Of a stretch of 64,000 nucleotides of DNA, positions 1-64,000 are shown piece after piece (positions within the stretch are counted from its first letter, which is position 1; each line of letters opens with the position of its first letter). The notes beneath the pieces were generated by a model that saw nothing but the letters and a program-made list of their open reading frames with translations, was not told the origin of the DNA and ran no database searches. The stretch spans positions 1 to 64,000 of the forward strand of contig DLJZ01000013.1 in the NCBI GenBank assembly GCA_002478865.1. The letters run 5' to 3'. The stretch is from Hungatella sp. UBA7603 (GTDB taxonomy: Bacteria; Bacillota; Clostridia; Lachnospirales; Lachnospiraceae). Made by a program: the position numbers and the translations under genes.

Positions 1-1
1 T

Positions 2-736
2 TTAATAAGAGCAGATGATCTTGGTTACAGTGAAGCAGTGAATTATGGAGTTGTAAAAGCAGTACAACATGGACTAGTTAAATCGGTAGGAATGATGCCT
101 AACATGAATGCCGCAAGCCATGGTTTTGCCTTGATTAAAGATTACAATATTTGTTTAGGACAGCATACAAATATTTGTATAGGCAAACCAGTTTGCGATC
201 CGAAGTTGATTTCTAGTTTGGTCAAGGAAGATGGCGAGTTTAAATCATCAAGTGACTATCGTAATTCAGAGCAAGACACTGTTGTTTTAGAAGAAGTTGT
301 TATGGAAATTGAAGCCCAATACAGGCATTTTATAGAATTGACCGGATATGAGCCTAAGTATTTGGATGGTCATGGAATCAAAAGCCAGAACTTCTTTAAA
401 GGACTAGAAATAGTAGCTAAAAAATTCAATCTAAAGTATTCAGGGCTGACTTTTGGAAATAATCCTATGATTGTAGGTAAAACGAATGTATATGTTCATA
501 TTGCACACTCTGTGGAACAGAAATCAATGGAAACTTTAATCGAAGCAGTGGAGCAAGGACATGACGGCGACTGTGACATGGTTATTACACATCCTGGGTA
601 TATTGATGCGTATATATTGGAACATTCATCAGTAAATATCCCCAGAGTCTATGAAGTGGAAATGTTATGCAGTGAAGCTACAAAAGAATATTTGAACCGT
701 GACGATGTTGCATTAGTAACATATGATGATTTATAA
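2..736 (+). CDS. ChbG/YdjC-family carbohydrate deacetylase (5' end outside window)
   Basis: The reading frame is already open at base 2, so the true start lies upstream; a GTG at 38 is internal. The first visible residues include the ADDLG metal-binding motif of the YdjC/ChbG family, which normally lies within the first 15 residues, so only a few codons are missing. Further family signatures are a GQHTNI segment and an LDGHGIK segment, whose histidines are expected metal ligands. Family members remove acetyl groups from N-acetylated oligosaccharides such as chitobiose (phosphate). Fourteen bases after its stop lies a decayed PTS IIA gene, consistent with a former sugar-uptake cluster. The substrate is not readable here. 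Confidence 0.85.
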   Translation, partial: LIRADDLGYSEAVNYGVVKAVQHGLVKSVGMMPNMNAASHGFALIKDYNICLGQHTNICIGKPVCDPKLISSLVKEDGEFKSSSDYRNSEQDTVVLEEVVMEIEAQYRHFIELTGYEPKYLDGHGIKSQNFFKGLEIVAKKFNLKYSGLTFGNNPMIVGKTNVYVHIAHSVEQKSMETLIEAVEQGHDGDCDMVITHPGYIDAYILEHSSVNIPRVYEVEMLCSEATKEYLNRDDVALVTYDDL

Positions 737-749
737 TAGAAAAGTCTAA

Positions 750-1153
750 TCACCTAGGATTCGTTTTTGGGACCAGGCTTTTTCTCAAAAATTAATGGGA
801 AATGGTGTTGCTTTCAAGATATTGGGAGATACCATTTCTTCTCCCTGTGATGGTGCACTTACGGCAGTTTTTCCTACTGGACATGCTTTTGGACTTACAA
901 GAAGCGATGGGGTTGAAGTTTTGGTTCATATAGGAATTGACACGGTATATCTAAACGTAGAAGTATTTACTATCTTATCCAAACAGGGAGATGGGGTTAA
1001 ATGCGGCGAGCCGATTATCAAACTTAACCTGGACTTATTAAAGAAAAAAACATAGATTTATCTACAATGCTTATTATTACAAACAGTTTTGTGAAAGACA
1101 TTCAATTTATTGAATATGGACAAGTAAGCAATAAACAGAAAATAAACCGGTAG
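750..1153 (+). pseudogene. Decayed PTS glucose/beta-glucoside IIA domain (frameshifted, N-terminally truncated)
   Basis: From about 753 the frame reads like the middle of a glucose-family IIA domain (FSQKLMGNGVAF, SPCDGALTAVFPTGHAFGLT). It includes the VLVHIGIDTV motif that carries the phosphorylated histidine. The frame hits a stop at 1053-1055 just after a 7-A run at 1044-1050. Shifting by one base there recovers the missing C-terminus (LSTMLIITNSFV and onward) up to a stop at 1151-1153. The first 40 or so residues of a normal IIA, and any IIB/IIC part, are absent, and no ribosome site precedes the ATG at 795. I read it as a remnant; an intact IIA of the same family is at 11741-12271. A sequencing slip in the A-run cannot be excluded, but the missing N-terminus argues for decay. 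Confidence 0.75.
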
Positions 1154-1164
1154 GAGATGCTGAA

Positions 1165-2100
1165 ATGAAAGAAGTGGATTATTCTATTTTTGAATATCGG
1201 ATGCAAAAAGAAATACAAAATAATGAAATTGTATACAATGAAAAATTAACTGGTAAATTCGAAAAAATCTCAGTGAGAACAAGTGTTTCGGGATATGTGG
1301 ATGGATACATCTACCGGCCGGAAAATTATAATAACACTGATATTTTACCGGTCATGTTTAATCTTCACGGAGGAGGAAATGTCCTTGGTTATCCGGAACT
1401 TGATGGTATATATTGTCAAAAGTTAGCAAGTGCTGCTCATTGCGCTGTAATTAATATTGATTATTGTCTAGCTCCGGAATTTAAATTCCCGAAACCGGTT
1501 TTGTCGACGTATGAGGCAATCGTTCAAATAAAGAAAAACAGCCATTTATATAAAATTGATGCCAAAAAAATTGTTGTTGGCGGTCATAGTGCAGGCGGAA
1601 ATATATCGGCTGCGTTATGTTTATTGGATCGGGAGAAAAAAGAAATTGGGATTAGTGGCCAGATTCTGGATTACGCACCTTTGAAACAATCTTTGAGTGA
1701 AGAAGACAGGCAGGCACTTGATCCAGACAAAGCATTAAGTCCCAGTATAATGCTTCAATATATTAATTGGTATTTCGATGATCTTAATGATTTGGATCAT
1801 CCATTGGCCTCCCCACTGTCAGGTGATTTACATGATCTTCCAAGGATGCTTATATTAGGGGCTGAGTATGATTCCTTATTAAAAGAGGAAGAGGATTTTG
1901 CAAAGAAGGCTAAAGCTGCTGGAAACAATGTAAAATTTGAACTATTTAAGAATTGTCAACATGGCTTTACACACAAATGGCTGAAAGAGTATAATAAAGA
2001 AGAATCAGACAGAGCGTGGACCATGATGGGGGAATTTTTATCGGAGGTTTTTCGCGGTGCTGTGAGCAGTGAAGAAGAGGACCTTAACATTAAAAATTGA
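1165..2100 (+). CDS. Alpha/beta hydrolase, HSL-type esterase
   Basis: The 311-residue protein has the hormone-sensitive-lipase signature: an oxyanion-hole HGGG motif near residue 68, nucleophile Ser142 in GHSAGG, Asp236 and His266 (QHGF). No signal peptide is visible, so it should be cytoplasmic. Such enzymes cut short-chain carboxylic esters. GGTAGGAGATGC just upstream of the ATG serves as ribosome site. It overlaps the spacer of another alpha/beta hydrolase starting at about 2144; the pair sits between a sugar deacetylase remnant region and a LacI-GH32 unit, so removal of acyl decorations from sugars or plant glycosides is a plausible but unproven role. Confidence 0.8.
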   Translation: MKEVDYSIFEYRMQKEIQNNEIVYNEKLTGKFEKISVRTSVSGYVDGYIYRPENYNNTDILPVMFNLHGGGNVLGYPELDGIYCQKLASAAHCAVINIDYCLAPEFKFPKPVLSTYEAIVQIKKNSHLYKIDAKKIVVGGHSAGGNISAALCLLDREKKEIGISGQILDYAPLKQSLSEEDRQALDPDKALSPSIMLQYINWYFDDLNDLDHPLASPLSGDLHDLPRMLILGAEYDSLLKEEEDFAKKAKAAGNNVKFELFKNCQHGFTHKWLKEYNKEESDRAWTMMGEFLSEVFRGAVSSEEEDLNIKN

Positions 2101-2143
2101 AACGGGTAGAAGAAAACTTTGTGTTAAAGATGGGATGGATGCC

Positions 2144-3052
2144 ATGGAACCTAAAATGAAATATACATACGAAGAAATGCCTAAAGTGGTTAATTATCCA
2201 GAAGGAACAAAGGTAATCAAAGGAGATAAAGATAATATACGAGCATTTATCGGTGAAGATATTATATATACAAAAAGGGATGGAATTGATTTAAAGCTAA
2301 GGCTTGTCTATCCGGAAACTCTTGATAAAAATAAAAAATATCCTTTATTTTTTCATGTTCAGGGTTCCGCCTGGAAGAAACAAAATCTTAATAGCCATAT
2401 TCTGGATTTTAAAGATATTATTACACATGGATATGTTCTGGCTGTTGTAGAGTATCGTCCCAGCGATGTGGCATTATTTCCGGCTCAGATCTTGGATGCA
2501 AAATGCGCAATGAGGTATATTCAAAACCATAGTGACGAGCTTCCTATTGATATAAATAATGTATTTATATCTGGAGAATCAAGCGGAGGACACACCTCTG
2601 CGATGTGTTGGGCTACTTGGAAAAATTTCAGATTGGACGATACGGAAGAAGTTCTTTGCAAGGTAAGAGGATTCATCGACTTATATGGAGTAAGCAATCT
2701 ATCTACGATGCATAAATATCCTTCTGCGTTTGACCATGATAAATCCTCTCCTGCAACTATGATCATTGGTGTCGACAGCCTTTTAGATAATCTGGATTTG
2801 GCGTTAAAAGCTTCTCCTGTATCTTATATTGATGATGAATCAAATAATGATCCGCTGCTTATCATGCATGGAAATAAAGACCGGGTTGTCCCATTTGAAC
2901 AGAGCATAGAGCTGTATGAAACGTGTGTCAAATATAATAAAAATGTAGAATTTTATAGCGTAGATGATGGGGATCATGGAGGAAATGTATTCTATTGCCA
3001 GGATACATTAAATGTCCTCATTGATTTTTTAGAAAAATATATTGATAAATAG
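2144..3052 (+). CDS. Alpha/beta hydrolase (acetylesterase / prolyl-oligopeptidase-like)
   Basis: About 302 residues from the ATG at 2144; an ATG at 2135 and a GTG at 2069 in the same frame are alternatives, and no start has a strong ribosome site, so the start is uncertain. Catalytic features are nucleophile Ser146 in GESSGG, an HGNKDRVVPF segment holding the acid, and a C-terminal DGDHGG histidine. The HVQGSAW segment replaces the usual HGGG oxyanion motif. This is the BD-FAE/acetylxylan-esterase-like branch of the fold. It is not a close copy of the preceding esterase, so the two probably act on different esters. The function is assigned only at family level. Confidence 0.75.
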   Translation: MEPKMKYTYEEMPKVVNYPEGTKVIKGDKDNIRAFIGEDIIYTKRDGIDLKLRLVYPETLDKNKKYPLFFHVQGSAWKKQNLNSHILDFKDIITHGYVLAVVEYRPSDVALFPAQILDAKCAMRYIQNHSDELPIDINNVFISGESSGGHTSAMCWATWKNFRLDDTEEVLCKVRGFIDLYGVSNLSTMHKYPSAFDHDKSSPATMIIGVDSLLDNLDLALKASPVSYIDDESNNDPLLIMHGNKDRVVPFEQSIELYETCVKYNKNVEFYSVDDGDHGGNVFYCQDTLNVLIDFLEKYIDK

Positions 3053-3130
3053 TTAGCGTTTACTCTTGCCGAGATATTCACTGGATAAGGAATTACATCA
3101 TTAAAGATTTCTGGACTATATTACTATTTT

Positions 3131-3224
3131 TTGACAAACATTTTATTCGTAATTTTAAAATTAAATAAGGCTAAGAAAATAGCTAATTATTATATTATTA
3201 CAATACTAATATAACAATTAGCTA
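3131..3224 (+). promoter_or_regulatory. Candidate promoter/operator region of the LacI-GH32 unit
   Basis: A TTGACA lies at 3131-3136 but no convincing -10 follows at the usual spacing. Further on, two copies of a short palindrome centred on TAGCTA form an inverted pair: TAGCTAATT at 3180-3188 and AATTAGCTA at 3216-3224. Symmetric paired sites just upstream of a LacI-family gene suggest autoregulation. This is inference from position and symmetry. Confidence 0.3.
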
Positions 3225-3258
3225 AATTAAGTTAGTTGAAACTTATCTGGAGGAAATC

Positions 3259-4269
3259 ATGGAAAGTAAAGTCACCATTCAGGATATTGCCACAATGGCC
3301 GGTGTATCTAAAAGCAGCGTATCTAGATATTTAAATAATGGATATATCAGCGAAGACAAAGCTAAGAAAATAAAATCGGCAATTGAAAGGACAGGTTTTG
3401 AAACCAATTTTTTTGCTAAAAGATTAAAAACGAAGAAAAGTGGATTGATTGGTATTGTAATTCCAAGAATTGATTCGGTTACGGTAGGTAAGTTTTTAAA
3501 TGGTATTAACAGAAAATTAAGAGAAAATGATTATCAGGGAATGATTTTAATCAGTGAGTTGGATATAGAAAAAGAACTGGATAATATCAACAGCCTTAAT
3601 CAGCAGGGGGTTGATGGGATAATTATTAATTCAATGTCAATTACCAAAAAACACTTAGAAATAACAAGCAAGCTAAATATTCCAACAATCTTTACGGGAC
3701 AAAAAAGCGAGTTTATTAATTATATTAAATTAGATGATTATAAAGCGGGCAGAATAATGGGGGAATATTTTAAATCAAAAGGTCATAAGGAAATCGTTTT
3801 TCTGGGCGTAAATGAATTTGATAAAGCAGTAGGAATTGAGAGGAAAAGTGGTTTTATTGATGCAGTAAAAGAAAATAATCCGGGCGGTAGGGTTCAATTT
3901 GTGGAAACAGATTTTACGTTCGCCAGTGCTTATCTTAAGGGCGATGAAATATTGAAATATAAGCCAACAGCCATCGTTTGTGCTACGGATAACATATGCC
4001 TGGGAATCCTTCGATATTTACATGAAAGAAACATAAAAGTTCCGGATGAAATTTCTGTTGCTGGTTTCGGTGGATATGAGATAGGCGGTGTTTCCTATCC
4101 TGCGATTACTACGATTGCTTTTGATTATGAATTGATTGGTATAAAGACGGCTCAGGGGATTCTGGATTTGATTGAAGGGAAGGAACTGGAAGAAAACAAT
4201 GACATAGCTTTAGAATTAATAGAAAGAGAGAGTGTGAAAGAAATTGGTGATAAGGGAGGTATTGGATGA
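3259..4269 (+). CDS. LacI-family transcriptional repressor (probable sucrose/fructoside regulator)
   Basis: The 336-residue protein has the LacI layout: an N-terminal helix-turn-helix (TIQDIATMAGVSKSSVSRYL, residues 5-24), a hinge helix near 45-60 and a periplasmic-binding-protein-like sensor domain to the C-terminus. A GGAGGAAATC ribosome site precedes the ATG. Its stop overlaps the start of the GH32 gene (ATGA at 4266-4269), so the two are translationally coupled and the repressor very likely controls that gene. The inducer is presumably a beta-fructoside or its phosphate. Confidence 0.88.
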   Translation: MESKVTIQDIATMAGVSKSSVSRYLNNGYISEDKAKKIKSAIERTGFETNFFAKRLKTKKSGLIGIVIPRIDSVTVGKFLNGINRKLRENDYQGMILISELDIEKELDNINSLNQQGVDGIIINSMSITKKHLEITSKLNIPTIFTGQKSEFINYIKLDDYKAGRIMGEYFKSKGHKEIVFLGVNEFDKAVGIERKSGFIDAVKENNPGGRVQFVETDFTFASAYLKGDEILKYKPTAIVCATDNICLGILRYLHERNIKVPDEISVAGFGGYEIGGVSYPAITTIAFDYELIGIKTAQGILDLIEGKELEENNDIALELIERESVKEIGDKGGIG

Positions 4270-5726
4270 CAGATCCCCATTTATATGAGCAGATAAATCA
4301 AGATTTAAAGAATTATTATGACAATGAAAAAAATAACAAAAGAAATCTGTGGAGAAATAATTTTCATATTGAAATGCCCTTTGGTTTGATCAATGACCCC
4401 AATGGATTATGTTACTATAATAATAAATTCTATATATTTTACCAATGGAATCCCTTTAGCTGCGAGCATAAATTTAAACACTGGGGATTGGTAACAACAA
4501 CAGATTTTGTAAATTTTACAAGACCAGAGATAGTTTTAAGGCCAGAGGAATGGTTTGACAAAGATGGTTGTTATTCTGGGGGGGCGCATGTCAAGGATGA
4601 TACTTTGCACTTATTCTATACTGGGAATGTGAAAGGGGAGAGTGGTCAAAGAGAATCGTATCAATGTATGGTTGAATATAAGAATGATGGTACCTTTGAT
4701 AAAAAAGGTGTAATAATTGATAAACAACCGGAAAGTTATACGGCTCACTTCAGAGATCCAATGGTATTTGAAGGCAATGGGATATATTACATGGTGCTCG
4801 GAGCTCAGACGGAAGATTTAAAAGGAAGAGCATTGATCTATAAATCAGAAGATAGTTATAAATGGAGTTTTTCTGGTGAACTAAAGATAAATATGAATGA
4901 CTTTGGTTATATGTGGGAATGTCCAAACTTATTTAAGATCAGCGGGAATCAGTTTGCATTTTTGTTTTCCCCTCAGGGATTAAAAGAAGAAGAATTTAAA
5001 TATCAAAATAAGTTCCAATCTGGATATGTGATTGGAGAGCTGGATTTAAATGATGTCTCTTTGGAGCATCACACAGAGTTTAAAGAAATTGACAAAGGTT
5101 TTGATTTTTATGCACCCCAGGTTTTTCGGTATGAAGAAAAACATATTATGCTGGGATGGATCGGAATGCCTGACAATGAGGGGGAATATGTAAGCTCGCA
5201 AGACGGCTGGATCTTTGGTTTAACCATGCCAAGAGTTTTAAAATATATAGATGGTATTATATATCAGGAGCCGCTTGATTTTTTGGAAAATTTAAGAGAA
5301 TCCCAAATAGTGGATTTGGAAAATGAAATTGCAGATAATTATAAGATTACTCTTGAAACAAGAACGATAGAATGTTACCTGGATTTGGATATGAAAGATT
5401 ACAATGACCAGGAATTGAAGTTGAAATTTAAAAAAGAAAGTATTTCGATATTCTACAATAAAGAAGAGGAAACCTGTATATTAGATAGAAATAGTATGGA
5501 GCTTGGTGGAAAAGGGGTAAGGAAATTTAAATTAAAAGCTGATAAATCACTAAAGCTGCATATGTTTATAGATAATTCAACGATAGAAATATATTATCAA
5601 GATGGATTAGAAACTACAACTTTCGCTTATTTTCCCATATGTGATGATTTTGAGATTGAAATCAAGAATAAGGCGAAAATTAATAAATTACAAATTTGGA
5701 ATTTGAAAAAAATTAATTATGTCTAA
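4266..5726 (+). CDS. scrB: GH32 beta-fructosidase / sucrose-6-phosphate hydrolase
   Basis: The 486-residue protein carries the three GH32 signature acids: nucleophile Asp44 in NDPNG, transition-state stabiliser Asp164 in FRDP and acid/base Glu218 in WECPN. The five-bladed propeller is followed by the usual C-terminal beta-sandwich from about residue 350. No signal peptide is present, so it acts inside the cell on sucrose, sucrose-6-phosphate or short fructo-oligosaccharides. It starts within the stop of the LacI gene. No PTS IIBC or sucrose permease is adjacent, so the imported form is unknown; the gene symbol is by family only. Confidence 0.85.
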   Translation: MTDPHLYEQINQDLKNYYDNEKNNKRNLWRNNFHIEMPFGLINDPNGLCYYNNKFYIFYQWNPFSCEHKFKHWGLVTTTDFVNFTRPEIVLRPEEWFDKDGCYSGGAHVKDDTLHLFYTGNVKGESGQRESYQCMVEYKNDGTFDKKGVIIDKQPESYTAHFRDPMVFEGNGIYYMVLGAQTEDLKGRALIYKSEDSYKWSFSGELKINMNDFGYMWECPNLFKISGNQFAFLFSPQGLKEEEFKYQNKFQSGYVIGELDLNDVSLEHHTEFKEIDKGFDFYAPQVFRYEEKHIMLGWIGMPDNEGEYVSSQDGWIFGLTMPRVLKYIDGIIYQEPLDFLENLRESQIVDLENEIADNYKITLETRTIECYLDLDMKDYNDQELKLKFKKESISIFYNKEEETCILDRNSMELGGKGVRKFKLKADKSLKLHMFIDNSTIEIYYQDGLETTTFAYFPICDDFEIEIKNKAKINKLQIWNLKKINYV

Positions 5727-5896
5727 AAAATTGTTTTATTAGGCAAGTTATGGATTGATATGGCCAGTGCTAATAATACCTGTACCAATATAATGGAAAG
5801 GCTATGATGGAGAGCTAAAGAAAACTTTTTTACAGTTTATTGAATGATGCAAAAATCAATATTGGTTGTTTCTTTTGAAATAATCTGATATCATAA

Positions 5897-7342
<1,446 letters not shown>

Positions 7343-7394
7343 TAGTGTACAAATTGCACGGAATATTATTGGTTAAAATTCCAGTTGTTTTTAT

Positions 7395-7435
7395 AACACT
7401 CCTGTGCTAAGATTGGGATAGTTTACAGGAGTGTT
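7395..7435 (+). repeat. Inverted repeat after bglA, overlapping the first RAT
   Basis: AACACTCCTGT at 7395-7405 is repeated perfectly in inverse orientation at 7425-7435, with a 19-base loop. No T-run follows, so it is a weak terminator at best. Its 3' arm overlaps the first bases of the RAT element, so the two structures exclude each other and this stem may add a further layer of control. Confidence 0.55.
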
Positions 7436-7456
7436 ACTATTAAATTAGGCAAGTCT
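7430..7456 (+). promoter_or_regulatory. RAT element 1 (LicT/BglG antiterminator site)
   Basis: The segment begins AGTGTTACT and contains ATTAAATTAGGCAAG, resembling the ribonucleic antiterminator consensus (GTTACT and GGCAA blocks) bound by BglG-family proteins. It aligns nearly base for base with a second copy at 8399-8425. Its 3' part shares bases with the 5' arm of a terminator at 7450-7490, the mutually exclusive arrangement expected. It should make licT expression subject to LicT itself. Confidence 0.75.
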
Positions 7457-7490
7457 GCATCTGCTTTTTTGGTGCATACTTGTTTTTTTT
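7450..7490 (+). terminator. Conditional terminator overlapping RAT 1
   Basis: CAAGTCTGCA at 7450-7459 pairs with TGCATACTTG at 7473-7482 with a single mismatch, followed immediately by eight Ts at 7483-7490. The 5' arm overlaps the RAT element, so LicT binding would block formation of this stem. Confidence 0.75.
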
Positions 7491-7552
7491 GTTTTTTAAA
7501 TATATCTGTAACGTTTATCATTCATTGCAACAGTGGGATTGAGGATACTTTT

Positions 7553-8392
7553 ATGAAAATGGTTATTAAGCAGATATTAAATACAAATGCTGTAATATCG
7601 AACGATGAAAATGGACAAGATGTCTTGCTCCTTGGAAGCGGACTTGGTTTTAAAAGCCGCAACGGAGATGTGATCGATCAGGAACGGGTTGAAAAACAGT
7701 TTATCTTAAAAGATAAAAACCATAAAAGTCAGTTTCGAGAAATTTTAGATACCGTGCCACAGGAATACATTATGGTGGCAGAGGATGTGATTGATTATGC
7801 AGTTCAGATCTATGATATGACCTTGAATGAAACCATTCATATCTCCTTAGTCGATCATATTTACCATGCGGTTGAAAATTTTAAGCAGGGGTTTGCTGTA
7901 CCGAATTCGATTCTTCACGATATCATACGATTCTATCCGGACGAATATAAGGTTGGTCAGAAGATGCTTGATTTAATCGAGGCAAAATTTGATTACCGGT
8001 TATCCAATGATGAAGCAGGATTTGTAGCCATGCATTTTGTAACGGCACGGCATAATCAAATAAGCGGAAATGCAAAAAAGATGATTGTTATGGTAAGCGA
8101 GTTAAATGATCTGATTCTGTCAGAACTGAAATTTCAGGTAAAAGAAGATTCATTGCCGTATTACCGCTATATGACCCATTTGAAATTTTTTGCACAACGT
8201 GTTATGACAAATTATTATTATAAAGAGCATGGCGGGGCACGCATGTTAGAGGAGCTACTTAGAAACTATCCCGATGAATATCATTGTAGCCAGAAGGTAT
8301 GTAAATATATTGAAGATAAGTATCATTACAAAGCAGGGCACGATGAATTGATTTACCTTGCAGTTCATTTGTCACAATTGAAAAATAGTTAG
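7553..8392 (+). CDS. licT: BglG/LicT-family transcriptional antiterminator
   Basis: From the ATG at 7553 (after GAGGATACTTTT) the product is 279 residues, the usual LicT length; extending upstream would run through the RNA switch, so I reject earlier starts. Residues 1-55 form the RNA-binding CAT domain (GSGLGFKSRNGDVID region). Two PRD domains follow, at about 65-170 and 175-279, with the conserved histidines (LVDHIYH, MHFVTARH, YRYMTHLKF, LAVHLS) phosphorylated by the PTS. It should bind the two RAT copies at 7430 and 8399 and permit transcription when the beta-glucoside PTS is active. Confidence 0.92.
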   Translation: MKMVIKQILNTNAVISNDENGQDVLLLGSGLGFKSRNGDVIDQERVEKQFILKDKNHKSQFREILDTVPQEYIMVAEDVIDYAVQIYDMTLNETIHISLVDHIYHAVENFKQGFAVPNSILHDIIRFYPDEYKVGQKMLDLIEAKFDYRLSNDEAGFVAMHFVTARHNQISGNAKKMIVMVSELNDLILSELKFQVKEDSLPYYRYMTHLKFFAQRVMTNYYYKEHGGARMLEELLRNYPDEYHCSQKVCKYIEDKYHYKAGHDELIYLAVHLSQLKNS

Positions 8393-8398
8393 TTTGGC

Positions 8399-8425
8399 AG
8401 TGTTATGATTAAGTTCAGCAAAGCC
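8399..8425 (+). promoter_or_regulatory. RAT element 2 ahead of the PTS genes
   Basis: The segment begins AGTGTTATG and runs through ATTAAGTTCAGCAAAG. Compared with RAT 1 it keeps AGTGTTA, ATTAA, TT and GCAA at identical spacing. Its end overlaps the 5' arm of the terminator at 8421-8464, immediately upstream of the PTS IIBC gene. This is the classic licT-RAT-terminator-bglP order. Confidence 0.8.
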
Positions 8426-8464
8426 TGGTTATTCTCTGATGGTAGGGGATAGCCAGGCTTTTTT
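8421..8464 (+). terminator. Conditional terminator in front of the PTS IIBC gene
   Basis: AAGCCTGG at 8421-8428 pairs with CCAGGCTT at 8453-8460, extended by several A-U and G-U pairs inside, with six Ts at 8459-8464. It lies 27 bases before the PTS start codon and overlaps RAT 2. Confidence 0.88.
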
Positions 8465-8491
8465 GATAGAAAACAATAGGAGGATAATAGT

Positions 8492-9880
8492 ATGGCAGAT
8501 TATTCAAAATTAGCCAAGGACATTGTAGAGCATGTGGGGGGAGAAGAGAATGTTAATTCCCTGACTCATTGTATTACACGGCTTCGTTTTAAATTAAAGG
8601 ACGAAAGCAAGGCAGACACGGAAACATTAACAAACATGCAGGGTGTCATTAAAGTAATGCAAGCAGCCGGTCAGTATCAGGTTGTAATCGGTAGTGAGGT
8701 AGAAGACGTATACGACCAAATTTTACTCAGCACTAAAATTGGAGACAAAAATAAGAGTGAAACAGTAGAAACAGATCATTCTTCTTCCAGCAACAAAAAG
8801 AGTAGCGTTGTGGAAAAGATAACCGATCTTATTTCCGGTATATTTATGCCGTTTATGGGAGCATTTGCTGGAGCAGGACTTTTAAAGGGATTTTTGGTTC
8901 TTTTTACTACCCTGTCCCTTCTTGATAAAACATCCACCACTTATACCATACTTTATGCGGCATCAGACAGTATTTTTTATTTCCTGCCGGTGTTTTTAGC
9001 ATATTGTGCAGGGCAGAAGTTTGGCGCTAAGCCATTTATTTCAATGGCCATTGCCTGCGCCATGTGTTATCCAAGCCTGACAGGCTTATTCAATGATAAA
9101 GAGATAGCCGTTACATTTTTGTCAATTCCGGTTAAGCTCATCAGCTATCCCAGCTCTGTACTACCTATTCTAATAACGGTATATGCACAGTCAAAACTTG
9201 AAAAAGGCTTAATGAAAGTAATCCCTAAAATTATTCAGAGTATGATTATTCCGTTGCTGGATTTTATCGTCGTTTTCCCGCTGGCACTGATTGTTATAGG
9301 TCCAGTTACGGATGTAGTGAGCAAAGGTTTGGCAGGAGGGATCCAGATGGCGTTCTCTTTTTCACCGGCAATTGCCGGATTTGCACTGGGAACGTTTTGG
9401 CCCCTGTGCATCGTGTTTGGTTTACATTGGGGATTTTTCCCTATTGTTATGAACAATTATTCCGTATTAGGTTATGATTATATTATGCCACCTACATTCG
9501 GCGCCAATTTCGGTATTGCAGCAGCATGTTTGGCCGTATTTTTAAAAACTAGGAATAAAGATCTGAAATTAATATCTGGTTCCGCTTCTATATCAGCTTT
9601 GATTGGTGGTGTAACAGAACCGGGTATCTATGGTGTTTTATTGAAAAACAAGAGAATATTCATCGGTATGTGTTTGATTAACGGAATCAGCGGTATTATT
9701 GCGGCTGTTGCAGGAAGTATCCGTACCACTCAGGTTCCTGTCAATGTTTTAACGATTCCCGCCCTTTATGCGATGTCTGGTCCAGCCATCGTTATATCAA
9801 TGGCGTTTTCCTTTGTCGGAGTATTTTTGGTGACCTACTTCTTTACCTATAAGAATGATGCACAGCCAAATAAAGCCTAG
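8492..9880 (+). CDS. PTS beta-glucoside transporter, IIBC components
   Basis: The 462-residue protein has an N-terminal IIB domain (residues 1-80) with the phosphorylated Cys27 in HCITRLRF. A linker around 85-110 is followed by a hydrophobic IIC domain with about ten membrane segments, including the GLHWGFFPI and GGVTEPGIYGV motifs of the glucose/glucoside superfamily. No IIA domain is fused; a separate IIA is encoded at 11741. It imports and 6-phosphorylates a beta-glucoside-type sugar. Transcription should depend on LicT through RAT 2. The next gene is a beta-glucuronidase, which is unusual company for a PTS. Confidence 0.9.
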   Translation: MADYSKLAKDIVEHVGGEENVNSLTHCITRLRFKLKDESKADTETLTNMQGVIKVMQAAGQYQVVIGSEVEDVYDQILLSTKIGDKNKSETVETDHSSSSNKKSSVVEKITDLISGIFMPFMGAFAGAGLLKGFLVLFTTLSLLDKTSTTYTILYAASDSIFYFLPVFLAYCAGQKFGAKPFISMAIACAMCYPSLTGLFNDKEIAVTFLSIPVKLISYPSSVLPILITVYAQSKLEKGLMKVIPKIIQSMIIPLLDFIVVFPLALIVIGPVTDVVSKGLAGGIQMAFSFSPAIAGFALGTFWPLCIVFGLHWGFFPIVMNNYSVLGYDYIMPPTFGANFGIAAACLAVFLKTRNKDLKLISGSASISALIGGVTEPGIYGVLLKNKRIFIGMCLINGISGIIAAVAGSIRTTQVPVNVLTIPALYAMSGPAIVISMAFSFVGVFLVTYFFTYKNDAQPNKA

Positions 9881-9916
9881 ATGTAAAAACATAAAAAGAT
9901 AACAGGAGAATAAAAG

Positions 9917-11719
9917 ATGCTGAATTTTTCAGAATTATATCCATGCAGCAACCAGGCCAGAATGGCGTATTCGCTGGATGGTATGTGGAAATTCCGGTTT
10001 GACCCGGAAGAAAAAGGATTGCAGGAGGGTTGGCAGCATAAGCTGCCACACCCCATCTCCATGCCAGTGCCCGCCAGCTTTGCAGATTTTTTCACCACAA
10101 AAGAGGAAAGGGATTACTGCGGAGATTTTTGGTATGAGACAGAAGTATTTGTACCAAGAGAATGGGAAAAGCAAGAGTTGGAAATTCGCTTCGGTAGTAT
10201 TACCCATCGTGCTTTCGTTTATTGCAATGGCAATTTAGCCGCAACTCATGAAGGCGGGTTTTTACCAGTGGTTGCCAATGTGACAGGCTATGTGAACTTT
10301 GGTGAAGTCAATACCTTTGTCATAAAAGCCAACAATGAATTAAATGAAGAGAGCCTTCCATGTGGTGCAACTACAGTATTAAGTGATGGTAGAAAACTGG
10401 CCAAACCCTTTTTTGATTTCTTCAACTATTCTGGTATTCAAAGAAGTGTTTGGCTTGTATCAAAGCCAAAGGAATGTATTGAAGATTTTAGCGTAGAATA
10501 TGAATTAAATGGGGAAGATGCTGTTGTTCATTATCAGATTATGACAAACGGCAGTCATGAAGTTTCCTTTGAATTATATGATGAAGAAAAGCAGCAGGTG
10601 GCAAAAAGTACAGGCAGTGCGGGAAGCGTAATTGTTCCTAAGGCTCATCTTTGGAATGTAGGGAAGGCTTATCTTTATCAAGCCGTCATGCATATCTGGG
10701 ACGGAGAAACTCTCATTGATGAGTACTCATCAAAAATCGGTATCCGTACTGTAAAGATAGTAGGAAAAGAAATTCAAATCAACGGCAAAGCAGTTTATTT
10801 AAAAGGTTTTGGCAAGCATGAAGATTTTGAAGTGATTGGCAGGGGCTTTAACTGGGGTGTTTTAAAGAGAGACTTTGAATGCATGAAATGGATTGGTGCC
10901 AATTGCTTTCGAACCAGTCATTATCCTTATGCAGAAGAGTGGTATCAGTTTGCAGATGAAGAAGGCTTCTTAATCATTGATGAGGTTCCGGCAGTTGGAA
11001 TGATGAGATCTACAAGAAACTTTGCAGATGCAGGTACAGGTAAATTCACCAGATTTTTTGAAGCACCAACTGTTCCTAACTTGCTTAAAGCTCATCTTCA
11101 AGCAGTGGAAGAAATGATTGTCAGGGATAAGAACCACCCTTCTGTCATTGCCTGGAGTTTGTTCAATGAGCCGGAAACCACCAGTGAAGAGTCTAAGGAT
11201 TATTTTACAACGATTTTTGATGCGGCTAGAGCATTGGATACTCAAAAGCGTCCTATGACAGGAGCATTTGAAAAGAACAGTCAGCCGGAAATTTGTAAGT
11301 GTTATCAGCTTTGTGATTTTATTTGCTTGAACCGGTATTATGGTTGGTATATCAAAGGAGGTCCGGAGCTTGTTGATGCCAGGGAAGCATTCTTAGTTGA
11401 GATGAACAAGTGGAAGGATAAAAACTTGAATGTTCCGTTTGTATTTACTGAGTTTGGTACTGACACTATGCCATCAGAACATAAACTTCCAAGTATTATG
11501 TGGAGCCAGGAGTATCAGAATGAATATCTGGATATGAATTTTGAAATATTTGACCAATTTGACTTTATACAAGGCGAGCTGGTGTGGAATTTTGCTGATT
11601 TTCAAACAACAGAAGGTATCATGCGTGTAAATGGAAACAAAAAAGGAATTTTTAACCGGGCAAGACAGCCAAAGAGTGCTGCTTTTGTATTGAAAAACCG
11701 GTGGGAAACCATGGACTAA
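9917..11719 (+). CDS. uidA: GH2 beta-glucuronidase
   Basis: The 600-residue GH2 enzyme has a jelly-roll domain (about 1-180), an immunoglobulin-like domain (180-275) and a TIM barrel. Acid/base is Glu418 in FNEPE and nucleophile Glu512 in FTEFGTD. The Asn574-x-Lys576 motif (GNKKGIF), which marks beta-glucuronidases by contacting the glucuronate carboxylate, is present. It therefore should release glucuronic acid from glucuronides such as plant or host flavonoid conjugates. No signal peptide is seen. CAGGAG lies ahead of the ATG. It sits between PTS IIBC and PTS IIA in one operon; a PTS would deliver 6-phosphorylated glucosides, which a glucuronidase cannot obviously use, so its substrate may enter by another route. 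Confidence 0.9.
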   Translation: MLNFSELYPCSNQARMAYSLDGMWKFRFDPEEKGLQEGWQHKLPHPISMPVPASFADFFTTKEERDYCGDFWYETEVFVPREWEKQELEIRFGSITHRAFVYCNGNLAATHEGGFLPVVANVTGYVNFGEVNTFVIKANNELNEESLPCGATTVLSDGRKLAKPFFDFFNYSGIQRSVWLVSKPKECIEDFSVEYELNGEDAVVHYQIMTNGSHEVSFELYDEEKQQVAKSTGSAGSVIVPKAHLWNVGKAYLYQAVMHIWDGETLIDEYSSKIGIRTVKIVGKEIQINGKAVYLKGFGKHEDFEVIGRGFNWGVLKRDFECMKWIGANCFRTSHYPYAEEWYQFADEEGFLIIDEVPAVGMMRSTRNFADAGTGKFTRFFEAPTVPNLLKAHLQAVEEMIVRDKNHPSVIAWSLFNEPETTSEESKDYFTTIFDAARALDTQKRPMTGAFEKNSQPEICKCYQLCDFICLNRYYGWYIKGGPELVDAREAFLVEMNKWKDKNLNVPFVFTEFGTDTMPSEHKLPSIMWSQEYQNEYLDMNFEIFDQFDFIQGELVWNFADFQTTEGIMRVNGNKKGIFNRARQPKSAAFVLKNRWETMD

Positions 11720-11740
11720 GCATATAAAGGACTGAATATA

Positions 11741-12271
11741 ATGGGATTTTTAGATAATATATTTCATAGTAAAGAAAAAAAGGAATTAGACAAACCGGTA
11801 GTAAAGAACATCATCTGTGAGTCGAAAACAATGTACAGCCCATTAAAGGGAACTGTAGTTCCGCTTTCTCAGGTGAGTGATCCGGTGTTTGCAGAAGAAG
11901 TGATGGGCCCTGGCGTGGGCATTGAACCAGAAGAAGGAAAGATGTATGCTCCTGTTGATGGGGAAATCATATCTGTATTTCCTACTGGACATGCAATCGG
12001 CATGAAAACCGAGGAGGGGATGGAGGTCTTACTCCATATCGGCATTGATACCGTACAAATGGAAGGCGATGGTTTTCAGGCTGTAGTTAAGCAGGGAGAC
12101 CATGTAAAGGCAGGGGAGCTGCTGGTAGAATTCGATTGTGGGAAGATTATAGAAAAAGGTTATAAGACAACCACTATGGTTCTGGTACCTAATGCTGCTA
12201 TGCTAGGCACAATGAGTCAGCCTCATCTCGGCGCGGTTGAAGTCCTGGATCCATTATTTAAGTTTCAGTAG
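11741..12271 (+). CDS. PTS glucose-family IIA protein
   Basis: The 176-residue protein has about 25 extra N-terminal residues followed by a complete glucose-family IIA domain: DPVFAEEVMGPGV, SVFPTGHAIGMKT, phosphorylated His99 in LLHIGIDTV, and a full C-terminus (TTMVLVPNA). It starts 21 bases after the glucuronidase stop and should hand phosphate to Cys27 of the IIBC protein at 8492. It may also phosphorylate LicT PRDs indirectly. The terminator at 12351-12399 closes the operon. Confidence 0.9.
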   Translation: MGFLDNIFHSKEKKELDKPVVKNIICESKTMYSPLKGTVVPLSQVSDPVFAEEVMGPGVGIEPEEGKMYAPVDGEIISVFPTGHAIGMKTEEGMEVLLHIGIDTVQMEGDGFQAVVKQGDHVKAGELLVEFDCGKIIEKGYKTTTMVLVPNAAMLGTMSQPHLGAVEVLDPLFKFQ

Positions 12272-12350
12272 CTGCTTTTGAGGGAGTAAACATTTAGGAG
12301 CCAAAGGTTTGGCAAGTGAATGATAATTATATGTAATCATATAATGAATA

Positions 12351-12399
12351 AATAACGAATTAGTCTTCATATTTGGGACGGCTGATTCGTTATTTTTTT
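12351..12399 (+). terminator. Terminator of the PTS/glucuronidase operon
   Basis: AATAACGAATTAG at 12351-12363 pairs with CTGATTCGTTATT at 12382-12394 (one G-U pair), with seven Ts at 12393-12399. Confidence 0.9.
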
Positions 12400-12535
12400 A
12401 TTGTATAGGGAAGTTCTATGAACTTCCCTATACAATAAAAAGCACTCCGTGCAGGATGCGCATGACGCTTAAGAGGAAGATGTCACTGAAGTGACAGCGC
12501 GTCAGCGCTAGAGTCTGACGAGCAGACTCTTTCTT
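12395..12535 (+). repeat. Multi-hairpin intergenic element
   Basis: Five hairpins are packed into 141 bases of a gene-free stretch (12272-12652). A perfect 22-bp stem with a 3-base loop spans 12395-12441. Then come GCAC/GTGC at 12442-12452, TGTCACT/AGTGACA at 12481-12496, GCGC/GCGC at 12497-12508, and GAGTCTG/CAGACTC at 12511-12529 followed by a T-rich tail. The GC-rich middle part differs in composition from its surroundings. No open frame is evident. It looks like an interspersed palindromic repeat or a small structured RNA; copy number elsewhere cannot be seen here. Confidence 0.6.
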
Positions 12536-12652
12536 GTTACTGTTGATTGGCATACACCAAGCGAAAGGAAAAGGACCCAATTCTGATAAATAATAGAATC
12601 GAATTTCTAAAATTTGACATACTAATTTTAATCTTTATAAATGGAGGTCATT

Positions 12653-14563
12653 ATGACAGAAGCAATTTTAGAGAAGACAAAGGGTCGGGTAAGCTATCAT
12701 GATTCGGTAGAGGAGATGCTTATCAGAATACGGGATGACGGATTATCCAGTGTATTTTCCAGATATGATGAACAGGAAAAAATCCGATGCAAATTCTGTC
12801 TGCAGGGGTTAAGTTGTCAGCTATGCACCAACGGCCCATGTAGAATTAATGAGCAGAAAGGTCCAGAAAAAGGTGTTTGTGGAATTGGTCCGGACGCAAT
12901 GGCAATGAGAAATCTGCTTATGAGAAATATCATGGGAGCAGCTACTTATGCACATCATGCATATGAAGCATTTCGGACCTTAAAAGAGACCGGAAAAGGC
13001 AATACTACATTTCAGATTACAGATGTGGATAAATTAAAATGGATGTGTGAAAAAACAGGAATTGATACCAATCAAAACGTAAATCAGATGGCTACCTGTT
13101 TGGCAGAGTTACTGGATAGGGAGATGAAGATAAATCCGGATCATAATAGTGTTATGGTAGAAGCGTTTGCTCCTAAAAAACGTTTGAAAGTATGGAAAGA
13201 TTTAAACATCTATCCATCAGGAATTGAACATGAAGTGCAAAACTCCATTGCAAGCTGTCTGACAAACGTTGACGGAGACTATGTGTCTCTGGCAAAAAAG
13301 GCGTTGCGATTGGGATTGTCTACCATCTATACCGCCCAGATTGGTCTTGAGATGACACAGGATATTTTGTTTGGAACACCAAAACCTCATGAGGTGGATG
13401 TTGACCTGGGTATCATGGATCCAGATTATGTAAATATAGCATTTAATGGACATCAGCCATGGATCGGGGTTGCCACTTTACAGTTAGCCAAAACAGAAGA
13501 ATTTCAGAAAATGGCAAGAGAAGTAGGAGCCAAAGGCATTCATATCGTAGGTTCTATTGAGACAGGACAGGAGATGCTTCAGAGATTTGAAGTAGACGAT
13601 GTTTTCATTGGTCTTATGGGAAACTGGTTAGCAATAGAACCATTTCTAGCTACAGGTACCGTAGATGCATTTGTTATGGAAGAGAACTGTTCTCCCCCTG
13701 CTATCGATCAATATGCGGAAAAATATCAGGTTGCCCTTGTAAGTGTCAGCACCATCATCGGAGTTCCAGGAGTGGAACATGAGATGCCTTATTATCCCCA
13801 GAAGGCGGAAGAAATGGCGGTAAAATGCATTCATGTAGCCATCGAAAACTTCAAGAAAAGACATAATAAAATCAAACCAATGGTCCCACATCATAAACAA
13901 AAAGCAATTGCAGGATTTTCTACCGAGGCAGTCTTAAATGCAGTTGGGAACGACTTAAATGCCTTAGTAGATGTAATAGCAAAAGGACAGCTTAAAGGAA
14001 TTGTTGCGCTTGCCAACTGCTCTACCTTAAGAAATGGTCCTCAGGACTGGAATACAGTCAATTTGACAAAAGAATTGATTAAAAAGGATATACTGGTCGT
14101 TGCAGGCGGATGCGGAAATCATGGACTGGAAGTAGCAGGAATGTGCAATATGGACGCAGTAGAACAGGCTGGTGAAGGACTTAAGGGAATATGCAAAGCT
14201 CTGGGAATTCCTCCCGTATTAAGCTTTGGTACCTGTACGGATACTGGACGAGTTTCCATGCTTGTAACAGCCCTGGCAGATCATCTTAATGTGGATATTC
14301 CAGATCTACCCATCGCAGTAACAGCACCAGAATGGATGGAGCAAAAAGCAACTATTGATGGTGTATTTGCCGTAGCATACGGCGCCTATACTCATCTTTC
14401 TCCTACCCCTTTTATTACAGGAGCACCAAAACTTGTTAAGCTTCTTACGGAGGATGTGGAAGGACTTACCGGTGGTAAAATTGCACTTGGAGATGATCCG
14501 GTACAGGTGGCAAATGATATAGAAAGCCACATTATGAAGAAGAGACAAAAAATGGGATTGTAA
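12653..14563 (+). CDS. cooS: CooS-like carbon monoxide dehydrogenase catalytic subunit with altered C-cluster
   Basis: The 636-residue protein matches anaerobic Ni-CODH. N-terminal cysteines for the D and B clusters (CKFCLQGLSCQLCTNGPC, then GVCGIG) are intact. For the catalytic C-cluster, His267 and Cys346, Cys456, Cys487 and Cys528 match known ligands. However, the segment that normally reads like GICCTGNE reads GSIETGQE, so the ligand cysteine is replaced (Ile302/Glu303). Start: the ATG at 12641 is part of the GGAGG ribosome site, so 12653 is chosen. No cooF, cooC, acetyl-CoA synthase or hydrogenase gene is adjacent. It may be a divergent CODH clade, a redox/hybrid-cluster-like enzyme or a sensor; CO oxidation is not assured. 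Confidence 0.85.
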   Translation: MTEAILEKTKGRVSYHDSVEEMLIRIRDDGLSSVFSRYDEQEKIRCKFCLQGLSCQLCTNGPCRINEQKGPEKGVCGIGPDAMAMRNLLMRNIMGAATYAHHAYEAFRTLKETGKGNTTFQITDVDKLKWMCEKTGIDTNQNVNQMATCLAELLDREMKINPDHNSVMVEAFAPKKRLKVWKDLNIYPSGIEHEVQNSIASCLTNVDGDYVSLAKKALRLGLSTIYTAQIGLEMTQDILFGTPKPHEVDVDLGIMDPDYVNIAFNGHQPWIGVATLQLAKTEEFQKMAREVGAKGIHIVGSIETGQEMLQRFEVDDVFIGLMGNWLAIEPFLATGTVDAFVMEENCSPPAIDQYAEKYQVALVSVSTIIGVPGVEHEMPYYPQKAEEMAVKCIHVAIENFKKRHNKIKPMVPHHKQKAIAGFSTEAVLNAVGNDLNALVDVIAKGQLKGIVALANCSTLRNGPQDWNTVNLTKELIKKDILVVAGGCGNHGLEVAGMCNMDAVEQAGEGLKGICKALGIPPVLSFGTCTDTGRVSMLVTALADHLNVDIPDLPIAVTAPEWMEQKATIDGVFAVAYGAYTHLSPTPFITGAPKLVKLLTEDVEGLTGGKIALGDDPVQVANDIESHIMKKRQKMGL

Positions 14564-14572
14564 GATTATCAC

Positions 14573-14634
14573 AGATAGCCGCTCATTTACCTATGTTTAC
14601 AAAAAACATAATGTAAATGAGCGGCTATCTTTTT
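14573..14634 (+). terminator. Terminator after cooS
   Basis: AGATAGCCGCTCATTTAC at 14573-14590 pairs perfectly with GTAAATGAGCGGCTATCT at 14613-14630, followed by TTTTCTTTC. It is an unusually long and strong stem. Confidence 0.92.
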
Positions 14635-14669
14635 CTTTCTTCTGTTCTGGGTAGGAAATATTGTTAACC

Positions 14670-14698
14670 TTGCCTTATATATTGTTTTAGGCTATACT
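14670..14698 (+). promoter_or_regulatory. Probable promoter of busR
   Basis: TTGCCT at 14670-14675 and TATACT at 14693-14698 are separated by 17 bases, placing transcription start near 14705. Confidence 0.55.
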
Positions 14699-14744
14699 GA
14701 TTTTGACGTAATATCATCAAATGAGTAAAGGAAATGAAAATCGC

Positions 14745-15383
14745 ATGGCCGAAGAGATAAAAACGAAAACAGCGATTCCCCGCTATCAGCAGATAGCTGT
14801 GGAAGTGGCAGCCCGTATTGCCAATGGAGAATATATGGAGGGGGAGAAAATTTATGCCCGTTCCTCCCTTGCCAGTCAATATAGCGTATCCCCTGAAACT
14901 GCCAGACGGGCGATCTGCATTCTTAGCGATCTTGGAATCGTTACATCCGAAAAGGGCAATGGGATCATTATTAAATCTCAGAAAAAGGCTTCGGAGTACA
15001 TTCAACAAAATGGCAAGCGGCAGACCATTGACACCATCAAAGAGAATCTCTTAAAAAGTGTAAGCCGCCAAAAACAAGAGATGGAGACTTTAAATGATTG
15101 TTTAAAGGATCTGATAGAAGCATCGGTACACTTCCGGTCAATGAACCCATTTATGCCATTTGAAATTCGAATTACCCCAGATTGTGCATATTTAAATAAG
15201 ACCGTGACCGAAATACAATTTTGGCAGCGCACAGGTGCAACTGTCATAGGGGTTAGTAGGAATAATACTCTTATGAAATCACCAGGACCATACGTTGCTC
15301 TTTCGGAAAATGACACCATATATTTTGTGACCCAAGATGACACTTTGGACAGGGTGAAAGAATTTTTATATCCTTCAAAATAA
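14745..15383 (+). CDS. busR: BusR-like GntR/RCK_C repressor (probable c-di-AMP sensor)
   Basis: The protein starts with a GntR-type winged helix (IPRYQQIAVEVAARIANGEY, then SVSPETARRAICILSDLGIV), has a coiled linker around residues 85-120 and ends with a TrkA_C/RCK_C domain (about 130-205, IRITPDCAYLNKTVTEIQFW onwards). This architecture defines BusR, which in streptococci and lactococci binds c-di-AMP and represses the busA osmolyte transporter; the transporter is indeed the next locus. An ATG at 14721 is possible, but AAAGGA at 14727-14732 sits correctly only for 14745. c-di-AMP binding is inferred from the family. Confidence 0.85.
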   Translation: MAEEIKTKTAIPRYQQIAVEVAARIANGEYMEGEKIYARSSLASQYSVSPETARRAICILSDLGIVTSEKGNGIIIKSQKKASEYIQQNGKRQTIDTIKENLLKSVSRQKQEMETLNDCLKDLIEASVHFRSMNPFMPFEIRITPDCAYLNKTVTEIQFWQRTGATVIGVSRNNTLMKSPGPYVALSENDTIYFVTQDDTLDRVKEFLYPSK

Positions 15384-15397
15384 GCCCTAACTATAAG

Positions 15398-15426
15398 GCC
15401 TGGAGCAGTTTTGCTTCAGGCTATTT
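15398..15426 (+). terminator. Terminator between busR and busAA
   Basis: GCCTGGAGCA at 15398-15407 pairs with TGCTTCAGGC at 15412-15421 (one G-U), followed by TATTTT. It separates busR from the transporter promoter. Confidence 0.75.
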
Positions 15427-15438
15427 TCATGTCCTGAT

Positions 15439-15479
15439 TTGACAAAGTGACAACTTTGAAATATAATTAAGTTGTTACT
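15439..15479 (+). promoter_or_regulatory. busA promoter with bipartite BusR-type operator
   Basis: TTGACA at 15439-15444 and TATAAT at 15462-15467 are perfect consensus boxes with 17-base spacing. Overlapping them is an inverted pair: CAAAGTGACAACTT at 15443-15456 and AAGTTGTTACTTTG at 15469-15482, identical in inverse except one base. The halves lie over the -35 region and just past the -10, so a bound regulator would block polymerase. The two-part layout resembles operators reported for BusR tetramers. Confidence 0.82.
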
Positions 15480-15501
15480 TTGTTAAGAAGGAGGCATAAA
15501 T

Positions 15502-16638
15502 ATGATCCATTTTGAAGGAATTTCAAAACGGTACAAAACAAAACAAGTTCTAAATGAAGTTACTTTTACGATTGAAAGTGGCAGCCTGGTGGCGGTGATT
15601 GGTGAGAGTGGTTGTGGAAAGACAACTCTCCTTAAAATGATTAATCGTTTGATTAAACCAACATCTGGTATGATTTACATTGATGATAAGAGTATCAGCA
15701 GTATGGATGAAGTGACTTTACGAAGAAGTATTGGCTATGTAATTCAGCAAACAGGATTGTTTCCCCACATGACAGTGAAGGAAAATATTGAACTGATATC
15801 AAAGCTTGAAAAGAAGTCTGCTCAGGAGATTGAAAAAAATACAGAAGAACTAATGCAAATGGTAGGGCTTGACAGTAAAGAGTTTTTGCATCGTTATCCA
15901 TCAGAACTTAGTGGTGGGCAGCAGCAGAGAGTGGGGGTGGCCAGAGCCTTTGCCACGGACCCAGACATTATCCTTATGGATGAGCCTTTTTCTGCTTTGG
16001 ATCCCATGACAAGAGCTGACCTTCAAGATGAGCTGGTACAGTTGCATTCTAAATTAAAAAAGACCATTGTTTTCGTGACTCATGATATGGATGAGGCCAT
16101 TAAAATTGCAGATATGATCTGCATTATGAAGGATGGCGATATTCTTCAATACGATACGCCGGAAAATATTCTGAATAACCCAAGTGATGACTTTGTATCT
16201 AGCTTCGTTGGAAGAAACAGAATCTGGTCTTCACCAGAATATATAAAGGTGTCTGATATTATGATTGAAAGTCCGGTCACTGCGTTTCGAGATCTTACTG
16301 TGTTAAAATGTATTGATAAGATGCGCCAGAATAAGGTTGACAGTCTTTTGATCGTGGAGCGAGGAACCAGGCAATTGGCAGGAATCGTAAAAGCTGGCAG
16401 ATTACGTGGAGTGGAAGATCGGTCCAGGCCGGCAGAAGAATACATGTATGAGGATTTTCCATCTCTGTTACCAGAGCAAAGCATCCTGGATGCACTAAAA
16501 ATAGTAACGGAAAATCATGTATCCACTGTTCCTGTGGTGGATGAACAAAAGCGTCTCACCGGTTTAATTACACGAAGCAGCTTGGTAACGACTTTAAGTC
16601 AGCAGTACTTTGATTATGAAGGAGGAGAGCTGCAATGA
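15502..16638 (+). CDS. busAA: Glycine betaine/osmolyte ABC transporter ATPase with CBS pair
   Basis: The 378-residue OpuA/OpuC-type ATPase has Walker A GESGCGKTT (about 35-43), signature LSGGQQQR (about 137), Walker B IILMDEPFSALD (about 157) and a C-terminal tandem CBS module (about 250-370) that senses ionic strength or nucleotides. A GAAGGAGGC site precedes the ATG. The last codons overlap the permease gene (ATGA). It should energise uptake of glycine betaine, carnitine or choline under osmotic stress, controlled by busR. Confidence 0.9.
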   Translation: MIHFEGISKRYKTKQVLNEVTFTIESGSLVAVIGESGCGKTTLLKMINRLIKPTSGMIYIDDKSISSMDEVTLRRSIGYVIQQTGLFPHMTVKENIELISKLEKKSAQEIEKNTEELMQMVGLDSKEFLHRYPSELSGGQQQRVGVARAFATDPDIILMDEPFSALDPMTRADLQDELVQLHSKLKKTIVFVTHDMDEAIKIADMICIMKDGDILQYDTPENILNNPSDDFVSSFVGRNRIWSSPEYIKVSDIMIESPVTAFRDLTVLKCIDKMRQNKVDSLLIVERGTRQLAGIVKAGRLRGVEDRSRPAEEYMYEDFPSLLPEQSILDALKIVTENHVSTVPVVDEQKRLTGLITRSSLVTTLSQQYFDYEGGELQ

Positions 16639-18200
16639 GTTTTTTAGATTATATAGGGAGTAATTATCCGCAGATTTTATCATTAGTAATAGAACATTTA
16701 AAGCTAACCGCCATTTCAGTGGGTCTGGCTATCGTAATTGGAGTTCCTCTTGGTATCTTCGTTTCCTACACGTCAAAAGTAGAAAAAACTATTTTATCCG
16801 TCGCCAATGTAATTCAGGCAATTCCAAGTATGGCACTTTTAGGATTTATGATTCCTCTGTTTGGAATTGGCACCATTCCGGCAATTGTTGCGGTCGTGCT
16901 CTATTCCCTGCTTCCCATCATTAAGAATACGTACACGGGAATTGAAAACATCAATCCCCAGACGCTGGAAGCTGCCAAGGGAATTGGATTAACTCCGTTT
17001 CAAGTGCTGATTAAAATACAGATTCCTTTGGCTCTTCCAGTTATTATGGCAGGAGTTCGAATCGCTTCGGTAACAGCAGTGGGACTGATGACCATGGCGG
17101 CATTTATCGGTGCTGGAGGTCTTGGTTATCTTGTCTTTTCCGGTATAAGGACAGTCAATAACAGCCAGATTCTGGCTGGAGCCATACCTGCCTGCTTACT
17201 GGCCCTTATGGTGGATTATTTGATCGGACTGGTTGAAAAACTGGTGACTCCAATGAATCTTCAAAAGGGAGATGGGGCGTTAAAGAAGAAAAAGCGTACC
17301 ATCCAAAAAGCTTCACTCAGTGTGGCCGCACTGATATTGGCAGGAATCTTTCTTTTCACATCCGCTGGAGGCCGCGTGGAGAGTGCCCGGTCTATCTCTA
17401 TCGGTTCCAAAGACTTTACAGAGCAAGAGATCATCGGAAATATGATGGCAGATCTTATCGAGGATCGCACGGATATTTCTGTAAAAAGAAGGCTGAATCT
17501 TGGGGGAACCCAGGTTTGCTTTGAAGCACTGAAAAATGGGGATATTGATCTCTATATTGAATACAGTGGGACTGCTTATACAGATACGCTAAAACATCCA
17601 CCGATCAATGACATGGATCAGGTATATGAGACGGTGAGGACTGAATTGAAAGAGAAATATGATATCAACGTTTTAAAGCAGATGAACTTTAATAATACCT
17701 TTGTACTTGCGGTAACGCAGGAGACGGCTAAAAAGTATGGACTTGAAACCATCAGTGATTTAGCAAAAGAAGCTGGTGGACTGACTTCTGGTCTTACCTT
17801 TGAATTCACCAACCGGGAAGATGGTCTTAGTGGTCTGCAAAAGACTTATCATTTTCAGTTAGGAAAAAACATCACCTTAGACAACGCACCTCGCTATGCG
17901 GCCCTTCAAAATGGGACCGTTGATGTCATAGATGCGTATGCAACAGACGGGCTTTTAAAGAAGTTTGGATTAAAATCTCTTGTGGACGATCAGAAATTTT
18001 TTCCACCATATTTTGCAATGCCAATCATTCGTGGTGAAGCACTTGAAAAGTATCCGGAAATCTCTGCTATCTTGGAAGAATTAAGTCCTTTGTTAACAGA
18101 TGAGGTCATGAGAGAGTTAAATTATAAGGTGGATGAGTTACAGGAGACGCCATCAAAGGTTGCTCTTGAATTTTTAAAGGAACATAAATTAATCTCTTAA
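16635..18200 (+). CDS. busAB: Osmolyte ABC transporter permease fused to substrate-binding domain
   Basis: The 521-residue fusion has an N-terminal permease (about 1-210, six membrane segments, with the ATPase-contacting EAAKGIGLTPFQ loop). A further membrane segment lies near 230-248. An extracellular OpuAC-type binding domain follows (about 255-520), beginning SIGSKDFTEQEIIGNM and carrying the FTNREDGLSGLQKTY region. The fusion of permease and receptor is typical of BusAB/OpuABC. It is translationally coupled to the ATPase gene. Confidence 0.92.
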   Translation: MSFLDYIGSNYPQILSLVIEHLKLTAISVGLAIVIGVPLGIFVSYTSKVEKTILSVANVIQAIPSMALLGFMIPLFGIGTIPAIVAVVLYSLLPIIKNTYTGIENINPQTLEAAKGIGLTPFQVLIKIQIPLALPVIMAGVRIASVTAVGLMTMAAFIGAGGLGYLVFSGIRTVNNSQILAGAIPACLLALMVDYLIGLVEKLVTPMNLQKGDGALKKKKRTIQKASLSVAALILAGIFLFTSAGGRVESARSISIGSKDFTEQEIIGNMMADLIEDRTDISVKRRLNLGGTQVCFEALKNGDIDLYIEYSGTAYTDTLKHPPINDMDQVYETVRTELKEKYDINVLKQMNFNNTFVLAVTQETAKKYGLETISDLAKEAGGLTSGLTFEFTNREDGLSGLQKTYHFQLGKNITLDNAPRYAALQNGTVDVIDAYATDGLLKKFGLKSLVDDQKFFPPYFAMPIIRGEALEKYPEISAILEELSPLLTDEVMRELNYKVDELQETPSKVALEFLKEHKLIS

Positions 18201-18231
18201 TTTCAACAGTTACATTCCAATAGGATTCAAT

Positions 18232-18271
18232 AAAAAAGGTGGGGGCAAGCCGATTATCGGCTGCCTCCACC
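18232..18271 (-). terminator. Terminator of the DUF2207 gene, overlapping its last codons
   Basis: On the minus strand the Gly-rich codons at the end of the gene pair across the TAA stop with the bases beyond it (arms 18257-18271 and 18238-18253), followed by six Ts (18237-18232). The coding end and the terminator stem therefore share sequence. Confidence 0.75.
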
Positions 18272-19921
18272 TCCACCTCCGGAGAAACCTCCACCACCAA
18301 CAGAACTAACACCTCCGGCTCCATTCATGCCTGAGTTAGGTGATGTGGCACCGGATATATGGTTTGTCATAGTCAAAAGGTAGATCATACTAAAGGAGTT
18401 ACATCCATACATGCCTGCGAAGGAATCAAAGTGGGTAGGATCAAGGGCTTTCATATTCTTTAAGACCTGCTCTCCGATGCTAAACAAGGTTGCAAATACA
18501 AGATAATCCCCCCAAAGCTCTCTCGGAGCCATCTTGTCTTCCTTTGGTTTGCTCATATCCATGAGATATTTCTGGAAACCAATTATCTTAATTGCCTGCT
18601 CAAAGCCAAAAGAAGTAAGTGAGACAATACCTTTTTTATTGGTTGCGGCAGCACCTAAACGTATTAATTCATTTTGACCGTTTTGCTTCACTTCTTCTGC
18701 CCACACTGTGAGCTCTTCCTCAAGTTCTTTTGCATGTTTCTCTATGTCAGAGGTCCAAAGAATATCGTTCCCATCCGTAATGTCGGTTAAGATTTTATAC
18801 AGTGTTTGCTCCACACTTTGATCAGGTCTTTTGTCCAGATTAAAAAGAATGGCTTCTTCTTTTTTCGGTTTCTTGGTATTTCCCTCATTTGGACGTTCTT
18901 CCATGCGGATATACCCCAACTCCTGCCAACGTATCAAATAAGCTCCCATAAGCTTATCGTGTGAAATATCCATACGAAGCAGCTTCATCATAGAACAAAC
19001 AGCAGGAATGTTACCTTCAAAAGGGACCCACCAGTTGGCGTCTATTTTATGCTTTCCAGGTAACCGCACGGTTGTTCCATCTGCCAGCTTAAATCTTGAA
19101 TAGAAGAAGGAGATGAGAGTTATGATGATAGCAATGATTGCCCCCAAAATGCCTAAGGTGATATACAAACCTATATTTGAATTTGCATTATCTGCTGATT
19201 TTTGAAGCTTTTCAAACGTCATATTGGCGGTGGGAGCGGTGGGAAACAATCCTCTGTCAAAGCGGCAAAGGACATTCACATAATCGTTGTTACCTAAGGC
19301 TTTGGAAGAAAGAACCGTAAGGCTTCCATCACTGCCGTTTCCAACTTCTCCTTTGAAACCATAAGCCAAGATGCGGGCATTGTTTCCATCAAAACGAGTA
19401 TTTGGCATCCAGATTTTAATAGAAGCGGACTGGGGAGCACTAGAGAGGTCTGATATAAATTGGTGATAAAATCCGGCATAGTCCCCATAATCTTTTACCA
19501 ATCCATCGAGTGTATATTGAATGGTATATTGATGGTCTCCATAGGTTCCGATGCCCCAACAAAGTTCATATCCTTTTGAGGTTTTTAATATGCCGCTGGT
19601 ATAAGCTTTTTCTGCTCTGGAGAGTTTCGTATTCCAGTTGTCCAGCGTTTTAAACTTAGTTCCGGTTTCGTCCCATACAAGAAGAGAGTGAACGTTCATT
19701 CCATCTGCGTTATGAACAGCCTTGTAATATTCCGTGCCACTAGACACCCCCCTAACATCCCAAGTCTCTGTTATGACTGCTGAACCATTCTCCTGAAGCG
19801 AGACATCCACACGAATGGCTGGTATGGCATCTTCCGCCGCAAATACTGGATTTGTAGCAAATACCAACAGTATTGCAAGCAATGCGGAAAAAATAAGCAC
19901 TCTTTTATTGTTTGATTTCAT
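18254..19921 (-). CDS. DUF2207-type membrane protein
   Basis: The 555-residue protein has an N-terminal signal peptide (VLIFSALLAILLVFATNPVFA, cleavage near residue 28) and an extracellular DUF2207 domain of about 200 residues. A membrane helix lies near 255-280 (ITLGILGAIIAIIITLISFF), followed by a large cytoplasmic region and a low-complexity Gly-rich tail ending in GGGGGGSR. AGGAGGATTCTT precedes the ATG on the minus strand. The family is common in Firmicutes and has no firmly known role. It stands alone between osmolyte transport and a sugar dehydrogenase. Confidence 0.8.
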   Translation of the reverse strand: MKSNNKRVLIFSALLAILLVFATNPVFAAEDAIPAIRVDVSLQENGSAVITETWDVRGVSSGTEYYKAVHNADGMNVHSLLVWDETGTKFKTLDNWNTKLSRAEKAYTSGILKTSKGYELCWGIGTYGDHQYTIQYTLDGLVKDYGDYAGFYHQFISDLSSAPQSASIKIWMPNTRFDGNNARILAYGFKGEVGNGSDGSLTVLSSKALGNNDYVNVLCRFDRGLFPTAPTANMTFEKLQKSADNANSNIGLYITLGILGAIIAIIITLISFFYSRFKLADGTTVRLPGKHKIDANWWVPFEGNIPAVCSMMKLLRMDISHDKLMGAYLIRWQELGYIRMEERPNEGNTKKPKKEEAILFNLDKRPDQSVEQTLYKILTDITDGNDILWTSDIEKHAKELEEELTVWAEEVKQNGQNELIRLGAAATNKKGIVSLTSFGFEQAIKIIGFQKYLMDMSKPKEDKMAPRELWGDYLVFATLFSIGEQVLKNMKALDPTHFDSFAGMYGCNSFSMIYLLTMTNHISGATSPNSGMNGAGGVSSVGGGGFSGGGGGGSR

Positions 19922-20145
19922 AAGAATCCTCCTGTCTTTTAAATATTGATCAAAAAGCTTTCATAATACCCATTATGTAAATTACGAGTATTTGCACCTT
20001 GATAAAGTTAAGTATACCACATATATCACCGACTTATCATTATCTTTAGGCAAGTACGGAAGAACTTCTCACATAAATCTTTTTCTTTCCATATAATGCT
20101 AGGAAGAACGCGGTAGGCAATACCAATAGTATTTAAGGTGACGCC

Positions 20146-21237
20146 ATGATTAGTAAAAATTTTAGTGTATTAAACTATTTAACAACCTGGGATTGGAACC
20201 AGAATCATAGCATTTTCCATACCTACGATATTCAAAATCCTTCCTTACAGCCTCAGATTATCGGGGAAGACCTTTTTGTACCATGGGCCATGGAGGTAAG
20301 TGAAGACGGTAGGCTGTTCTTTACAGAACGGGGCGGAAACCTTCGTGTTGTAGAATATGGAATGTTAAATCCGGTACCTGTCCATGCATTTGGCACTCCT
20401 TTTATTAGCAGCGGAGAAGGAGGGCTTATGGGACTTGCACTTGATGAGGATTTTCTTTCCAACGGATATATTTACCTTATGTATACGTATGGAGAAGATG
20501 GAAGGCTCTTTAACCGTGTGGTGCGCATGCGAGTGGATGGCAATGCCGCATCCGAAGAAGAGATTCTTTTGGACCGGATTCCAGCCGGTCCGTCCCATAA
20601 CGGCGGACGGTTGAAAATTGGTCCAGACGGTTATTTGTATATCACTACGGGAGATGCAGGAGATCGCAATCTTTCTCAGGATAGGAATAGTCTGGCAGGT
20701 AAAATTCTGAGAATTGGAACCGATGGAAGCATTCCCTCAGATAATCCTTTTCCCGGTTCGGCAGTTTATGCTCTGGGACTTAGAAACCCCCAGGGCCTGG
20801 CATGGAATAATAACAATGTGTTATATGCCTCCGATCATGGAGAGATGGCCCATGATGAAATTAACATCATTCAGCCAGGAGGAAATTATGGATGGCCTTT
20901 GGTAACTGGTGATGAGGAAAAGGCGGAAACTAATTTTATTAAACCTGTAATACAAAGTGGTGATACTACCTGGGCTCCAGCCGGAATCACGTTTGTAACC
21001 GATGGTCCCAGAAAGGGGCAGCTTCTGGTAGCGACACTCCGTGGGAATGTTTTACTGGCAATCACGTTTGATGAAACAGGGACACAGGTCGCTCAAGTGG
21101 AATGGTTATTAGAAAACGATTACGGACGTTTAAGAGATGTCTATGAAGCCATGGACGGTTCTATCTACCTTAGTACCAGTAATAAGGATGGAAGAGGGCT
21201 TCCAAATCCTGGGGATGATAAAATCCTTCGATTATAA
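20146..21237 (+). CDS. PQQ-type glucose/sorbosone dehydrogenase-like beta-propeller
   Basis: The 363-residue six-bladed propeller has family motifs: PWAMEVSEDGRLFFTERGG at the start, SHNGGRLKIGPDGYLYITTGDAGD (catalytic His and Asp region), LRNPQGLAW and GGNYGWP. Members are soluble aldose dehydrogenases that may use PQQ. No signal peptide is visible, and an anaerobe is not expected to make PQQ, so it may bind another cofactor or be non-enzymatic. The first 20 residues look atypical; the ATG at 20146 follows AAGGTGACGCC. Confidence 0.75.
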   Translation: MISKNFSVLNYLTTWDWNQNHSIFHTYDIQNPSLQPQIIGEDLFVPWAMEVSEDGRLFFTERGGNLRVVEYGMLNPVPVHAFGTPFISSGEGGLMGLALDEDFLSNGYIYLMYTYGEDGRLFNRVVRMRVDGNAASEEEILLDRIPAGPSHNGGRLKIGPDGYLYITTGDAGDRNLSQDRNSLAGKILRIGTDGSIPSDNPFPGSAVYALGLRNPQGLAWNNNNVLYASDHGEMAHDEINIIQPGGNYGWPLVTGDEEKAETNFIKPVIQSGDTTWAPAGITFVTDGPRKGQLLVATLRGNVLLAITFDETGTQVAQVEWLLENDYGRLRDVYEAMDGSIYLSTSNKDGRGLPNPGDDKILRL

Positions 21238-21292
21238 CCTATTATTCAATAATAAAAGGTAAGTTTATAATTCTATTTCCATAGTAATTAAA

Positions 21293-21346
21293 AAGCATAC
21301 GAAAGTCCGGTTAATCCAATCGATCTATCTTTCGTGTGCTTTCTTT
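21293..21346 (+). terminator. Terminator after the sugar dehydrogenase-like gene
   Basis: AAGCATACGAAAG at 21293-21305 pairs with CTTTCGTGTGCTT at 21329-21341 (one mismatch), followed by TCTTTAAAT. Confidence 0.7.
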
Positions 21347-21468
21347 AAATAGTCATGAGTATTACCAGAAGGAAATGTGCCTCACGTGTTTTATCATTGT
21401 CCCATTTCGATCCGTATAAAACAGAAGATAAGTTTAATACTATATAAAAAAAGGATAATGGAGCAAAT

Positions 21469-22431
21469 ATGAGAGCCAATAAAAGACTAACCAAGGCATT
21501 TAAAAATGCAAAGAGAATACCATTTGATAAAAATTCAAAATATATATTTTTTAGTGATTGTCATCGTGGTGATGATAGTGTATCGGACGAGTTTATCAGA
21601 AACCAGAACATTTTTTTACATGCATTAAACTATTATTATAAAGAAGGTTATACTTATATAGAAGTAGGTGATGGTGATGAACTATGGGAATATAAGAATT
21701 TCAGTGTTATTCGCCTTGCTCATACGGACGTATTTACGGTAATAAAGAAGTTTTATGATACCGGTCGGTTCATTATGTTATATGGAAATCATAATATATA
21801 TTTGAAATCCAAACGTTTTGTAAAGACAAATTATTTCGAATATTATGATGAGTACAATCAAAAAAGGGTGGATTTATTTCGGGGCCTGGAACCGAAGGAG
21901 GCTTTGGTCCTGGAATATAAAAACAGCGGACAAAAGATTTTTGTTCTTCATGGGCACCAGGGTGATATTATTAACGATCAGCTCTGGTTTTTTTCCATGT
22001 TGTTGCTTCGCTATTTCTGGAGATACCTCCATTTGGTGGGTTTTGATAACCCCACAAGCCCAGCTCGCAATTTGTTCAAAAGGCATAAGGTGGAGAGAAT
22101 ATATGATGAATGGATCAGAAGACATAAAGTCATGTTGATTTGTGGACATACCCATAGACCTAAATTTCCAAAGGCCAATGACCAGCCATATTTTAATACA
22201 GGATGCTGCACCAGGACTCGAGGAATATCAGGAATTGAGATTTTAAATGGTGAAATTTTAATGGTAGACTGGAGAATCGCTGCCGATGAAAATGGTGGTC
22301 TTCAGATCCTTCGTACCGTAGTCAGAGGGCCGATACCCATTGAAGAGTATTGTGGGAAGAAATGTACCTATTCCAAAGTCGGTGAAACTGTAGATGAGGA
22401 TTTAAAAAGCACTCCAGTTACGGCCTCATGA
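21469..22431 (+). CDS. Calcineurin-like metallophosphoesterase
   Basis: The 320-residue protein shows the five metallophosphoesterase blocks: FFSDCHRGDD (DxH), VGDGDELWE (GDxxE variant), YGNHN (GNHD variant), HGHQGD and CGHTHRP. The UDP-diacylglucosamine pyrophosphatase (LpxH)-like and UshA-like groups share these, but the substrate in a Gram-positive is not readable. No membrane anchor is obvious. It is monocistronic with its own upstream spacer of 231 bases. Confidence 0.82.
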   Translation: MRANKRLTKAFKNAKRIPFDKNSKYIFFSDCHRGDDSVSDEFIRNQNIFLHALNYYYKEGYTYIEVGDGDELWEYKNFSVIRLAHTDVFTVIKKFYDTGRFIMLYGNHNIYLKSKRFVKTNYFEYYDEYNQKRVDLFRGLEPKEALVLEYKNSGQKIFVLHGHQGDIINDQLWFFSMLLLRYFWRYLHLVGFDNPTSPARNLFKRHKVERIYDEWIRRHKVMLICGHTHRPKFPKANDQPYFNTGCCTRTRGISGIEILNGEILMVDWRIAADENGGLQILRTVVRGPIPIEEYCGKKCTYSKVGETVDEDLKSTPVTAS

Positions 22432-22450
22432 TAATTATTAATAAAAATAC

Positions 22451-22506
22451 TTGACTAATCGTTCTAAAATAGATATACTGGCTATAAATTAAAGAATGAT
22501 CATTCT
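22451..22506 (+). promoter_or_regulatory. Promoter and palindromic operator of the ferredoxin-nitroreductase gene
   Basis: TTGACT at 22451-22456 and TATACT at 22474-22479 have 17-base spacing. CGTTCT sits between them at 22460-22465. Downstream, AGAATGATCATTCT at 22493-22506 is a perfect 14-bp palindrome. The spacer hexamer CGTTCT occurs at the same position in the promoter of the nearby TetR gene, so that regulator probably acts on both. Confidence 0.7.
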
Positions 22507-22512
22507 ACAATT

Positions 22513-22545
22513 ATCAATCATCAGTTAATGCGGCTGATGATTGAT
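22513..22545 (+). other. Leader stem-loop before the ferredoxin-nitroreductase gene
   Basis: ATCAATCATCAG at 22513-22524 is repeated perfectly in inverse at 22534-22545 with a 9-base loop and no T-run. It lies in the probable 5' untranslated leader and may affect mRNA stability or be a second protein-binding site. Confidence 0.5.
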
Positions 22546-22624
22546 CACGTAACAACAAGTTATACCAGTTAAGAAGTGTCGGCGATTTGTAATCAAAGAG
22601 GTCAATAACAAGGAGAGAATCAAT

Positions 22625-23431
22625 ATGAGTTTAATCACAGTAGATCAAGAAAGTTGTATTAAATGCGGATTATGTGTAGAGGAGTGTCCAACAAGAGTAT
22701 TGAAATTAGAATCAGCTGGTCCAGTTGAGATGAATGGAAATGCATGTATCGCATGTGGCCATTGTGTGGCAGTATGCCCAAAGGAAGCCATAGACAATGA
22801 AAAATCACCACTTGCTTTGCAAAGTAAAGTTGGGGAGCTGCCTAAATTAGATCCAGAACAAGCTAAGAACTTTATGCGTTCACGCCGTTCCATTCGCTCC
22901 TACAAGACTGATGCGGTAGAAAGAGAAAAGCTTTTACAGCTTGTAGAGGTTGCTAATTTAGCTCCAACTGCCAGTAATACACAAGGGATTTCCTACCTGA
23001 TCATAGACGATAAGAAAACAATTGAAGCAATCGTAGAAGAATGTGTCATTTGGTTTGAAAATCATCCTGTCTTTGGTAAATTATTGGGTGGTTTGACAAA
23101 GGGATACAGAGAATATAATACGGATGGGATTTTAAGAAATGCTCCCAGCTTGATTTTATCATTAGCAGATAAGGATTTTCGCAATGCCAGAGAGAATTCC
23201 ATTTTTCAATTGACTTATCTTGAATTATTTGCTCCATCTCTTGGTTTGGGATCATGTTGGGCAGGAATATTGGAAATATGTGCCCGTAGCGAAGATTCTC
23301 CCATACATAAGTTATTAAACATTTCAGATAAAAAGATTATAACTGGTTGTGTTATGGTAGGATATCCGAAACATACCTTCAAACGTTTTACAGAAAGACA
23401 GCCATTATCAGTTTCATTTTATAATGAATAA
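22625..23431 (+). CDS. Ferredoxin-nitroreductase fusion
   Basis: The 268-residue protein has two [4Fe-4S] motifs at the N-terminus (CIKCGLCVEECP and CIACGHCVAVCP, residues 13-52). A linker leads to an FMN nitroreductase domain (from about 82, RRSIRSYK; ANLAPTASNTQG). Such fusions take electrons from ferredoxin-type centres to reduce nitro groups, quinones or enones. AGGAGAGAATCA precedes the ATG. The operator upstream and the TetR gene 232 bases downstream suggest induction by an electrophile or aromatic compound. Confidence 0.88.
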   Translation: MSLITVDQESCIKCGLCVEECPTRVLKLESAGPVEMNGNACIACGHCVAVCPKEAIDNEKSPLALQSKVGELPKLDPEQAKNFMRSRRSIRSYKTDAVEREKLLQLVEVANLAPTASNTQGISYLIIDDKKTIEAIVEECVIWFENHPVFGKLLGGLTKGYREYNTDGILRNAPSLILSLADKDFRNARENSIFQLTYLELFAPSLGLGSCWAGILEICARSEDSPIHKLLNISDKKIITGCVMVGYPKHTFKRFTERQPLSVSFYNE

Positions 23432-23489
23432 AGAGTGATCAAATGACTCTTTTATCCCGTTGATATCGCTTTGGCTAGAGCGATGAATA

Positions 23490-23526
23490 AATACAGGTGC
23501 ATCATTCGCTAATATGCATCTGTATT
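23490..23526 (+). terminator. Hairpin after the ferredoxin-nitroreductase gene
   Basis: AATACAGGTGCAT at 23490-23502 pairs with ATGCATCTGTATT at 23514-23526 (one G-U or mismatch). A T-rich tract follows loosely. A shorter stem at about 23430-23452 (AAGAGT/ACTCTT) directly follows the stop codon. Confidence 0.6.
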
Positions 23527-23613
23527 TATAGGATTATTTTATATGCGATTAAGAGTAAATTGCGTAACGTAGGTTTGTGAGATAACGAAGGGATTCAATT
23601 AGGAAAAATATAC

Positions 23614-23642
23614 TTGGTCATCCGTTCTGTTAATGATATGAT
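23614..23642 (+). promoter_or_regulatory. Promoter of the TetR gene
   Basis: TTGGTC at 23614-23619 and TATGAT at 23637-23642 are 17 bases apart. CGTTCT at 23623-23628 lies nine bases after the start of the -35 box, the same offset as in the promoter at 22451. Confidence 0.6.
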
Positions 23643-23663
23643 GTAAAGGTCGGAGGTGAGGCA

Positions 23664-24248
23664 ATGGGACGAACTAAGGAATTTGATGAAGAGGCTGTTC
23701 TTCAAAAAGCGATGGAATTGTTTTGGGAGCAGGGATATGAAAAGACTTCTATGAGTGATTTGGTAGAGCATATGGGAATTCACCGTAAGAGCTTATATGA
23801 TACTTTTGGAGACAAGCATTCGTTATATCTAAAGACCATAGATCATTATCGTGAGAATACTTCGGAGAGATTAACATGTGTACTATCAGACACTAAGACG
23901 GCAAGCGAAGGAGTAAAGGCTATCTTTGACATCATGATTCATGGCAGTAAAGAGTGTCCCTGGGGGTGCTTTATTGTAAACGCAGCCACTGAGCTTGCGT
24001 TGCGGGATCAAGAGGTAGAGGAAAAGACAGACGCGGTATTTAAACAAACCGAAGGACTGATAAAGGAACTTGTTTTAAAAGGTCAGAAATCTGGTGAATT
24101 CACATGCGACCTCAGCGCGGATGCTTTGGCAGATATTTTACATGGTACATTACTTGGTGTTAGGGTATATACTAGAACTTCTGCGAACAAGGAAAAATTA
24201 AATGATCTAGCTGATAATTTTATACAGCTATTAAAATGCAAAAATTGA
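23664..24248 (+). CDS. TetR/AcrR-family regulator
   Basis: The 194-residue protein has an N-terminal helix-turn-helix (TSMSDLVEHMGIHRKSLYDTFG, split around residues 28-49) and a TetR_C-like ligand domain containing two cysteines in the CPWGCF segment. It resembles the group that controls nitroreductase or oxidoreductase genes in response to electrophiles. CGGAGGTGAG precedes the ATG. Shared promoter hexamers point to autoregulation and control of the ferredoxin-nitroreductase gene. Confidence 0.85.
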   Translation: MGRTKEFDEEAVLQKAMELFWEQGYEKTSMSDLVEHMGIHRKSLYDTFGDKHSLYLKTIDHYRENTSERLTCVLSDTKTASEGVKAIFDIMIHGSKECPWGCFIVNAATELALRDQEVEEKTDAVFKQTEGLIKELVLKGQKSGEFTCDLSADALADILHGTLLGVRVYTRTSANKEKLNDLADNFIQLLKCKN

Positions 24249-24653
24249 TTCATATATAAGAAATCCAATGGATAAAAGTCATACCTATAAAAACAAAGAA
24301 CAGAGCCAACTGAATCAGTTTGGCTCTGTTAAGCATTGTACGAATGTGGCTAAACATTCGTTAACACTATACCATACTAAAGTGAATTTATCAATCAATA
24401 AGTTGTATTTTTATACATAATTAAAAATTAAATACAATTCATAATAAATTATAACCAAAACAACCAATGTAACTGTCATTACTATTGTTTATGTACACAG
24501 TATTTGCAAGAAACCCTGATTTTACAGTACTTAATGGGGAGAAGCCTTGCTCTTATCTGTCATTATATGTTACTATTAAAGAAGATGCATTTATTTAAGT
24601 ACAAGGTTTTAATTTTATGCATTGATACCAAATTAATAGGTAAAGGAGAAAAA
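24249..24653 (+). other. Gene-free spacer with a terminator and AT-rich inverted repeats
   Basis: After the TetR stop a terminator-like stem is at 24299-24330 and a second small stem CGAATGT/ACATTCG at 24341-24360. An AT-rich inverted repeat TTGTATTT (24403-24410) / AAATACAA (24430-24437) may be an operator for the next unit. A frame open upstream of 24654 has no ribosome site and I do not count it as coding. Confidence 0.5.
24299..24330 (+). terminator. Terminator-like stem after the TetR gene
   Basis: AACAGAGCCAA at 24299-24309 pairs perfectly with TTGGCTCTGTT at 24320-24330; the T-run is short. Confidence 0.6.
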
Positions 24654-25295
24654 ATGGAAGACAGGGCTTATACCGTATCGTTAACAAAAAATCCCCTCAT
24701 ATCCATGAAGGTAATGCAGGGACATTTTGCAACCAGTCACTTTCATATCAGTCATTATCTTGATGTCAATGAACTGAAGACCAATGCAATTGCGGCGAAG
24801 GATGTTGCAAGGGAGTTGTCCATACCATATTTGGCCAATGTATCAGTGGATACCATTGTTTGTATGGAAGGTACAGAGGTAATTGGTGCTTATATGGCAG
24901 AAGAACTTTTGCAGGAAGGTGTCAACGTAATAAACAGCGGAAAAGAGATTCGGGTTTTAAAACCATTGAGCAGTGTGAATGGCAAGCTGATTTTTCAATG
25001 CAATCTACAGCAATATATAGAAGACAAAGAGATCGTTTTGTTGGTTGCATCAATTTCTAGTGGAACAACGATTCGCCGTGCTCAAGAGTGTATTGCTTAT
25101 TATGGAGGTGTATTGGTTGGAATTTCCGCTCTATTCAACGCGTACCCAACGAACACAGAACAAGAGATACATTCCATGTTTACAAGCGAAGACATTCCTG
25201 GATATCAGGTGTGTAGCCCGGATGAATGCACGATGTGCAAGGGAGGATATAAGCTAGAGGCAGTGATAAACAGTGAAGGTTACACAAATATCTAA
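24654..25295 (+). CDS. Phosphoribosyltransferase-like protein (orotate PRTase type)
   Basis: The 213-residue product starts at the ATG after AAAGGAGAAAAA. It contains a type I phosphoribosyltransferase core: the metal/PRPP loop appears as LLVASISSGTTIRRAQECI (about 128-146), lacking the usual acidic pair before the glycine-threonine stretch, so catalysis is doubtful. A DECTMCKGGYKLEAV tail has a CxxC-like cysteine pair. It is 21 bases ahead of a Na+-pump-type decarboxylase subunit gene, an odd pairing. It may be a nucleotide-binding regulatory protein rather than a pyrimidine enzyme. Confidence 0.65.
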   Translation: MEDRAYTVSLTKNPLISMKVMQGHFATSHFHISHYLDVNELKTNAIAAKDVARELSIPYLANVSVDTIVCMEGTEVIGAYMAEELLQEGVNVINSGKEIRVLKPLSSVNGKLIFQCNLQQYIEDKEIVLLVASISSGTTIRRAQECIAYYGGVLVGISALFNAYPTNTEQEIHSMFTSEDIPGYQVCSPDECTMCKGGYKLEAVINSEGYTNI

Positions 25296-25316
25296 AAATA
25301 GGAGTTGATTATATTT

Positions 25317-26468
25317 ATGTTCTTAAGTAAATTTCTTTCTAGTCTTAGTTTCATGCATCTCACCATACCTCAGCTTGTTATGGTATTACTTGCATTATTA
25401 TTAGCATATCTGGCAATTGAGAAAAAATACGAACCACTATTGTTACTTCCTCTGGCATTTGGGATGGCAATTGCAAACATTCCTTTATCAGGGCTTTCTG
25501 CATATGAACCGGGCGGACTGCTTTATTATCTATATCAAGGTATTTCTCTTGGGATCTATCCGCCTTTGATCTTTTTATGTATAGGGGCCATGACAGATTT
25601 TACGCCTTTAATATCATCACCTCGTAGTGTTTTAATTGGGTTAGGAGGACAGCTTGGTATTTTTGCAGCGTTAGGAGGCGCTTTGCTCATAGGAAAACTA
25701 TTGGCAAATGTTGTTCCTGGATTTGATGGATTTAGTCTGCAAGAAGCAGCAGCCATTGGTATTATCGGCAGCTCAGATGGACCAACCTCCATTTATACCG
25801 CTGAGATACTGGCCCCTAAGCTTTTGCCTGTCATTACCATTGCGGCATATTCCTATATGGCATTGGTACCACTGATACAGCCCCCGATCATGCGTCTTCT
25901 CACCACGGAGAAAGAGCGGATTATCGTAATGCCGGAATCCAAAAGAGTCACACGCCGTCAGAAATTAATTTTTTCCTTTGGTGTTACCTTTGCCACCTTA
26001 TTAATCGTACCCGCAGCAGGCACATTGATTGCTATGCTGATGCTTGGTAATATTATTAGGGAAAGCGGTGTGACGGAACGTTACGTGCGGACGTTGCAAA
26101 ATGATTTGTTGAATATTTTGACGCTGCTGATCGGCATATCTGTTGGTGCCACAGCCACGGCGGACAGAATCTTAAATCCACAGACATTTTTAATTATATG
26201 CCTTGGATTATTTGCATTTTCCTTTGGTACCGTAGGAGGTGTATTAATTGCAAAACTACTTTGTAAAATAACAGGCGGTAAAGTTAATCCACTGATTGGA
26301 AATTCAGGAGTATCTGCCATGCCAATGGCGGCCCGAGTCTCTCAAAAGCTTGGTCAGGAATACAATCCTCACAATCATCTGTTAATGCATGCCATGGGGC
26401 CAATCGTATCCAGTACCATAGGTTCTGCTTTAATTGCAGGTGTTTTCATTACCTTTTTTGGGCCGTAA
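25317..26468 (+). CDS. Na+-transporting decarboxylase beta subunit (OadB/GcdB family), orphan
   Basis: The 383-residue hydrophobic protein has roughly nine to eleven membrane segments and the family motifs GAMTDFTPLI, GIIGSSDGPTSIYT (Na+-site Asp region) and GNSGVSAMPMAARVSQ. In known systems this subunit couples decarboxylation of a biotin-bound carboxyl group to Na+ export. Here no alpha (carboxyltransferase), gamma or biotin-carrier gene is nearby. The ATG at 25317 is chosen over the TTG at 25305, which abuts the ribosome site. It is co-transcribed with the phosphoribosyltransferase-like gene. It may be a stand-alone Na+ transporter or pair with subunits encoded elsewhere. Confidence 0.85.
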   Translation: MFLSKFLSSLSFMHLTIPQLVMVLLALLLAYLAIEKKYEPLLLLPLAFGMAIANIPLSGLSAYEPGGLLYYLYQGISLGIYPPLIFLCIGAMTDFTPLISSPRSVLIGLGGQLGIFAALGGALLIGKLLANVVPGFDGFSLQEAAAIGIIGSSDGPTSIYTAEILAPKLLPVITIAAYSYMALVPLIQPPIMRLLTTEKERIIVMPESKRVTRRQKLIFSFGVTFATLLIVPAAGTLIAMLMLGNIIRESGVTERYVRTLQNDLLNILTLLIGISVGATATADRILNPQTFLIICLGLFAFSFGTVGGVLIAKLLCKITGGKVNPLIGNSGVSAMPMAARVSQKLGQEYNPHNHLLMHAMGPIVSSTIGSALIAGVFITFFGP

Positions 26469-26517
26469 TAGTTGTGTTTATCTTTAACACGTTTTCTAAC
26501 TAGTCAGGAGGTTTATC

Positions 26518-27644
26518 ATTTTAGATTTTTTCAATAAAACATCAACAAAACGTTTCTTATCCAGGTTGCTGTTAGCAATATTTATAATTATATGTTATAA
26601 GATGATTATGAATTTTTCAGGTGTTATGATTTAGTTAAAAACTGCAATTAAAATATTAACGCCCTTCTTTTATGGTTTTATCATAGCTTTCTTGCTAAAT
26701 ATTCCATGTTCAGCACTGGAGAGTAACTTAAAAAAATCCAAATTAAATATTTTGGTTAAGAAGTCAAGGATGATCAGTATTTTAATCGTGTACGTCTTAT
26801 TATTTGTAATCATTGCAATCACGATTAACTTAATCATTCCATCACTTCAAAGGAATGTTACGGATTTTATCGTGAATTTTAATACGTACTATAACAATGC
26901 TAAATTAGCGATTCAACAATTACCAATAGCAAATACGGAAGAGCTGGATGCTATTTTAGAAACATTGATGAATAAAATTAGCTTAAAGGTCCTCTTAGAA
27001 AGTATCGGTCTAACGAATATTTTATCTTCCCTTAATGATGTGTTTGGTTTCACCTCAGTCATTTTTAGTGGGATCGTTGCTATTATTACTTCCATATATT
27101 TATTGGTGGAAAGACATAATTTCAAAAATTACATCAACCATGTTTCAGAGCTATTTCTTTCCCGAAAGACAAGAGGTGTGATTTATCGGTACGGTAATAT
27201 TATAAGTGAGAGTTTTAAGAAATTTATTGCCTGCCAGCTATTGGATTCTTGTATCCTTGGTGTCATAACAACCATTGAATTTTCTATTTTAGGATCGAGG
27301 CACGCTGTAGCTTTAGTTCTATCTTCGGTTTCGTTATCGCAGTTATTGTAGTTTCAAGCACAAATGGCATTGGAACTGGTCTGATTACTGCCGTGGTGCT
27401 ACTTATTACACAGCAAATTGATGGAAATGTGATTCAGCCAAAACTTATGGGAAATTCCTTTTCCCTTAGCCCTGCATTGATTGTGATCGGAATTTCTATT
27501 GGTGGAGCTGTGGCAGGTGTATGGGGAATGATACTAGCAATTCCCATTGTAAACATTCTAAAACAGATTACGGATGATATGATCGAAGCAAGAGAAAAAT
27601 ATCTCAAATCTGAAACAATAATAGAAACATCATCAAATGAATAG
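26518..27644 (+). pseudogene. Broken AI-2E-family permease gene
   Basis: A CAGGAGG ribosome site leads into a frame without an ATG (codons from about 26518). It codes for a basic-then-hydrophobic N-terminus and is stopped by TAG at 26632. The same frame continues (LKTAIKILTPFFYGFIIAFLLN) to 27351. There it ends, and the conserved C-terminal part resumes in another frame (27393-27644, ITQQIDGNVIQPKLMG onwards). A conserved stretch of about 30-40 residues appears missing near 27300-27360. Start loss, an in-frame stop, a frameshift and a small deletion together mark a decayed gene. Confidence 0.82.
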
Positions 27645-27684
27645 AAAATACAATAGGTTTGAACGCATTAAATCAGCCTAACAA

Positions 27685-27720
27685 AAAGGCCGCAGGCATA
27701 AATGCTTGCAGTCTTTTTTT
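27685..27720 (+). terminator. Terminator after the broken AI-2E gene
   Basis: AAGGCCGCAGGCAT pairs with ATGCTTGCAGTCTT across a two-base loop region (27686-27713, a few mismatches), followed by seven Ts to 27720. On the minus strand it may also end the LysR transcript. Confidence 0.7.
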
Positions 27721-27753
27721 GCGCTTATTTATAAAAGAGCTGTATCTCTCTTT

Positions 27754-28653
27754 TTACTTTATATAGGATAAGAATTTATCAATTGTAGGATTCGCGTTTT
27801 CGTTAAAGCGGGCGGCCACAATTTCAAATTTATCAGCTTCTTCATCAAGTGGAATTGTTACCAGATTTCCAGTGTTTCTACTGGATGAAAGAGCATAAGA
27901 GGGCAATACTGCGATTCCCATATTAGCAGCCACCATAAGTGCGGTTGTGTTAAAGTTTGCGGAATGCTGCACAATGTGAGGCGTAAAGCCGGACCGGATA
28001 AAATGAGCCATGGTGCTTTCAAAATGTCCAAAGCTGTCTTCCGCATCTCCAAAGGAAGTGAAAATAAAAGAATCATTTTTTAAGTCGTAAAGATTCAAAA
28101 TACTGCGATAAGCCAGAGGATGCGAGGTAGGAAGCATTACAATTAAATTGTACTTTTTCATGATCTTATAGGAAATATTTTTATCTTCCAGCTTGCTATA
28201 GGAAAACCGGGCATTGATAACCACATCAAGTGTCTGGTTCAATAGCTGCAAATATAAAGGACCTGCTCCTCCTTCCTGAATGGAAATGGAGATGTTGGGA
28301 TATCCGGTACGGAAGGAACGTAGAATGCCAGGAAGATCTGGGTTATCATACCCTTCAATAATTCCAAGATTTATATTTCCAGTAAAGCCGGTAGCGGCTT
28401 TTTTTGTTTTTTGAATTGCATTTTCAGTGCGGTTTAGTATTGCTTTTGATTCGGTTAAGAATATACTTCCTGCCGGGGTAAGCTCCACATGCCGCTTGGT
28501 CCGTTTTAATAGTTTTACTTCTATCTGTTCTTCTAATGCTTTGATTTGCTGTGTGACAGCCGTCTGAGAAATATAAAACTTTTCTGCTGTCTTTGTAAAA
28601 CTCAAAGTTTCTGCTACGGAAACAAAATATTCTAATTGTCTTAAATTCATCAA
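27754..28653 (-). CDS. LysR-family regulator of the divergent flavonoid/2-oxoacid operon
   Basis: The 299-residue LysR protein has an N-terminal winged helix (LRQLEYFVSVAETLSFTKTA, AVTQQIKALEEQI) and a two-lobed effector domain from about residue 90. It is transcribed away from the 12-gene operon starting at 28910. LysR proteins usually activate the divergent neighbour on binding a pathway metabolite, so a flavonoid or phenolic inducer is a reasonable guess. AGGAGGCCCTTG lies ahead of the start on the minus strand. Confidence 0.88.
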   Translation of the reverse strand: MMNLRQLEYFVSVAETLSFTKTAEKFYISQTAVTQQIKALEEQIEVKLLKRTKRHVELTPAGSIFLTESKAILNRTENAIQKTKKAATGFTGNINLGIIEGYDNPDLPGILRSFRTGYPNISISIQEGGAGPLYLQLLNQTLDVVINARFSYSKLEDKNISYKIMKKYNLIVMLPTSHPLAYRSILNLYDLKNDSFIFTSFGDAEDSFGHFESTMAHFIRSGFTPHIVQHSANFNTTALMVAANMGIAVLPSYALSSSRNTGNLVTIPLDEEADKFEIVAARFNENANPTIDKFLSYIK

Positions 28654-28909
28654 GGGCCTCCTTATGACAATACGCTATATATAACTAAAAATTATTATAA
28701 ACCATAAAAAAAGATTTGAAAACAATTTTCTTAATCGTTTGTAAAAAGTGCATAAAAACACATATTGTTATTTGATTATATTACTAAATAAATAAGTTTA
28801 TCTTATGAGAATCATCAAATAAAATATTGGATTTCAATAAAAAAATTCATTATGATAAGGAATAGATAAGAGATTAAATAGGTGACTTTTATCGGAAGGG
28901 AGAGATAAG
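28654..28909. promoter_or_regulatory. Divergent LysR/operon control region
   Basis: This 256-base, very AT-rich spacer contains ATAAG-TTTAT-CTTAT (28792-28806), an interrupted palindrome with the T-N11-A form of LysR boxes. It lies about 100 bases before the operon start codon. No strong consensus -35 was seen for the operon, as expected for an activator-dependent promoter. GGAAGGGAGAG precedes the start of the first gene. Confidence 0.5.
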
Positions 28910-29617
28910 ATGAGCAAAGAAGTTCCGATTATAGATGAGAAATATAATAATTTCTTATTTATTGGTGAAGCAGGTTGTGGAAAAAGTGAAATCGCAGTCA
29001 ATATAGCAAAGCAGCTTGTGGATTCAGGAAATAAGAAGGTACATTTCTTTGATATGGATATGACAAAATCGTTATTCCGTTCCAGGGATCTTAGCCGGAG
29101 CTTTACAGAGTTGGGAATTGATTTTCATTATGAAGAACAGTTTATGGATGCCCCAACTCTGGTAGGCGGCGTAAGTAGATTCCTAAAGGATGAGGAAACT
29201 TATGTTGTTATGGATGTAGGTGGAGATTACATTGGTGCCAGATCCATAGGTGGTTTTGCGCCCCTGATTAACCGAGGGGATACTATGGTTTATTACGTAA
29301 TTAATCCTTATCGACCATGGTCTTATGATCTGGAGCGCATTGATAAAGTGCTAAGTGAAATCTTAAGTGTATCACATATAGATATAGATAAGCTTCACTT
29401 AATTAGTAATCCTAATATAGGGTGTAATACCAATGAGATAGAAGTTCTAGAAGGGAATAAAGAACTTACAGAACTAATCATGCCTTATAAGGAACTGGAT
29501 TTTGTCTGTGTGAGAGAAGAACTTTTTGATAAGGTGAAGGATAAACTAAATATTCCTATAATGCCCTTGCATCTTTATCTTACCTATCCCTGGGTTGTAT
29601 CTATGGAGTCTGTATAA
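28910..29617 (+). CDS. P-loop NTPase, first gene of the flavonoid operon
   Basis: The 235-residue protein has a Walker A motif GEAGCGKSE (about residues 19-27), a VVMDVGGDYIGA segment resembling a Walker B/switch region (about 101-112) and a MinD/CobQ-like arrangement. It has no membrane segment. I do not recognise a named family. The position before ferredoxin and 2-oxoacid oxidoreductase genes suggests a metallocentre-loading or activating ATPase, in the way CooC or benzoyl-CoA-type activators serve their enzymes, but this is inference from context. It is 19 bases ahead of the ferredoxin subunit gene. Confidence 0.7.
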   Translation: MSKEVPIIDEKYNNFLFIGEAGCGKSEIAVNIAKQLVDSGNKKVHFFDMDMTKSLFRSRDLSRSFTELGIDFHYEEQFMDAPTLVGGVSRFLKDEETYVVMDVGGDYIGARSIGGFAPLINRGDTMVYYVINPYRPWSYDLERIDKVLSEILSVSHIDIDKLHLISNPNIGCNTNEIEVLEGNKELTELIMPYKELDFVCVREELFDKVKDKLNIPIMPLHLYLTYPWVVSMESV

Positions 29618-29636
29618 GAAGGAGGAAATGAAGGAT

Positions 29637-29840
29637 ATGGCTGAAATAAAAGTTGTGGCGGAACGCTGCAAAGGTTGTGGTTACTGCATTAAGTTCTGCC
29701 CCAAAAGCGTTTTGACTGTTGGAACAAAAGTGAATTCAAAGGGTTATGAATATGTGATTCCGTCAAATATGGAAGCTTGTATTGGTTGTTGCATTTGCGG
29801 AAAAATTTGTCCCGATGGTGCCATAGAAGTTTATAAGTAA
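29637..29840 (+). CDS. 2-oxoacid:ferredoxin oxidoreductase, ferredoxin (delta) subunit
   Basis: The 67-residue protein carries two [4Fe-4S] motifs, CKGCGYCIKFCP and CIGCCICGKICP, as in the delta subunits of VOR/KOR enzymes. The ATG at 29637 stands about ten bases after AAGGAGGA; the ATG at 29628 is too close to that site. It passes electrons from the TPP-bound intermediate to free ferredoxin or directly to a partner reductase. Confidence 0.88.
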   Translation: MAEIKVVAERCKGCGYCIKFCPKSVLTVGTKVNSKGYEYVIPSNMEACIGCCICGKICPDGAIEVYK

Positions 29841-29857
29841 TTAGGAGGTTATTGAAA

Positions 29858-30937
29858 ATGTCTAGAGTGTTTATGAAAGGCTGCGAAGCAATTGCAGAGG
29901 CAGCAGTTAGAGCCGGTTGTCGTTTTTTTGCTGGTTATCCAATTACTCCTCAGAATGAAATTCCGGAATATTTTGCGAGAAGAATGCCGGAAGTAAGCGG
30001 TAATTTTGTTCAGGGAGAATCAGAAGTAGCTTCCGTAAACATGGTGTATGGAGCTGCCAGTGCGGGTGTGAGATCCATGACTTCTTCATCAAGTCCTGGA
30101 ATTGCTCTAAAGAGCGAGGGAATATCTTACTGTGCATCAGCCAGAATCCCTATGGTCTATGTCAATGTTTCCCGAGGCGGCCCTGGAGTTGGTTCCATTC
30201 AGCCGGCGCAGATGGATTACTTTCAGGCTACCAAGGCATCCGGTAACGGCGGATTTCAGATGCTTGTATTTGCACCAGCATCCGTACAGGAAGCCGTTGA
30301 TATGACGTATCAGGCATTTGATTATGCAGACCGCGATCGTAATCCAGTGCTTATTTTGGCAGATGGTGTCATTGGAACTATGATGGAACCTGTCGTACTT
30401 CCAGAAATGAAAACGGATGAAGAGATTGCGTCCATCAAAGAATCAAAGAAATCCTGGTCCTGTATTGGACATTCACTGGACCTTGCAAACCGTTCATGGA
30501 TTCAGCCAGGACATTGGAAGACCAGCGATATGCAGGTAGCTAATGAAGAAGCGGCAGCTCTTTACACAAGTTGGGAAAAAGAGGCTCAGGCCGAAGAATA
30601 TCTAATTGAAGATGCAGAGGTAGTGATTACGGCTTATGGAATATCAGCACGTATCGCAAAAGCGGCTGTGGATTTATTACGGAAAGAGGGCATAAAGGTA
30701 GGACTTATCCGGGCCATAACCGTTCAGCCATTTCCTTACAACGCATTTGACCATATAGATTATAACAAGGTAAAAGCAATTCTTGATGTTGAGATGTCCA
30801 TTCCTGCCCAGTTTGTAACAGACGTGGAAACTGGTGTGAAAGGGCGCTGCCCTATTGAAACCTGCCTTTGCTCAGGCGGCAACATCATAAGCCGTGAGGC
30901 AGTAATGGAAGCAATAAGAAAAATGGTTTCCAAATAG
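29858..30937 (+). CDS. 2-oxoacid:ferredoxin oxidoreductase, alpha subunit
   Basis: The 359-residue pyruvate-ferredoxin-oxidoreductase N-terminal (pyrimidine-binding) subunit has FFAGYPITPQNEIPE, FVQGESEVASVNMVYGA and TSSSSPGIALKSEGISY. This form resembles VorB/KorA, which oxidise branched-chain 2-oxoacids or 2-oxoglutarate rather than pyruvate. It starts at the ATG nine bases after AGGAGG; the TTG at 29852 is rejected. The downstream Ptb/Buk pair implies the acyl-CoA product is converted to an acyl phosphate. Confidence 0.9.
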   Translation: MSRVFMKGCEAIAEAAVRAGCRFFAGYPITPQNEIPEYFARRMPEVSGNFVQGESEVASVNMVYGAASAGVRSMTSSSSPGIALKSEGISYCASARIPMVYVNVSRGGPGVGSIQPAQMDYFQATKASGNGGFQMLVFAPASVQEAVDMTYQAFDYADRDRNPVLILADGVIGTMMEPVVLPEMKTDEEIASIKESKKSWSCIGHSLDLANRSWIQPGHWKTSDMQVANEEAAALYTSWEKEAQAEEYLIEDAEVVITAYGISARIAKAAVDLLRKEGIKVGLIRAITVQPFPYNAFDHIDYNKVKAILDVEMSIPAQFVTDVETGVKGRCPIETCLCSGGNIISREAVMEAIRKMVSK

Positions 30938-30947
30938 GAGGGAAAAG

Positions 30948-31685
30948 ATGAAGCAGATTTATGCAAGAACAAAAACCATTCAGGAAGATAAAGTTTCTGG
31001 CTTTTGTCCTGGATGCATGCATGGCACTGTAATGAAGCTGATCGGTGAAGTATTAGATGAGATGAATTTAGTGGACAAGGCGGCTTGCGTCCTTGGAATC
31101 GGCTGCTGTGGTCTTCAGATGGACTATATGGCCTATGACAATACCACAGCCCCACATGGTCGTGCCTGTGCAGTGGCGACTGGAATGAAAAAGGCAAGCC
31201 CTGACAGTCTTGTATTTACCTATCAGGGAGATGGAGATTTTGCTTCCATCGGTTTGGCGGAATCCATGTCTGCAGCCAATCGTGGAGAGAATATCACAGT
31301 TATTTTCATTAATAATGGTATTTACGGTATGACTGGCGGACAATTGGCTCCTACCACCTTAGTAGGTATGAAGGCTAGTACCGCGCCAAAAGGTCGTGAT
31401 CCCAAGGAACATGGTTACCCTATGCACATGTGTGAGATATTAGAACAGCTGACTGCTCCGGCTTATTTAGAACGGACCAGCTGCAATACCCCAGTAAATG
31501 TAATGAAAACAAAGAAAGCAATTCAAAAAGCATTTCAAAACCAGCTTGAGGGTAAAGGATTTTCCATGGTAGAAATTGTCACCAGCTGTCCTACAAACTG
31601 GGGGCTTGATGCACTGAAATCTCTTGATTTTATAGAAGAGAAGATGCTCCCGGAATTTCCTCTGGGTGTAATCAGAGATCGATAA
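30948..31685 (+). CDS. 2-oxoacid:ferredoxin oxidoreductase, beta subunit (TPP-binding)
   Basis: The 245-residue protein has the TPP/Mg site GDGDFASIG followed by NNGIYGMTGGQLAPTT, plus cysteines in FCPGCMHG and GIGCCG that hold the proximal [4Fe-4S] cluster. It is the catalytic partner of the alpha subunit, encoded ten bases after it. Substrate range within the branched-chain/2-oxoglutarate group cannot be fixed from sequence alone. Confidence 0.9.
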   Translation: MKQIYARTKTIQEDKVSGFCPGCMHGTVMKLIGEVLDEMNLVDKAACVLGIGCCGLQMDYMAYDNTTAPHGRACAVATGMKKASPDSLVFTYQGDGDFASIGLAESMSAANRGENITVIFINNGIYGMTGGQLAPTTLVGMKASTAPKGRDPKEHGYPMHMCEILEQLTAPAYLERTSCNTPVNVMKTKKAIQKAFQNQLEGKGFSMVEIVTSCPTNWGLDALKSLDFIEEKMLPEFPLGVIRDR

Positions 31686-31698
31686 GGAGGAAAATTTA

Positions 31699-32244
31699 AT
31701 GGAGACAAATTTGTGTGTGGCCGGTTTTGGTGGACAGGGTGTTATGACCCTCGGAAAATTCCTGGCTTCGGCAACCTGTGATTCTACAAATAAAAATGTT
31801 ACGTTCTTCCCTTCTTACGGAGCGGAGCAAAGAGGTGGTACAGCAAATTGTTTTGTTGTTATTTCCGATGAAACCATTGGAGCACCTCTTGGTGATGTAA
31901 TGGATGATTTAGTTATCATGAACGGACCATCCTTACAAAAGTTTTTGCCAACATTAAAACAGGGTGGAACACTTTTTATTAACAGTTCTATTGTTACTGA
32001 TGAAATAGAAAGAAGCGACGTTAAAATAGTGAAAGCACCTGTTACGGAGCTTGCCTTGGAACTTGGAAATGCGAAGGTATTAAATGTTATTATGCTTGGA
32101 GCATATGTAGGATATACAAATGTTATTGATCCAGAAATTGTATGGTCAACCATTGAGCATAAACTGAAAAACAAACCAAAGCTCCTTCCTCTTAACAAAC
32201 TAGCTTTTGAAAGAGGTCTTTTAATTGGTCAGTCACAAAGATAA
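31699..32244 (+). CDS. 2-oxoacid:ferredoxin oxidoreductase, gamma subunit
   Basis: The 181-residue protein has the gamma-subunit signature AGFGGQGVMTLGKFLA and the PSYGAEQRGGTANC segment. It completes a four-subunit (delta, alpha, beta, gamma) enzyme in the usual VOR/KOR gene set. It starts after GATAAGGAGG, 13 bases from the previous stop. Confidence 0.9.
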   Translation: METNLCVAGFGGQGVMTLGKFLASATCDSTNKNVTFFPSYGAEQRGGTANCFVVISDETIGAPLGDVMDDLVIMNGPSLQKFLPTLKQGGTLFINSSIVTDEIERSDVKIVKAPVTELALELGNAKVLNVIMLGAYVGYTNVIDPEIVWSTIEHKLKNKPKLLPLNKLAFERGLLIGQSQR

Positions 32245-32256
32245 GGAGAGAGCCAG

Positions 32257-33159
32257 ATGATCTATAGAAGTTTTGATGAATTAATTGATAAAGTGAAAAA
32301 TTATCCTTCCATGAAACGAATGGTAATTGCAGCGGCAGGAGAAGAACATACTCTTGAAGCGGCTCTACATGCCAGAAAAGAAGGAATTGCCAGACCTATA
32401 TTAGTGGGTGATAAAGAAGTAATTCTTGGAATACTAAAAAAGCTTGGAGAAGAGGTTCCAGAAGAGGATATCTATCCAGCCACTGATAATAAAGAGGCCG
32501 CCGAATTTTCAGTCTCTTTGATACGAGAAGGAAAAGCAGATTTTTTAATGAAGGGTTATCTGGATACGGCTGTGCTTTTAAAGGCGGTGGTTGATAAAGA
32601 AAAAGGCTTGGGAAAAGGCGGTGTTATGTCTCATTTTTCGATGTTTGATGTTCCCTCCTATCATAAAATATTAGTGCCTGTAGACGGAGGCATGGTTGCC
32701 TATCCGACTCTGGAACAAAAGAAATCTATTATTGAAAATACGGTGGAAACTTTAAGATCCATGGGATATGACTGCCCGAAAGTGGGAGTCTTGACCTGCG
32801 TGGAAAAAGTGAATCCCAAAATGCCAGAAACAGTGGAAGCGGCAGAACTTGCTCGTATGAACCGGGAAGGCGAAATTAAGAACTGTATCATAGAAGGTCC
32901 TATTTCCTATGATTGTGCCATTGATGCAGAGATTGCCAATCTGAAAAACTATGAAAGCCAAATTGCTGGTGACGTAGATGTGCTAGTGGCTCCCAATATC
33001 CATGCAGGAAATATCATGGGTAAGATGCTAACTTGTACCTGTAAGGCAAAGATGGCTGGATTTGTAGTTGGAGCAAAATGTCCGATTGTATTAACTTCCA
33101 GAGGATCGTCTGCAGAGGAGAAATTCTTATCCATTGCAGTTTCAGCAGCAGTAGATTAG
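32257..33159 (+). CDS. ptb: Phosphate butyryltransferase-type phosphotransacylase
   Basis: The 300-residue protein is of the Ptb size and pattern (MVIAAAGEEHTLEAALHARKEG at the start with the HTLEA motif, and GPISYDCAIDAEIA later). It exchanges CoA for phosphate on butyryl- or branched acyl-CoA. In this operon it follows the 2-oxoacid oxidoreductase and precedes the kinase, so 2-oxoacid to acyl-CoA to acyl phosphate to ATP is a complete route. Confidence 0.92.
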   Translation: MIYRSFDELIDKVKNYPSMKRMVIAAAGEEHTLEAALHARKEGIARPILVGDKEVILGILKKLGEEVPEEDIYPATDNKEAAEFSVSLIREGKADFLMKGYLDTAVLLKAVVDKEKGLGKGGVMSHFSMFDVPSYHKILVPVDGGMVAYPTLEQKKSIIENTVETLRSMGYDCPKVGVLTCVEKVNPKMPETVEAAELARMNREGEIKNCIIEGPISYDCAIDAEIANLKNYESQIAGDVDVLVAPNIHAGNIMGKMLTCTCKAKMAGFVVGAKCPIVLTSRGSSAEEKFLSIAVSAAVD

Positions 33160-33174
33160 AGAAGGAGAAATACA

Positions 33175-34257
33175 ATGAGTTATAAAATTTTAGCAGTTAA
33201 TCCTGGCTCTACCTCCACAAAAATCGGGGTTTACGAAGGTGATAAAGAGTTATTTACAGAAAGTGTTACACATTCTGATGAAGAGTTAAAAAAGTATGAC
33301 AGAGTGGTAGATGAATTTGATATGCGTAAGGAAAATATTCTAAATGCACTAGAAAAACATGGCGTAGATGTGAAGGAATTATCTGCGATTGTGGGAAGAG
33401 GCGGCCAGCTGGTAAATATTCATGCAGGCGGTTATCTGGTTACAGAGGATATGAAAAAAAGGCTAACCGATCCATTCACCATTGAACACGCATCTAACCT
33501 GGGCGCATTAATCGCAGACGCCATTGCGGCTCCTCTGGGCATAACAGCCTATATTTATGATGCAGTGGGTTCTGATGAAATGGCAGAGATTGCAAAAGTA
33601 ACCGGAATGCCAGAGGTAGTAAGACAAAGTTTTTGTCATGTATTAAACTCCAAGGCCATGGCGAGAAAAGCAGCATTTGAAATGGGAAAAACATATCAGG
33701 AAATGAATTTTATCGTTGCCCATTTAGGTGGTGGAATCTCAGTCAGTGCTCATGAAAAAGGTAAAATAGTGGATGCAATCCCAGCGGATGGAGGTCCTTT
33801 TTCCCCAGAAAGATCAGGAAGCATACCATTAAATTACGTAATCGACATGTGTTACAGTGGAACTTACAGTAAAAGGGATATGAAGAAAAAGGTTTCTGGT
33901 ATGGGCGGTATGAAAGCCTATCTTGGCACTTCAAGCTGTATTGAAGTGGAAAAGATGATTCAGGATGGTAACGAGTTAGCAAAGAAAGTATTTCAGGCGC
34001 AAGCATACCAGATTGCGAAAGGAATCGGTGAACTCATCCCAGTTTTAAAGGGAGAAGTTGATGCTATCATTTTGACAGGCGGAGTGGCTCATTCCCAAAT
34101 GCTGACACAGTGGATTAAAGAATATGTAAGCAAGCTGGCTCCGATTATGGTTATGCCAGGGGAGAATGAACTGGAAGCTTTATCTGCAGGTGCCCTTCGT
34201 ATTTTAAAGGGAGAGGAAGAAGCAGAATCTTACATAGATTCCAGGAAAAACCAGTAG
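33175..34257 (+). CDS. buk: Butyrate kinase / branched-chain acid kinase
   Basis: The 360-residue ASKHA-fold kinase has the acetokinase-type N-terminal NPGSTSTKIGVY, central VAHLGGGISVSAHEKGKIVD, and C-terminal ILTGGVAHS. It makes ATP from acyl phosphate. Isobutyrate and isovalerate are also used by this family, matching a branched-chain VOR upstream. Start after GAGAAGGAG; 15 bases from ptb. Confidence 0.93.
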   Translation: MSYKILAVNPGSTSTKIGVYEGDKELFTESVTHSDEELKKYDRVVDEFDMRKENILNALEKHGVDVKELSAIVGRGGQLVNIHAGGYLVTEDMKKRLTDPFTIEHASNLGALIADAIAAPLGITAYIYDAVGSDEMAEIAKVTGMPEVVRQSFCHVLNSKAMARKAAFEMGKTYQEMNFIVAHLGGGISVSAHEKGKIVDAIPADGGPFSPERSGSIPLNYVIDMCYSGTYSKRDMKKKVSGMGGMKAYLGTSSCIEVEKMIQDGNELAKKVFQAQAYQIAKGIGELIPVLKGEVDAIILTGGVAHSQMLTQWIKEYVSKLAPIMVMPGENELEALSAGALRILKGEEEAESYIDSRKNQ

Positions 34258-34270
34258 AAAGGGAAATAAT

Positions 34271-35659
34271 ATGAAAGATAATTTTTATGCTAAGGGAGAG
34301 GGAAACAACGGTTTTATTAAAAATCTGGAAGTTTGCTCTTATGGCGATCTGGATGGTACCTGCGGGATGTTCCAGATGGCTCTTTATAAAACATCAGCAG
34401 GAAAGTACTATCTGTACGGCTGCTGTTTTGGCGGAACAAAGAACGGGGTAATGATTAGTGATATAACAGATCCTTATGATCCCAAATTTGTGAAGCACTT
34501 TGAACTCCTTGATCCTAAGGAGTATCCCACAACTACATCTCCTAAGATTCAGATTGCCGACGATCTGATGATTGTAGCCATGAGTTGTGGCAGCGGACCA
34601 GGAGCCCTTGTGGATCAGACAAAACTTGATGATATAAAATGTGAGGCAGGAATTCGTATTTACAGTCTGAAAAATGACCCAGAAAATCCAGAATTCTTGG
34701 GCTATTGGGATTGTGGCTTAAAGCATGTACTTGGAGTGCATCGTTTTCAGTATAACGGTGGAAGATATGTTCATTTATCCAGCGACTGCGTAGGCTTCGA
34801 AGGAATGATTTACCGCATTATTGATATTGAAGATCCGACTAATCCAGTGGAAGCAGGACGCTGGTGGAGACCAGATCAGTATGCAGACGGATACCCAGAT
34901 AGAAACTTTGATCCAGGTGCGGCTCACGTTCCTTCCTTTATGGATAAAGGCTGGCTTCACGGACCACCATTTGTCCGTGATGGAATCGCTTACTGCGGTT
35001 ATGGCGGAGCAGGACTGGTAGTTCTTGATGTTCAGGATGTAGAAAGACCGAAATGCCTGGGAGAATTATCGCTGATGCCTGCATTCTCCAGTGAATTGTC
35101 AGGGGCAAGAACCCATACAGCAGTCCCACTGCCGGGGCGTGATCTAGTCGTATGTCAAAACGAAGGAGAACGTTTCCAGTTCTTTACACCGGATAAGATA
35201 AAAAGAGCCCAGGCATTGAACAACATACACATGATCGATGTCAGCGATCCAAAACAGCCTACCTTAATAGCAGAGTTTCCATATCCGGAAGTTCCAAAGG
35301 ACTTTCCATATCCAAACTTTAATGTAGCTGGTCTTGGAGTGGCTGGCCCATTTGGTCCTCATAACCTTCATGAACCTATGGACAATAAACCATGGCTGGA
35401 GCAGAGAGGAGACCGTGTGTACTGCTGTTATTTCCATGCAGGATTGAGGGTTTATGATGTATCAGATCCATATTATATCAAGGAAATCGCTTACTTTATT
35501 CCACCAAATCCCAATAAAAAACCAGAAGAATCATTTTTCCCAGGTTTTCCGGGGCCTCGTATGGCGGTAACAGAGGATATTGTGGTAGATGATAGAGGTT
35601 ATATCATCATTGATGCGCTTGATGATGGATTTTATATTTTAAAAATGAGAGAAAATTAA
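34271..35659 (+). CDS. LVIVD-repeat beta-propeller protein, His-rich, uncharacterised
   Basis: The 462-residue protein is built of LVIVD-type repeats (GLVVLDVQDVERPKCLG, GLRVYDVSDPYYIKE and others), giving a seven-bladed propeller. No signal peptide or membrane segment is present, so it is cytoplasmic, unlike many LVIVD proteins. Conserved-looking histidines recur at blade starts (LGVHRF, YVHLSSD, AAHVPSF, WLHGPPF, ARTHTAV, FGPHNLHEP, YFHAGL). This is reminiscent of four-His iron sites in other propeller enzymes. Genes on both sides concern acyl phosphate metabolism and flavonoid conversion. A metal-dependent step on a phenolic intermediate is conceivable; no function is known to me. Confidence 0.7.
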   Translation: MKDNFYAKGEGNNGFIKNLEVCSYGDLDGTCGMFQMALYKTSAGKYYLYGCCFGGTKNGVMISDITDPYDPKFVKHFELLDPKEYPTTTSPKIQIADDLMIVAMSCGSGPGALVDQTKLDDIKCEAGIRIYSLKNDPENPEFLGYWDCGLKHVLGVHRFQYNGGRYVHLSSDCVGFEGMIYRIIDIEDPTNPVEAGRWWRPDQYADGYPDRNFDPGAAHVPSFMDKGWLHGPPFVRDGIAYCGYGGAGLVVLDVQDVERPKCLGELSLMPAFSSELSGARTHTAVPLPGRDLVVCQNEGERFQFFTPDKIKRAQALNNIHMIDVSDPKQPTLIAEFPYPEVPKDFPYPNFNVAGLGVAGPFGPHNLHEPMDNKPWLEQRGDRVYCCYFHAGLRVYDVSDPYYIKEIAYFIPPNPNKKPEESFFPGFPGPRMAVTEDIVVDDRGYIIIDALDDGFYILKMREN

Positions 35660-35681
35660 TATTCACACGAAAAAGGAGATT

Positions 35682-36626
35682 ATGATGAAGGTTTTAGGTA
35701 TTTCTTTTGGAACAAAGAACGGAACAAATGATTCTATCTGTATGGAAGCGCTAATAGGAGCGAAGGAAACAGGTGCTGAGGTAGAGTTTATCAGAATGTC
35801 ATCACTGGATATCAAGCATTGTACCGGTTGTTGTGCTTGCGTAAAGACACTTTTAGGTGGAAAAGGAAATATGTGTGTAATAAAGGATGACTTTGACTGG
35901 CTTTTAGACAAAATGCTTGATGCAGATGGAATTATTATATCTGATCCTATCTTTGAGGAAGGGGCTTCTGGCCTATTCCATACTATTATGGATCGTTTCG
36001 GACCTAGAATGGACCGTGGAAACAACATCATTGGTTCCAAGGTAGCAGAGGAGAATGGTGGAAAAGCAATCGATCCAAGGATTCTAAAGGATAAAGTGAT
36101 TTCTTATATGGGAGTAGGAGGTTCTGACTGGGGAACCAGAGTTCAATGCGAACATGCTATGCAGGCTCTCACCCCAATGTGGAAGATCATTGATAATACC
36201 TGGTACCCATGGGCGAAAGAGCTCATTATGGATGACGTACGTTTGGCTGAAGTACATAAAATCGGTGTGAAATTGGCAAATGCCGCAAAAGATGTGGAGA
36301 GTGCTGCTTATCAGGGAGAAGAAGGATTATGTCCTCATTGTCATAATAAGCTCTTTTATCTGGATAACGAATCTACAAATGCCATCTGTGGCTTATGCGG
36401 AATGGTGGGAGATGTTGTGATTGAAGATGGAAAGACAAAATTTGTTTTCCCAGTGGAACAGTTAGAACATGCTCATGACACAATTCCAGGAAAGTTTATC
36501 CATGGAGATGATATTCAGCGCATGGAAGGTGCATTCGCAAAAGTGCGGCAGACAGAAGAGTTTAAGGCACGTAAGAAACGCTATACGGATTCTATTGTTT
36601 CTTCATTTTTATGTGAACGCGTATAA
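35682..36626 (+). CDS. Flavodoxin-fold FMN oxidoreductase, candidate flavone/flavonol reductase
   Basis: The 314-residue protein starts with an NADPH-dependent FMN-reductase/iron-sulfur-flavoprotein fold (KVLGISFGTKNGTNDSICMEAL). A CTGCCACVKT cysteine cluster sits near residues 47-56, and a zinc-ribbon-like module (CPHCHNKLFYL, AICGLCGM) near 216-245. The chalcone isomerase gene two genes downstream makes a flavonoid ene-reductase role likely, since flavone reductases of gut clostridia are, as I recall, of this general type. A paralogue is at 59751-60716. Substrate and the presence of an Fe-S cluster are unproven. Confidence 0.68.
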   Translation: MMKVLGISFGTKNGTNDSICMEALIGAKETGAEVEFIRMSSLDIKHCTGCCACVKTLLGGKGNMCVIKDDFDWLLDKMLDADGIIISDPIFEEGASGLFHTIMDRFGPRMDRGNNIIGSKVAEENGGKAIDPRILKDKVISYMGVGGSDWGTRVQCEHAMQALTPMWKIIDNTWYPWAKELIMDDVRLAEVHKIGVKLANAAKDVESAAYQGEEGLCPHCHNKLFYLDNESTNAICGLCGMVGDVVIEDGKTKFVFPVEQLEHAHDTIPGKFIHGDDIQRMEGAFAKVRQTEEFKARKKRYTDSIVSSFLCERV

Positions 36627-36629
36627 AAC

Positions 36630-37127
36630 ATGAACAACAAAAAGAAAGAAACCCTTATATTAGCTCTGGCTATTGCAGTTTTACCGCCCTTATGGGCGGT
36701 AGCTGCACCACTCCTGGGTATCAAGACAGGAGCTGTGGCATTGATTTGTGCCGGGCTTTACACAACCAATGGAAGTCGGCTTGAAGATGGTTTAAAGATT
36801 ACCACAGGCTTTTGGCTGGGTGATTTATGGGCTGTCCTTTCTTTGCTGATTATGGAAGGAGTAAATTGGAACGAATCTCTGGAACTGTTTTTTATACTGG
36901 CAGTTTTAGGTGCATTGGCAATCATTGCCGCATCTTTATTGGAACGATTCGTATTTCTTCCATCCTGGTTATGCGGCTGGGCAATTGGTTTAAGTTTGAT
37001 GTCCCCTCTAAGTTTGCAGGCGGATAAAACGATACCTCTACAAATTGGTATCGCCATGGCAGTGGGGGTATGGTACGTGGGAGCTGGAGTGGATTACTTT
37101 ACAAAAATATTGTTACGAAGAAAATAG
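36630..37127 (+). CDS. Small DUF1097-like membrane protein
   Basis: The 165-residue protein has four to five hydrophobic segments (about 9-27, 35-50, 68-80, 86-106, 135-155) and resembles the YcdZ/DUF1097 group. It starts three bases after the reductase stop with no obvious ribosome site, so translation is probably coupled. A transport-accessory or channel role is possible; I cannot name one. Confidence 0.65.
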   Translation: MNNKKKETLILALAIAVLPPLWAVAAPLLGIKTGAVALICAGLYTTNGSRLEDGLKITTGFWLGDLWAVLSLLIMEGVNWNESLELFFILAVLGALAIIAASLLERFVFLPSWLCGWAIGLSLMSPLSLQADKTIPLQIGIAMAVGVWYVGAGVDYFTKILLRRK

Positions 37128-37143
37128 AAATGGGGGAATTAAC

Positions 37144-37980
37144 ATGGCAGTAGAATTTAATCCTATGAGGAGTTTTATTTATGTAGATGTAATAGATGAA
37201 GAATACAGGCACAGACTGCACCATTGGTTATATTATCATCATATTCCGGAAAGTATTGCTCAGTTTGAACCATATTGTACCAAATATGCTTTTTTTGATG
37301 CTCTTCCGGTACCTAATGGAGGAGAGCGGTTTGGTACCGTGCGTATGCAGTTGACCGAACACCACTGGACGGTAAATATAATGGATCCAGCGTTAAAGGT
37401 AAAAGCCTTTCAGGAATACACCCCCATTGAAGTCTTAAAATGGCAGGGTACGGTTCCTCAAACCGTTGGTGAGACAATGTTAACTGGAGATGCAGGACGC
37501 AGCACCGGTGGTAACAATGGCTGTCCGCCTTTTGTTTTTGCTTTTTGCCCTATGTGGTGGGAAGAAGATATTAAAGGAACTGGCCGTATGCTGGGAGATG
37601 GTCCGAATTACCGCTGGAACTTTGCTTTATCCTATCCAGAAGGAGTATCACAGGAAGAAGGAGATCAGTGGCTGTTTGAAGAAGTGTTCCCATTTTTCAC
37701 TGAGAATTCCTGCTGTACAAGAATTCTTACCAGTAAAGTGAATCAGAAAATTAACAATTGTCCTATGGGACGAGTAGTAGAGATGTGGTTTACCGGCCCT
37801 ACAGCCTGGCATCATATGGCTGTTGAAATATCAGATAATATAAAGGCACCGTTCTGGGCAGCCAAAGGAGATGCATTTCCTTATTTAAAACCAGGCTTTG
37901 AAATCAGAGGGATTTTTATTACCGATTGTCCAACTTGTGATGCTTACAGCCAATACCGCGGATATATGCCCAGAAGATAG
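37144..37980 (+). CDS. chi: Bacterial chalcone isomerase (Eubacterium ramulus type)
   Basis: The 278-residue protein matches, as I remember it, the E. ramulus chalcone isomerase over its length: PMRSFIYVD near the start, HHIPESIAQFEPYCTKYAFF, RMQLTEHHW, FAFCPMWWEEDIKGTGR, DAFPFLK-like DAFPYLKP and a YRGYMPRR end. The catalytic His33 is present. The family folds as ferredoxin-like alpha/beta barrels, unrelated to plant CHI. It interconverts flavanones and chalcones and also rearranges taxifolin to alphitonin. Start: ATG at 37144 after GGGGGAATTAAC; earlier in-frame ATGs lie inside the preceding gene. This is the key evidence that the operon handles flavonoids. Confidence 0.9.
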   Translation: MAVEFNPMRSFIYVDVIDEEYRHRLHHWLYYHHIPESIAQFEPYCTKYAFFDALPVPNGGERFGTVRMQLTEHHWTVNIMDPALKVKAFQEYTPIEVLKWQGTVPQTVGETMLTGDAGRSTGGNNGCPPFVFAFCPMWWEEDIKGTGRMLGDGPNYRWNFALSYPEGVSQEEGDQWLFEEVFPFFTENSCCTRILTSKVNQKINNCPMGRVVEMWFTGPTAWHHMAVEISDNIKAPFWAAKGDAFPYLKPGFEIRGIFITDCPTCDAYSQYRGYMPRR

Positions 37981-37995
37981 AGGAGAATTAAAGAA

Positions 37996-39210
37996 ATGAA
38001 ATGGAAACGATGGCTTTATGCCGCAATGGGAGTTCTGGTGCTTTTATTTGCAGGACTTATTTATGCCTGGAGTGTTCTTTCCAGGCCGGTAGCAGCGTAT
38101 TTTACTGATTGGAGCAGTGCACAGCTTTCCCTGACCTTTACCATCTGTATGATGTTTTTTTGTCTGGGCGGTTTTTTCTCCGGTCTTTTCTCCGGAAAAA
38201 TAAATGTTAAAATCAATATGGTTATTTCTGCTTTTTTGTTTTTAGCAGGATTCTTTCTCGCTTCAAAAACCAGTTCCCTGCCAGGTCTGTACATAGGATA
38301 CGGAGTCCTTTGCGGAACAGCCTCAGGGATTGCCTATAATTCCATTATGGGCACCGTAACGAAATATTTTCCGGATAAGCCGGGTCTTATATCAGGAATT
38401 CTTTTAATGGGATTTGGATTCGGAAGTTTCTTAATTGGAAAGGTGTATCAGGCTTTTACCGGATCAGGAGAAAGCTTTAGAAAATCCTTTTTGCTTTTTG
38501 GAATCATTCTTTTTATAGTTATGCTTTTGTGTGCATTATTTATTAAGAAACCAGATGCCGCAGAGACGGCAGCTTTGATAGAAATGATCACAGAGGATAG
38601 TAAGAGTGGAGATACAGCTGTAACAGAGGATATGAACTTCCGTCAAATGATAAGAAGGAGTTCTTTTTGGCTCTATTTTTTCTGGGCGATTCTGTTATGT
38701 GCCGCTGGGCTTGCTGTGATATCTCAGGCTGGAGCCATAGCAGTAGAAGTGGCACCGAAAGCTTCGGCAGGCACTATTTCCACGGTTGTGGGGCTGGTTT
38801 CGATTTTTAACGGAGTCGGACGTGTAATATTCGGTGAAATGTATGACCGGATCGGACGGGGAAAGACTATGGTTATCAATGAAATATTGTATTGCAGTGC
38901 CATAGTTCTTCTGATTTTATCGTTGAGTACAGGGAGTTTTCTTATTCTGACGATAGGATTTATAATAACGGGGCTTGCCTATGGAGGTGTGCCGACCACG
39001 AACTCTGCCTTCGTAGGTTCCTTTTATGGAAAAAAGCATTATAGCATTAACTTTTCTGTTTTGAATATGAATCTGTTTTTCGCCTCTTTTGGAAGTACCA
39101 TTGCGGGCTTCCTCTACGATTCCAGCGGCTCTTATTTTAGTACGCTGTTATTCCTACTCGGCGCAATCGTAGTAGGCATAATAATATCCATGATGATTAA
39201 AAAACCATAA
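37996..39210 (+). CDS. OFA-type MFS carrier, last gene of the operon
   Basis: The 404-residue protein has twelve predicted membrane segments and oxalate/formate-antiporter family traits (AGLIYAWSVLSRPVAAYF, GIAYNSIMGTVTKYFPDKPGLISGILLMGFG, GRVIFGEMYDRIGRGKTM). The family carries small mono- and dicarboxylates or phenolic acids, often by exchange. Export of phenylpropionate-type or branched acids, or uptake of the aglycone, would fit this operon. It is followed by hairpin repeat copy 1, which acts as terminator. Confidence 0.85.
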   Translation: MKWKRWLYAAMGVLVLLFAGLIYAWSVLSRPVAAYFTDWSSAQLSLTFTICMMFFCLGGFFSGLFSGKINVKINMVISAFLFLAGFFLASKTSSLPGLYIGYGVLCGTASGIAYNSIMGTVTKYFPDKPGLISGILLMGFGFGSFLIGKVYQAFTGSGESFRKSFLLFGIILFIVMLLCALFIKKPDAAETAALIEMITEDSKSGDTAVTEDMNFRQMIRRSSFWLYFFWAILLCAAGLAVISQAGAIAVEVAPKASAGTISTVVGLVSIFNGVGRVIFGEMYDRIGRGKTMVINEILYCSAIVLLILSLSTGSFLILTIGFIITGLAYGGVPTTNSAFVGSFYGKKHYSINFSVLNMNLFFASFGSTIAGFLYDSSGSYFSTLLFLLGAIVVGIIISMMIKKP

Positions 39211-39218
39211 AAATCAAA

Positions 39219-39269
39219 TATTTATAAATCAGAAACGGATGCTGTCCACAATAGAAGACAACATCCGTT
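39219..39269 (+). repeat. 51-bp hairpin repeat, copy 1
   Basis: This copy matches 42675-42725 at 48 of 51 positions. Within it AACGGATGCTGTC pairs with GACAACATCCGTT, so it forms a terminator-like stem right after the OFA carrier gene. A truncated MFS gene starts four bases beyond its end. Confidence 0.85.
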
Positions 39270-39272
39270 ATA

Positions 39273-40187
39273 ATGGTCATTGTTTTTTGGTGTGTCGCTT
39301 TATGCTTCTATTCCACCTCATTTGCAGCATATTCAGCATTGCTACCGGACCAGGTGGAGGAAAACCGAAGAGGTACCGTATCCGGTTTAGTCGGACTTTT
39401 TAATCCTTTGGGGATCTTATTTGGTATGATGGTTCTAACCGCACTTAACAACCTTTCTTTAACAATGAAATTTGGTGCTGTGGCGGGGGCATCTGTGTTA
39501 GGGGCGCTTATTGCAAGTATTCTTATTAAGGATGAACCAATCGACCAATATAAAACAAGTGAAAAGAAATCAGGTAAGATTTATCCAAGTCTTAGGGCTT
39601 ATCCTGCCTTTACATGGGCATTCCTTACCAGATTTCTTGTATGTACGGCATTCGCATCACAAGTTTATGCTACATTATTCTTTATGCAGAAATTTAATAT
39701 ATCTCAGGAGCAGGTTACTGGGATTGCAACCTTGAATTCCTTAATCCAGACAATCGGACTTGGGTTTTCAGCTACCGTTGGCGGTATGCTGTCTGATAAA
39801 TTCAGAAAACAAAAACCATTTATTTCAGTTGCAGCTGTTCTTGTCGCCGTTGGAGTGTTTACAATTGCAGTTGCACCATCCTTACCAATCGTATTTATCG
39901 GAACAGCAATACTTGGCATAGGTTATGGAAGCTATATCGCAGTGGATATGGGCCTCATTGCCCGGATTTTACCTAATAAGAAAGATGCTGCAAAGGATTT
40001 AGGAATCATGAATATCGCGGGACAATTACCACAATCTTTAGTCCCTGTTATTGCGAATCCTTTAATTACCGCAGGTGGCTTTACCTTATTTTACAGTATT
40101 CTTGCATTTGCCGGATTACTTGGTGTGGCAGCAGTAGTACCGATACCAGAGGTACCAAAAGAGTCAGAACAGGAGAAAACCACGTGA
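39273..40187 (+). pseudogene. N-terminally truncated MFS transporter
   Basis: The frame codes for 304 residues corresponding to the C-terminal two thirds of an MFS protein (AAYSALLPDQVEENRRGTVSG is the loop normally found after three to four helices), ending in the usual last helices. About 130 N-terminal residues are missing, and the ATG at 39273 has no ribosome site. The break coincides with the edge of hairpin repeat copy 1, which suggests that recombination or insertion at the repeat removed the start. A partial protein could still be made but is unlikely to transport. Confidence 0.78.
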
Positions 40188-40329
40188 GCGATATTTATAA
40201 GAGTTCTTGGAGAAAAAGTACTTAAGATAGTAAGAGACGGTATGATCGCACAAGCATCCATGGAATCACTGATGTTTGTAAAAAACAATTTATATATTAA
40301 TATGTAGTGTCATAAGGAGAGCTTAAAGC

Positions 40330-42621
40330 ATGTTAGAAAACTGGATTACAAATGAAACATCTTCACCATTTTATGCAAGAAAAAATTTCACAATAGTAAA
40401 AACGGTTGAAAAGGCCAAAGCTAAGGTTTGTGGTTTGGGGCAGTTCAATTTTTATATCAATGGGAAAAAGGTGGATGACCATGAATTAGATCCAGGGTGG
40501 ACGGACTATAAAAAGTTAATACAGTATGTGGCATTTGACATAACGCCTTATTTAAAACAGGGAGAAAATGTGCTTGGAGCGGAGGTTGGGAACGGCTGGT
40601 TTATTAAAACGGATGAACATTACACCTTTACATTTCCAGAGTTTATGCCGCCTAACCCGAATCCATATCAGCCCTTCGGGAAATATCTGGTGCTGGCAAT
40701 GGAGATAATAATTACTTTTACAGATGGAACCAGTATGAGTATTACTGCAGACGATACATTTACAGTAATGAAACATAAAACTGTAATGAGCAATGTATAT
40801 GGTTCGGAGACGATTGACGGACGATTGATTCAACAAGGCTGGTGTGAGGCGGGGTTTGATGATTCAAACTGGAAACGTGCAGTCATCGTGGATAATAAGG
40901 ATGCACCTAAAGGAAAGTTAATAGAGCAGTTCCAGCCTGCAATCAAAGTACTTCGAACTTATGAAGGAAAATTGCTGAAGCATATAAATGGGCGGGATAT
41001 TTATGATTTTGGACAGAATATGTCTGGGATACTTGAATTTGGGGTAAAGGGAAAAGCTGGTGATGTGGTTAAAATTTATCCCGCTGAAAAGCTGCAGGAT
41101 AATGGAGATGTAGATCAGATGGCTAAAAATTGGGTAAATGTGAATTCCTGCATTACCTATATTATTGGACAGAATAATGTATGGGAGACATGCAGAATGA
41201 CATTTACCTACTTTGCCGGACGGTTTATAGCAATGGAAAAAACCCATGCTTCTACTGTATGTAATCTGAAAGCTCATGCAATTTCCAGCGCCCATGTGAC
41301 TCATGGCAGCTTTACCTGTGATGATAGCCGTTATGAAAAGATTTACAGCATGATAGAAAAAACTGTGGAAGCAAATATGGTAAGTGTACATACAGACTGT
41401 CCGACGATTGAGCGGTTTGCATGGCAGGAGCCGAACCACCTGATGGCGCCGTCAATCTTTTATATTAAAGATGGAAAAAAGCTATGGGAGAAATTTTTAC
41501 TGGATATGAGGATAGGCCAGCATACGGCAGATGATTTTTTGTCCGATTATGCTGGAAATAAGTTTTATCCCGGAGAAGGGTTAATGCCTTCCCAGTGTCC
41601 CTGTTACATTCCAAATGTGCTTCCGGTACCGGGGATGGGCAGTTTCTATGATATCATTCCGTGGGGGAGTACCTGTATTCTTGGGGCATACTGGCATTAT
41701 ACGTTTTATGGAGATGTGAAGATAATTGAGGAGAATTATCAGGCAGGTATGTTCTATCTAAACCATCTGAAAGCGAAGGTAACGGATGAGGGCTTTATCA
41801 ATCACGGTTTAGGTGACTGGGGAAATCCCCAAAATGAATTGGCACGTGAGAATATAGAGACCGCGTTCCTGTATGCAGATGCCACCATTCTTGCTAAGTT
41901 TGCAGAGATTCTTGGATATGAAGCTGACCGGGCGCAGCTAAATGCTTATTCTGAAGAAATAAAGAAGAACTATAATGAAAAGCTGATGGTCCTACATTCG
42001 GATAAAGAATTTTGGTGCTATAAATCATGGGATCATCCGGATGAAGTTTTCCTGACCCAGGCAGCTCAGGCACTGCCATTGTTCTGGGGTATTGTACCGG
42101 AGGATAAAAAAGCCGATGTAGTGAAAGCCCTGCATTATACTTTAGAGCGGGATGGCGCATTTATATGCGGTGAAGTGGGACTCCCCTATGTGATTCAGAG
42201 TGCCTGCAGGTATGGTATGAACGACATAATCAGCAAGTTTATTATGAGGGAAGAACATCCCAGCTATTACGCGTTTATTCTGGATGGAGAGACAACTTTG
42301 GGAGAGTATTGGGAGAAAAATCCAAGGAGCCACTGCCATGATATGATGGGTCATATCATGGAATGGTATTATAATGGAATTGCAGGGATTATTCCTGAGA
42401 AACCTGGATTTTCGAAGGTTACAATCCGTCCATATTTACCAGAAAGTATAAAAGAGTTTCATTGTAGTTATGAATCGATACAAGGATTTATACGGGTGCA
42501 TGTTAAGGAGAGTGAGAAGAAAATCCTACTTGAAATAGAATTGCCCAAAGACGTTGAATATAATCTGGATACATCAAATCTGGAATCAAGAGGGAAAAAA
42601 ATAGTAGTGCAAGCTCGATGA
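40330..42621 (+). CDS. GH78 alpha-L-rhamnosidase
   Basis: The 763-residue protein has an N-terminal carbohydrate-binding beta-sandwich (FYINGKKVDDHELDPGWTDY), a second sandwich, an (alpha/alpha)6 barrel from about 330, and a C-terminal sandwich. Catalytic-region motifs are HTDCPTIERFAWQEP (the usual DCPxRxE region) and LDGETTLGEYWEKN with the base Glu. No signal peptide is present. It removes terminal rhamnose from rutin-, naringin- or hesperidin-like flavonoid rutinosides/neohesperidosides or from plant glycans. ATAAGGAGAGC precedes the ATG. It is enclosed, with the truncated MFS gene, by the two 51-bp repeats. Confidence 0.9.
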   Translation: MLENWITNETSSPFYARKNFTIVKTVEKAKAKVCGLGQFNFYINGKKVDDHELDPGWTDYKKLIQYVAFDITPYLKQGENVLGAEVGNGWFIKTDEHYTFTFPEFMPPNPNPYQPFGKYLVLAMEIIITFTDGTSMSITADDTFTVMKHKTVMSNVYGSETIDGRLIQQGWCEAGFDDSNWKRAVIVDNKDAPKGKLIEQFQPAIKVLRTYEGKLLKHINGRDIYDFGQNMSGILEFGVKGKAGDVVKIYPAEKLQDNGDVDQMAKNWVNVNSCITYIIGQNNVWETCRMTFTYFAGRFIAMEKTHASTVCNLKAHAISSAHVTHGSFTCDDSRYEKIYSMIEKTVEANMVSVHTDCPTIERFAWQEPNHLMAPSIFYIKDGKKLWEKFLLDMRIGQHTADDFLSDYAGNKFYPGEGLMPSQCPCYIPNVLPVPGMGSFYDIIPWGSTCILGAYWHYTFYGDVKIIEENYQAGMFYLNHLKAKVTDEGFINHGLGDWGNPQNELARENIETAFLYADATILAKFAEILGYEADRAQLNAYSEEIKKNYNEKLMVLHSDKEFWCYKSWDHPDEVFLTQAAQALPLFWGIVPEDKKADVVKALHYTLERDGAFICGEVGLPYVIQSACRYGMNDIISKFIMREEHPSYYAFILDGETTLGEYWEKNPRSHCHDMMGHIMEWYYNGIAGIIPEKPGFSKVTIRPYLPESIKEFHCSYESIQGFIRVHVKESEKKILLEIELPKDVEYNLDTSNLESRGKKIVVQAR

Positions 42622-42674
42622 AACATCAGAACGTGGGTCTGATTGCACTTGCAATGCTTTTCATGCATTGGAAT

Positions 42675-42725
42675 TATTTATAAATTAGAAACGGGTGCTG
42701 TCCTCAATAGAAGACAACATCCGTT
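42675..42725 (+). repeat. 51-bp hairpin repeat, copy 2
   Basis: This is the second copy of the element at 39219-39269, in direct orientation 3456 bp further on, with three mismatches. It sits between the converging rhamnosidase and TetR genes and can act as a terminator for the rhamnosidase; TTTTCC follows the stem. Confidence 0.85.
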
Positions 42726-42733
42726 TTCCTGGT

Positions 42734-43366
42734 CTATACTGGCTTTCGGTAGGATAAATATCTGGCTCCAACCCGCATGGTATTAAGCAGGTTTACTATT
42801 TCATCGGTAGACAAAAACTGGTTATCCCCCTCTTCCAGCCAGGTTTGCGCTGCCATTAAATGAAGCTCCAGAAATATCTTGGAGAAATGAGTGCGAAGTC
42901 CATCCTGAGGCAGTCCATCCCGGTCCATGATTTGATTGATATGTATAGTTAAGAAATGCTTTAATTTACTTCGGAAATAGGAGTCTCCATTCTTTCGGTC
43001 TAATAAAGCAATCGTTTCCCCTCTATAGTCTTTGCAAAATTCAAACCAGGTCAAAAACATGGCCGGAGGGGTCACATCAAAGGACTGGAGATCTTCAAAG
43101 AATGGGGCAGGAGATCCTGAATTGGGAAGCTTTTCGTATCTCTTTGTGAGCTCTGTAAGAAGAGATTCCTGTATCTGTTCCATTAAATCATAAATATCAT
43201 TATAATGCAGGTAAAAGGTGCCTCTTGTAATGCCTGCCGTTTTGCAGATTTCCTTAACCGTTATTTTGTCCCACATGTTGGAAGGAATCATGGCAAGATA
43301 GGAATCCGCAATAGCCTTCTTAGTCAGCAGCCCTTTCCCCGGTTTTTTATCATTCATTGGATCCAC
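42734..43366 (-). CDS. TetR-family regulator next to the phloretin-hydrolase-like gene
   Basis: The 210-residue protein has a TetR helix-turn-helix (KITVKEICKTAGITRGTFYLHY, split around residues 35-56) and a C-terminal domain of the TetR_C_7/8-like clostridial type. It is divergent from the phloretin-hydrolase-like gene at 43550, and an imperfect 23-bp palindrome at 43411-43433 lies between them. It should repress that gene and itself until a polyphenol binds. Confidence 0.85.
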   Translation of the reverse strand: MDPMNDKKPGKGLLTKKAIADSYLAMIPSNMWDKITVKEICKTAGITRGTFYLHYNDIYDLMEQIQESLLTELTKRYEKLPNSGSPAPFFEDLQSFDVTPPAMFLTWFEFCKDYRGETIALLDRKNGDSYFRSKLKHFLTIHINQIMDRDGLPQDGLRTHFSKIFLELHLMAAQTWLEEGDNQFLSTDEIVNLLNTMRVGARYLSYRKPV

Positions 43367-43410
43367 GCTTTCCCTTTCATTTTACTTAAATAAAACTCCA
43401 TTTGCTAAAT

Positions 43411-43433
43411 GAACATTTCCTCAGGATGTGTTC
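43411..43433. promoter_or_regulatory. Palindromic operator between TetR and phloretin-hydrolase-like genes
   Basis: The site has outer arms GAACA and TGTTC and inner arms TCCT and AGGA around a central base, symmetric at 18 of 22 arm positions. It lies about 45 bases upstream of the TetR start codon and 117 bases upstream of the opposite gene. Confidence 0.55.
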
Positions 43434-43549
43434 TTTTTTTTAAAGATATGATTCGATATGATATATGCAGGATTCATATTAAAGAAAATTATACCTGATA
43501 TTACAGGATTATTCAACCGAATGGAAGGGAAGAGAATGGAGGAATCAAC

Positions 43550-44404
43550 ATGGCTTGTGTATATAGTACGGGAAAAGTAATGGTAAGCCCTAGGACTTGT
43601 GGAAAGAAGATGAATGAGTGTACCATGGAGGATTTAAGATCCATGACGGCAGCGCTTACAAAAGAAGAGAGCCAATCAGTTTATGCAAAGTATTATAAGG
43701 AGCCACTTGCGGATATTCAGCCGGAACATGTAAGGGCAATAGAACACGGCACCTTAAATCCTGATGAATGCTATATGCCAGAACTGGCTGGAGGCGTACT
43801 ACTTGATGGCGATAGTAAATATCGGGACAATGGGTATGGGGTATTGCCAAATGGCGTAGGCTTTGCAGCAATTAAAATAGCACAGGACGTTACAAATGAG
43901 ATGATACGAGACTATCAGGAAAATTTTGCTAATGACAAAAACTGTAACCTGTTTTATAAAACATGGTATCCAGGGGCTCATCTCATTCATTTTGAAGATG
44001 GTGCGGTTGAGGACTTTGGCTGGGGAATGATGCGGATGGAGATGAATTGGAACAACTTTCGTTTTGAGCATCTGGGAATCCATGAAGAAGACATCTCTAA
44101 GCGTGATCCCCACTGTATCTTTCTCATGGGACTTGGAGGGAAAGCAGAGGAGATAAATGAGGCTCAAACAAGGGAAAGAGTTATGTGTATGGTACAGCAT
44201 ACAAGAGAAACTGCCACAGGCCGGGAATTAAAAGTTCATTACTGGAATGGCATGACTTTTCAGGAAGATGGAACGCTTATCTGTAAGCCGGAGCCAGACC
44301 GAGATAAAACGATGAGAGAGATGAAATTAATGATGATTCACTGTATGACGGAGTATTGCAATCAGGTAAAACTGATAAAAGAATTTTGGAACAGGAAAAC
44401 GTGA
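43550..44404 (+). CDS. PhlG / phloretin hydrolase-like C-C hydrolase
   Basis: The 284-residue protein resembles diacetylphloroglucinol hydrolase (PhlG) and E. ramulus phloretin hydrolase. Family features are a PNGVGFAAIKIAQDVTNEMI segment, YKTWYPGAH with His144, TGRELKVHYWNG, and HCMTE with His264 and Glu268. The HxxxE spacing equals that of the PhlG zinc ligands as I recall them. Phloretin hydrolase cuts the C-C bond of dihydrochalcones to give phloroglucinol and a phenylpropionate. Overall similarity is distant, so the acyl-phloroglucinol substrate is inferred from family and context. GGAGGAATCAAC precedes the ATG. Confidence 0.7.
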   Translation: MACVYSTGKVMVSPRTCGKKMNECTMEDLRSMTAALTKEESQSVYAKYYKEPLADIQPEHVRAIEHGTLNPDECYMPELAGGVLLDGDSKYRDNGYGVLPNGVGFAAIKIAQDVTNEMIRDYQENFANDKNCNLFYKTWYPGAHLIHFEDGAVEDFGWGMMRMEMNWNNFRFEHLGIHEEDISKRDPHCIFLMGLGGKAEEINEAQTRERVMCMVQHTRETATGRELKVHYWNGMTFQEDGTLICKPEPDRDKTMREMKLMMIHCMTEYCNQVKLIKEFWNRKT

Positions 44405-44445
44405 AGCGGATCATCACTAAATACTTATAAAGGAAGGCTGAAAAT

Positions 44446-45600
44446 TTGTCAGATCAATATAAGAAAGCTAAAATAATTCTATCTATTATCGGTATTTCAT
44501 TTGTCCAAGGATTACAATTTAGCATATCCCCAGTATTGGGTCAGATACAGCTTTATTATCCAGAAGTTAATGTCAGTCTGATCCAGATGTTAATTACAGC
44601 GCCAACTCTGTTATCCATGGTCATGTCAGTTTTAGTTGGCTCTTTGGTTGTAAGAATTAGTAAAAAAAAGCTGATTCTAGTGGGCTGTTTTATTACAGGG
44701 ATTACAGGATTTATTCCCTTTGCATCAGACAGCTTTATGCTTTTGTTTCTATCTAGAACTATCTATGGAATCGGTCTTGGGATTGCGACCACACTGAATG
44801 TGACAGTGGTTGCAGAATTTTTCAAAGGGAAAGAGCGTGTTGTTGTAATGGGAATTCAGGCCGCCAGTGTGGGAGCCGGGATGGTAGTTATTACAGTAGC
44901 CAGCGGTTTGCTTGGAACAAAGGGATTTCAATATGCTTATTTCATTCATATCATTGGTTTTATTGCTATGTTTTTAATTGCTGCTTGTCTTCCGGATACA
45001 GGAATTCAGAAAACGAATCAGCATGAGCCCATAAAGTTAAATAAGACGGTGGCTGCAATCGCAGCGGTTGGTTTTATGGAATTTTTATTTCTGATTACGT
45101 TCTCTACCAATTTATCCATGCATCTTAGTGGAAGTCTGGCTGGAAGTACATCTGTTTCAGGAAATTTGACCGGTGTGTTCTCTGGTGCCCAGATTCTGGT
45201 TGGACTTATTCTTGGCCTTATTACGAATAAGTACACCATACCCACTGCTATGTTTAGTTTCACCATTGGCGCAGTATTTCTCATTCTCTTCCCCTCACAG
45301 GCAGCACTTTTAATGGTTGGTGCCATGTTCTGTGGTTTTTCTCAAGGGCTTTTTGTACCAACGGCTATGGTCATTCTTTCAAATTCAGTCACACCAACTG
45401 CCACGGCCATGGCAATCGCTTGTTTTAATGTTGCCGTCTGCCTTGGGCAGCTTCTGTCTCCAGCTGTCTTAAATACGGTTTCAAAATTAATTTTTGGAGA
45501 AGTAACGACTTCCAATGTTTATATGGTTTCTTCCATTGGAATGATGATTACAGCACTGATTGCTGTGATTATCATATCCAAGAATAGAACGGTCCAATAA
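44446..45600 (+). CDS. MFS transporter
   Basis: The 384-residue protein has twelve membrane segments with the MFS loop motif (VRISKKKLILVG, RTIYGIGLGIATTLNVTVVAEFF). It starts at TTG after AAGGAAGGCTG. It belongs to the general drug/metabolite MFS_1 group. It follows the phloretin-hydrolase-like gene by 41 bases in the same direction, so it may import polyphenols or export phenolic products. Confidence 0.8.
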   Translation: MSDQYKKAKIILSIIGISFVQGLQFSISPVLGQIQLYYPEVNVSLIQMLITAPTLLSMVMSVLVGSLVVRISKKKLILVGCFITGITGFIPFASDSFMLLFLSRTIYGIGLGIATTLNVTVVAEFFKGKERVVVMGIQAASVGAGMVVITVASGLLGTKGFQYAYFIHIIGFIAMFLIAACLPDTGIQKTNQHEPIKLNKTVAAIAAVGFMEFLFLITFSTNLSMHLSGSLAGSTSVSGNLTGVFSGAQILVGLILGLITNKYTIPTAMFSFTIGAVFLILFPSQAALLMVGAMFCGFSQGLFVPTAMVILSNSVTPTATAMAIACFNVAVCLGQLLSPAVLNTVSKLIFGEVTTSNVYMVSSIGMMITALIAVIIISKNRTVQ

Positions 45601-45608
45601 CCTTATTT

Positions 45609-45647
45609 GGCCGCCAGAAACGGGTCTACCGTATCTGGCGGCCTTTT
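45609..45647. terminator. Bidirectional terminator
   Basis: GGCCGCCAGA at 45609-45618 pairs perfectly with TCTGGCGGCC at 45634-45643, with TTTT after it and A-rich/T-rich flanks on both sides. It separates the MFS gene from the converging AraC-GH39 gene. Confidence 0.88.
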
Positions 45648-45659
45648 AAATTTCAAATG

Positions 45660-48038
45660 TTAGACCTGTCTTATAATATCCCACATACAGACGTTGTGGG
45701 CAAGAATGGAGGTCTCTACCTCCAGATAATCCTCTGCATAAGAGTAAATATTTCGTTCTTCCGGAATGCAGGCTTTTAAAAGATAATTTAACTGAGAGGC
45801 TGAGGGTAGCTTAATATCCATGAGATATTCTGTTTCACTTATGTTGCTTCTGACAAAACCGCCGATCCAGATATCCAAAATGCTGCCATGAGACCGGTCT
45901 AATAGAAACCTTGAAATACGGTATTTGCCTGGAGTGATTCCGTGTAGAAGAAAACGGAAATTAACGGCAGGAACCTCCTCAAATAGCTTATAAACATTGG
46001 AGAACGAGGAATATTTCCCGTTTTCATAGAGGCAGGAAGACCGGGGGTGAGCGTAATTAAAACACATAATCTGATAATGGTCTGGGCCTTTCCTGGTAAT
46101 GCAGAAGTTTTCTCCTCGTTTAATAATTTCAGTACCCAGCCGTTCCAGCATTTGAAACGCATAAAAGGCAGGCATTGCTATGCTATCTTTGTTAATAAGC
46201 CCGGAGCCCCAGAAATAAAAGGCTTTTTGTTTCATAGGACTTGATTGTGTTGATGTATCACTAAACAGCCAATAACCCATTAGATCACTAACGGAATTTA
46301 GATCCAGACATGTCTTACAGATATAAGCTGACTGATAACAAGAATACTGTATCGGCAGTTCGGTTAGTGAGATAGAATTCCATTCCGTGATATAAAACGG
46401 CGTGCGTTTATCATATTTGTGAATCAATTTCTTGATTTTCTGGGCCAAATTCAGTGGGAGATTCTGATCCATGCTGACAATTGCTTTTGAAGACTCGGGT
46501 TGCTTCATCAGGGAAAGATGAACAGAGATAAAGGAGGGTTTCCTGTCTGCTTTATATAGAAGTCTCAGGATCTCATCAAGATCTTTTAAACTTTCCCTGG
46601 AATCAAAGCCAGGCCCACCTAGAGAAGCACCAGGAAGATAGGACTGGATCATCTCCTGAATCAGCTTGAAATCATTGGCATATTGGCTTGGTGACTCCCT
46701 TGGTAATTTCCATAATTCAAACGTCCACTGTGAGGTCCATTCCTTTGGGTAGCTTTGAGCGCTAAAGACCAAAAAAGCTTGGAGTAATTCAAAGAAACGG
46801 TTGTTTTTTAAGGAAGATAAGGAATCCTGTAAGGTCCCACCTGGCTCATAGAATGCATGACTGAGCCGTGTAAGGTCGATGAAAGGAATGAGATCGTGGT
46901 CCAGCATAAAATGCATGATGTCATCAAGATCAAGGAAATAATAATTATAATCCGGTAACACCCTTGGAATAAAGGAGGAGCTTAAGATTCCCTGAATGCG
47001 AAGGTAACGAAAGCCAAGGGACTTTCTGGACTCCAATAAAAGCCTTCTGTAATTTTCAGATAGCAGGTTTTTAGCTGAGCTGACATTAAGTAACGTGGAG
47101 TAATTGCTCCTTATACCTTCGGTCTCGTTGATAATTACATCCACCTGATTGCTGTAAAGATAGCTGTTCTCAGAGATCTGGATCGCGTTGCTATATTGAT
47201 CCAGTTGCTTGTATTCCTCTGCAAGCATATGTACGTTCTTATTTTTTCTAAATTGGCTGGGAGTCATTTGATAGCTTGCCCGAAATGCCTTGCCAAATGA
47301 CGTTACATCGGAAAAACCGTTGCGGATCGCGATTTCTGTAATTGGTTCATCGGTATAAGAGACATCCCGATATGCATGAAACAACCGTTTCTCCATCAGG
47401 TAAGTTTTAAAGTTCTGGTGCAAGAACTTGTGAAAGAACTTTGACAAATACTGTGGTGTTAAATAAAGGGCCTCTGAGAGAGCAGTAAGAGTTAAGGGTT
47501 CGTTATAATGGTGATCAATATAATCAATGATTTTGTTGATACGTACCCCATGCTTTTCCGTAATGTTTTCATACAGAACAGGTTTAAAATAATTCTCTCT
47601 TTTTAAATGATCCATAAGCTCGAACAAGAGACTTAAGATGCTTAAATGATTTTCGGCTGGTCCTTCCAGATATCTTGTTCCAATGTTGATTAAAATTTCT
47701 TTTAATGCAGTATAGTTGTTGCCAGGCTCCAGCACAGAGTCGCAGATCAATGTTCCGTAACTTCCAAGACATTGTTCTATAAAGTATGGGTGAATTCCCA
47801 GGTGGAAGATACTGCAGTTTTCTTTGGGAGTCAACATGCCCTTATTCATAGGATTGACCAGACAGATATCACTGATAAGATACTGGGCTTCGTGTTCCTG
47901 GTAGCTAATCGTAAGCTTACCGGATACCACATAAATAAAATCATAAGATTCATGTTGAAAGGTAAATGGTTCCTTTGTTTCCATGCTGCGAAAGAATATA
48001 ATTGGAAGATTAGTAGGAAGATTTTGGTACCAATTCAT
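45660..48038 (-). CDS. AraC regulator fused to a degenerate GH39 domain (second of tandem pair)
   Basis: From the ATG at 48038 (after AAGGAGGCCGTCAG) the protein has about 792 residues: an N-terminal cupin (about 1-120), an AraC helix-turn-helix pair (about 155-260, ending MTPSQFRKNKN) and a GH39 beta-xylosidase-like domain to the end. In the GH39 part the acid/base motif FExWNEP reads FELWKLP, so the catalytic Glu is Leu445. The nucleophile-type Glu552 (ITEWNS) remains. It is therefore likely a sugar- or glycoside-sensing domain rather than an enzyme. It overlaps the end of the upstream paralogue by 29 bases. Confidence 0.85.
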   Translation of the reverse strand: MNWYQNLPTNLPIIFFRSMETKEPFTFQHESYDFIYVVSGKLTISYQEHEAQYLISDICLVNPMNKGMLTPKENCSIFHLGIHPYFIEQCLGSYGTLICDSVLEPGNNYTALKEILINIGTRYLEGPAENHLSILSLLFELMDHLKRENYFKPVLYENITEKHGVRINKIIDYIDHHYNEPLTLTALSEALYLTPQYLSKFFHKFLHQNFKTYLMEKRLFHAYRDVSYTDEPITEIAIRNGFSDVTSFGKAFRASYQMTPSQFRKNKNVHMLAEEYKQLDQYSNAIQISENSYLYSNQVDVIINETEGIRSNYSTLLNVSSAKNLLSENYRRLLLESRKSLGFRYLRIQGILSSSFIPRVLPDYNYYFLDLDDIMHFMLDHDLIPFIDLTRLSHAFYEPGGTLQDSLSSLKNNRFFELLQAFLVFSAQSYPKEWTSQWTFELWKLPRESPSQYANDFKLIQEMIQSYLPGASLGGPGFDSRESLKDLDEILRLLYKADRKPSFISVHLSLMKQPESSKAIVSMDQNLPLNLAQKIKKLIHKYDKRTPFYITEWNSISLTELPIQYSCYQSAYICKTCLDLNSVSDLMGYWLFSDTSTQSSPMKQKAFYFWGSGLINKDSIAMPAFYAFQMLERLGTEIIKRGENFCITRKGPDHYQIMCFNYAHPRSSCLYENGKYSSFSNVYKLFEEVPAVNFRFLLHGITPGKYRISRFLLDRSHGSILDIWIGGFVRSNISETEYLMDIKLPSASQLNYLLKACIPEERNIYSYAEDYLEVETSILAHNVCMWDIIRQV

Positions 48039-50454
48039 CTGACGGCCTCCTTCGAATGGATGCAGGTGCGGTGTGAAGGTCAATGGTGACAAGTTTAACT
48101 TCCCGGCGTCTGAGACTGATCTGATATCTCAGTTGTCCGCTGTGGTCAACCTCCAAAGTCGTTAACTTAGGCAGCATGGAGGAATTTTGCTTTAAGACGG
48201 ATATATTTTCTGGGCGCGATACTGTGATAAGATTCATTTGCTTCCAGAGAAATAAAAGATTACTACGGCTGTCAGATATTACATATTCCTTCACCAGATA
48301 GGTGCCCTTAGTGGCATCATTAACCCTGATTTCCCAGTAATCCGGGTTCGTTGAAATAAAAAAAACTCCATCTGTCTCAAAGTCTTCGATCTGAATATTT
48401 CTGCCAGTAAAGGCAGGATTAATATGCTCGTAGTGAAAAAACAAAAAACGGAAGCTGGAATTAGAGTCTGCTGTAATTAAAAAATTCTTATGGGCATATA
48501 ACAAATTTTTCCCAAGCATGGAAAACATGTGGTAGGTATGGTAAGAGGGCTTTGGGATACCGCTATCCGTAAAGAGTCCCCACCCTCCAAACAGCATGTC
48601 CATGGAATCGGAATGGCGAAGGGGGACATCAAAGAGCATGTAATAACCCAAGGCTTCAATATCAAGTCCGTATGACTGGGATAAGTTCTTTGCAAGAAAT
48701 TCCGATTGAAAACTGGAATCATTGAGCAGGTTGCGGGAGGAAATATTGGAGTTAAATTCAGTAATCCAAAGGCCATGATTTGCAATTAAGCTCTTTGTTA
48801 TTTCGCTAATTTCTTTGATTCTTTTTATGGCAAGATCCTCATCTGAGGAGATGGAGGCATCTGCGCCGTCACTAGTGGTAGGATAGATGTAAGCTGTTAA
48901 AAAATCAGGTGCAGCTTGTGCCGCTTTCATCATTTCGTATATTTTGGTGAGAAGCTGTGGATTGTTCCATTGGTTAAAGCCTGGCCCCCCCACCTGGCAT
49001 TCTGGAGCATAGGTCTTAATTATCTCTTTAAGCCGTTTGAAATAACGGATATATTTTGACAAAGGAAAAATCTCAGACAGCTCGATAAAGTCATAAATGG
49101 TATAACTGATTTCAAAGCGCCAGGAATTGACAGATTCCTGCCCATAGCGGTTGATACAGGCCCGCAAAAAGTCGGGAAGAATCTCCAGAAGCTGATCAAA
49201 ATAAGAAACTGTGCTGCCGACTAAGTTTTTTGCTATATTCTCCTTGGCAGAAAGATGGATGCGAAAGAGTTTATTACTGAGTTCAAGAAAGGGAAGCATC
49301 CGGTTTTCTATCATAATATCTAAAATCTGAAAGATCTGATTGTAATCATAAATGGATCTACCGCTAATGGAATATTGGGAGACAAGATCAAAAAGTCTAC
49401 AGATTCTTCCGTATGAAAATCCTATTTCTCTCTGTGTCTCTTTTAGCTGATCAAATATTTTAACATTAGAAAAATCCTGTGCGTATCCCAAATTAATGAG
49501 GCGGTTCCAAAAGCCTGGTACCTCCCTACTTTTTAAGACTGTTGTCTCTATGACCTCATAAACACGGACCGGCTTTTCCAGTGGTGGGGTCTGCCCGCTT
49601 TTTATCTGCCTGAAAGAAAGGAGACTGCATTCAGGGGAAAGCGGTTTCATAAAAGAAGAGGAAGATGACCCGAAGATCACAGGCTTTTTAATTCCTTCCA
49701 GGTTAAAATATTCGTTAAGAGCGTCCGGGCTCGTCAACCCTACCTTTTCGCATATCTCATGTAACTCCAGATCCGTATATCTATAGTAGAGCGCTCCCTG
49801 TCTGCACTGCACCCCTTTTAAGTGATTCTGAAAGGTCTGATTAAAATACTTCTGAAATAGGCTGGACAGATATTGAGGTGTAATAGAAAAGAAAGCTGCT
49901 GTTTTGGACAGGCCAGGATTCTCCTTATAATTTTCCTCTAAATAAGAAGTAACCCGTTCCACTAAAAGCTCTTGTTTGGAGCACTCTTTTTGTCTGGAGA
50001 CGTCAGGTAAGCCAGGTACTAAAGAGGAGTCTCTGGCGAGAAGATCAAGAAGCTGTAAGGTCAGGGCTGATAACCGGTATTGATTTAAGGTCTGGCCACT
50101 TAAATATACTTTTGCATAATCCAAAAGAATGGGATGTATTTGTTCAAAGCTTGAAAGGAACTTGGCAGAGCTTGATAACATGGATTCTTGAAACATTGTA
50201 TCCAGTATACATTCTGGGCGGAGAGAGACCTTTAGAAACAGGCATTCGTCATCAGACGTTACGTTGATTAAATTCCCAGGTCCAAGTATCAAGCAGTCTT
50301 TAGGGCCACAACAGATAGAAGGCTCTTTCATTGTCATGGAACCCCGAAGGATGGTAATAAGGTCCAGTCCATGTACTGGAAGTGTTTCTGTTTTGTTTAG
50401 GAGATAAAGATTGGCTGATTGAATAAAAGATTGAATTTCAAATATTGGATTCAT
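48010..50454 (-). CDS. AraC regulator fused to a degenerate GH39 domain (first of tandem pair)
   Basis: The 814-residue protein has the same layout as its neighbour: cupin, AraC DNA-binding domain (about 170-275), GH39-like domain (about 300-814). Here the acid/base segment reads FEISYTI, with Thr452 where Glu is expected; the Glu566 position (ITEFNS) is kept. GGAGGGGTC precedes the ATG on the minus strand. It is divergent from the GPH transporter and C-glycoside genes, which it probably activates when the glycoside binds. The pair looks like an old duplication, since the two differ widely in sequence. Confidence 0.85.
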   Translation of the reverse strand: MNPIFEIQSFIQSANLYLLNKTETLPVHGLDLITILRGSMTMKEPSICCGPKDCLILGPGNLINVTSDDECLFLKVSLRPECILDTMFQESMLSSSAKFLSSFEQIHPILLDYAKVYLSGQTLNQYRLSALTLQLLDLLARDSSLVPGLPDVSRQKECSKQELLVERVTSYLEENYKENPGLSKTAAFFSITPQYLSSLFQKYFNQTFQNHLKGVQCRQGALYYRYTDLELHEICEKVGLTSPDALNEYFNLEGIKKPVIFGSSSSSFMKPLSPECSLLSFRQIKSGQTPPLEKPVRVYEVIETTVLKSREVPGFWNRLINLGYAQDFSNVKIFDQLKETQREIGFSYGRICRLFDLVSQYSISGRSIYDYNQIFQILDIMIENRMLPFLELSNKLFRIHLSAKENIAKNLVGSTVSYFDQLLEILPDFLRACINRYGQESVNSWRFEISYTIYDFIELSEIFPLSKYIRYFKRLKEIIKTYAPECQVGGPGFNQWNNPQLLTKIYEMMKAAQAAPDFLTAYIYPTTSDGADASISSDEDLAIKRIKEISEITKSLIANHGLWITEFNSNISSRNLLNDSSFQSEFLAKNLSQSYGLDIEALGYYMLFDVPLRHSDSMDMLFGGWGLFTDSGIPKPSYHTYHMFSMLGKNLLYAHKNFLITADSNSSFRFLFFHYEHINPAFTGRNIQIEDFETDGVFFISTNPDYWEIRVNDATKGTYLVKEYVISDSRSNLLFLWKQMNLITVSRPENISVLKQNSSMLPKLTTLEVDHSGQLRYQISLRRREVKLVTIDLHTAPASIRRRPSDELVPKSSY

Positions 50455-50625
50455 GACCCCTCCATAGATTCCATTTTTTTCATTGTATCACATATATTAA
50501 CTAATTTCGATATTCTTTAATTTTATTGTATTCGTTTGCTGGAACGAAAAGATAAAAGGTTAAATAAAGACGGAAATAAAGAGAATAAAGCTGAATGTAG
50601 AAACGTGAGGAATGGTCCATTTTGC

Positions 50626-50678
50626 TATAATTAGAGCAAGAAATCATAAGGGTACAGCTGGATTTCATATGCGCGCAT
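50626..50678 (+). promoter_or_regulatory. Promoter region of the GPH transporter / C-glycoside unit
   Basis: TATAAT at 50626-50631 has no recognisable -35 box at 16-18 bases, as expected for an AraC-activated promoter. ATGCGCGCAT at 50669-50678 is a perfect 10-bp palindrome in the leader. The ribosome site ATAGGAGA lies before the ATG at 50707. Confidence 0.5.
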
Positions 50679-50706
50679 GACACAAAAAATGAATAGGAGA
50701 ATAAAA

Positions 50707-52074
50707 ATGGGGACTAAAAGCAGTAAGATAGGACCGATGGAATACGTTACCTATGGCATGGGGAATTTTGCTTCTCAGCTTTCCTGGACCATGGTAACCA
50801 CATACCTGGCAGTATTTTACACAGATGTTTTTGGATTAAGCGCCGGTTCCGTTGCGGTTCTTTTTCTTATAGCAAAGGTTTGGAGTGGGGTAAGTGATCC
50901 TTTGATGGGCGCATTGATGGAACGTACCCATACCAGATTCGGGCGGTTTCGGCCTTATATTGTCATTGGAGCTCCTCTGCTGGTTCTGTTTACCGTATTA
51001 ACCTTTACAGTACCGGGGTTTGGGAGTAAAGGAAAACTTATTTACGCGTATATTACATACATCGGTCTTGGCATGTCTTATACCATCTCCAATGTACCTT
51101 ATCTGGCACTACCGGCGGTTATGACAACAGACAGCAAGAAGATCAACCGCTTAAATACGGCTCAGATGATGGGCATGGTATTTGGGATGATTTTGTTGAA
51201 TCTTGTAACCCTACCGTTAGTAAATCTCTTTGGCGGTGGCGATATGGGAGTTGGTTATCAGAGAACTGCCAGTGTATTTGCATTAATCGCCCTTCCTATC
51301 TTCTGGATGTGCGCATGGAAATGCAAGGAGACGGTACAAGTACATAAAGAAGATCAGGTTTCTCTGAAAGAATCAGCAAAGCTTATTGTACAGAACAAAA
51401 ATCTAATGATGGTTGTTTTATATACCGTTTTAAATATGGCAGGTATGCTTGGCCGTATTGGAGTGGCTGTTTATTTCTATTTATATGTGGTGAAAAACTT
51501 TACTTTCATCACCATCTTTATGATGATGCAGATGCTGGTAGGCGCACTCATTATGCCATTTTCTCCTAAGGTTATGGAACACTTTGGGAAAAAGAAAACC
51601 ATTTATTTTTCTGGCCTCGTCCAGGCATTAGGTCTGATTATGATGGTATTTGGTCCCTATATGAATATACCTTATCTGTTCTTATGTCACATCGTATATG
51701 GTCTTGGATATATTGCAGGGCCCTGCGGATCATGCATGATTGTTGACGCAGTTGATGATGGAGATTTAAAAACAGGGGTAAGAACCGATGGTACCGCATT
51801 TTCCTTAAATGGCTTAGGTGGTTTAATCGGTACGGCTCTTGGAGGTGCTCTTGGAATTGCAATTATAGGCTGGTATGGGTATGTAGCTGGGCAAGAAATT
51901 ACGGAGCAAGTGAAAACAGGTATTATCATTGCAACCAACGTAATGCCTGCAATCATTTTTGTACTCTCCCTTATTCCTGTTGCTTGCTACAAGTTAAAAG
52001 AGAGCGATATGCCTGAAATCAGGGAGAAACTTCGTATTAGAAATGAGCAGAGAGATTTGGAACGAATGAAATAA
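50707..52074 (+). CDS. GPH-family (MelB/XynT type) glycoside:cation symporter
   Basis: The 455-residue protein has twelve membrane segments with the GPH signature (YGMGNFASQLSWTMVTTYL, SDPLMGALMERTHTRFGRFRPYI). The ATG at 50707 is chosen because AATAGGAGA lies eight bases upstream; the ATG at 50677 lacks a site. It should import a glycoside with Na+ or H+ for the C-glycoside enzymes that follow. A C-glucosyl flavone is a natural candidate. Confidence 0.88.
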   Translation: MGTKSSKIGPMEYVTYGMGNFASQLSWTMVTTYLAVFYTDVFGLSAGSVAVLFLIAKVWSGVSDPLMGALMERTHTRFGRFRPYIVIGAPLLVLFTVLTFTVPGFGSKGKLIYAYITYIGLGMSYTISNVPYLALPAVMTTDSKKINRLNTAQMMGMVFGMILLNLVTLPLVNLFGGGDMGVGYQRTASVFALIALPIFWMCAWKCKETVQVHKEDQVSLKESAKLIVQNKNLMMVVLYTVLNMAGMLGRIGVAVYFYLYVVKNFTFITIFMMMQMLVGALIMPFSPKVMEHFGKKKTIYFSGLVQALGLIMMVFGPYMNIPYLFLCHIVYGLGYIAGPCGSCMIVDAVDDGDLKTGVRTDGTAFSLNGLGGLIGTALGGALGIAIIGWYGYVAGQEITEQVKTGIIIATNVMPAIIFVLSLIPVACYKLKESDMPEIREKLRIRNEQRDLERMK

Positions 52075-52098
52075 GAGTTTGGAAAGGAAAAAACAAAT

Positions 52099-53202
52099 AT
52101 GAAAAAATTAAGAATTGGTATCGTCGGCTGCGGCGGTATTGCAAATCAAAAGCATATGCCGTCATTAAAAGCAAATGGAGAACTGAACGAAATCGTTGCT
52201 TTCTGCGACATTGTGGAAGAGAGGGTTGTAAAAGCCGCCGGGGAATACGGTTCAGCAGGTGCAAAGGTGTATACCAATTATAATGACCTGGTAAATGATC
52301 CTGATGTAGATGTGGTTCATGTCTGTACCCCCAATGTGGCTCATTGTCCCATAACAGTTGCGGCTTTTGCAGCCGGAAAGCATGTGATGTGTGAAAAGCC
52401 AATGGCACATAACACGGAAGATGCAGTAAAAATGTTGGATGCGTGGAAGAAGTCAGGGAAAAAGTTCACCGTTGGCTATCAGAACCGTCTGCGGGAAGAT
52501 ACTCAGACCCTTCATGCCTCCTGTGCAGCCAATGAATTGGGAGAAATCTATTTTGCAAAGGCCCATGCATTAAGAAGAAGAGCAGTACCGACCTGGGGAG
52601 TTTTCCCGGATAAGTCACTTCAGGGTGGAGGCCCTCTGATTGATATTGGAACTCATGCCCTTGATATTACACTTTGGATGATGAATAACTATGAGCCTTT
52701 ATCTGTTTCTGGCCAGGTATATTATAAGCTGGGCCGTCAGGCTGATGGACCGGAAGGCAATGTATTTGGTCCATGGGATCCAGAAACCTTTGAGGTAGAA
52801 GATTCTGCATTTGGTCTTGTAAAGATGAAAAATGGAGCAACCATTTATCTGGAGGCGTCCTGGGCACTGAATGTTCTAAAATCCATGGAGGCATCTACCA
52901 CACTTTGCGGTACAAAAGCGGGAGCTGAGATCCATCATGGCGGCAGTTATCCAAAAGATGAACTAATCTACAATACCGTGGAGCACAACACACTCATGGA
53001 GAAAACCATATCTCCTGCTGGAGTGGTGGATTTCTTTGAAGGTGGTGCCTCCGCAGAAGGCGTCAGAGAGCAGAAGCAGTGGCTTTTGGCAATCTTAAAT
53101 AATGAGGACCCTCTTGTGAAACCAGAGCAGGCGTTTGTAGTCACTCAAATTTTGGAGGGCATCTATCAATCTGCTGAAACCGGGAAAGAAGTTTTTTTCT
53201 AA
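52099..53202 (+). CDS. Gfo/Idh/MocA dehydrogenase, probable 3-oxidation step of C-glycoside cleavage
   Basis: The 367-residue protein has an N-terminal Rossmann fold (GIVGCGGIANQKHMPSL), the EKPMAHN lysine motif and a DIGTHALDITLW segment typical of the family. It is immediately followed by the two C-glycoside deglycosidase subunits. In known systems (DgpA type) such an enzyme oxidises the C3 hydroxyl of the C-linked glucose to a 3-keto-glycoside, the true substrate for C-C cleavage. Starts after GGAAAGGAAAA. Confidence 0.83.
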   Translation: MKKLRIGIVGCGGIANQKHMPSLKANGELNEIVAFCDIVEERVVKAAGEYGSAGAKVYTNYNDLVNDPDVDVVHVCTPNVAHCPITVAAFAAGKHVMCEKPMAHNTEDAVKMLDAWKKSGKKFTVGYQNRLREDTQTLHASCAANELGEIYFAKAHALRRRAVPTWGVFPDKSLQGGGPLIDIGTHALDITLWMMNNYEPLSVSGQVYYKLGRQADGPEGNVFGPWDPETFEVEDSAFGLVKMKNGATIYLEASWALNVLKSMEASTTLCGTKAGAEIHHGGSYPKDELIYNTVEHNTLMEKTISPAGVVDFFEGGASAEGVREQKQWLLAILNNEDPLVKPEQAFVVTQILEGIYQSAETGKEVFF

Positions 53203-53230
53203 ACTAAATTAAAAAAGGAGCCAAATCATT

Positions 53231-53617
53231 ATGTTTCCAAAACAGATGTATCATCCTCTTGGCTTTCAAAACATAGAGGAAGAAGGTAGCGTTACAGGGT
53301 TTTGCTTTAAAATGAAGATACAGTACTATCGGGGTATTACCCTTTCGATTTTACGCAATATTGAAGTTAATGTAGATGGAGTAGAATATCCCAGGGAATC
53401 CATATTGTTTACGGTTAATGGGGAAACCTTTACTCAGGATGAGATGAAAACTGTAATCAGCAATCGCTGGCTGTTTGGCCAATATGGAACGGTTACAGTA
53501 ATGGCAGAGGGTGGTCTGGCCTATGGAAACCATCACATCAAATGTACCCAGACAATTGCACCTTCCTACATGCCGCATATTCTGGTTCATGCAGGTGAGT
53601 ATGATTTTGAACTTTGA
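53231..53617 (+). CDS. C-glycoside deglycosidase beta subunit (DUF6379 type)
   Basis: The 128-residue all-beta protein fits the small subunit of C-glycoside deglycosidases: FCFKMKIQYYRGITLSILRN, then VNGETFTQDEM and WLFGQYGTVTV, ending HAGEYDFEL. In the DfgA/B, CarB/C and DgpB/C enzymes this beta-sandwich subunit pairs with a TIM-barrel alpha subunit, encoded here 17 bases downstream. On its own the call would be tentative; the three-gene order (dehydrogenase, DUF6379, TIM barrel) makes it strong. AAAGGAGCC precedes the ATG. Confidence 0.82.
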   Translation: MFPKQMYHPLGFQNIEEEGSVTGFCFKMKIQYYRGITLSILRNIEVNVDGVEYPRESILFTVNGETFTQDEMKTVISNRWLFGQYGTVTVMAEGGLAYGNHHIKCTQTIAPSYMPHILVHAGEYDFEL

Positions 53618-53634
53618 CATAGGGAGGAAATGGG

Positions 53635-54687
53635 ATGGATAACAAAATAAAAAGAAGTGTGTCTCTATACAGCTACCAGCAGGAGTATTACGAAGGAAAA
53701 CTTGATCTGGAAGGCTGTATACGGGAAACTGCGAAAACAGGAGCTACAGGCATTGAACTTTTAGCAGAGCAAATGGTAGATGATTTTCCGGTGATTACAC
53801 CGGAGTTTAAAGAAACATGGTTTGGCTGGATGAAAAAGTATGGAACAGAACCAACCTGCTACGATGCTTTTTTGGAAAATCGAATCTATGACAACAGGGT
53901 CTGTACCTTACGAGAGCAGATTGCTATGATGAAGCGGGATATCGAAAATGCCAGCCAGTTGGGTTTTCAAACCTTAAGAACTCTGGTTTCCACTCCAATG
54001 GATGTGATTGAAGGCAGCATGCCATTTGCAGAAGAAAAGGATATTAAAATCTGTATAGAGGTACATTCTCCCTTCTCTCTTAGTTCCGGCTGGGCTGACG
54101 GCTATATGGAGATGGTACATAAGACCGGCACAAAGCATTTTGGTTTTATGCCCGATTTTGGAATCTTCTGCCGTAATATTCCGGATATACTCACCGCTCA
54201 GGCTGTTCGTAACGGCTGTCGGGAAGAAGCGATTAAAATTGTTGAGGATGCCTTCTTAAACCGCGTGAATAAAGGATTTACAAAGATTAAATACGATTTA
54301 AATTTGGGAAGGGCTCATGGAGCATATATGAAGGCCAATGGATATCCAAATCTAATGGAGGCATTGGAGAAGATTCATGCCACACCGGCAGAACTGGCCT
54401 ATGCAGGTTCCACGTTTGATTATACCTGGTGCGATCCCAAAGATATTATTGATAATATCCAGTATATCTATCATACACATGCCAAGTTTTATCATATGAA
54501 CGAGGCATGTGAAGAAACCTCCATCCCCATAAAGGAAGTGGTGGAAGCTTATAAAACAGCTGGGTATAGTGGTTATCTTTCTTCAGAATACGAAGGAAAC
54601 CGGATGCTAAATGATGCTCTGGAGGTTGACAGCATTGAACAGGTAAGGCGTCAGCAGGAGGCGCTTAGAAGAGCCATAGAGGAATAA
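53635..54687 (+). CDS. C-glycoside deglycosidase alpha subunit (TIM barrel)
   Basis: The 350-residue xylose-isomerase-like TIM barrel has candidate metal ligands Glu142 (CIEVHSP, with His144 as likely base), Asp174 (MPDFG), His280/His282 (YHTHAKF) and Glu318 (SSEYEG). In the characterised C-glycoside deglycosidases the alpha subunit holds Mn2+ and uses a His to eliminate the aglycone from the 3-keto sugar. Gene order with the DUF6379 subunit supports the same role: splitting a flavone or isoflavone C-glucoside into aglycone plus an anhydro-keto-sugar. Confidence 0.82.
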   Translation: MDNKIKRSVSLYSYQQEYYEGKLDLEGCIRETAKTGATGIELLAEQMVDDFPVITPEFKETWFGWMKKYGTEPTCYDAFLENRIYDNRVCTLREQIAMMKRDIENASQLGFQTLRTLVSTPMDVIEGSMPFAEEKDIKICIEVHSPFSLSSGWADGYMEMVHKTGTKHFGFMPDFGIFCRNIPDILTAQAVRNGCREEAIKIVEDAFLNRVNKGFTKIKYDLNLGRAHGAYMKANGYPNLMEALEKIHATPAELAYAGSTFDYTWCDPKDIIDNIQYIYHTHAKFYHMNEACEETSIPIKEVVEAYKTAGYSGYLSSEYEGNRMLNDALEVDSIEQVRRQQEALRRAIEE

Positions 54688-54695
54688 TATTAAAA

Positions 54696-54739
54696 TACCG
54701 GAGGAATCAAAGAGAGTTAGTGCTTTGGTTTCTCCGGTA
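54696..54739 (+). terminator. Hairpin after the C-glycoside deglycosidase genes
   Basis: A 17-base arm starting TACCGGAGGAA (54696-54712) pairs with one ending TTTCTCCGGTA (54723-54739), with two G-U pairs. The T-run is weak, so it may only attenuate read-through into the next genes. In the rest of this 262-base spacer a TATAAT at 54902-54907 lacks a -35 box. Confidence 0.6.
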
Positions 54740-54949
54740 CTGTTATCTTAAGGGTATAAATATATGGATAATATTAATGGATATAAGAAATATTTAATAT
54801 TTTCCTTATAATCGTATTTATTAAGGTGAAATAGATTAAAAATACCGGAATAAAAGCTGATATTATAGTGAAAATATCGAGAAACTATTTGAGATAAATT
54901 ATATAATTATACTTGTTAATTCGGATTGTTCTGAAAGGAAGTTATATAT

Positions 54950-56407
54950 ATGAAAGAGTATGAAGCACAGGTTGGAGTCATTGCGGCAGGCCCTTCAGGA
55001 CTGGCGGCGGCTGTTCAGGCGGCCCAGTTGGGGGCAAGTGTGGTGGTGCTTGAAAAGACATCTACAGTCGGCGGCGCTGCCAATATGGGGATGGGCCCTT
55101 TGGGAATTGGTACCTTATATCAGAAAAGACAGATGATTGAAATCAGTGTAGAAAAAGCGTTTAACATGTTTATGGATTATACCCATTACAATGTGGACGC
55201 CAGGTTGGTAAAGCGGTATTTTTCCCAGTCTGGAGAAACCATACAGTGGCTTGAGGATATGGGAGTTGAATTTGAGGGCGCATTTCGCTACTTTCCCCAG
55301 TCAGAAGCAACCTGGCACATTGTAAAAACAGATACAGGAATCGGGCCAAGGGCAGCCTCATTTATGAACCGTGCCATGTATGAAAAGGCGCTGGAGCTTG
55401 GAGTAACATTTCTGTTAGAGCATTCTGCAAAGAAGATTATAAAGGAACATGGAAAAGTAATGGGTATTATTGGAACGTCTCCTGATGGGCAAGAGGTTAG
55501 AGTCGACTGTAAGACTGCAATTATCTGTACTGGAGGTGCCGGAGCCAATAAAGATATGATTAAGGAACTGACTGGCCTGGAGCATGGTAAGGATGTGTTT
55601 AGCTTCGCCATTCCAGGGTTAATGGGCGATGGACTTAGAATGGCTTGGGAGGCAGGAGCAGACCAGACCCAGATGAGAATTGAAATGGCCAGTGATCTGG
55701 GAGGGGGAGAACCAACCACAGGTGGAGTCACCAATATTATGAAGCAACCCAATCTGCTGGTGAATTCTTTTGGTAAGAGAATTATGAATGAGGATTATAT
55801 GCAAAACACGACTTACCTATCCAACGTGGCAAATCATCAAAAGGGGAAGGTCTGTTTTTCAATCGTAGATAGTTCCATTGTAAATTATTATATCAGTCAT
55901 GGTGTAGACGTGACAAGTCTGGTGACTCCCAATCCAGATGTGTCCGACTTTTATGAAGGCATTCAGATGCTAAAGAAAAATGGAAGCAAACACTATTTTA
56001 TTGCTGATACCATAGAGGAACTGGCACAAATAGCTGGGATTGATGTAGGGAATTTAAAAGAAACCATAGACAATTATAACTATTTTTGCGACAGCAGAGA
56101 CCTTGAATTCTTTAAAGATCCCAAATACTTAAGACCCCTGTTTAAAGCTCCTTATTATGCGGCAGCAATCCATCCTGGTGGATATGGGACTGTAGGAGGG
56201 ATTCGGATCAACGAAAACTGTGAGGCCTGCGACAAAGAATATATGCCAGTGCCTGGACTTTACTGCGCAGGTGCAGATTCCTGCAACATTTACGATGACA
56301 GCTACATGTTTTTGCTGCCCGGTAATTCCATGGGCTATGCGGTTAATACAGGACGCATTGCAGCCCTTAGTGCAGTGGAATACATAAAAGAAGAAGGAAA
56401 GAAATAA
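54950..56407 (+). CDS. FAD-dependent fumarate-reductase-like flavoprotein (putative ene-reductase)
   Basis: The 485-residue FAD_binding_2 protein has a dinucleotide fold at the N-terminus (VGVIAAGPSGLAAAVQAAQLGASVVVLEK), GGAANMGMGP, and the C-terminal FAD segment GLYCAGADSCNIYDDSYMFLLPGNSMGYAVNTGR. No haem or signal peptide is present. Proteins of this type in gut anaerobes reduce C=C bonds of enoates, cinnamates or steroids. It is co-transcribed with two electron-transfer proteins, so it is probably the terminal reductase of an NAD(P)H-fed complex acting on a phenolic alkene or flavonoid. Confidence 0.82.
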   Translation: MKEYEAQVGVIAAGPSGLAAAVQAAQLGASVVVLEKTSTVGGAANMGMGPLGIGTLYQKRQMIEISVEKAFNMFMDYTHYNVDARLVKRYFSQSGETIQWLEDMGVEFEGAFRYFPQSEATWHIVKTDTGIGPRAASFMNRAMYEKALELGVTFLLEHSAKKIIKEHGKVMGIIGTSPDGQEVRVDCKTAIICTGGAGANKDMIKELTGLEHGKDVFSFAIPGLMGDGLRMAWEAGADQTQMRIEMASDLGGGEPTTGGVTNIMKQPNLLVNSFGKRIMNEDYMQNTTYLSNVANHQKGKVCFSIVDSSIVNYYISHGVDVTSLVTPNPDVSDFYEGIQMLKKNGSKHYFIADTIEELAQIAGIDVGNLKETIDNYNYFCDSRDLEFFKDPKYLRPLFKAPYYAAAIHPGGYGTVGGIRINENCEACDKEYMPVPGLYCAGADSCNIYDDSYMFLLPGNSMGYAVNTGRIAALSAVEYIKEEGKK

Positions 56408-56418
56408 TGGAGGGGATT

Positions 56419-58536
56419 ATGCCAGTAATAACAATCGATGGTATAAAAATTCAGGTGCCAAAAGATTCCTGTGTGTTGGAAGAGGCGCTTAAGGCAGGAA
56501 TCTACATTCCTCATTTGTGCCACCATCCCGATCTTCCGGAGCACGGCTCCTGCCGGTTATGCATTGTAGAGGTAGAAGGGGAGGACCAGGTAGTCACCTC
56601 CTGTAACTTAAAACCAAGAGACGGTATGGTCATTCAGACAAAAAGTGAAAAGATAAGCAGGCTTCGGTCCCTGGCGCTTGATTTGCTTTTGGCAGGTCAT
56701 CCGGAAGACTGTTCTACCTGTCCCAAATACGGAAACTGTGAACTGCAAACTCTGATTCAGTATTTAGGAGGAGCCAGTACACGGATGAAGCACAGGGTAA
56801 AAGGGTTCCGTCCTATGGAAGAAAATCCCCTGCTAGCCCATGATATGAACCGGTGTATCCTCTGCGGACGCTGTGTTAGAGCTTGCAAGGATTTAAGAGG
56901 GGTGGGGATCTTAAAGTATTCCCAAGAAAACATGGAGACCTATATTGGTACGCTTCATGATAAGCTTCTAAAGGATGAAGACTGTAGGTTTTGTCAGGCC
57001 TGCGCGGAAGTTTGTCCAACCGGAACAATCCGTGACAAACGTTCTCTTATGGAATCAGATAAAACCAGGGAAGAGTTGATTGTACCCTGCCGGGCCGCCT
57101 GCCCAGCCCATACAGATGTTCCCCGCTATATCTATTTGGTGGGAGAGGGAAGATTTGAGGAAGCGGCAGCTGTGATCCGGGAAAAGGTGCCATTTCCAAA
57201 GGTTCTTGGCTACATTTGTAATCATGTATGCGAAATGCATTGCAAACGGAGTGAGATCAATGAGGCTATGTCCATTCGGGAAATCAAGCGGTTTGCAGCA
57301 GAAGCCGATACCGGTACCTTCTGGAGAGGAAAAGGGAAACAGCTTCCAGATACCGGAAAGAGGGTCTGTATCGTAGGGGCAGGGCCGGCTGGTATGACGG
57401 CAGCTTATTATTTAAGAAAGCAAGGGCATGAGGTGACTGTACTGGAGGCAAACGCCCAGGCTGGGGGAATGCTTCGCTATGGAATACCTGAATACCGTCT
57501 TCCAGGAAGCATCATAGAGGAAGAATTACAGGTCATGAAGGACGTTGGTATCAAGGTGGAATGTAATAAAAAGGTGGAAGATCTTTTTGCTCTTAAAGAA
57601 GAATATGATGTAGTACTTTTAGCTATGGGAACTCATAAAGGAGTACGGCTCCCCATAGAAGGTTCTGAGCTGAAAGGGGTGTTGGTAAACACCGAATTCC
57701 TAAAGGCTGTCACAGAAAATAAAGATACTGGAATGGGAAAAAGAGTGGTTGTTCTTGGAGGAGGCAATGTGGCTTTCGACTGTGCAAGAACAGCAAGACG
57801 TCTAGGAGCGATCGAAGTTCATCTTACCTGTCTGGAAAGCAGGGAAAAGATGCTGGCTGATGAAGGGGAAATTACACAGGCAATGGAAGAAGGAATCATA
57901 GTGCATCCTGGCTTAACCTTTGAGTGCATCACCGGAGAATCACAGGCAGATGGAGTTGAGTTTATGGAGGTCTTAACCTTTACCTTTGATAAGGAAGGCC
58001 GTCCGGTTATTAAGAAAAAGGAAAACTCGAAATACCAGATTCATGCAGACACCGTTATATTTGCAGTGGGACAGCGTCCTGAGCTAAAGAAAGAAAACAG
58101 TGTGCCTCTTACGCCTGGCGGTTACATAGCAGTCGATCATAAAACACTAAAAACTGGGATTGATGGAATCTTTGCCGCTGGTGATGTCGTCTATGGAACA
58201 AGATCCGTAATAGAAGCAATTGCTTCTGGTAGAGAAGCCGCAGGTTCCATTGACCGGTATTTGGGCGGAGATGGTGATATCAGTGAGATCCTCGCTCCTT
58301 CTACAGAACGGGAGAATTTCATTGGCAGAGTCGAGAACTTTGGAGATAAAAAGCGGGCAAAAGAACAAATCGCACCGGCAAAGGAACGGTCAAACAGCTT
58401 TGAGCCTTACCATGAAGGAATCTGCAGTGGAGATATCTGCGGGGAGGCAAACAGGTGCTTGCAGTGCGATTTAAGGCTAAAGATCACACCTCCAAGACTA
58501 TGGGGCAGCTTTGACCGGGAGGAGGAAGTTCGATGA
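56419..58536 (+). CDS. NuoG-type ferredoxin / GltD-type flavoprotein fusion
   Basis: About 705 residues. In order: a [2Fe-2S] domain (HLCHHPDLPEHGSCRLC, about 25-45), a NuoG-type Cys-rich segment (CSTCPKYGNCELQ), two [4Fe-4S] motifs (CILCGRCVRACKD and CRFCQACAEVCPTG), then a complete GltD-like NAD(P)H:FAD module (Fer4_20 region with CRAACPAH, FAD motif VGAGPAGMTAAYYL, NADPH motif GGGNVAFDCARTARRLGA). The ATG at 56407 overlaps the upstream stop, but its next bases are the GGAGGGG ribosome site, so 56419 is the start. It should move electrons from NAD(P)H into the reductase encoded just before it. Confidence 0.88.
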   Translation: MPVITIDGIKIQVPKDSCVLEEALKAGIYIPHLCHHPDLPEHGSCRLCIVEVEGEDQVVTSCNLKPRDGMVIQTKSEKISRLRSLALDLLLAGHPEDCSTCPKYGNCELQTLIQYLGGASTRMKHRVKGFRPMEENPLLAHDMNRCILCGRCVRACKDLRGVGILKYSQENMETYIGTLHDKLLKDEDCRFCQACAEVCPTGTIRDKRSLMESDKTREELIVPCRAACPAHTDVPRYIYLVGEGRFEEAAAVIREKVPFPKVLGYICNHVCEMHCKRSEINEAMSIREIKRFAAEADTGTFWRGKGKQLPDTGKRVCIVGAGPAGMTAAYYLRKQGHEVTVLEANAQAGGMLRYGIPEYRLPGSIIEEELQVMKDVGIKVECNKKVEDLFALKEEYDVVLLAMGTHKGVRLPIEGSELKGVLVNTEFLKAVTENKDTGMGKRVVVLGGGNVAFDCARTARRLGAIEVHLTCLESREKMLADEGEITQAMEEGIIVHPGLTFECITGESQADGVEFMEVLTFTFDKEGRPVIKKKENSKYQIHADTVIFAVGQRPELKKENSVPLTPGGYIAVDHKTLKTGIDGIFAAGDVVYGTRSVIEAIASGREAAGSIDRYLGGDGDISEILAPSTERENFIGRVENFGDKKRAKEQIAPAKERSNSFEPYHEGICSGDICGEANRCLQCDLRLKITPPRLWGSFDREEEVR

Positions 58537-59726
58537 ATGCATTTCAAAAAGCGAAAGCAGCAGGACGGGAATTCCTGATAGAACGGGTAAGAAAGAATGA
58601 AATTCCTTTTGGGATTACGACTGGGAAGAATACCGTTTCAATTGTAACCGGCCTTCATAATCACGATAGAGAGCATATGTTTCTTCGTATTATAGAGCAA
58701 AACCCAGAGATGATTTTGCAGGGACTCGCAATTGCCGGTTTTCTTATGAATGATGCAAAAATTTTATGCTATCTTCCAGAGGAGGAGACTGAGCTTAAAG
58801 AATTATTAGAGAAAAAGGCTACGGAACTTAACGTTGAAGTAAAGGTGCATTTAGGTAAGATTCCGTCAGATATTCTTGATACCTGCCTATATTGTAACTT
58901 TATTATGCTAAAAGCACTCTACGAAACAGTTGAGGAGACTTACGTAGCGGAATATTATCTGTGTACAAAATACAAAAGTGGGAAAGAGGAATGGTATGGA
59001 AACCCTCAATGGGTAAAACCAGGCACACCTTTAAATAAGCTGATTGAGATGGATCAAAAGAAGATAAAGGCAATACAGCTAGGAACCCATCTGTATTTAC
59101 CAGAAATACTGGAGAAATCAGTTGTTGATTCCGATGTATGGAACTTGGATACGGGTGTAATAACCGTATTTGACCAGGACTGCTGTATGATTCATGAAGC
59201 AGAAGAAAACTTGTACAGGGGGCGCAGGGAATGCTGTGGAAAGTGCACCTTTTGCCGGGAGGGGTTGCTACAACTCCATACCAGGGTTCATGAAATCACC
59301 ACGAAAAATGGTGAATGGGGCAGTATGGAGATCATGAAAGAGCTGTCAGAAGCCATGGCTTACAGCTCCAGATGCTCTGTTGGCAATACAGGAGCTGATT
59401 TTATACTGGACACTTTTCAGCTTTTTGAACAGGAATATGTGGATCATATAAAAAAGCATACATGTGCAGAAGGCATTTGCTCTGCGTTTACTAACATCTA
59501 TATTGCACCAGAAGGCTGTATTGGCTGCGGAAGCTGTATCAAAGAATGTCCAGAGGATTGCATTGAGGGGCTGCCTGGATATATCCATATGATCGAAGAA
59601 TTAAAATGCACCAAATGCTTAAGGTGTATGAAAGCTTGCCCCGAAAAAGTAGTTTTTTGTACCACAGGTAGAGTTCCTTCTATTCCGGACCGCCTAACAC
59701 ATGTAGGACGTTTTAAACGATATTAG
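58533..59726 (+). CDS. NuoF-like iron-sulfur protein lacking the FMN/NADH module
   Basis: The 397-residue protein overlaps the previous gene by four bases. It has a region resembling the NuoF C-terminus (CCGKCTFCREG at about residue 230, [4Fe-4S]) and two ferredoxin motifs near the end (CIGCGSCIKECPEDC and CTKCLRCMKACP). I do not find the NuoF glycine-rich FMN/NADH motif in the first 230 residues, so NAD(P)H presumably enters through the GltD-like partner. It is an electron-wire or bifurcation component of the same complex. Confidence 0.82.
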   Translation: MNAFQKAKAAGREFLIERVRKNEIPFGITTGKNTVSIVTGLHNHDREHMFLRIIEQNPEMILQGLAIAGFLMNDAKILCYLPEEETELKELLEKKATELNVEVKVHLGKIPSDILDTCLYCNFIMLKALYETVEETYVAEYYLCTKYKSGKEEWYGNPQWVKPGTPLNKLIEMDQKKIKAIQLGTHLYLPEILEKSVVDSDVWNLDTGVITVFDQDCCMIHEAEENLYRGRRECCGKCTFCREGLLQLHTRVHEITTKNGEWGSMEIMKELSEAMAYSSRCSVGNTGADFILDTFQLFEQEYVDHIKKHTCAEGICSAFTNIYIAPEGCIGCGSCIKECPEDCIEGLPGYIHMIEELKCTKCLRCMKACPEKVVFCTTGRVPSIPDRLTHVGRFKRY

Positions 59727-59750
59727 ACCATTAAAAAGGAGAAAAAGAGA

Positions 59751-60716
59751 ATGAAAGTATTAGGAATTAATTTTGGCGGACGTGCCATGAAATGCGGAGA
59801 AATTATGGTAAAGGAAGCTTTGTTTGCTGCAAAAGAAGCAGGTGCAGAGGTGGAATTTGTGCGCACCATCGGGATGCGGATTGATCCATGTCTGGGATGC
59901 GGTGTTTGCAGCCAGAAACGGGATCAGGGAGACAATGTACATTGTATTATTAAGGATGATTATGAAAAACTGGTAGAGAAGATTCTGGACGCAGATGGAA
60001 TCATTGTGGCAGCACCTGTATTTTCCGTAGGACCTACGGGGCAGATTAAAAATTATATTGATCGCTTTGGTGCCTCTCATGACAGGGCTGCCCTAGATGA
60101 GATTCAGAAAAAGAGAATCGAAGAGGGAAAAAGCGGTGATGAACTCTTAGATCCTCGTTATTTTAAGAAACGGTATGTAGCCTATATGTCTATTGGCGGT
60201 GCAGATACTCCTCACTGGGTAGCCTTAGGTTTACCTACAATCTCTGAGTTTGGCACTTCCATCCACATGAAGGTTGTTGGTCAGTTGGATGCGTATGGAC
60301 AGGGGCAGAGAGCAAATCCGCTGTTTGATGATAACCTTATGGGCCAGTGCCGGGAGCTTGGAAAAAGGGTGACTGAGGCCTATGGAAAAGAGTACGATGA
60401 AGTTGAATGGTATGGAGAAGAAGGGGTTTGTCCGGTATGCCATGGAAAATCCTTTATGCTTGATCAGGCACCTGACATTTACTGTGTGACCTGCGGTGTG
60501 AAAGGAACCATGGGGTGGAGCGATGGTTCTATGAAGATTCATTTTAATCCGGAAGATAAGAAAATATCAAGGACCAGGATGGAAGGTCTTTATGACCATT
60601 ACTGGGAGATTGAAAATATGAAAAAGGTTTGCATTCCTAAAATCATAGAGAATAAGGAATGGTTGGAAGAGCATTTACAAAAATATAAGGATTTTGACAA
60701 GGTGATTGCAGAGTAA
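59751..60716 (+). CDS. Flavodoxin-fold FMN oxidoreductase (second copy), candidate flavonoid reductase
   Basis: The 321-residue protein is a paralogue of 35682-36626: a KVLGINFGGRAMKCGEIMVKEAL start, CLGCGVCSQKRD near residues 47-58, and a zinc-ribbon-like pair CPVCHGKSFML / YCVTCGVKG near 225-250. It follows the FAD/NuoG/NuoF trio by 24 bases and probably uses the same electron source. The two copies may act on different flavonoid classes (flavones versus flavonols or isoflavones). Substrate assignment is inference. Confidence 0.68.
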   Translation: MKVLGINFGGRAMKCGEIMVKEALFAAKEAGAEVEFVRTIGMRIDPCLGCGVCSQKRDQGDNVHCIIKDDYEKLVEKILDADGIIVAAPVFSVGPTGQIKNYIDRFGASHDRAALDEIQKKRIEEGKSGDELLDPRYFKKRYVAYMSIGGADTPHWVALGLPTISEFGTSIHMKVVGQLDAYGQGQRANPLFDDNLMGQCRELGKRVTEAYGKEYDEVEWYGEEGVCPVCHGKSFMLDQAPDIYCVTCGVKGTMGWSDGSMKIHFNPEDKKISRTRMEGLYDHYWEIENMKKVCIPKIIENKEWLEEHLQKYKDFDKVIAE

Positions 60717-60729
60717 AAGGAGGGGTAGT

Positions 60730-61650
60730 ATGAAACTGGGATTTGTCAGCGCAATACTGGATAGCAGTAGCTTTGAGGAGATGATGGATCTAGCCTCCAG
60801 TCTGGGTTTTGATTGTGTGGAGGTTGCCTGTTGGCCTCAGGAGAAAGCGCAAAGGCGCTACGCAGGAGTCTCCCATATTGATGTAGAACGAGTCGTAAAG
60901 GATCCTTCCTACGCCAATGATATAAAAAATTATGGGAAGAAAAAAGGGATTACCATTTCCTCCCTAGCTTATTATCCAAATCCTCTCGACGAAGATAAAA
61001 AGAAAGGAGAGGCGGCTGTAGAGCACTTAAAGACAATGATAAAGGCCAGCAGGATTCTCTCCGTAGGAATGGTAACCACATTCATTGGAAGGGACCAGAA
61101 AAAGAGTATTGAAGAAAATCTGGAACTGGTAAAAGAGGTGTGGCCGCCAATTATAAAACTGGCAGAGGAAGAGAATGTAAAGATTGCCATTGAAAATTGT
61201 CCTATGCTTTTTGGGAGAGATCAGTGGCCTGGTGGACAGAATTTAATGACAACCCCCTCCATCTGGAAGCAGGTGTTTGAACTACTTCCAAGTGATCATC
61301 TTGGCCTTAATTACGACCCCTCACACTTTGTCTGGCAGATGATCGACTACATAAAACCTATGTACGAATTTGCAGATAAAATCTTTCATGTCCATTATAA
61401 GGATATCAAAGTCTATAAGGATAAGCTTAATCAGGTTGGAACTATGGCATACCCCCTTGATTTCATGTCTCCAAAACTTCCTGGTCTTGGTGATGTAAAC
61501 TGGGGAAGATATGTGAGTGCCCTCTATGATATTGGTTTTGAGGGGTGCTCTTGCATTGAAATAGAGGATAAGGCATTTGAGGGAACAAAGGAAATGATAC
61601 AAAAAAGCCTGGAACTAAGCAAACGATATATCGAACAGTTTGTGATTTAG
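60730..61650 (+). CDS. Sugar phosphate isomerase/epimerase-family TIM barrel
   Basis: The 306-residue xylose-isomerase-like barrel has candidate metal ligands in IENCPM (Glu near 157), NYDPSH (Asp and His near 198-201), HVHYKD and EIED. AAAGGAGGGGTAGT precedes the ATG. It is only distantly like the deglycosidase alpha subunit at 53635 and lacks a neighbouring DUF6379 gene. It is more likely an isomerase or hydratase for the keto-sugar released by C-C cleavage, or an inositol-type isomerase. Confidence 0.78.
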   Translation: MKLGFVSAILDSSSFEEMMDLASSLGFDCVEVACWPQEKAQRRYAGVSHIDVERVVKDPSYANDIKNYGKKKGITISSLAYYPNPLDEDKKKGEAAVEHLKTMIKASRILSVGMVTTFIGRDQKKSIEENLELVKEVWPPIIKLAEEENVKIAIENCPMLFGRDQWPGGQNLMTTPSIWKQVFELLPSDHLGLNYDPSHFVWQMIDYIKPMYEFADKIFHVHYKDIKVYKDKLNQVGTMAYPLDFMSPKLPGLGDVNWGRYVSALYDIGFEGCSCIEIEDKAFEGTKEMIQKSLELSKRYIEQFVI

Positions 61651-61660
61651 GAGAGAATGA

Positions 61661-62707
61661 ATGGAGAAAATAAAAATTGGAATTGCAGGCTTTGGCTTTA
61701 TGGGTCATTGTCATGCGGATACTTTAAAAACTATAGATGAATTCCAGCTGACAGCCGTTGCAGATATTAATCCGAATCAGTTAAGAGATGCTCCCTTAGG
61801 AGTTAACGTATTTCACACCATGGATGAGATGCTTAATGGAGCAGATCTGGATGCAGTTATCATATCAACTCCAAACCTCACTCATCTGGAGATGGTAGAA
61901 AAAGCGGCAAAAGCAAAAAAGGCAATTATCTGTGAAAAGCCTGCCGCAATGACCGTAGAAGAATTTGATAAAATGACAGCTGTAACAAAGGAAAACAAGG
62001 TTCTCTTTACCGTGCACCAGCAGAGGCGATGGGATACGGATTACTGCATTATGAAGGAAGTTTATGATAAAAAACTGGTAGGAGAAGCATACGTAATTAA
62101 ATCCCAGCTTTATGGCTTCAATGGTTATATGCATGACTGGCATGTGTTCCCGGAATTAGGAGGAGGCATGTTGTACGACTGGGGCGTACACTTAATCGAC
62201 CAGATTTTAAACATGGTAAATACTCCAATTGAGTCTTTATATGCAGATTTGAAAAATGTAATCAATGAGAATGTGGATGATTATTTTAACATTATGATCC
62301 GGTTCAAAAATGGAGTGATGGCTCAGATTGAACTGGGAACGTATTACTTAACTCCAAAAAGAGCATGGTTTATTGGTGGAGATAAGGGCTCCGCCGTAAT
62401 CGACGGTTTTGCCGGAGAGGGAAAGATTGTCCGCACGTCTCATCTGCTTCAAAATGTTCCAGGTAAGATTACAATGACAGCGGCCGGTCCCACCAGAAGC
62501 TTTGGACCTGCTGCGCCTGGACTATTGATTGAGGAGCCGCTGCCTCAGGTACAGGTTTCTCATCGAGATTATTTTCTCCATTTCATTCGTTCTTTCTATA
62601 ATAAAGAAGAATTAATGATAAAACCGGAAGAGGTAAGAAGAGTTCTTTGCATTATGGAGGCGGTCAGAGAATCAGCAAAAACAGGAGAAGCGATACGCTT
62701 CGAATAA
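61661..62707 (+). CDS. Gfo/Idh/MocA-family oxidoreductase
   Basis: The 348-residue protein has a Rossmann start (IGIAGFGFMGHCHADTL), the EKPAAMT lysine motif and a YDWGVHLIDQIL segment. It is a second, divergent copy of the family in this locus (compare 52099). Paired with the TIM barrel ten bases upstream, it may reduce the 3-keto sugar back to glucose, closing the NAD cycle of C-glycoside cleavage. This is inference; a substrate cannot be read. Confidence 0.8.
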   Translation: MEKIKIGIAGFGFMGHCHADTLKTIDEFQLTAVADINPNQLRDAPLGVNVFHTMDEMLNGADLDAVIISTPNLTHLEMVEKAAKAKKAIICEKPAAMTVEEFDKMTAVTKENKVLFTVHQQRRWDTDYCIMKEVYDKKLVGEAYVIKSQLYGFNGYMHDWHVFPELGGGMLYDWGVHLIDQILNMVNTPIESLYADLKNVINENVDDYFNIMIRFKNGVMAQIELGTYYLTPKRAWFIGGDKGSAVIDGFAGEGKIVRTSHLLQNVPGKITMTAAGPTRSFGPAAPGLLIEEPLPQVQVSHRDYFLHFIRSFYNKEELMIKPEEVRRVLCIMEAVRESAKTGEAIRFE

Positions 62708-62995
62708 TTGTTTCAAAAGTAAGAAAGCGTAACCTGTAAGTTGCTGAAATTAATTATATACAAAACAAAATAGATTTCCTAGGATATGACGTGGGAAATT
62801 TGAATAAAAATAGTTATGAAAAAGCTCTAAAATTCAAATTAAAATGTAAGGATAAGACCGTTTTTATTTAAGTTCATGAAAAACAGAGAAAATCAAACCT
62901 ACCAATTGTGGAAACAACCAGATGATGCTAAACTTTAATTATGGTTATACTAAAAAAGCACATGAAAGTTGATTTTTCAAAAGGAGGTGCCGGAA
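62708..62995 (+). other. Spacer without recognisable gene
   Basis: AT-rich, with no strong hairpin or consensus promoter that I can support. Confidence 0.4.
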
Positions 62996-63160
62996 ATGGC
63001 AGATCATAATAATACGGTCCAAAAAAGTCATACACTTGTAGGAAGACTGAAACAATATATGGAAGATAACATGGGACTAATAGCAATTGGAATGCTTTCC
63101 ATGAATGGGAATTATACGAGACAGTCTATTATTTATCATTGTAATCGAAATGAAAAATAG
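62996..63160 (+). CDS. Small hypothetical protein or gene fragment
   Basis: A 54-residue frame follows an excellent ribosome site (AAAAGGAGGTGCCGGAA) and starts MADHNNTVQKSHTLVGRLKQ. The middle (MGLIAIGML) is mildly hydrophobic and the end is polar. It matches nothing I know. The strong start and sudden end suggest either a genuine small protein or the remaining N-terminus of a larger, deleted gene such as a permease. Confidence 0.4.
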   Translation: MADHNNTVQKSHTLVGRLKQYMEDNMGLIAIGMLSMNGNYTRQSIIYHCNRNEK

Positions 63161-63491
63161 GATCTGATAAACTGAATCAGTTCAATCATAAAATATTTAA
63201 AAAGTAGAAAAAGTTGCGGTACACTTAGGGAAACAAGAACCTAAGGTGCCGTGGCTTTTTCCATTTACAGAACCTTTTTAAATGAAAGACATAATATATT
63301 GAAAATCTTGAACTTTGGTCCAGTTTGAAAGGGGAGCGTAAGTTGTTTCAGGTGCATAAAATAGTAATGGGAGGTGATAAAACAACGTTTGAAAAGGCAA
63401 ATATTGATCGGTAAATGATGTAAGGTGTATATGAGTAGAAAAGAAAATAAAGGAAATAAAGGAAATAAAGGAAATAAGGGAGAGAGTTTTT
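63161..63491 (+). other. Spacer with terminator and a short tandem repeat
   Basis: It contains the terminator at 63216-63260 and about four 9-base GGAAATAAA-type units at 63443-63479. A short frame from the ATG at 63431 translates the repeat as GNK units but runs out of frame into the next gene, so I do not call it coding. AAGGGAGAGAG serves as ribosome site for 63492. Confidence 0.5.
63216..63260 (+). terminator. Terminator before the GH62-like gene
   Basis: GCGGTACACTTAGG at 63216-63229 pairs with CCTAAGGTGCCGT at 63240-63252 with one mismatch and one G-U pair, followed by GGCTTTTT. Confidence 0.75.
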
Positions 63492-64000
63492 ATGAAAAAG
63501 TTAATGAGTGCAACAGCAATTACAAACCCCACATGGTATGTGGATGAGAGAGTTATTTTTCATGGGCAAGCGAAACCTTATGATTACTATGGTGCAAAAG
63601 ATCCTACCATCGTATATTATGGGGGCAAATACCATGTGTTTTATACAGGAGCCAATCAAGGCGGCGGCTGGCAGATGCTTTATACGTCAGCATCCACAAT
63701 CTCAGGTCTTAAGAACTCTGCGAGAACCTATATGAGCTCCATTGGGGAAAGTTATTTTTGTGCACCTCAGGTATTTTATTTTGAGCCTAAAAAATTATGG
63801 TATCTGATTTACCAAGACGGAACACATGGCGCAGCATATGCCACAACTACCAATATAGCAGACCCTAAATCCTGGTCAGGGCCAAAATCCCTTGGTATGT
63901 CAGGAAATATGGGCTGGGATTACTATGTTATTTGTGACGATTCCTACGCTTATATGTATAATACGCCAAGTGATGGTTCTGGAAGATTATTTGTAAGAAA
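63492..64000 (+). CDS. GH62-like alpha-L-arabinofuranosidase (3' end outside window)
   Basis: The frame is open from the ATG at 63492 to the window end, about 169 residues. The visible part fits the five-bladed propeller of GH62: GAKDPTIVYYGGKYHVFYTG (catalytic Asp in KDP), GWQMLYTSAS, FCAPQVFYFEPKKLWYLIYQDG, AAYATTTNIADPKSWSGPKS and WDYYVICDDSYAYMY. No signal peptide is visible at this start. It would release arabinose from arabinoxylan, or from arabinosylated glycosides if intracellular. GH43 is the nearest alternative family. Confidence 0.8.
   Translation, partial: MKKLMSATAITNPTWYVDERVIFHGQAKPYDYYGAKDPTIVYYGGKYHVFYTGANQGGGWQMLYTSASTISGLKNSARTYMSSIGESYFCAPQVFYFEPKKLWYLIYQDGTHGAAYATTTNIADPKSWSGPKSLGMSGNMGWDYYVICDDSYAYMYNTPSDGSGRLFVR

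Follow-up and report, generated by a model that had tools for sequence, protein, structure and literature searches.

Several steps of bacterial flavonol degradation are known from published papers: the reaction of flavone/flavonol reductase (FLR), the formation of alphitonin by chalcone isomerase (CHI), and the production of 3,4-DPA in cultures from quercetin, taxifolin, and alphitonin. In Catenibacillus decagia, alphitonin is converted to 3,4-DPA and cultures form 3,4-dihydroxyphenylacetate from quercetin (PMC11170127), an acid that rutin and quercetin also give rise to in rumen fluid (PMC8780962). C. scindens converts quercetin to dihydroxyphenyllactate, the reduced form of an aryl 2-oxoacid, and dihydroxyphenylpyruvate was put forward in 2024 as an intermediate of the flavonol route (PMC11170127). 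Both organisms degrade taxifolin, in accounts whose relevant portions make no mention of CHI. The E. ramulus/C. decagia route has FLR and CHI chemistry in common with the locus described here and yields 3,4-DPA, but the genes for alphitonin cleavage and phenylpyruvate oxidation are not named in the pertinent sections of PMC11170127 and PMC9694015. On the oxidative side, the closest described system is HpdDEFG/HpdJ/HpdK of Clostridium scatologenes, reported in 2026, in which a 4-hydroxyphenylpyruvate:ferredoxin oxidoreductase (HpdDEFG), a phosphate HPA-transferase (HpdJ), and an HPA kinase (HpdK) convert hydroxyphenylpyruvate to hydroxyphenylacetate and ATP (PMC13285125). The terms flavonoid, quercetin, and polyphenol are absent from the main text of that paper. 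Two VOR-like 2-oxoacid:ferredoxin oxidoreductases (OFORs) of Blautia hydrogenotrophica prefer aromatic 2-oxoacids; these enzymes and the branched-chain VOR of Clostridium sporogenes share a VOR-like sequence with the oxidoreductase described below, but they are found in a setting of amino-acid metabolism, and several of the loci include aminotransferases (PMC13290082).

The window analyzed here is a stretch of 64,000 nt from Hungatella sp. UBA7603 (contig DLJZ01000013.1, positions 1–64,000; genome 68% complete). It contains twelve plus-strand genes (28910–39210), all starting with ATG and separated by 3–22 bases (short gaps, as initially annotated, although the range had been given as 3–25). 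A LysR-type regulator gene (27754–28653, minus strand; PF03466, PF00126) diverges from them across a gap of 256 bases. The initial annotation of a twelve-gene operon with a divergent LysR gene was borne out by the coordinates, by domain searches, and by the same arrangement at two other loci: L083 has the same operon and L002 has it without the LVIVD gene, each with a LysR orthologue in the same place. Because of this recurrence, the arrangement is unlikely to be due to chance. Promoter-like and terminator-like matches in the region were at chance level (29 versus 32.1 and 12 versus 9.9 in shuffled sequence, respectively), and a 14-pair stem lies 3' of the last gene (39234–39269). LysR control and a single transcript are predicted from the short gaps and the conserved divergent regulator.

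The flavonoid genes lie in the distal part of the operon. The product of 35682–36626, an FMN_red protein, aligns over residues 2–306 with the crystallized FLR of Flavonifractor plautii (7D38, 457 bits; structures 7D38–7D3B are FLR), a full-length likeness that goes beyond the flavodoxin fold alone and predicts flavone/flavonol reductase activity. A vor/ptb/buk operon goes unmentioned in the sections of the F. plautii report that bear on the enzyme, where the terms "operon", "gene cluster", and "LysR" do not occur (PMC7862272). Next comes a small DUF1097 membrane protein (36630–37127; PF06496), whose gene adjoins CHI or FLR also in L001, L002, L083, L015, and L190. The bacterial CHI (37144–37980) scores 170 bits against Chalcone_N (PF18232; cut-off 25) and 300 bits against E. 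ramulus CHI (4D06). His33, the catalytic residue of CHI (PMC9694015), is present in 10/10 aligned CHIs and His73 is also conserved (positions counted by hand); we propose, from these matches, that the window CHI is a flavanonol-to-auronol isomerase. The last gene encodes an MFS carrier (37996–39210; PF07690), initially labeled OFA type. Outside the operon, an alpha-L-rhamnosidase (40330–42621, plus strand; PF17389, PF08531) would fit the removal of rhamnose from rutin-like glycosides.

The proximal part encodes the oxidative machinery. Its first gene, for a P-loop ATPase (28910–29617) with a weak CbiA match (22 bits, below the cut-off of 25.4), has relatives that precede fdxD at all 29 loci L031–L059 and also vorA at 28 of them, so this ATPase belongs with VOR rather than with the flavonoid genes. 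The four oxidoreductase subunits follow: a ferredoxin-like delta subunit (29637–29840; Fer4, with OGOR_delta/PorD-like matches under cut-off), an alpha subunit of VorB type by name (29858–30937; supported by NF005507, 430.5 bits versus a cut-off of 399 for a model named for branched-chain VOR, and by the family survey and tree), a beta (TPP) subunit (30948–31685; PF02775), and a gamma subunit (31699–32244; PF01558). They are succeeded by a Ptb-family phosphate acyltransferase (32257–33159), proposed to be a phosphate arylacetyltransferase, which matches TIGR02706 at 319.5 bits, below the butyryl cut-off of 410.5, and by a Buk-family acyl kinase (33175–34257), proposed to be an arylacetate kinase, which matches the butyrate kinase model TIGR02707 at 461 bits (cut-off 289) and was also placed in an identity matrix. 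In the window, homologues of Ptb and Buk cluster with a four-subunit OFOR, the same trio composition as Hpd, and, as read from the genes, these enzymes would likewise turn a 2-oxoacid into an acid, ATP, and reduced ferredoxin. The locus differs from Hpd, whose 2-oxoacid comes from tyrosine and whose cluster contains HPAD, in that its trio has FLR, CHI, and an LVIVD protein as partners, and its 2-oxoacid would derive from a flavonol.

Taken together, the operon is likely to encode a flavonol fermentation route to arylacetate and ATP. FLR would reduce a flavonol such as quercetin to the flavanonol taxifolin, and CHI would contract the ring of taxifolin to give the auronol alphitonin. A hydrolase, either the LVIVD protein or a phloretin-hydrolase-like protein, would then split alphitonin into phloroglucinol and 3,4-dihydroxyphenylpyruvate, which the four-subunit VOR would oxidize to arylacetyl-CoA, CO2, and reduced ferredoxin. 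Ptb and Buk would convert the arylacetyl-CoA to 3,4-dihydroxyphenylacetate and ATP. We infer which substrates VOR, Ptb, Buk, and LVIVD act on, as well as the flow of electrons from reduced ferredoxin to FLR; in vitro, FLR used FMNH2 made with NADH (PMC7862272). The net reaction, whose element balance closes, would be quercetin + 2 H2O to phloroglucinol + 3,4-dihydroxyphenylacetate + CO2, with about 1 ATP, and no outside electron donor or acceptor would be needed because the electrons released by VOR equal those used by FLR. The initial annotation knew of no described system of this kind. Phenylpyruvate as an intermediate has been proposed in print and a trio of OFOR, Ptb, and Buk demonstrated for tyrosine, but we found no work in the literature that joins them.

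A check set beforehand was whether these genes co-occur in related genomes. CHI was found in 14 of 397 family genomes, the window's genome among them, and all 14 carry this type of VOR (at least 71% identity) and an LVIVD relative (at least 59% identity); among the 383 CHI-negative family genomes, VOR was found in 4 and a weak LVIVD match in 1. The hypergeometric probabilities are 1.4e-22 (CHI–VOR) and 6.8e-25 (CHI–LVIVD) by genome, and 5.5e-19 and 3.9e-21 by genus (12 CHI+ of 334), with kinship ignored in both counts. In a second, overlapping collection, the genomes of 28 CHI loci have VOR in 26 cases and an LVIVD match in 24. CHI was detected in 0 of 61 other genomes with an ATPase relative, VOR, or a weak LVIVD match, a search with no internal positive control, the same family being detected elsewhere. 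There are exceptions: CHI occurs without VOR in G723 and G715, and without an LVIVD match in G723, G726, G734, and G735. The VOR type occurs without CHI in G145 (74% identity; genome 99% complete), in G025 (84% identity; genome 74% complete), where neither CHI nor LVIVD was found, and in G457, G524, G633, and G662 (63–71% identity). In three of the latter four, ptb and buk lie on the VOR stretch (L151–L153), indicating that bacteria other than flavonoid degraders also have the trio. Among the 14 CHI+ family genomes, VOR lies off the fetched CHI stretch in 11, and the VOR stretch carries neither ptb nor buk in 9, E. ramulus included, some contigs being short in both cases.

Could the association reflect mere common ancestry, or the joint transfer of unrelated neighbors? 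The window, L083, and L002 do share one arrangement, and the vorA sequences of CHI+ genomes group together on the tree (5 label changes versus a shuffled mean of 12.3). However, the association spans twelve genera, mostly on separate contigs, and the genes occur together in at least three orders. These include CHI-ATPase-vor-ptb-buk-OFA-..-FLR in L086–L088, CHI-buk-ATPase-vor in L109, and, in another family, LVIVD-CHI-FLR-DUF1097-regulator-ptb-ATPase-vor-buk in L190; L095 has FLR-regulator-ptb-buk-CHI with VOR on another contig. At L191, from a genome outside the family, a non-orthologous, indolepyruvate-type OFOR, an alternative seen in G899, takes the place of VOR: IorA (705.9 bits; cut-off 650.9) and IorB (273.2; cut-off 230) lie with ptb and buk beside CHI-FLR. 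We therefore consider ancestry or transfer by itself very improbable, and the link between flavonoid conversion and 2-oxoacid oxidation made in the initial annotation is upheld by the co-occurrence and the shared clusters.

The same clusters bear on what Ptb and Buk do. They might derive butyrate and ATP from the A-ring, via phloroglucinol, acetoacetate, and butyryl-CoA, with VOR only balancing redox. Butyrate kinase is among the proteins of phloroglucinol-grown C. scatologenes (PMC10470551), and the genome (68% complete) has no strong TIGR02706 match besides the window ptb. Yet ptb and/or buk cluster with VOR at eight CHI loci (the window, L002, L083, L086–L088, L109, and L190), with IOR in L191, and with VOR away from CHI in two more CHI+ genomes (L141, L146), and domain searches of the operon recognized no phloroglucinol gene, making the butyrate explanation decidedly improbable.

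The source of the 2-oxoacid is a separate matter. In the initial annotation, VOR-Ptb-Buk oxidized branched-chain amino-acid 2-oxoacids and the flavonoid was a separate electron acceptor, in a Stickland-like pairing. Acid and ATP formation with flavonoid reduction as the sink is plausible, but amino-acid 2-oxoacids as the donor are less well supported. In their favor, the alpha subunit scores above the VorB cut-off, the VOR of the CHI-negative G145 has as neighbors an aminotransferase and an acyl-CoA hydrolase/transferase, an aminotransferase (PF00155) lies about 2.6 kb from CHI in L086, with a gene of aminotransferase-like size at the same place in L087 and L088, and elsewhere OFOR loci that include Ptb/Buk function in the oxidation of amino acids (PMC13290082). 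Against them, domain searches detected no aminotransferase or amino-acid reductase in the operon (28910–39210), such close tracking of CHI would be unnecessary for a module that oxidizes amino acids, and the flavonol pathway is itself thought to give an aryl 2-oxoacid. Hints of aryl specificity come from the arylpyruvate-type IOR in L191 and from a 4-hydroxyphenylacetate decarboxylase (1692 bits; cut-off 1150) with its activase near L190, set against the VOR model name and the L086 aminotransferase. The L191 Buk is 50–53% identical to those of CHI+ genomes (eight in all, including 69% to G859) and 42% to those of three CHI-negative genomes, yet 40% to that of CHI+ G567; in the same matrix, the L191 Ptb has no such difference. 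We consider the amino-acid version unlikely. Since the operon lacks an aminotransferase, L191 has IOR, and the flavonol route probably gives an aryl 2-oxoacid, one molecule serving as both acceptor and donor is the more economical reading, and the flavonol is the probable source of the 2-oxoacid.

We found no enzyme assigned in the literature to the opening of an auronol to phloroglucinol and an arylpyruvate. The most likely candidate here is the LVIVD beta-propeller (34271–35659; PF08309), which co-occurs with CHI, and the next is a phloretin-hydrolase-like protein outside the operon (43550–44404, plus strand; PF18089, 46.7 bits, cut-off 22.7). The best Foldseek match of LVIVD is the metal-dependent phosphotriesterase propeller 5HRM (E 6e-17, TM 0.64, 16% identity, rmsd 7.0); a profile comparison with 5HRM gave E 1.2e-5 for the whole sequence, with no single stretch significant alone, and VIA-align 2 ranked WD40 propellers first. 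His157, His230, His282, and His364 are invariant within the alignment used. Phloretin hydrolase cuts an aryl-ketone bond, and alphitonin, once open, is a ketone of this type. Moreover, the L002 operon lacks LVIVD, its genome having only a 42% relative, and none lies on the L191 stretch. The main route could therefore be right with the auronol cut by the phloretin-hydrolase-like protein or by unaided chemistry and LVIVD in another flavonoid-linked role, an overlapping explanation that we regard as possible but doubtful given that LVIVD accompanies CHI in 14/14 genomes and lies near it in several gene orders. Somewhat better, if still short of even, are the chances that LVIVD represents a novel type of carbon-carbon hydrolase and that the operon ferments one flavonol molecule in a redox-neutral, self-contained way with substrate-level ATP formation.

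The flavonol fermentation route would probably put gene names on a known step, the conversion of the phenylpyruvate-like piece to phenylacetic acid, and the operon offers candidate genes for every step from alphitonin to 3,4-dihydroxyphenylacetate, enzymes for which we found no published assignment. The presence or absence of the OFOR could account for the split between flavonol degraders that make phenylacetate and those that make phenyllactate, and the ATP yield would provide an energetic reason for degrading flavonols. The gene set could be used to predict this trait from genomes; if the route is correct, bacteria able to convert flavonols to arylacetates would be marked by the combination of CHI, LVIVD, and a dedicated OFOR.

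The twelve-gene operon with a divergent LysR gene described in the initial annotation was found to be correct as an observation. All of its genes start with ATG and lie on the + strand between 28910 and 39210 with gaps of 3–22 bases. They encode, in order, a P-loop ATPase, a ferredoxin-type subunit, the alpha (vorA), beta and gamma subunits of a 2-oxoacid:ferredoxin oxidoreductase (OFOR), Ptb, Buk, an LVIVD propeller (34271–35659), a flavone/flavonol reductase (FLR), a DUF1097 protein, chalcone isomerase (CHI), and an MFS carrier. The LysR gene (27754–28653) is separated from the operon by 256 bases, and downstream of the operon there is a 14-pair stem and 62 bases to the next gene. A rhamnosidase gene and a gene for a phloretin-hydrolase-like protein (PHY, 43550–44404) lie nearby in this 3.1 Mb, 68% complete assembly.

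Judged by sequence, the FLR and CHI proteins of the operon fit well into known families. Over residues 2–306, the FMN_red protein aligned with 7D38 (457 bits), one of the FLR structures (PMC7862272), and the CHI matched that of E. ramulus with 300 bits and retains His33, the named catalytic residue of an enzyme that converts taxifolin to alphitonin via ring contraction (PMC9694015). C. decagia is reported to convert quercetin, taxifolin, and alphitonin to 3,4-dihydroxyphenylacetate, and C. scindens to produce 3,4-dihydroxyphenyllactate; dihydroxyphenylpyruvate, arising from alphitonin cleavage alongside phloroglucinol, is those authors' hypothetical common intermediate (PMC11170127). Moreover, a purified OFOR with Ptb and Buk homologues is reported to turn 4-hydroxyphenylpyruvate into 4-hydroxyphenylacetate with formation of ATP (PMC13285125). 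The operon thus probably encodes a flavonol fermentation in which FLR would act first, then CHI, then a hydrolase, and finally the trio of OFOR, Ptb, and Buk. Flavones, which lack the 3-hydroxyl, cannot form an auronol and would supply no substrate to the trio. Every step of the model is balanced in its elements, the net reaction being quercetin + 2 H2O -> phloroglucinol + 3,4-dihydroxyphenylacetate + CO2, and because this reaction balances, the two electrons used by FLR equal the two released by OFOR. FLR would draw on ferredoxin; its reductant in vitro was FMNH2 generated with NADH (PMC7862272). A different role for ptb and buk, formation of butyrate from the phloroglucinol, was ranked lower.

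To survey co-occurrence, a family sample of 397 genomes was searched with CHI, OFOR alpha, and LVIVD queries. CHI (PF18232) was found in 14 genomes including the window's own; PF16035, tried as the CHI search model, gave 0 matches in the window's genome or controls and was not the right family. With E-value cut-offs of 1e-110 for vorA and 1e-20 for LVIVD, which leave more distant OFORs and propellers uncounted, the window-type OFOR alpha was detected in 18 of the 397 genomes, including all 14 that were CHI+, and LVIVD in 15, namely the same 14 (at least 59% identity) plus one weak match of 35%. Alpha-subunit identity was at least 75% in 13 of the CHI+ genomes and 71% in the other, and 63–71% in the four CHI-negative genomes. 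The hypergeometric chance of CHI occurring with OFOR (1.4e-22) or with LVIVD (6.8e-25) ignores kinship, as do the values counted by genera (5.5e-19 and 3.9e-21, respectively). Mere joint inheritance of the genes was ranked below the fermentation of flavonols. In a second set, the genomes of 28 CHI loci, which overlaps the family sample, OFOR was present in 26 (missing in G715 and G723) and an LVIVD match in 24 (missing in G723, G726, G734, and G735); in G716 the LVIVD match reaches only 42% identity. The genomes without one of these matches measure 1.5–2.5 Mb, and in G715 the contig with CHI breaks off within LVIVD. As a reverse control, CHI was found in 0 of 61 genomes outside the CHI+ set with a relative of the ATPase or OFOR or a weak LVIVD match, in a search without an internal positive; it was also not found in G025, G145, G236, G014, or G184 by a search that detected CHI in five other genomes. 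Across the class (270 genomes), PF18232 matches came from four: the window's own genome, G859, G899, and G959. Six CHI+ genomes, each with a full CHI, carry a further weak PF18232 protein of 22–33 bits (G430:C39, G408:C47, G473:C26, G567:C10, G520:C21, and G692:C63; loci L077–L082). These were left out of the CHI counts and are perhaps another CHI-fold enzyme of the pathway.

Gene order around CHI varies (loci L085, L089–L094, and L151–L155 were compared as strings of genes, and Pfam covered just some of their neighbors). Locus L083 has the entire operon and L002 all of it except LVIVD, while L086, L087, and L088 have the order CHI-ATPase-OFOR-ptb-buk-OFA-unknown-FLR with LVIVD divergent. The order is CHI-buk-ATPase-OFOR in L109 and FLR-regulator-ptb-buk-CHI in L095, whose OFOR lies on a separate contig (L140). 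Away from CHI, L141 has ptb-buk-ATPase-OFOR and L146 buk-ATPase-OFOR; in L015 and L106, LVIVD adjoins CHI and the stretch has no OFOR. L190, from G859 of another family, carries LVIVD-CHI-FLR-DUF1097-regulator-ptb-ATPase-OFOR-buk in one run, and L192 (G959) has only a weaker CHI relative, adjoining FLR. The CHI clusters of two other families contain sigma-54 activators with a PrpR_N ligand domain (L190, 5782–7650; L191, 6124–7977), and LysR-like genes also lie near both. Among the 14 CHI+ family genomes, OFOR lies off the fetched CHI stretch in 11 and has neither ptb nor buk on its own stretch in nine, E. ramulus included. Because ptb and buk share the OFOR stretch in three (L151–L153) of the four family genomes that have OFOR but no CHI, the trio is not a flavonoid marker as such; its neighbors there include transketolase, transaldolase, and FAA hydrolase genes (L152) and a transporter permease (L153). 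The marker is instead the combination of LVIVD, CHI, and this OFOR subtype. The ATPase was set aside as a flavonoid gene. It precedes fdxD in 29 of 29 loci (L031–L059, 25–66% identity) and vorA in 28, one contig ending; these loci cover 29 of 65 further genomes with an ATPase match. This wide spread suggests that the ATPase is tied to VOR, where it may help to mature the oxidoreductase or to load its cofactors.

In a tree of 37 OFOR alpha subunits, 19 of the 21 CHI+ rows fell in one 21-row group (94/91, not starred), whose two CHI-negative members are G025 and G145. Both G567 copies fell outside it, and a long-branch warning was raised for G567b and G236. The CHI+ label required five changes versus a shuffled mean of 12.3, a clustering that near-copies help, whereas the CHI-negative label was unclustered (seven versus 8.2).

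The most informative locus on the OFOR substrate is L191 (G899). It carries ptb and buk beside a CHI (57% identity to the window's) and FLR (58%), and its OFOR is not of the VOR type, scoring 705.9 bits for IorA (cut-off 650.9) and 273.2 for IorB (cut-off 230). This indolepyruvate-type family is reported to act on indole-, phenyl- and hydroxyphenylpyruvate (PMC13285125). L191 Buk is 69% identical to that of L190, 50–53% to those of seven other CHI+ genomes, 40% to that of G567, and 42% to those of three CHI-negative genomes; Ptb fails to separate CHI+ (47–61%) from CHI-negative genomes (41–51%). The L190 stretch encodes a 4-hydroxyphenylacetate decarboxylase (1692 bits against a cut-off of 1150) together with its activase (548 against 420). 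Regulators separate the activase from the cluster, ∼3 kb away, and the pair may also function in tyrosine metabolism. The L191 oxidoreductase and L190 decarboxylase point to aryl 2-oxoacids and arylacetates. Counting against aryl substrates, the best model for the window's alpha subunit is the branched-chain VorB; in G145, where CHI is absent, the same OFOR type (74%) adjoins genes for an aminotransferase and an acyl-CoA hydrolase/transferase; and L086 has an aminotransferase gene at ∼2.6 kb from CHI, a similar-sized gene occupying the matching position in L087 and L088. Family names are weak guides to OFOR substrate, since two VOR-like enzymes are reported to prefer aromatic 2-oxoacids (PMC13290082). 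The L086 aminotransferase and the trio in CHI-negative genomes favor the proposal of the initial annotation that the flavonoid may be an electron sink for amino-acid 2-oxoacid oxidation; we consider such a Stickland pairing unlikely and rank it below flavonol fermentation.

For the hydrolase step of the flavonol route, the LVIVD propeller is the best candidate within the operon, and its following of CHI across genomes was counted in its favor. Its AlphaFold model is of good quality (mean pLDDT 90.7) and retrieved phosphotriesterase 5HRM first in Foldseek, at 16% identity and 7 Å rmsd; the next protein trailed by ∼seven orders of magnitude. A profile search also found the 5HRM protein, at E 1.2e-5 over the full sequence, although none of the individual stretches was significant by itself. 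In the PDB, VIA-align 2 instead placed WD40 propellers such as Ski8 first, which tells only of the propeller fold. His157, His230, His282, and His364 are invariant in 41 aligned sequences (the window's protein plus 40 homologues from the best 120 of 2,458, all at least 62% identical to it) and are also kept in L015 and in L190, L086, and L106, whose copies have diverged further, which suits a putative metal site. LVIVD is missing from the L002 operon and from the L191 stretch. The rival candidate is the phloretin-hydrolase-like protein at 43550. A 206-residue gene beside CHI in L191, picked by eye as similar to it, was rejected: Pfam returned nothing, BLASTP to the window's PHY 20 bits, and the PDB 12.6 bits.

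Other parts of the window drew attention. From ∼52 to 62.7 kb (52099–62707), a one-strand run encodes Gfo/Idh, TIM-barrel, FAD_binding_2, NuoG/GltD-like, and NuoF-like proteins and a second FLR-like protein (59751–60716). Its Gfo/Idh and TIM-barrel genes presumably resemble DgpA/DgpC of C-deglycosylation, and as a whole the run looks like a flavonoid cluster for C-glycosides or electron transfer. In L192 (1–11000), NuoG/GltD-like (46% to the window's) and NuoF-like (29%) genes lie near FLR (62%) and the distant CHI relative (29%), hinting that this pair serves flavonoid reduction. Elsewhere, a prismane/CO dehydrogenase family protein (12641–14563, 497 bits) is encoded; judged by eye, its gene has sugar-transport-like genes on its upstream side and a GntR-like regulator on its downstream side.

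Searches of open-licence PubMed Central full text found no paper combining CHI, ferredoxin oxidoreductase, and butyrate kinase, and PMC11170127 was the only match for dihydroxyphenylpyruvic with quercetin and phloroglucinol. In open-licence PubMed Central, none of the matches listed joined an auronol term with ferredoxin oxidoreductase, the sole match for LVIVD with flavonoid was unrelated by title, and no title among the matches listed announced transcript or protein data for quercetin-grown E. ramulus. The trio and the flavonoid enzymes are known; what appears to be new is their combination, along with candidates assigned to the missing steps. In the fermentation proposed here, the flavonol would be electron donor and acceptor at once.
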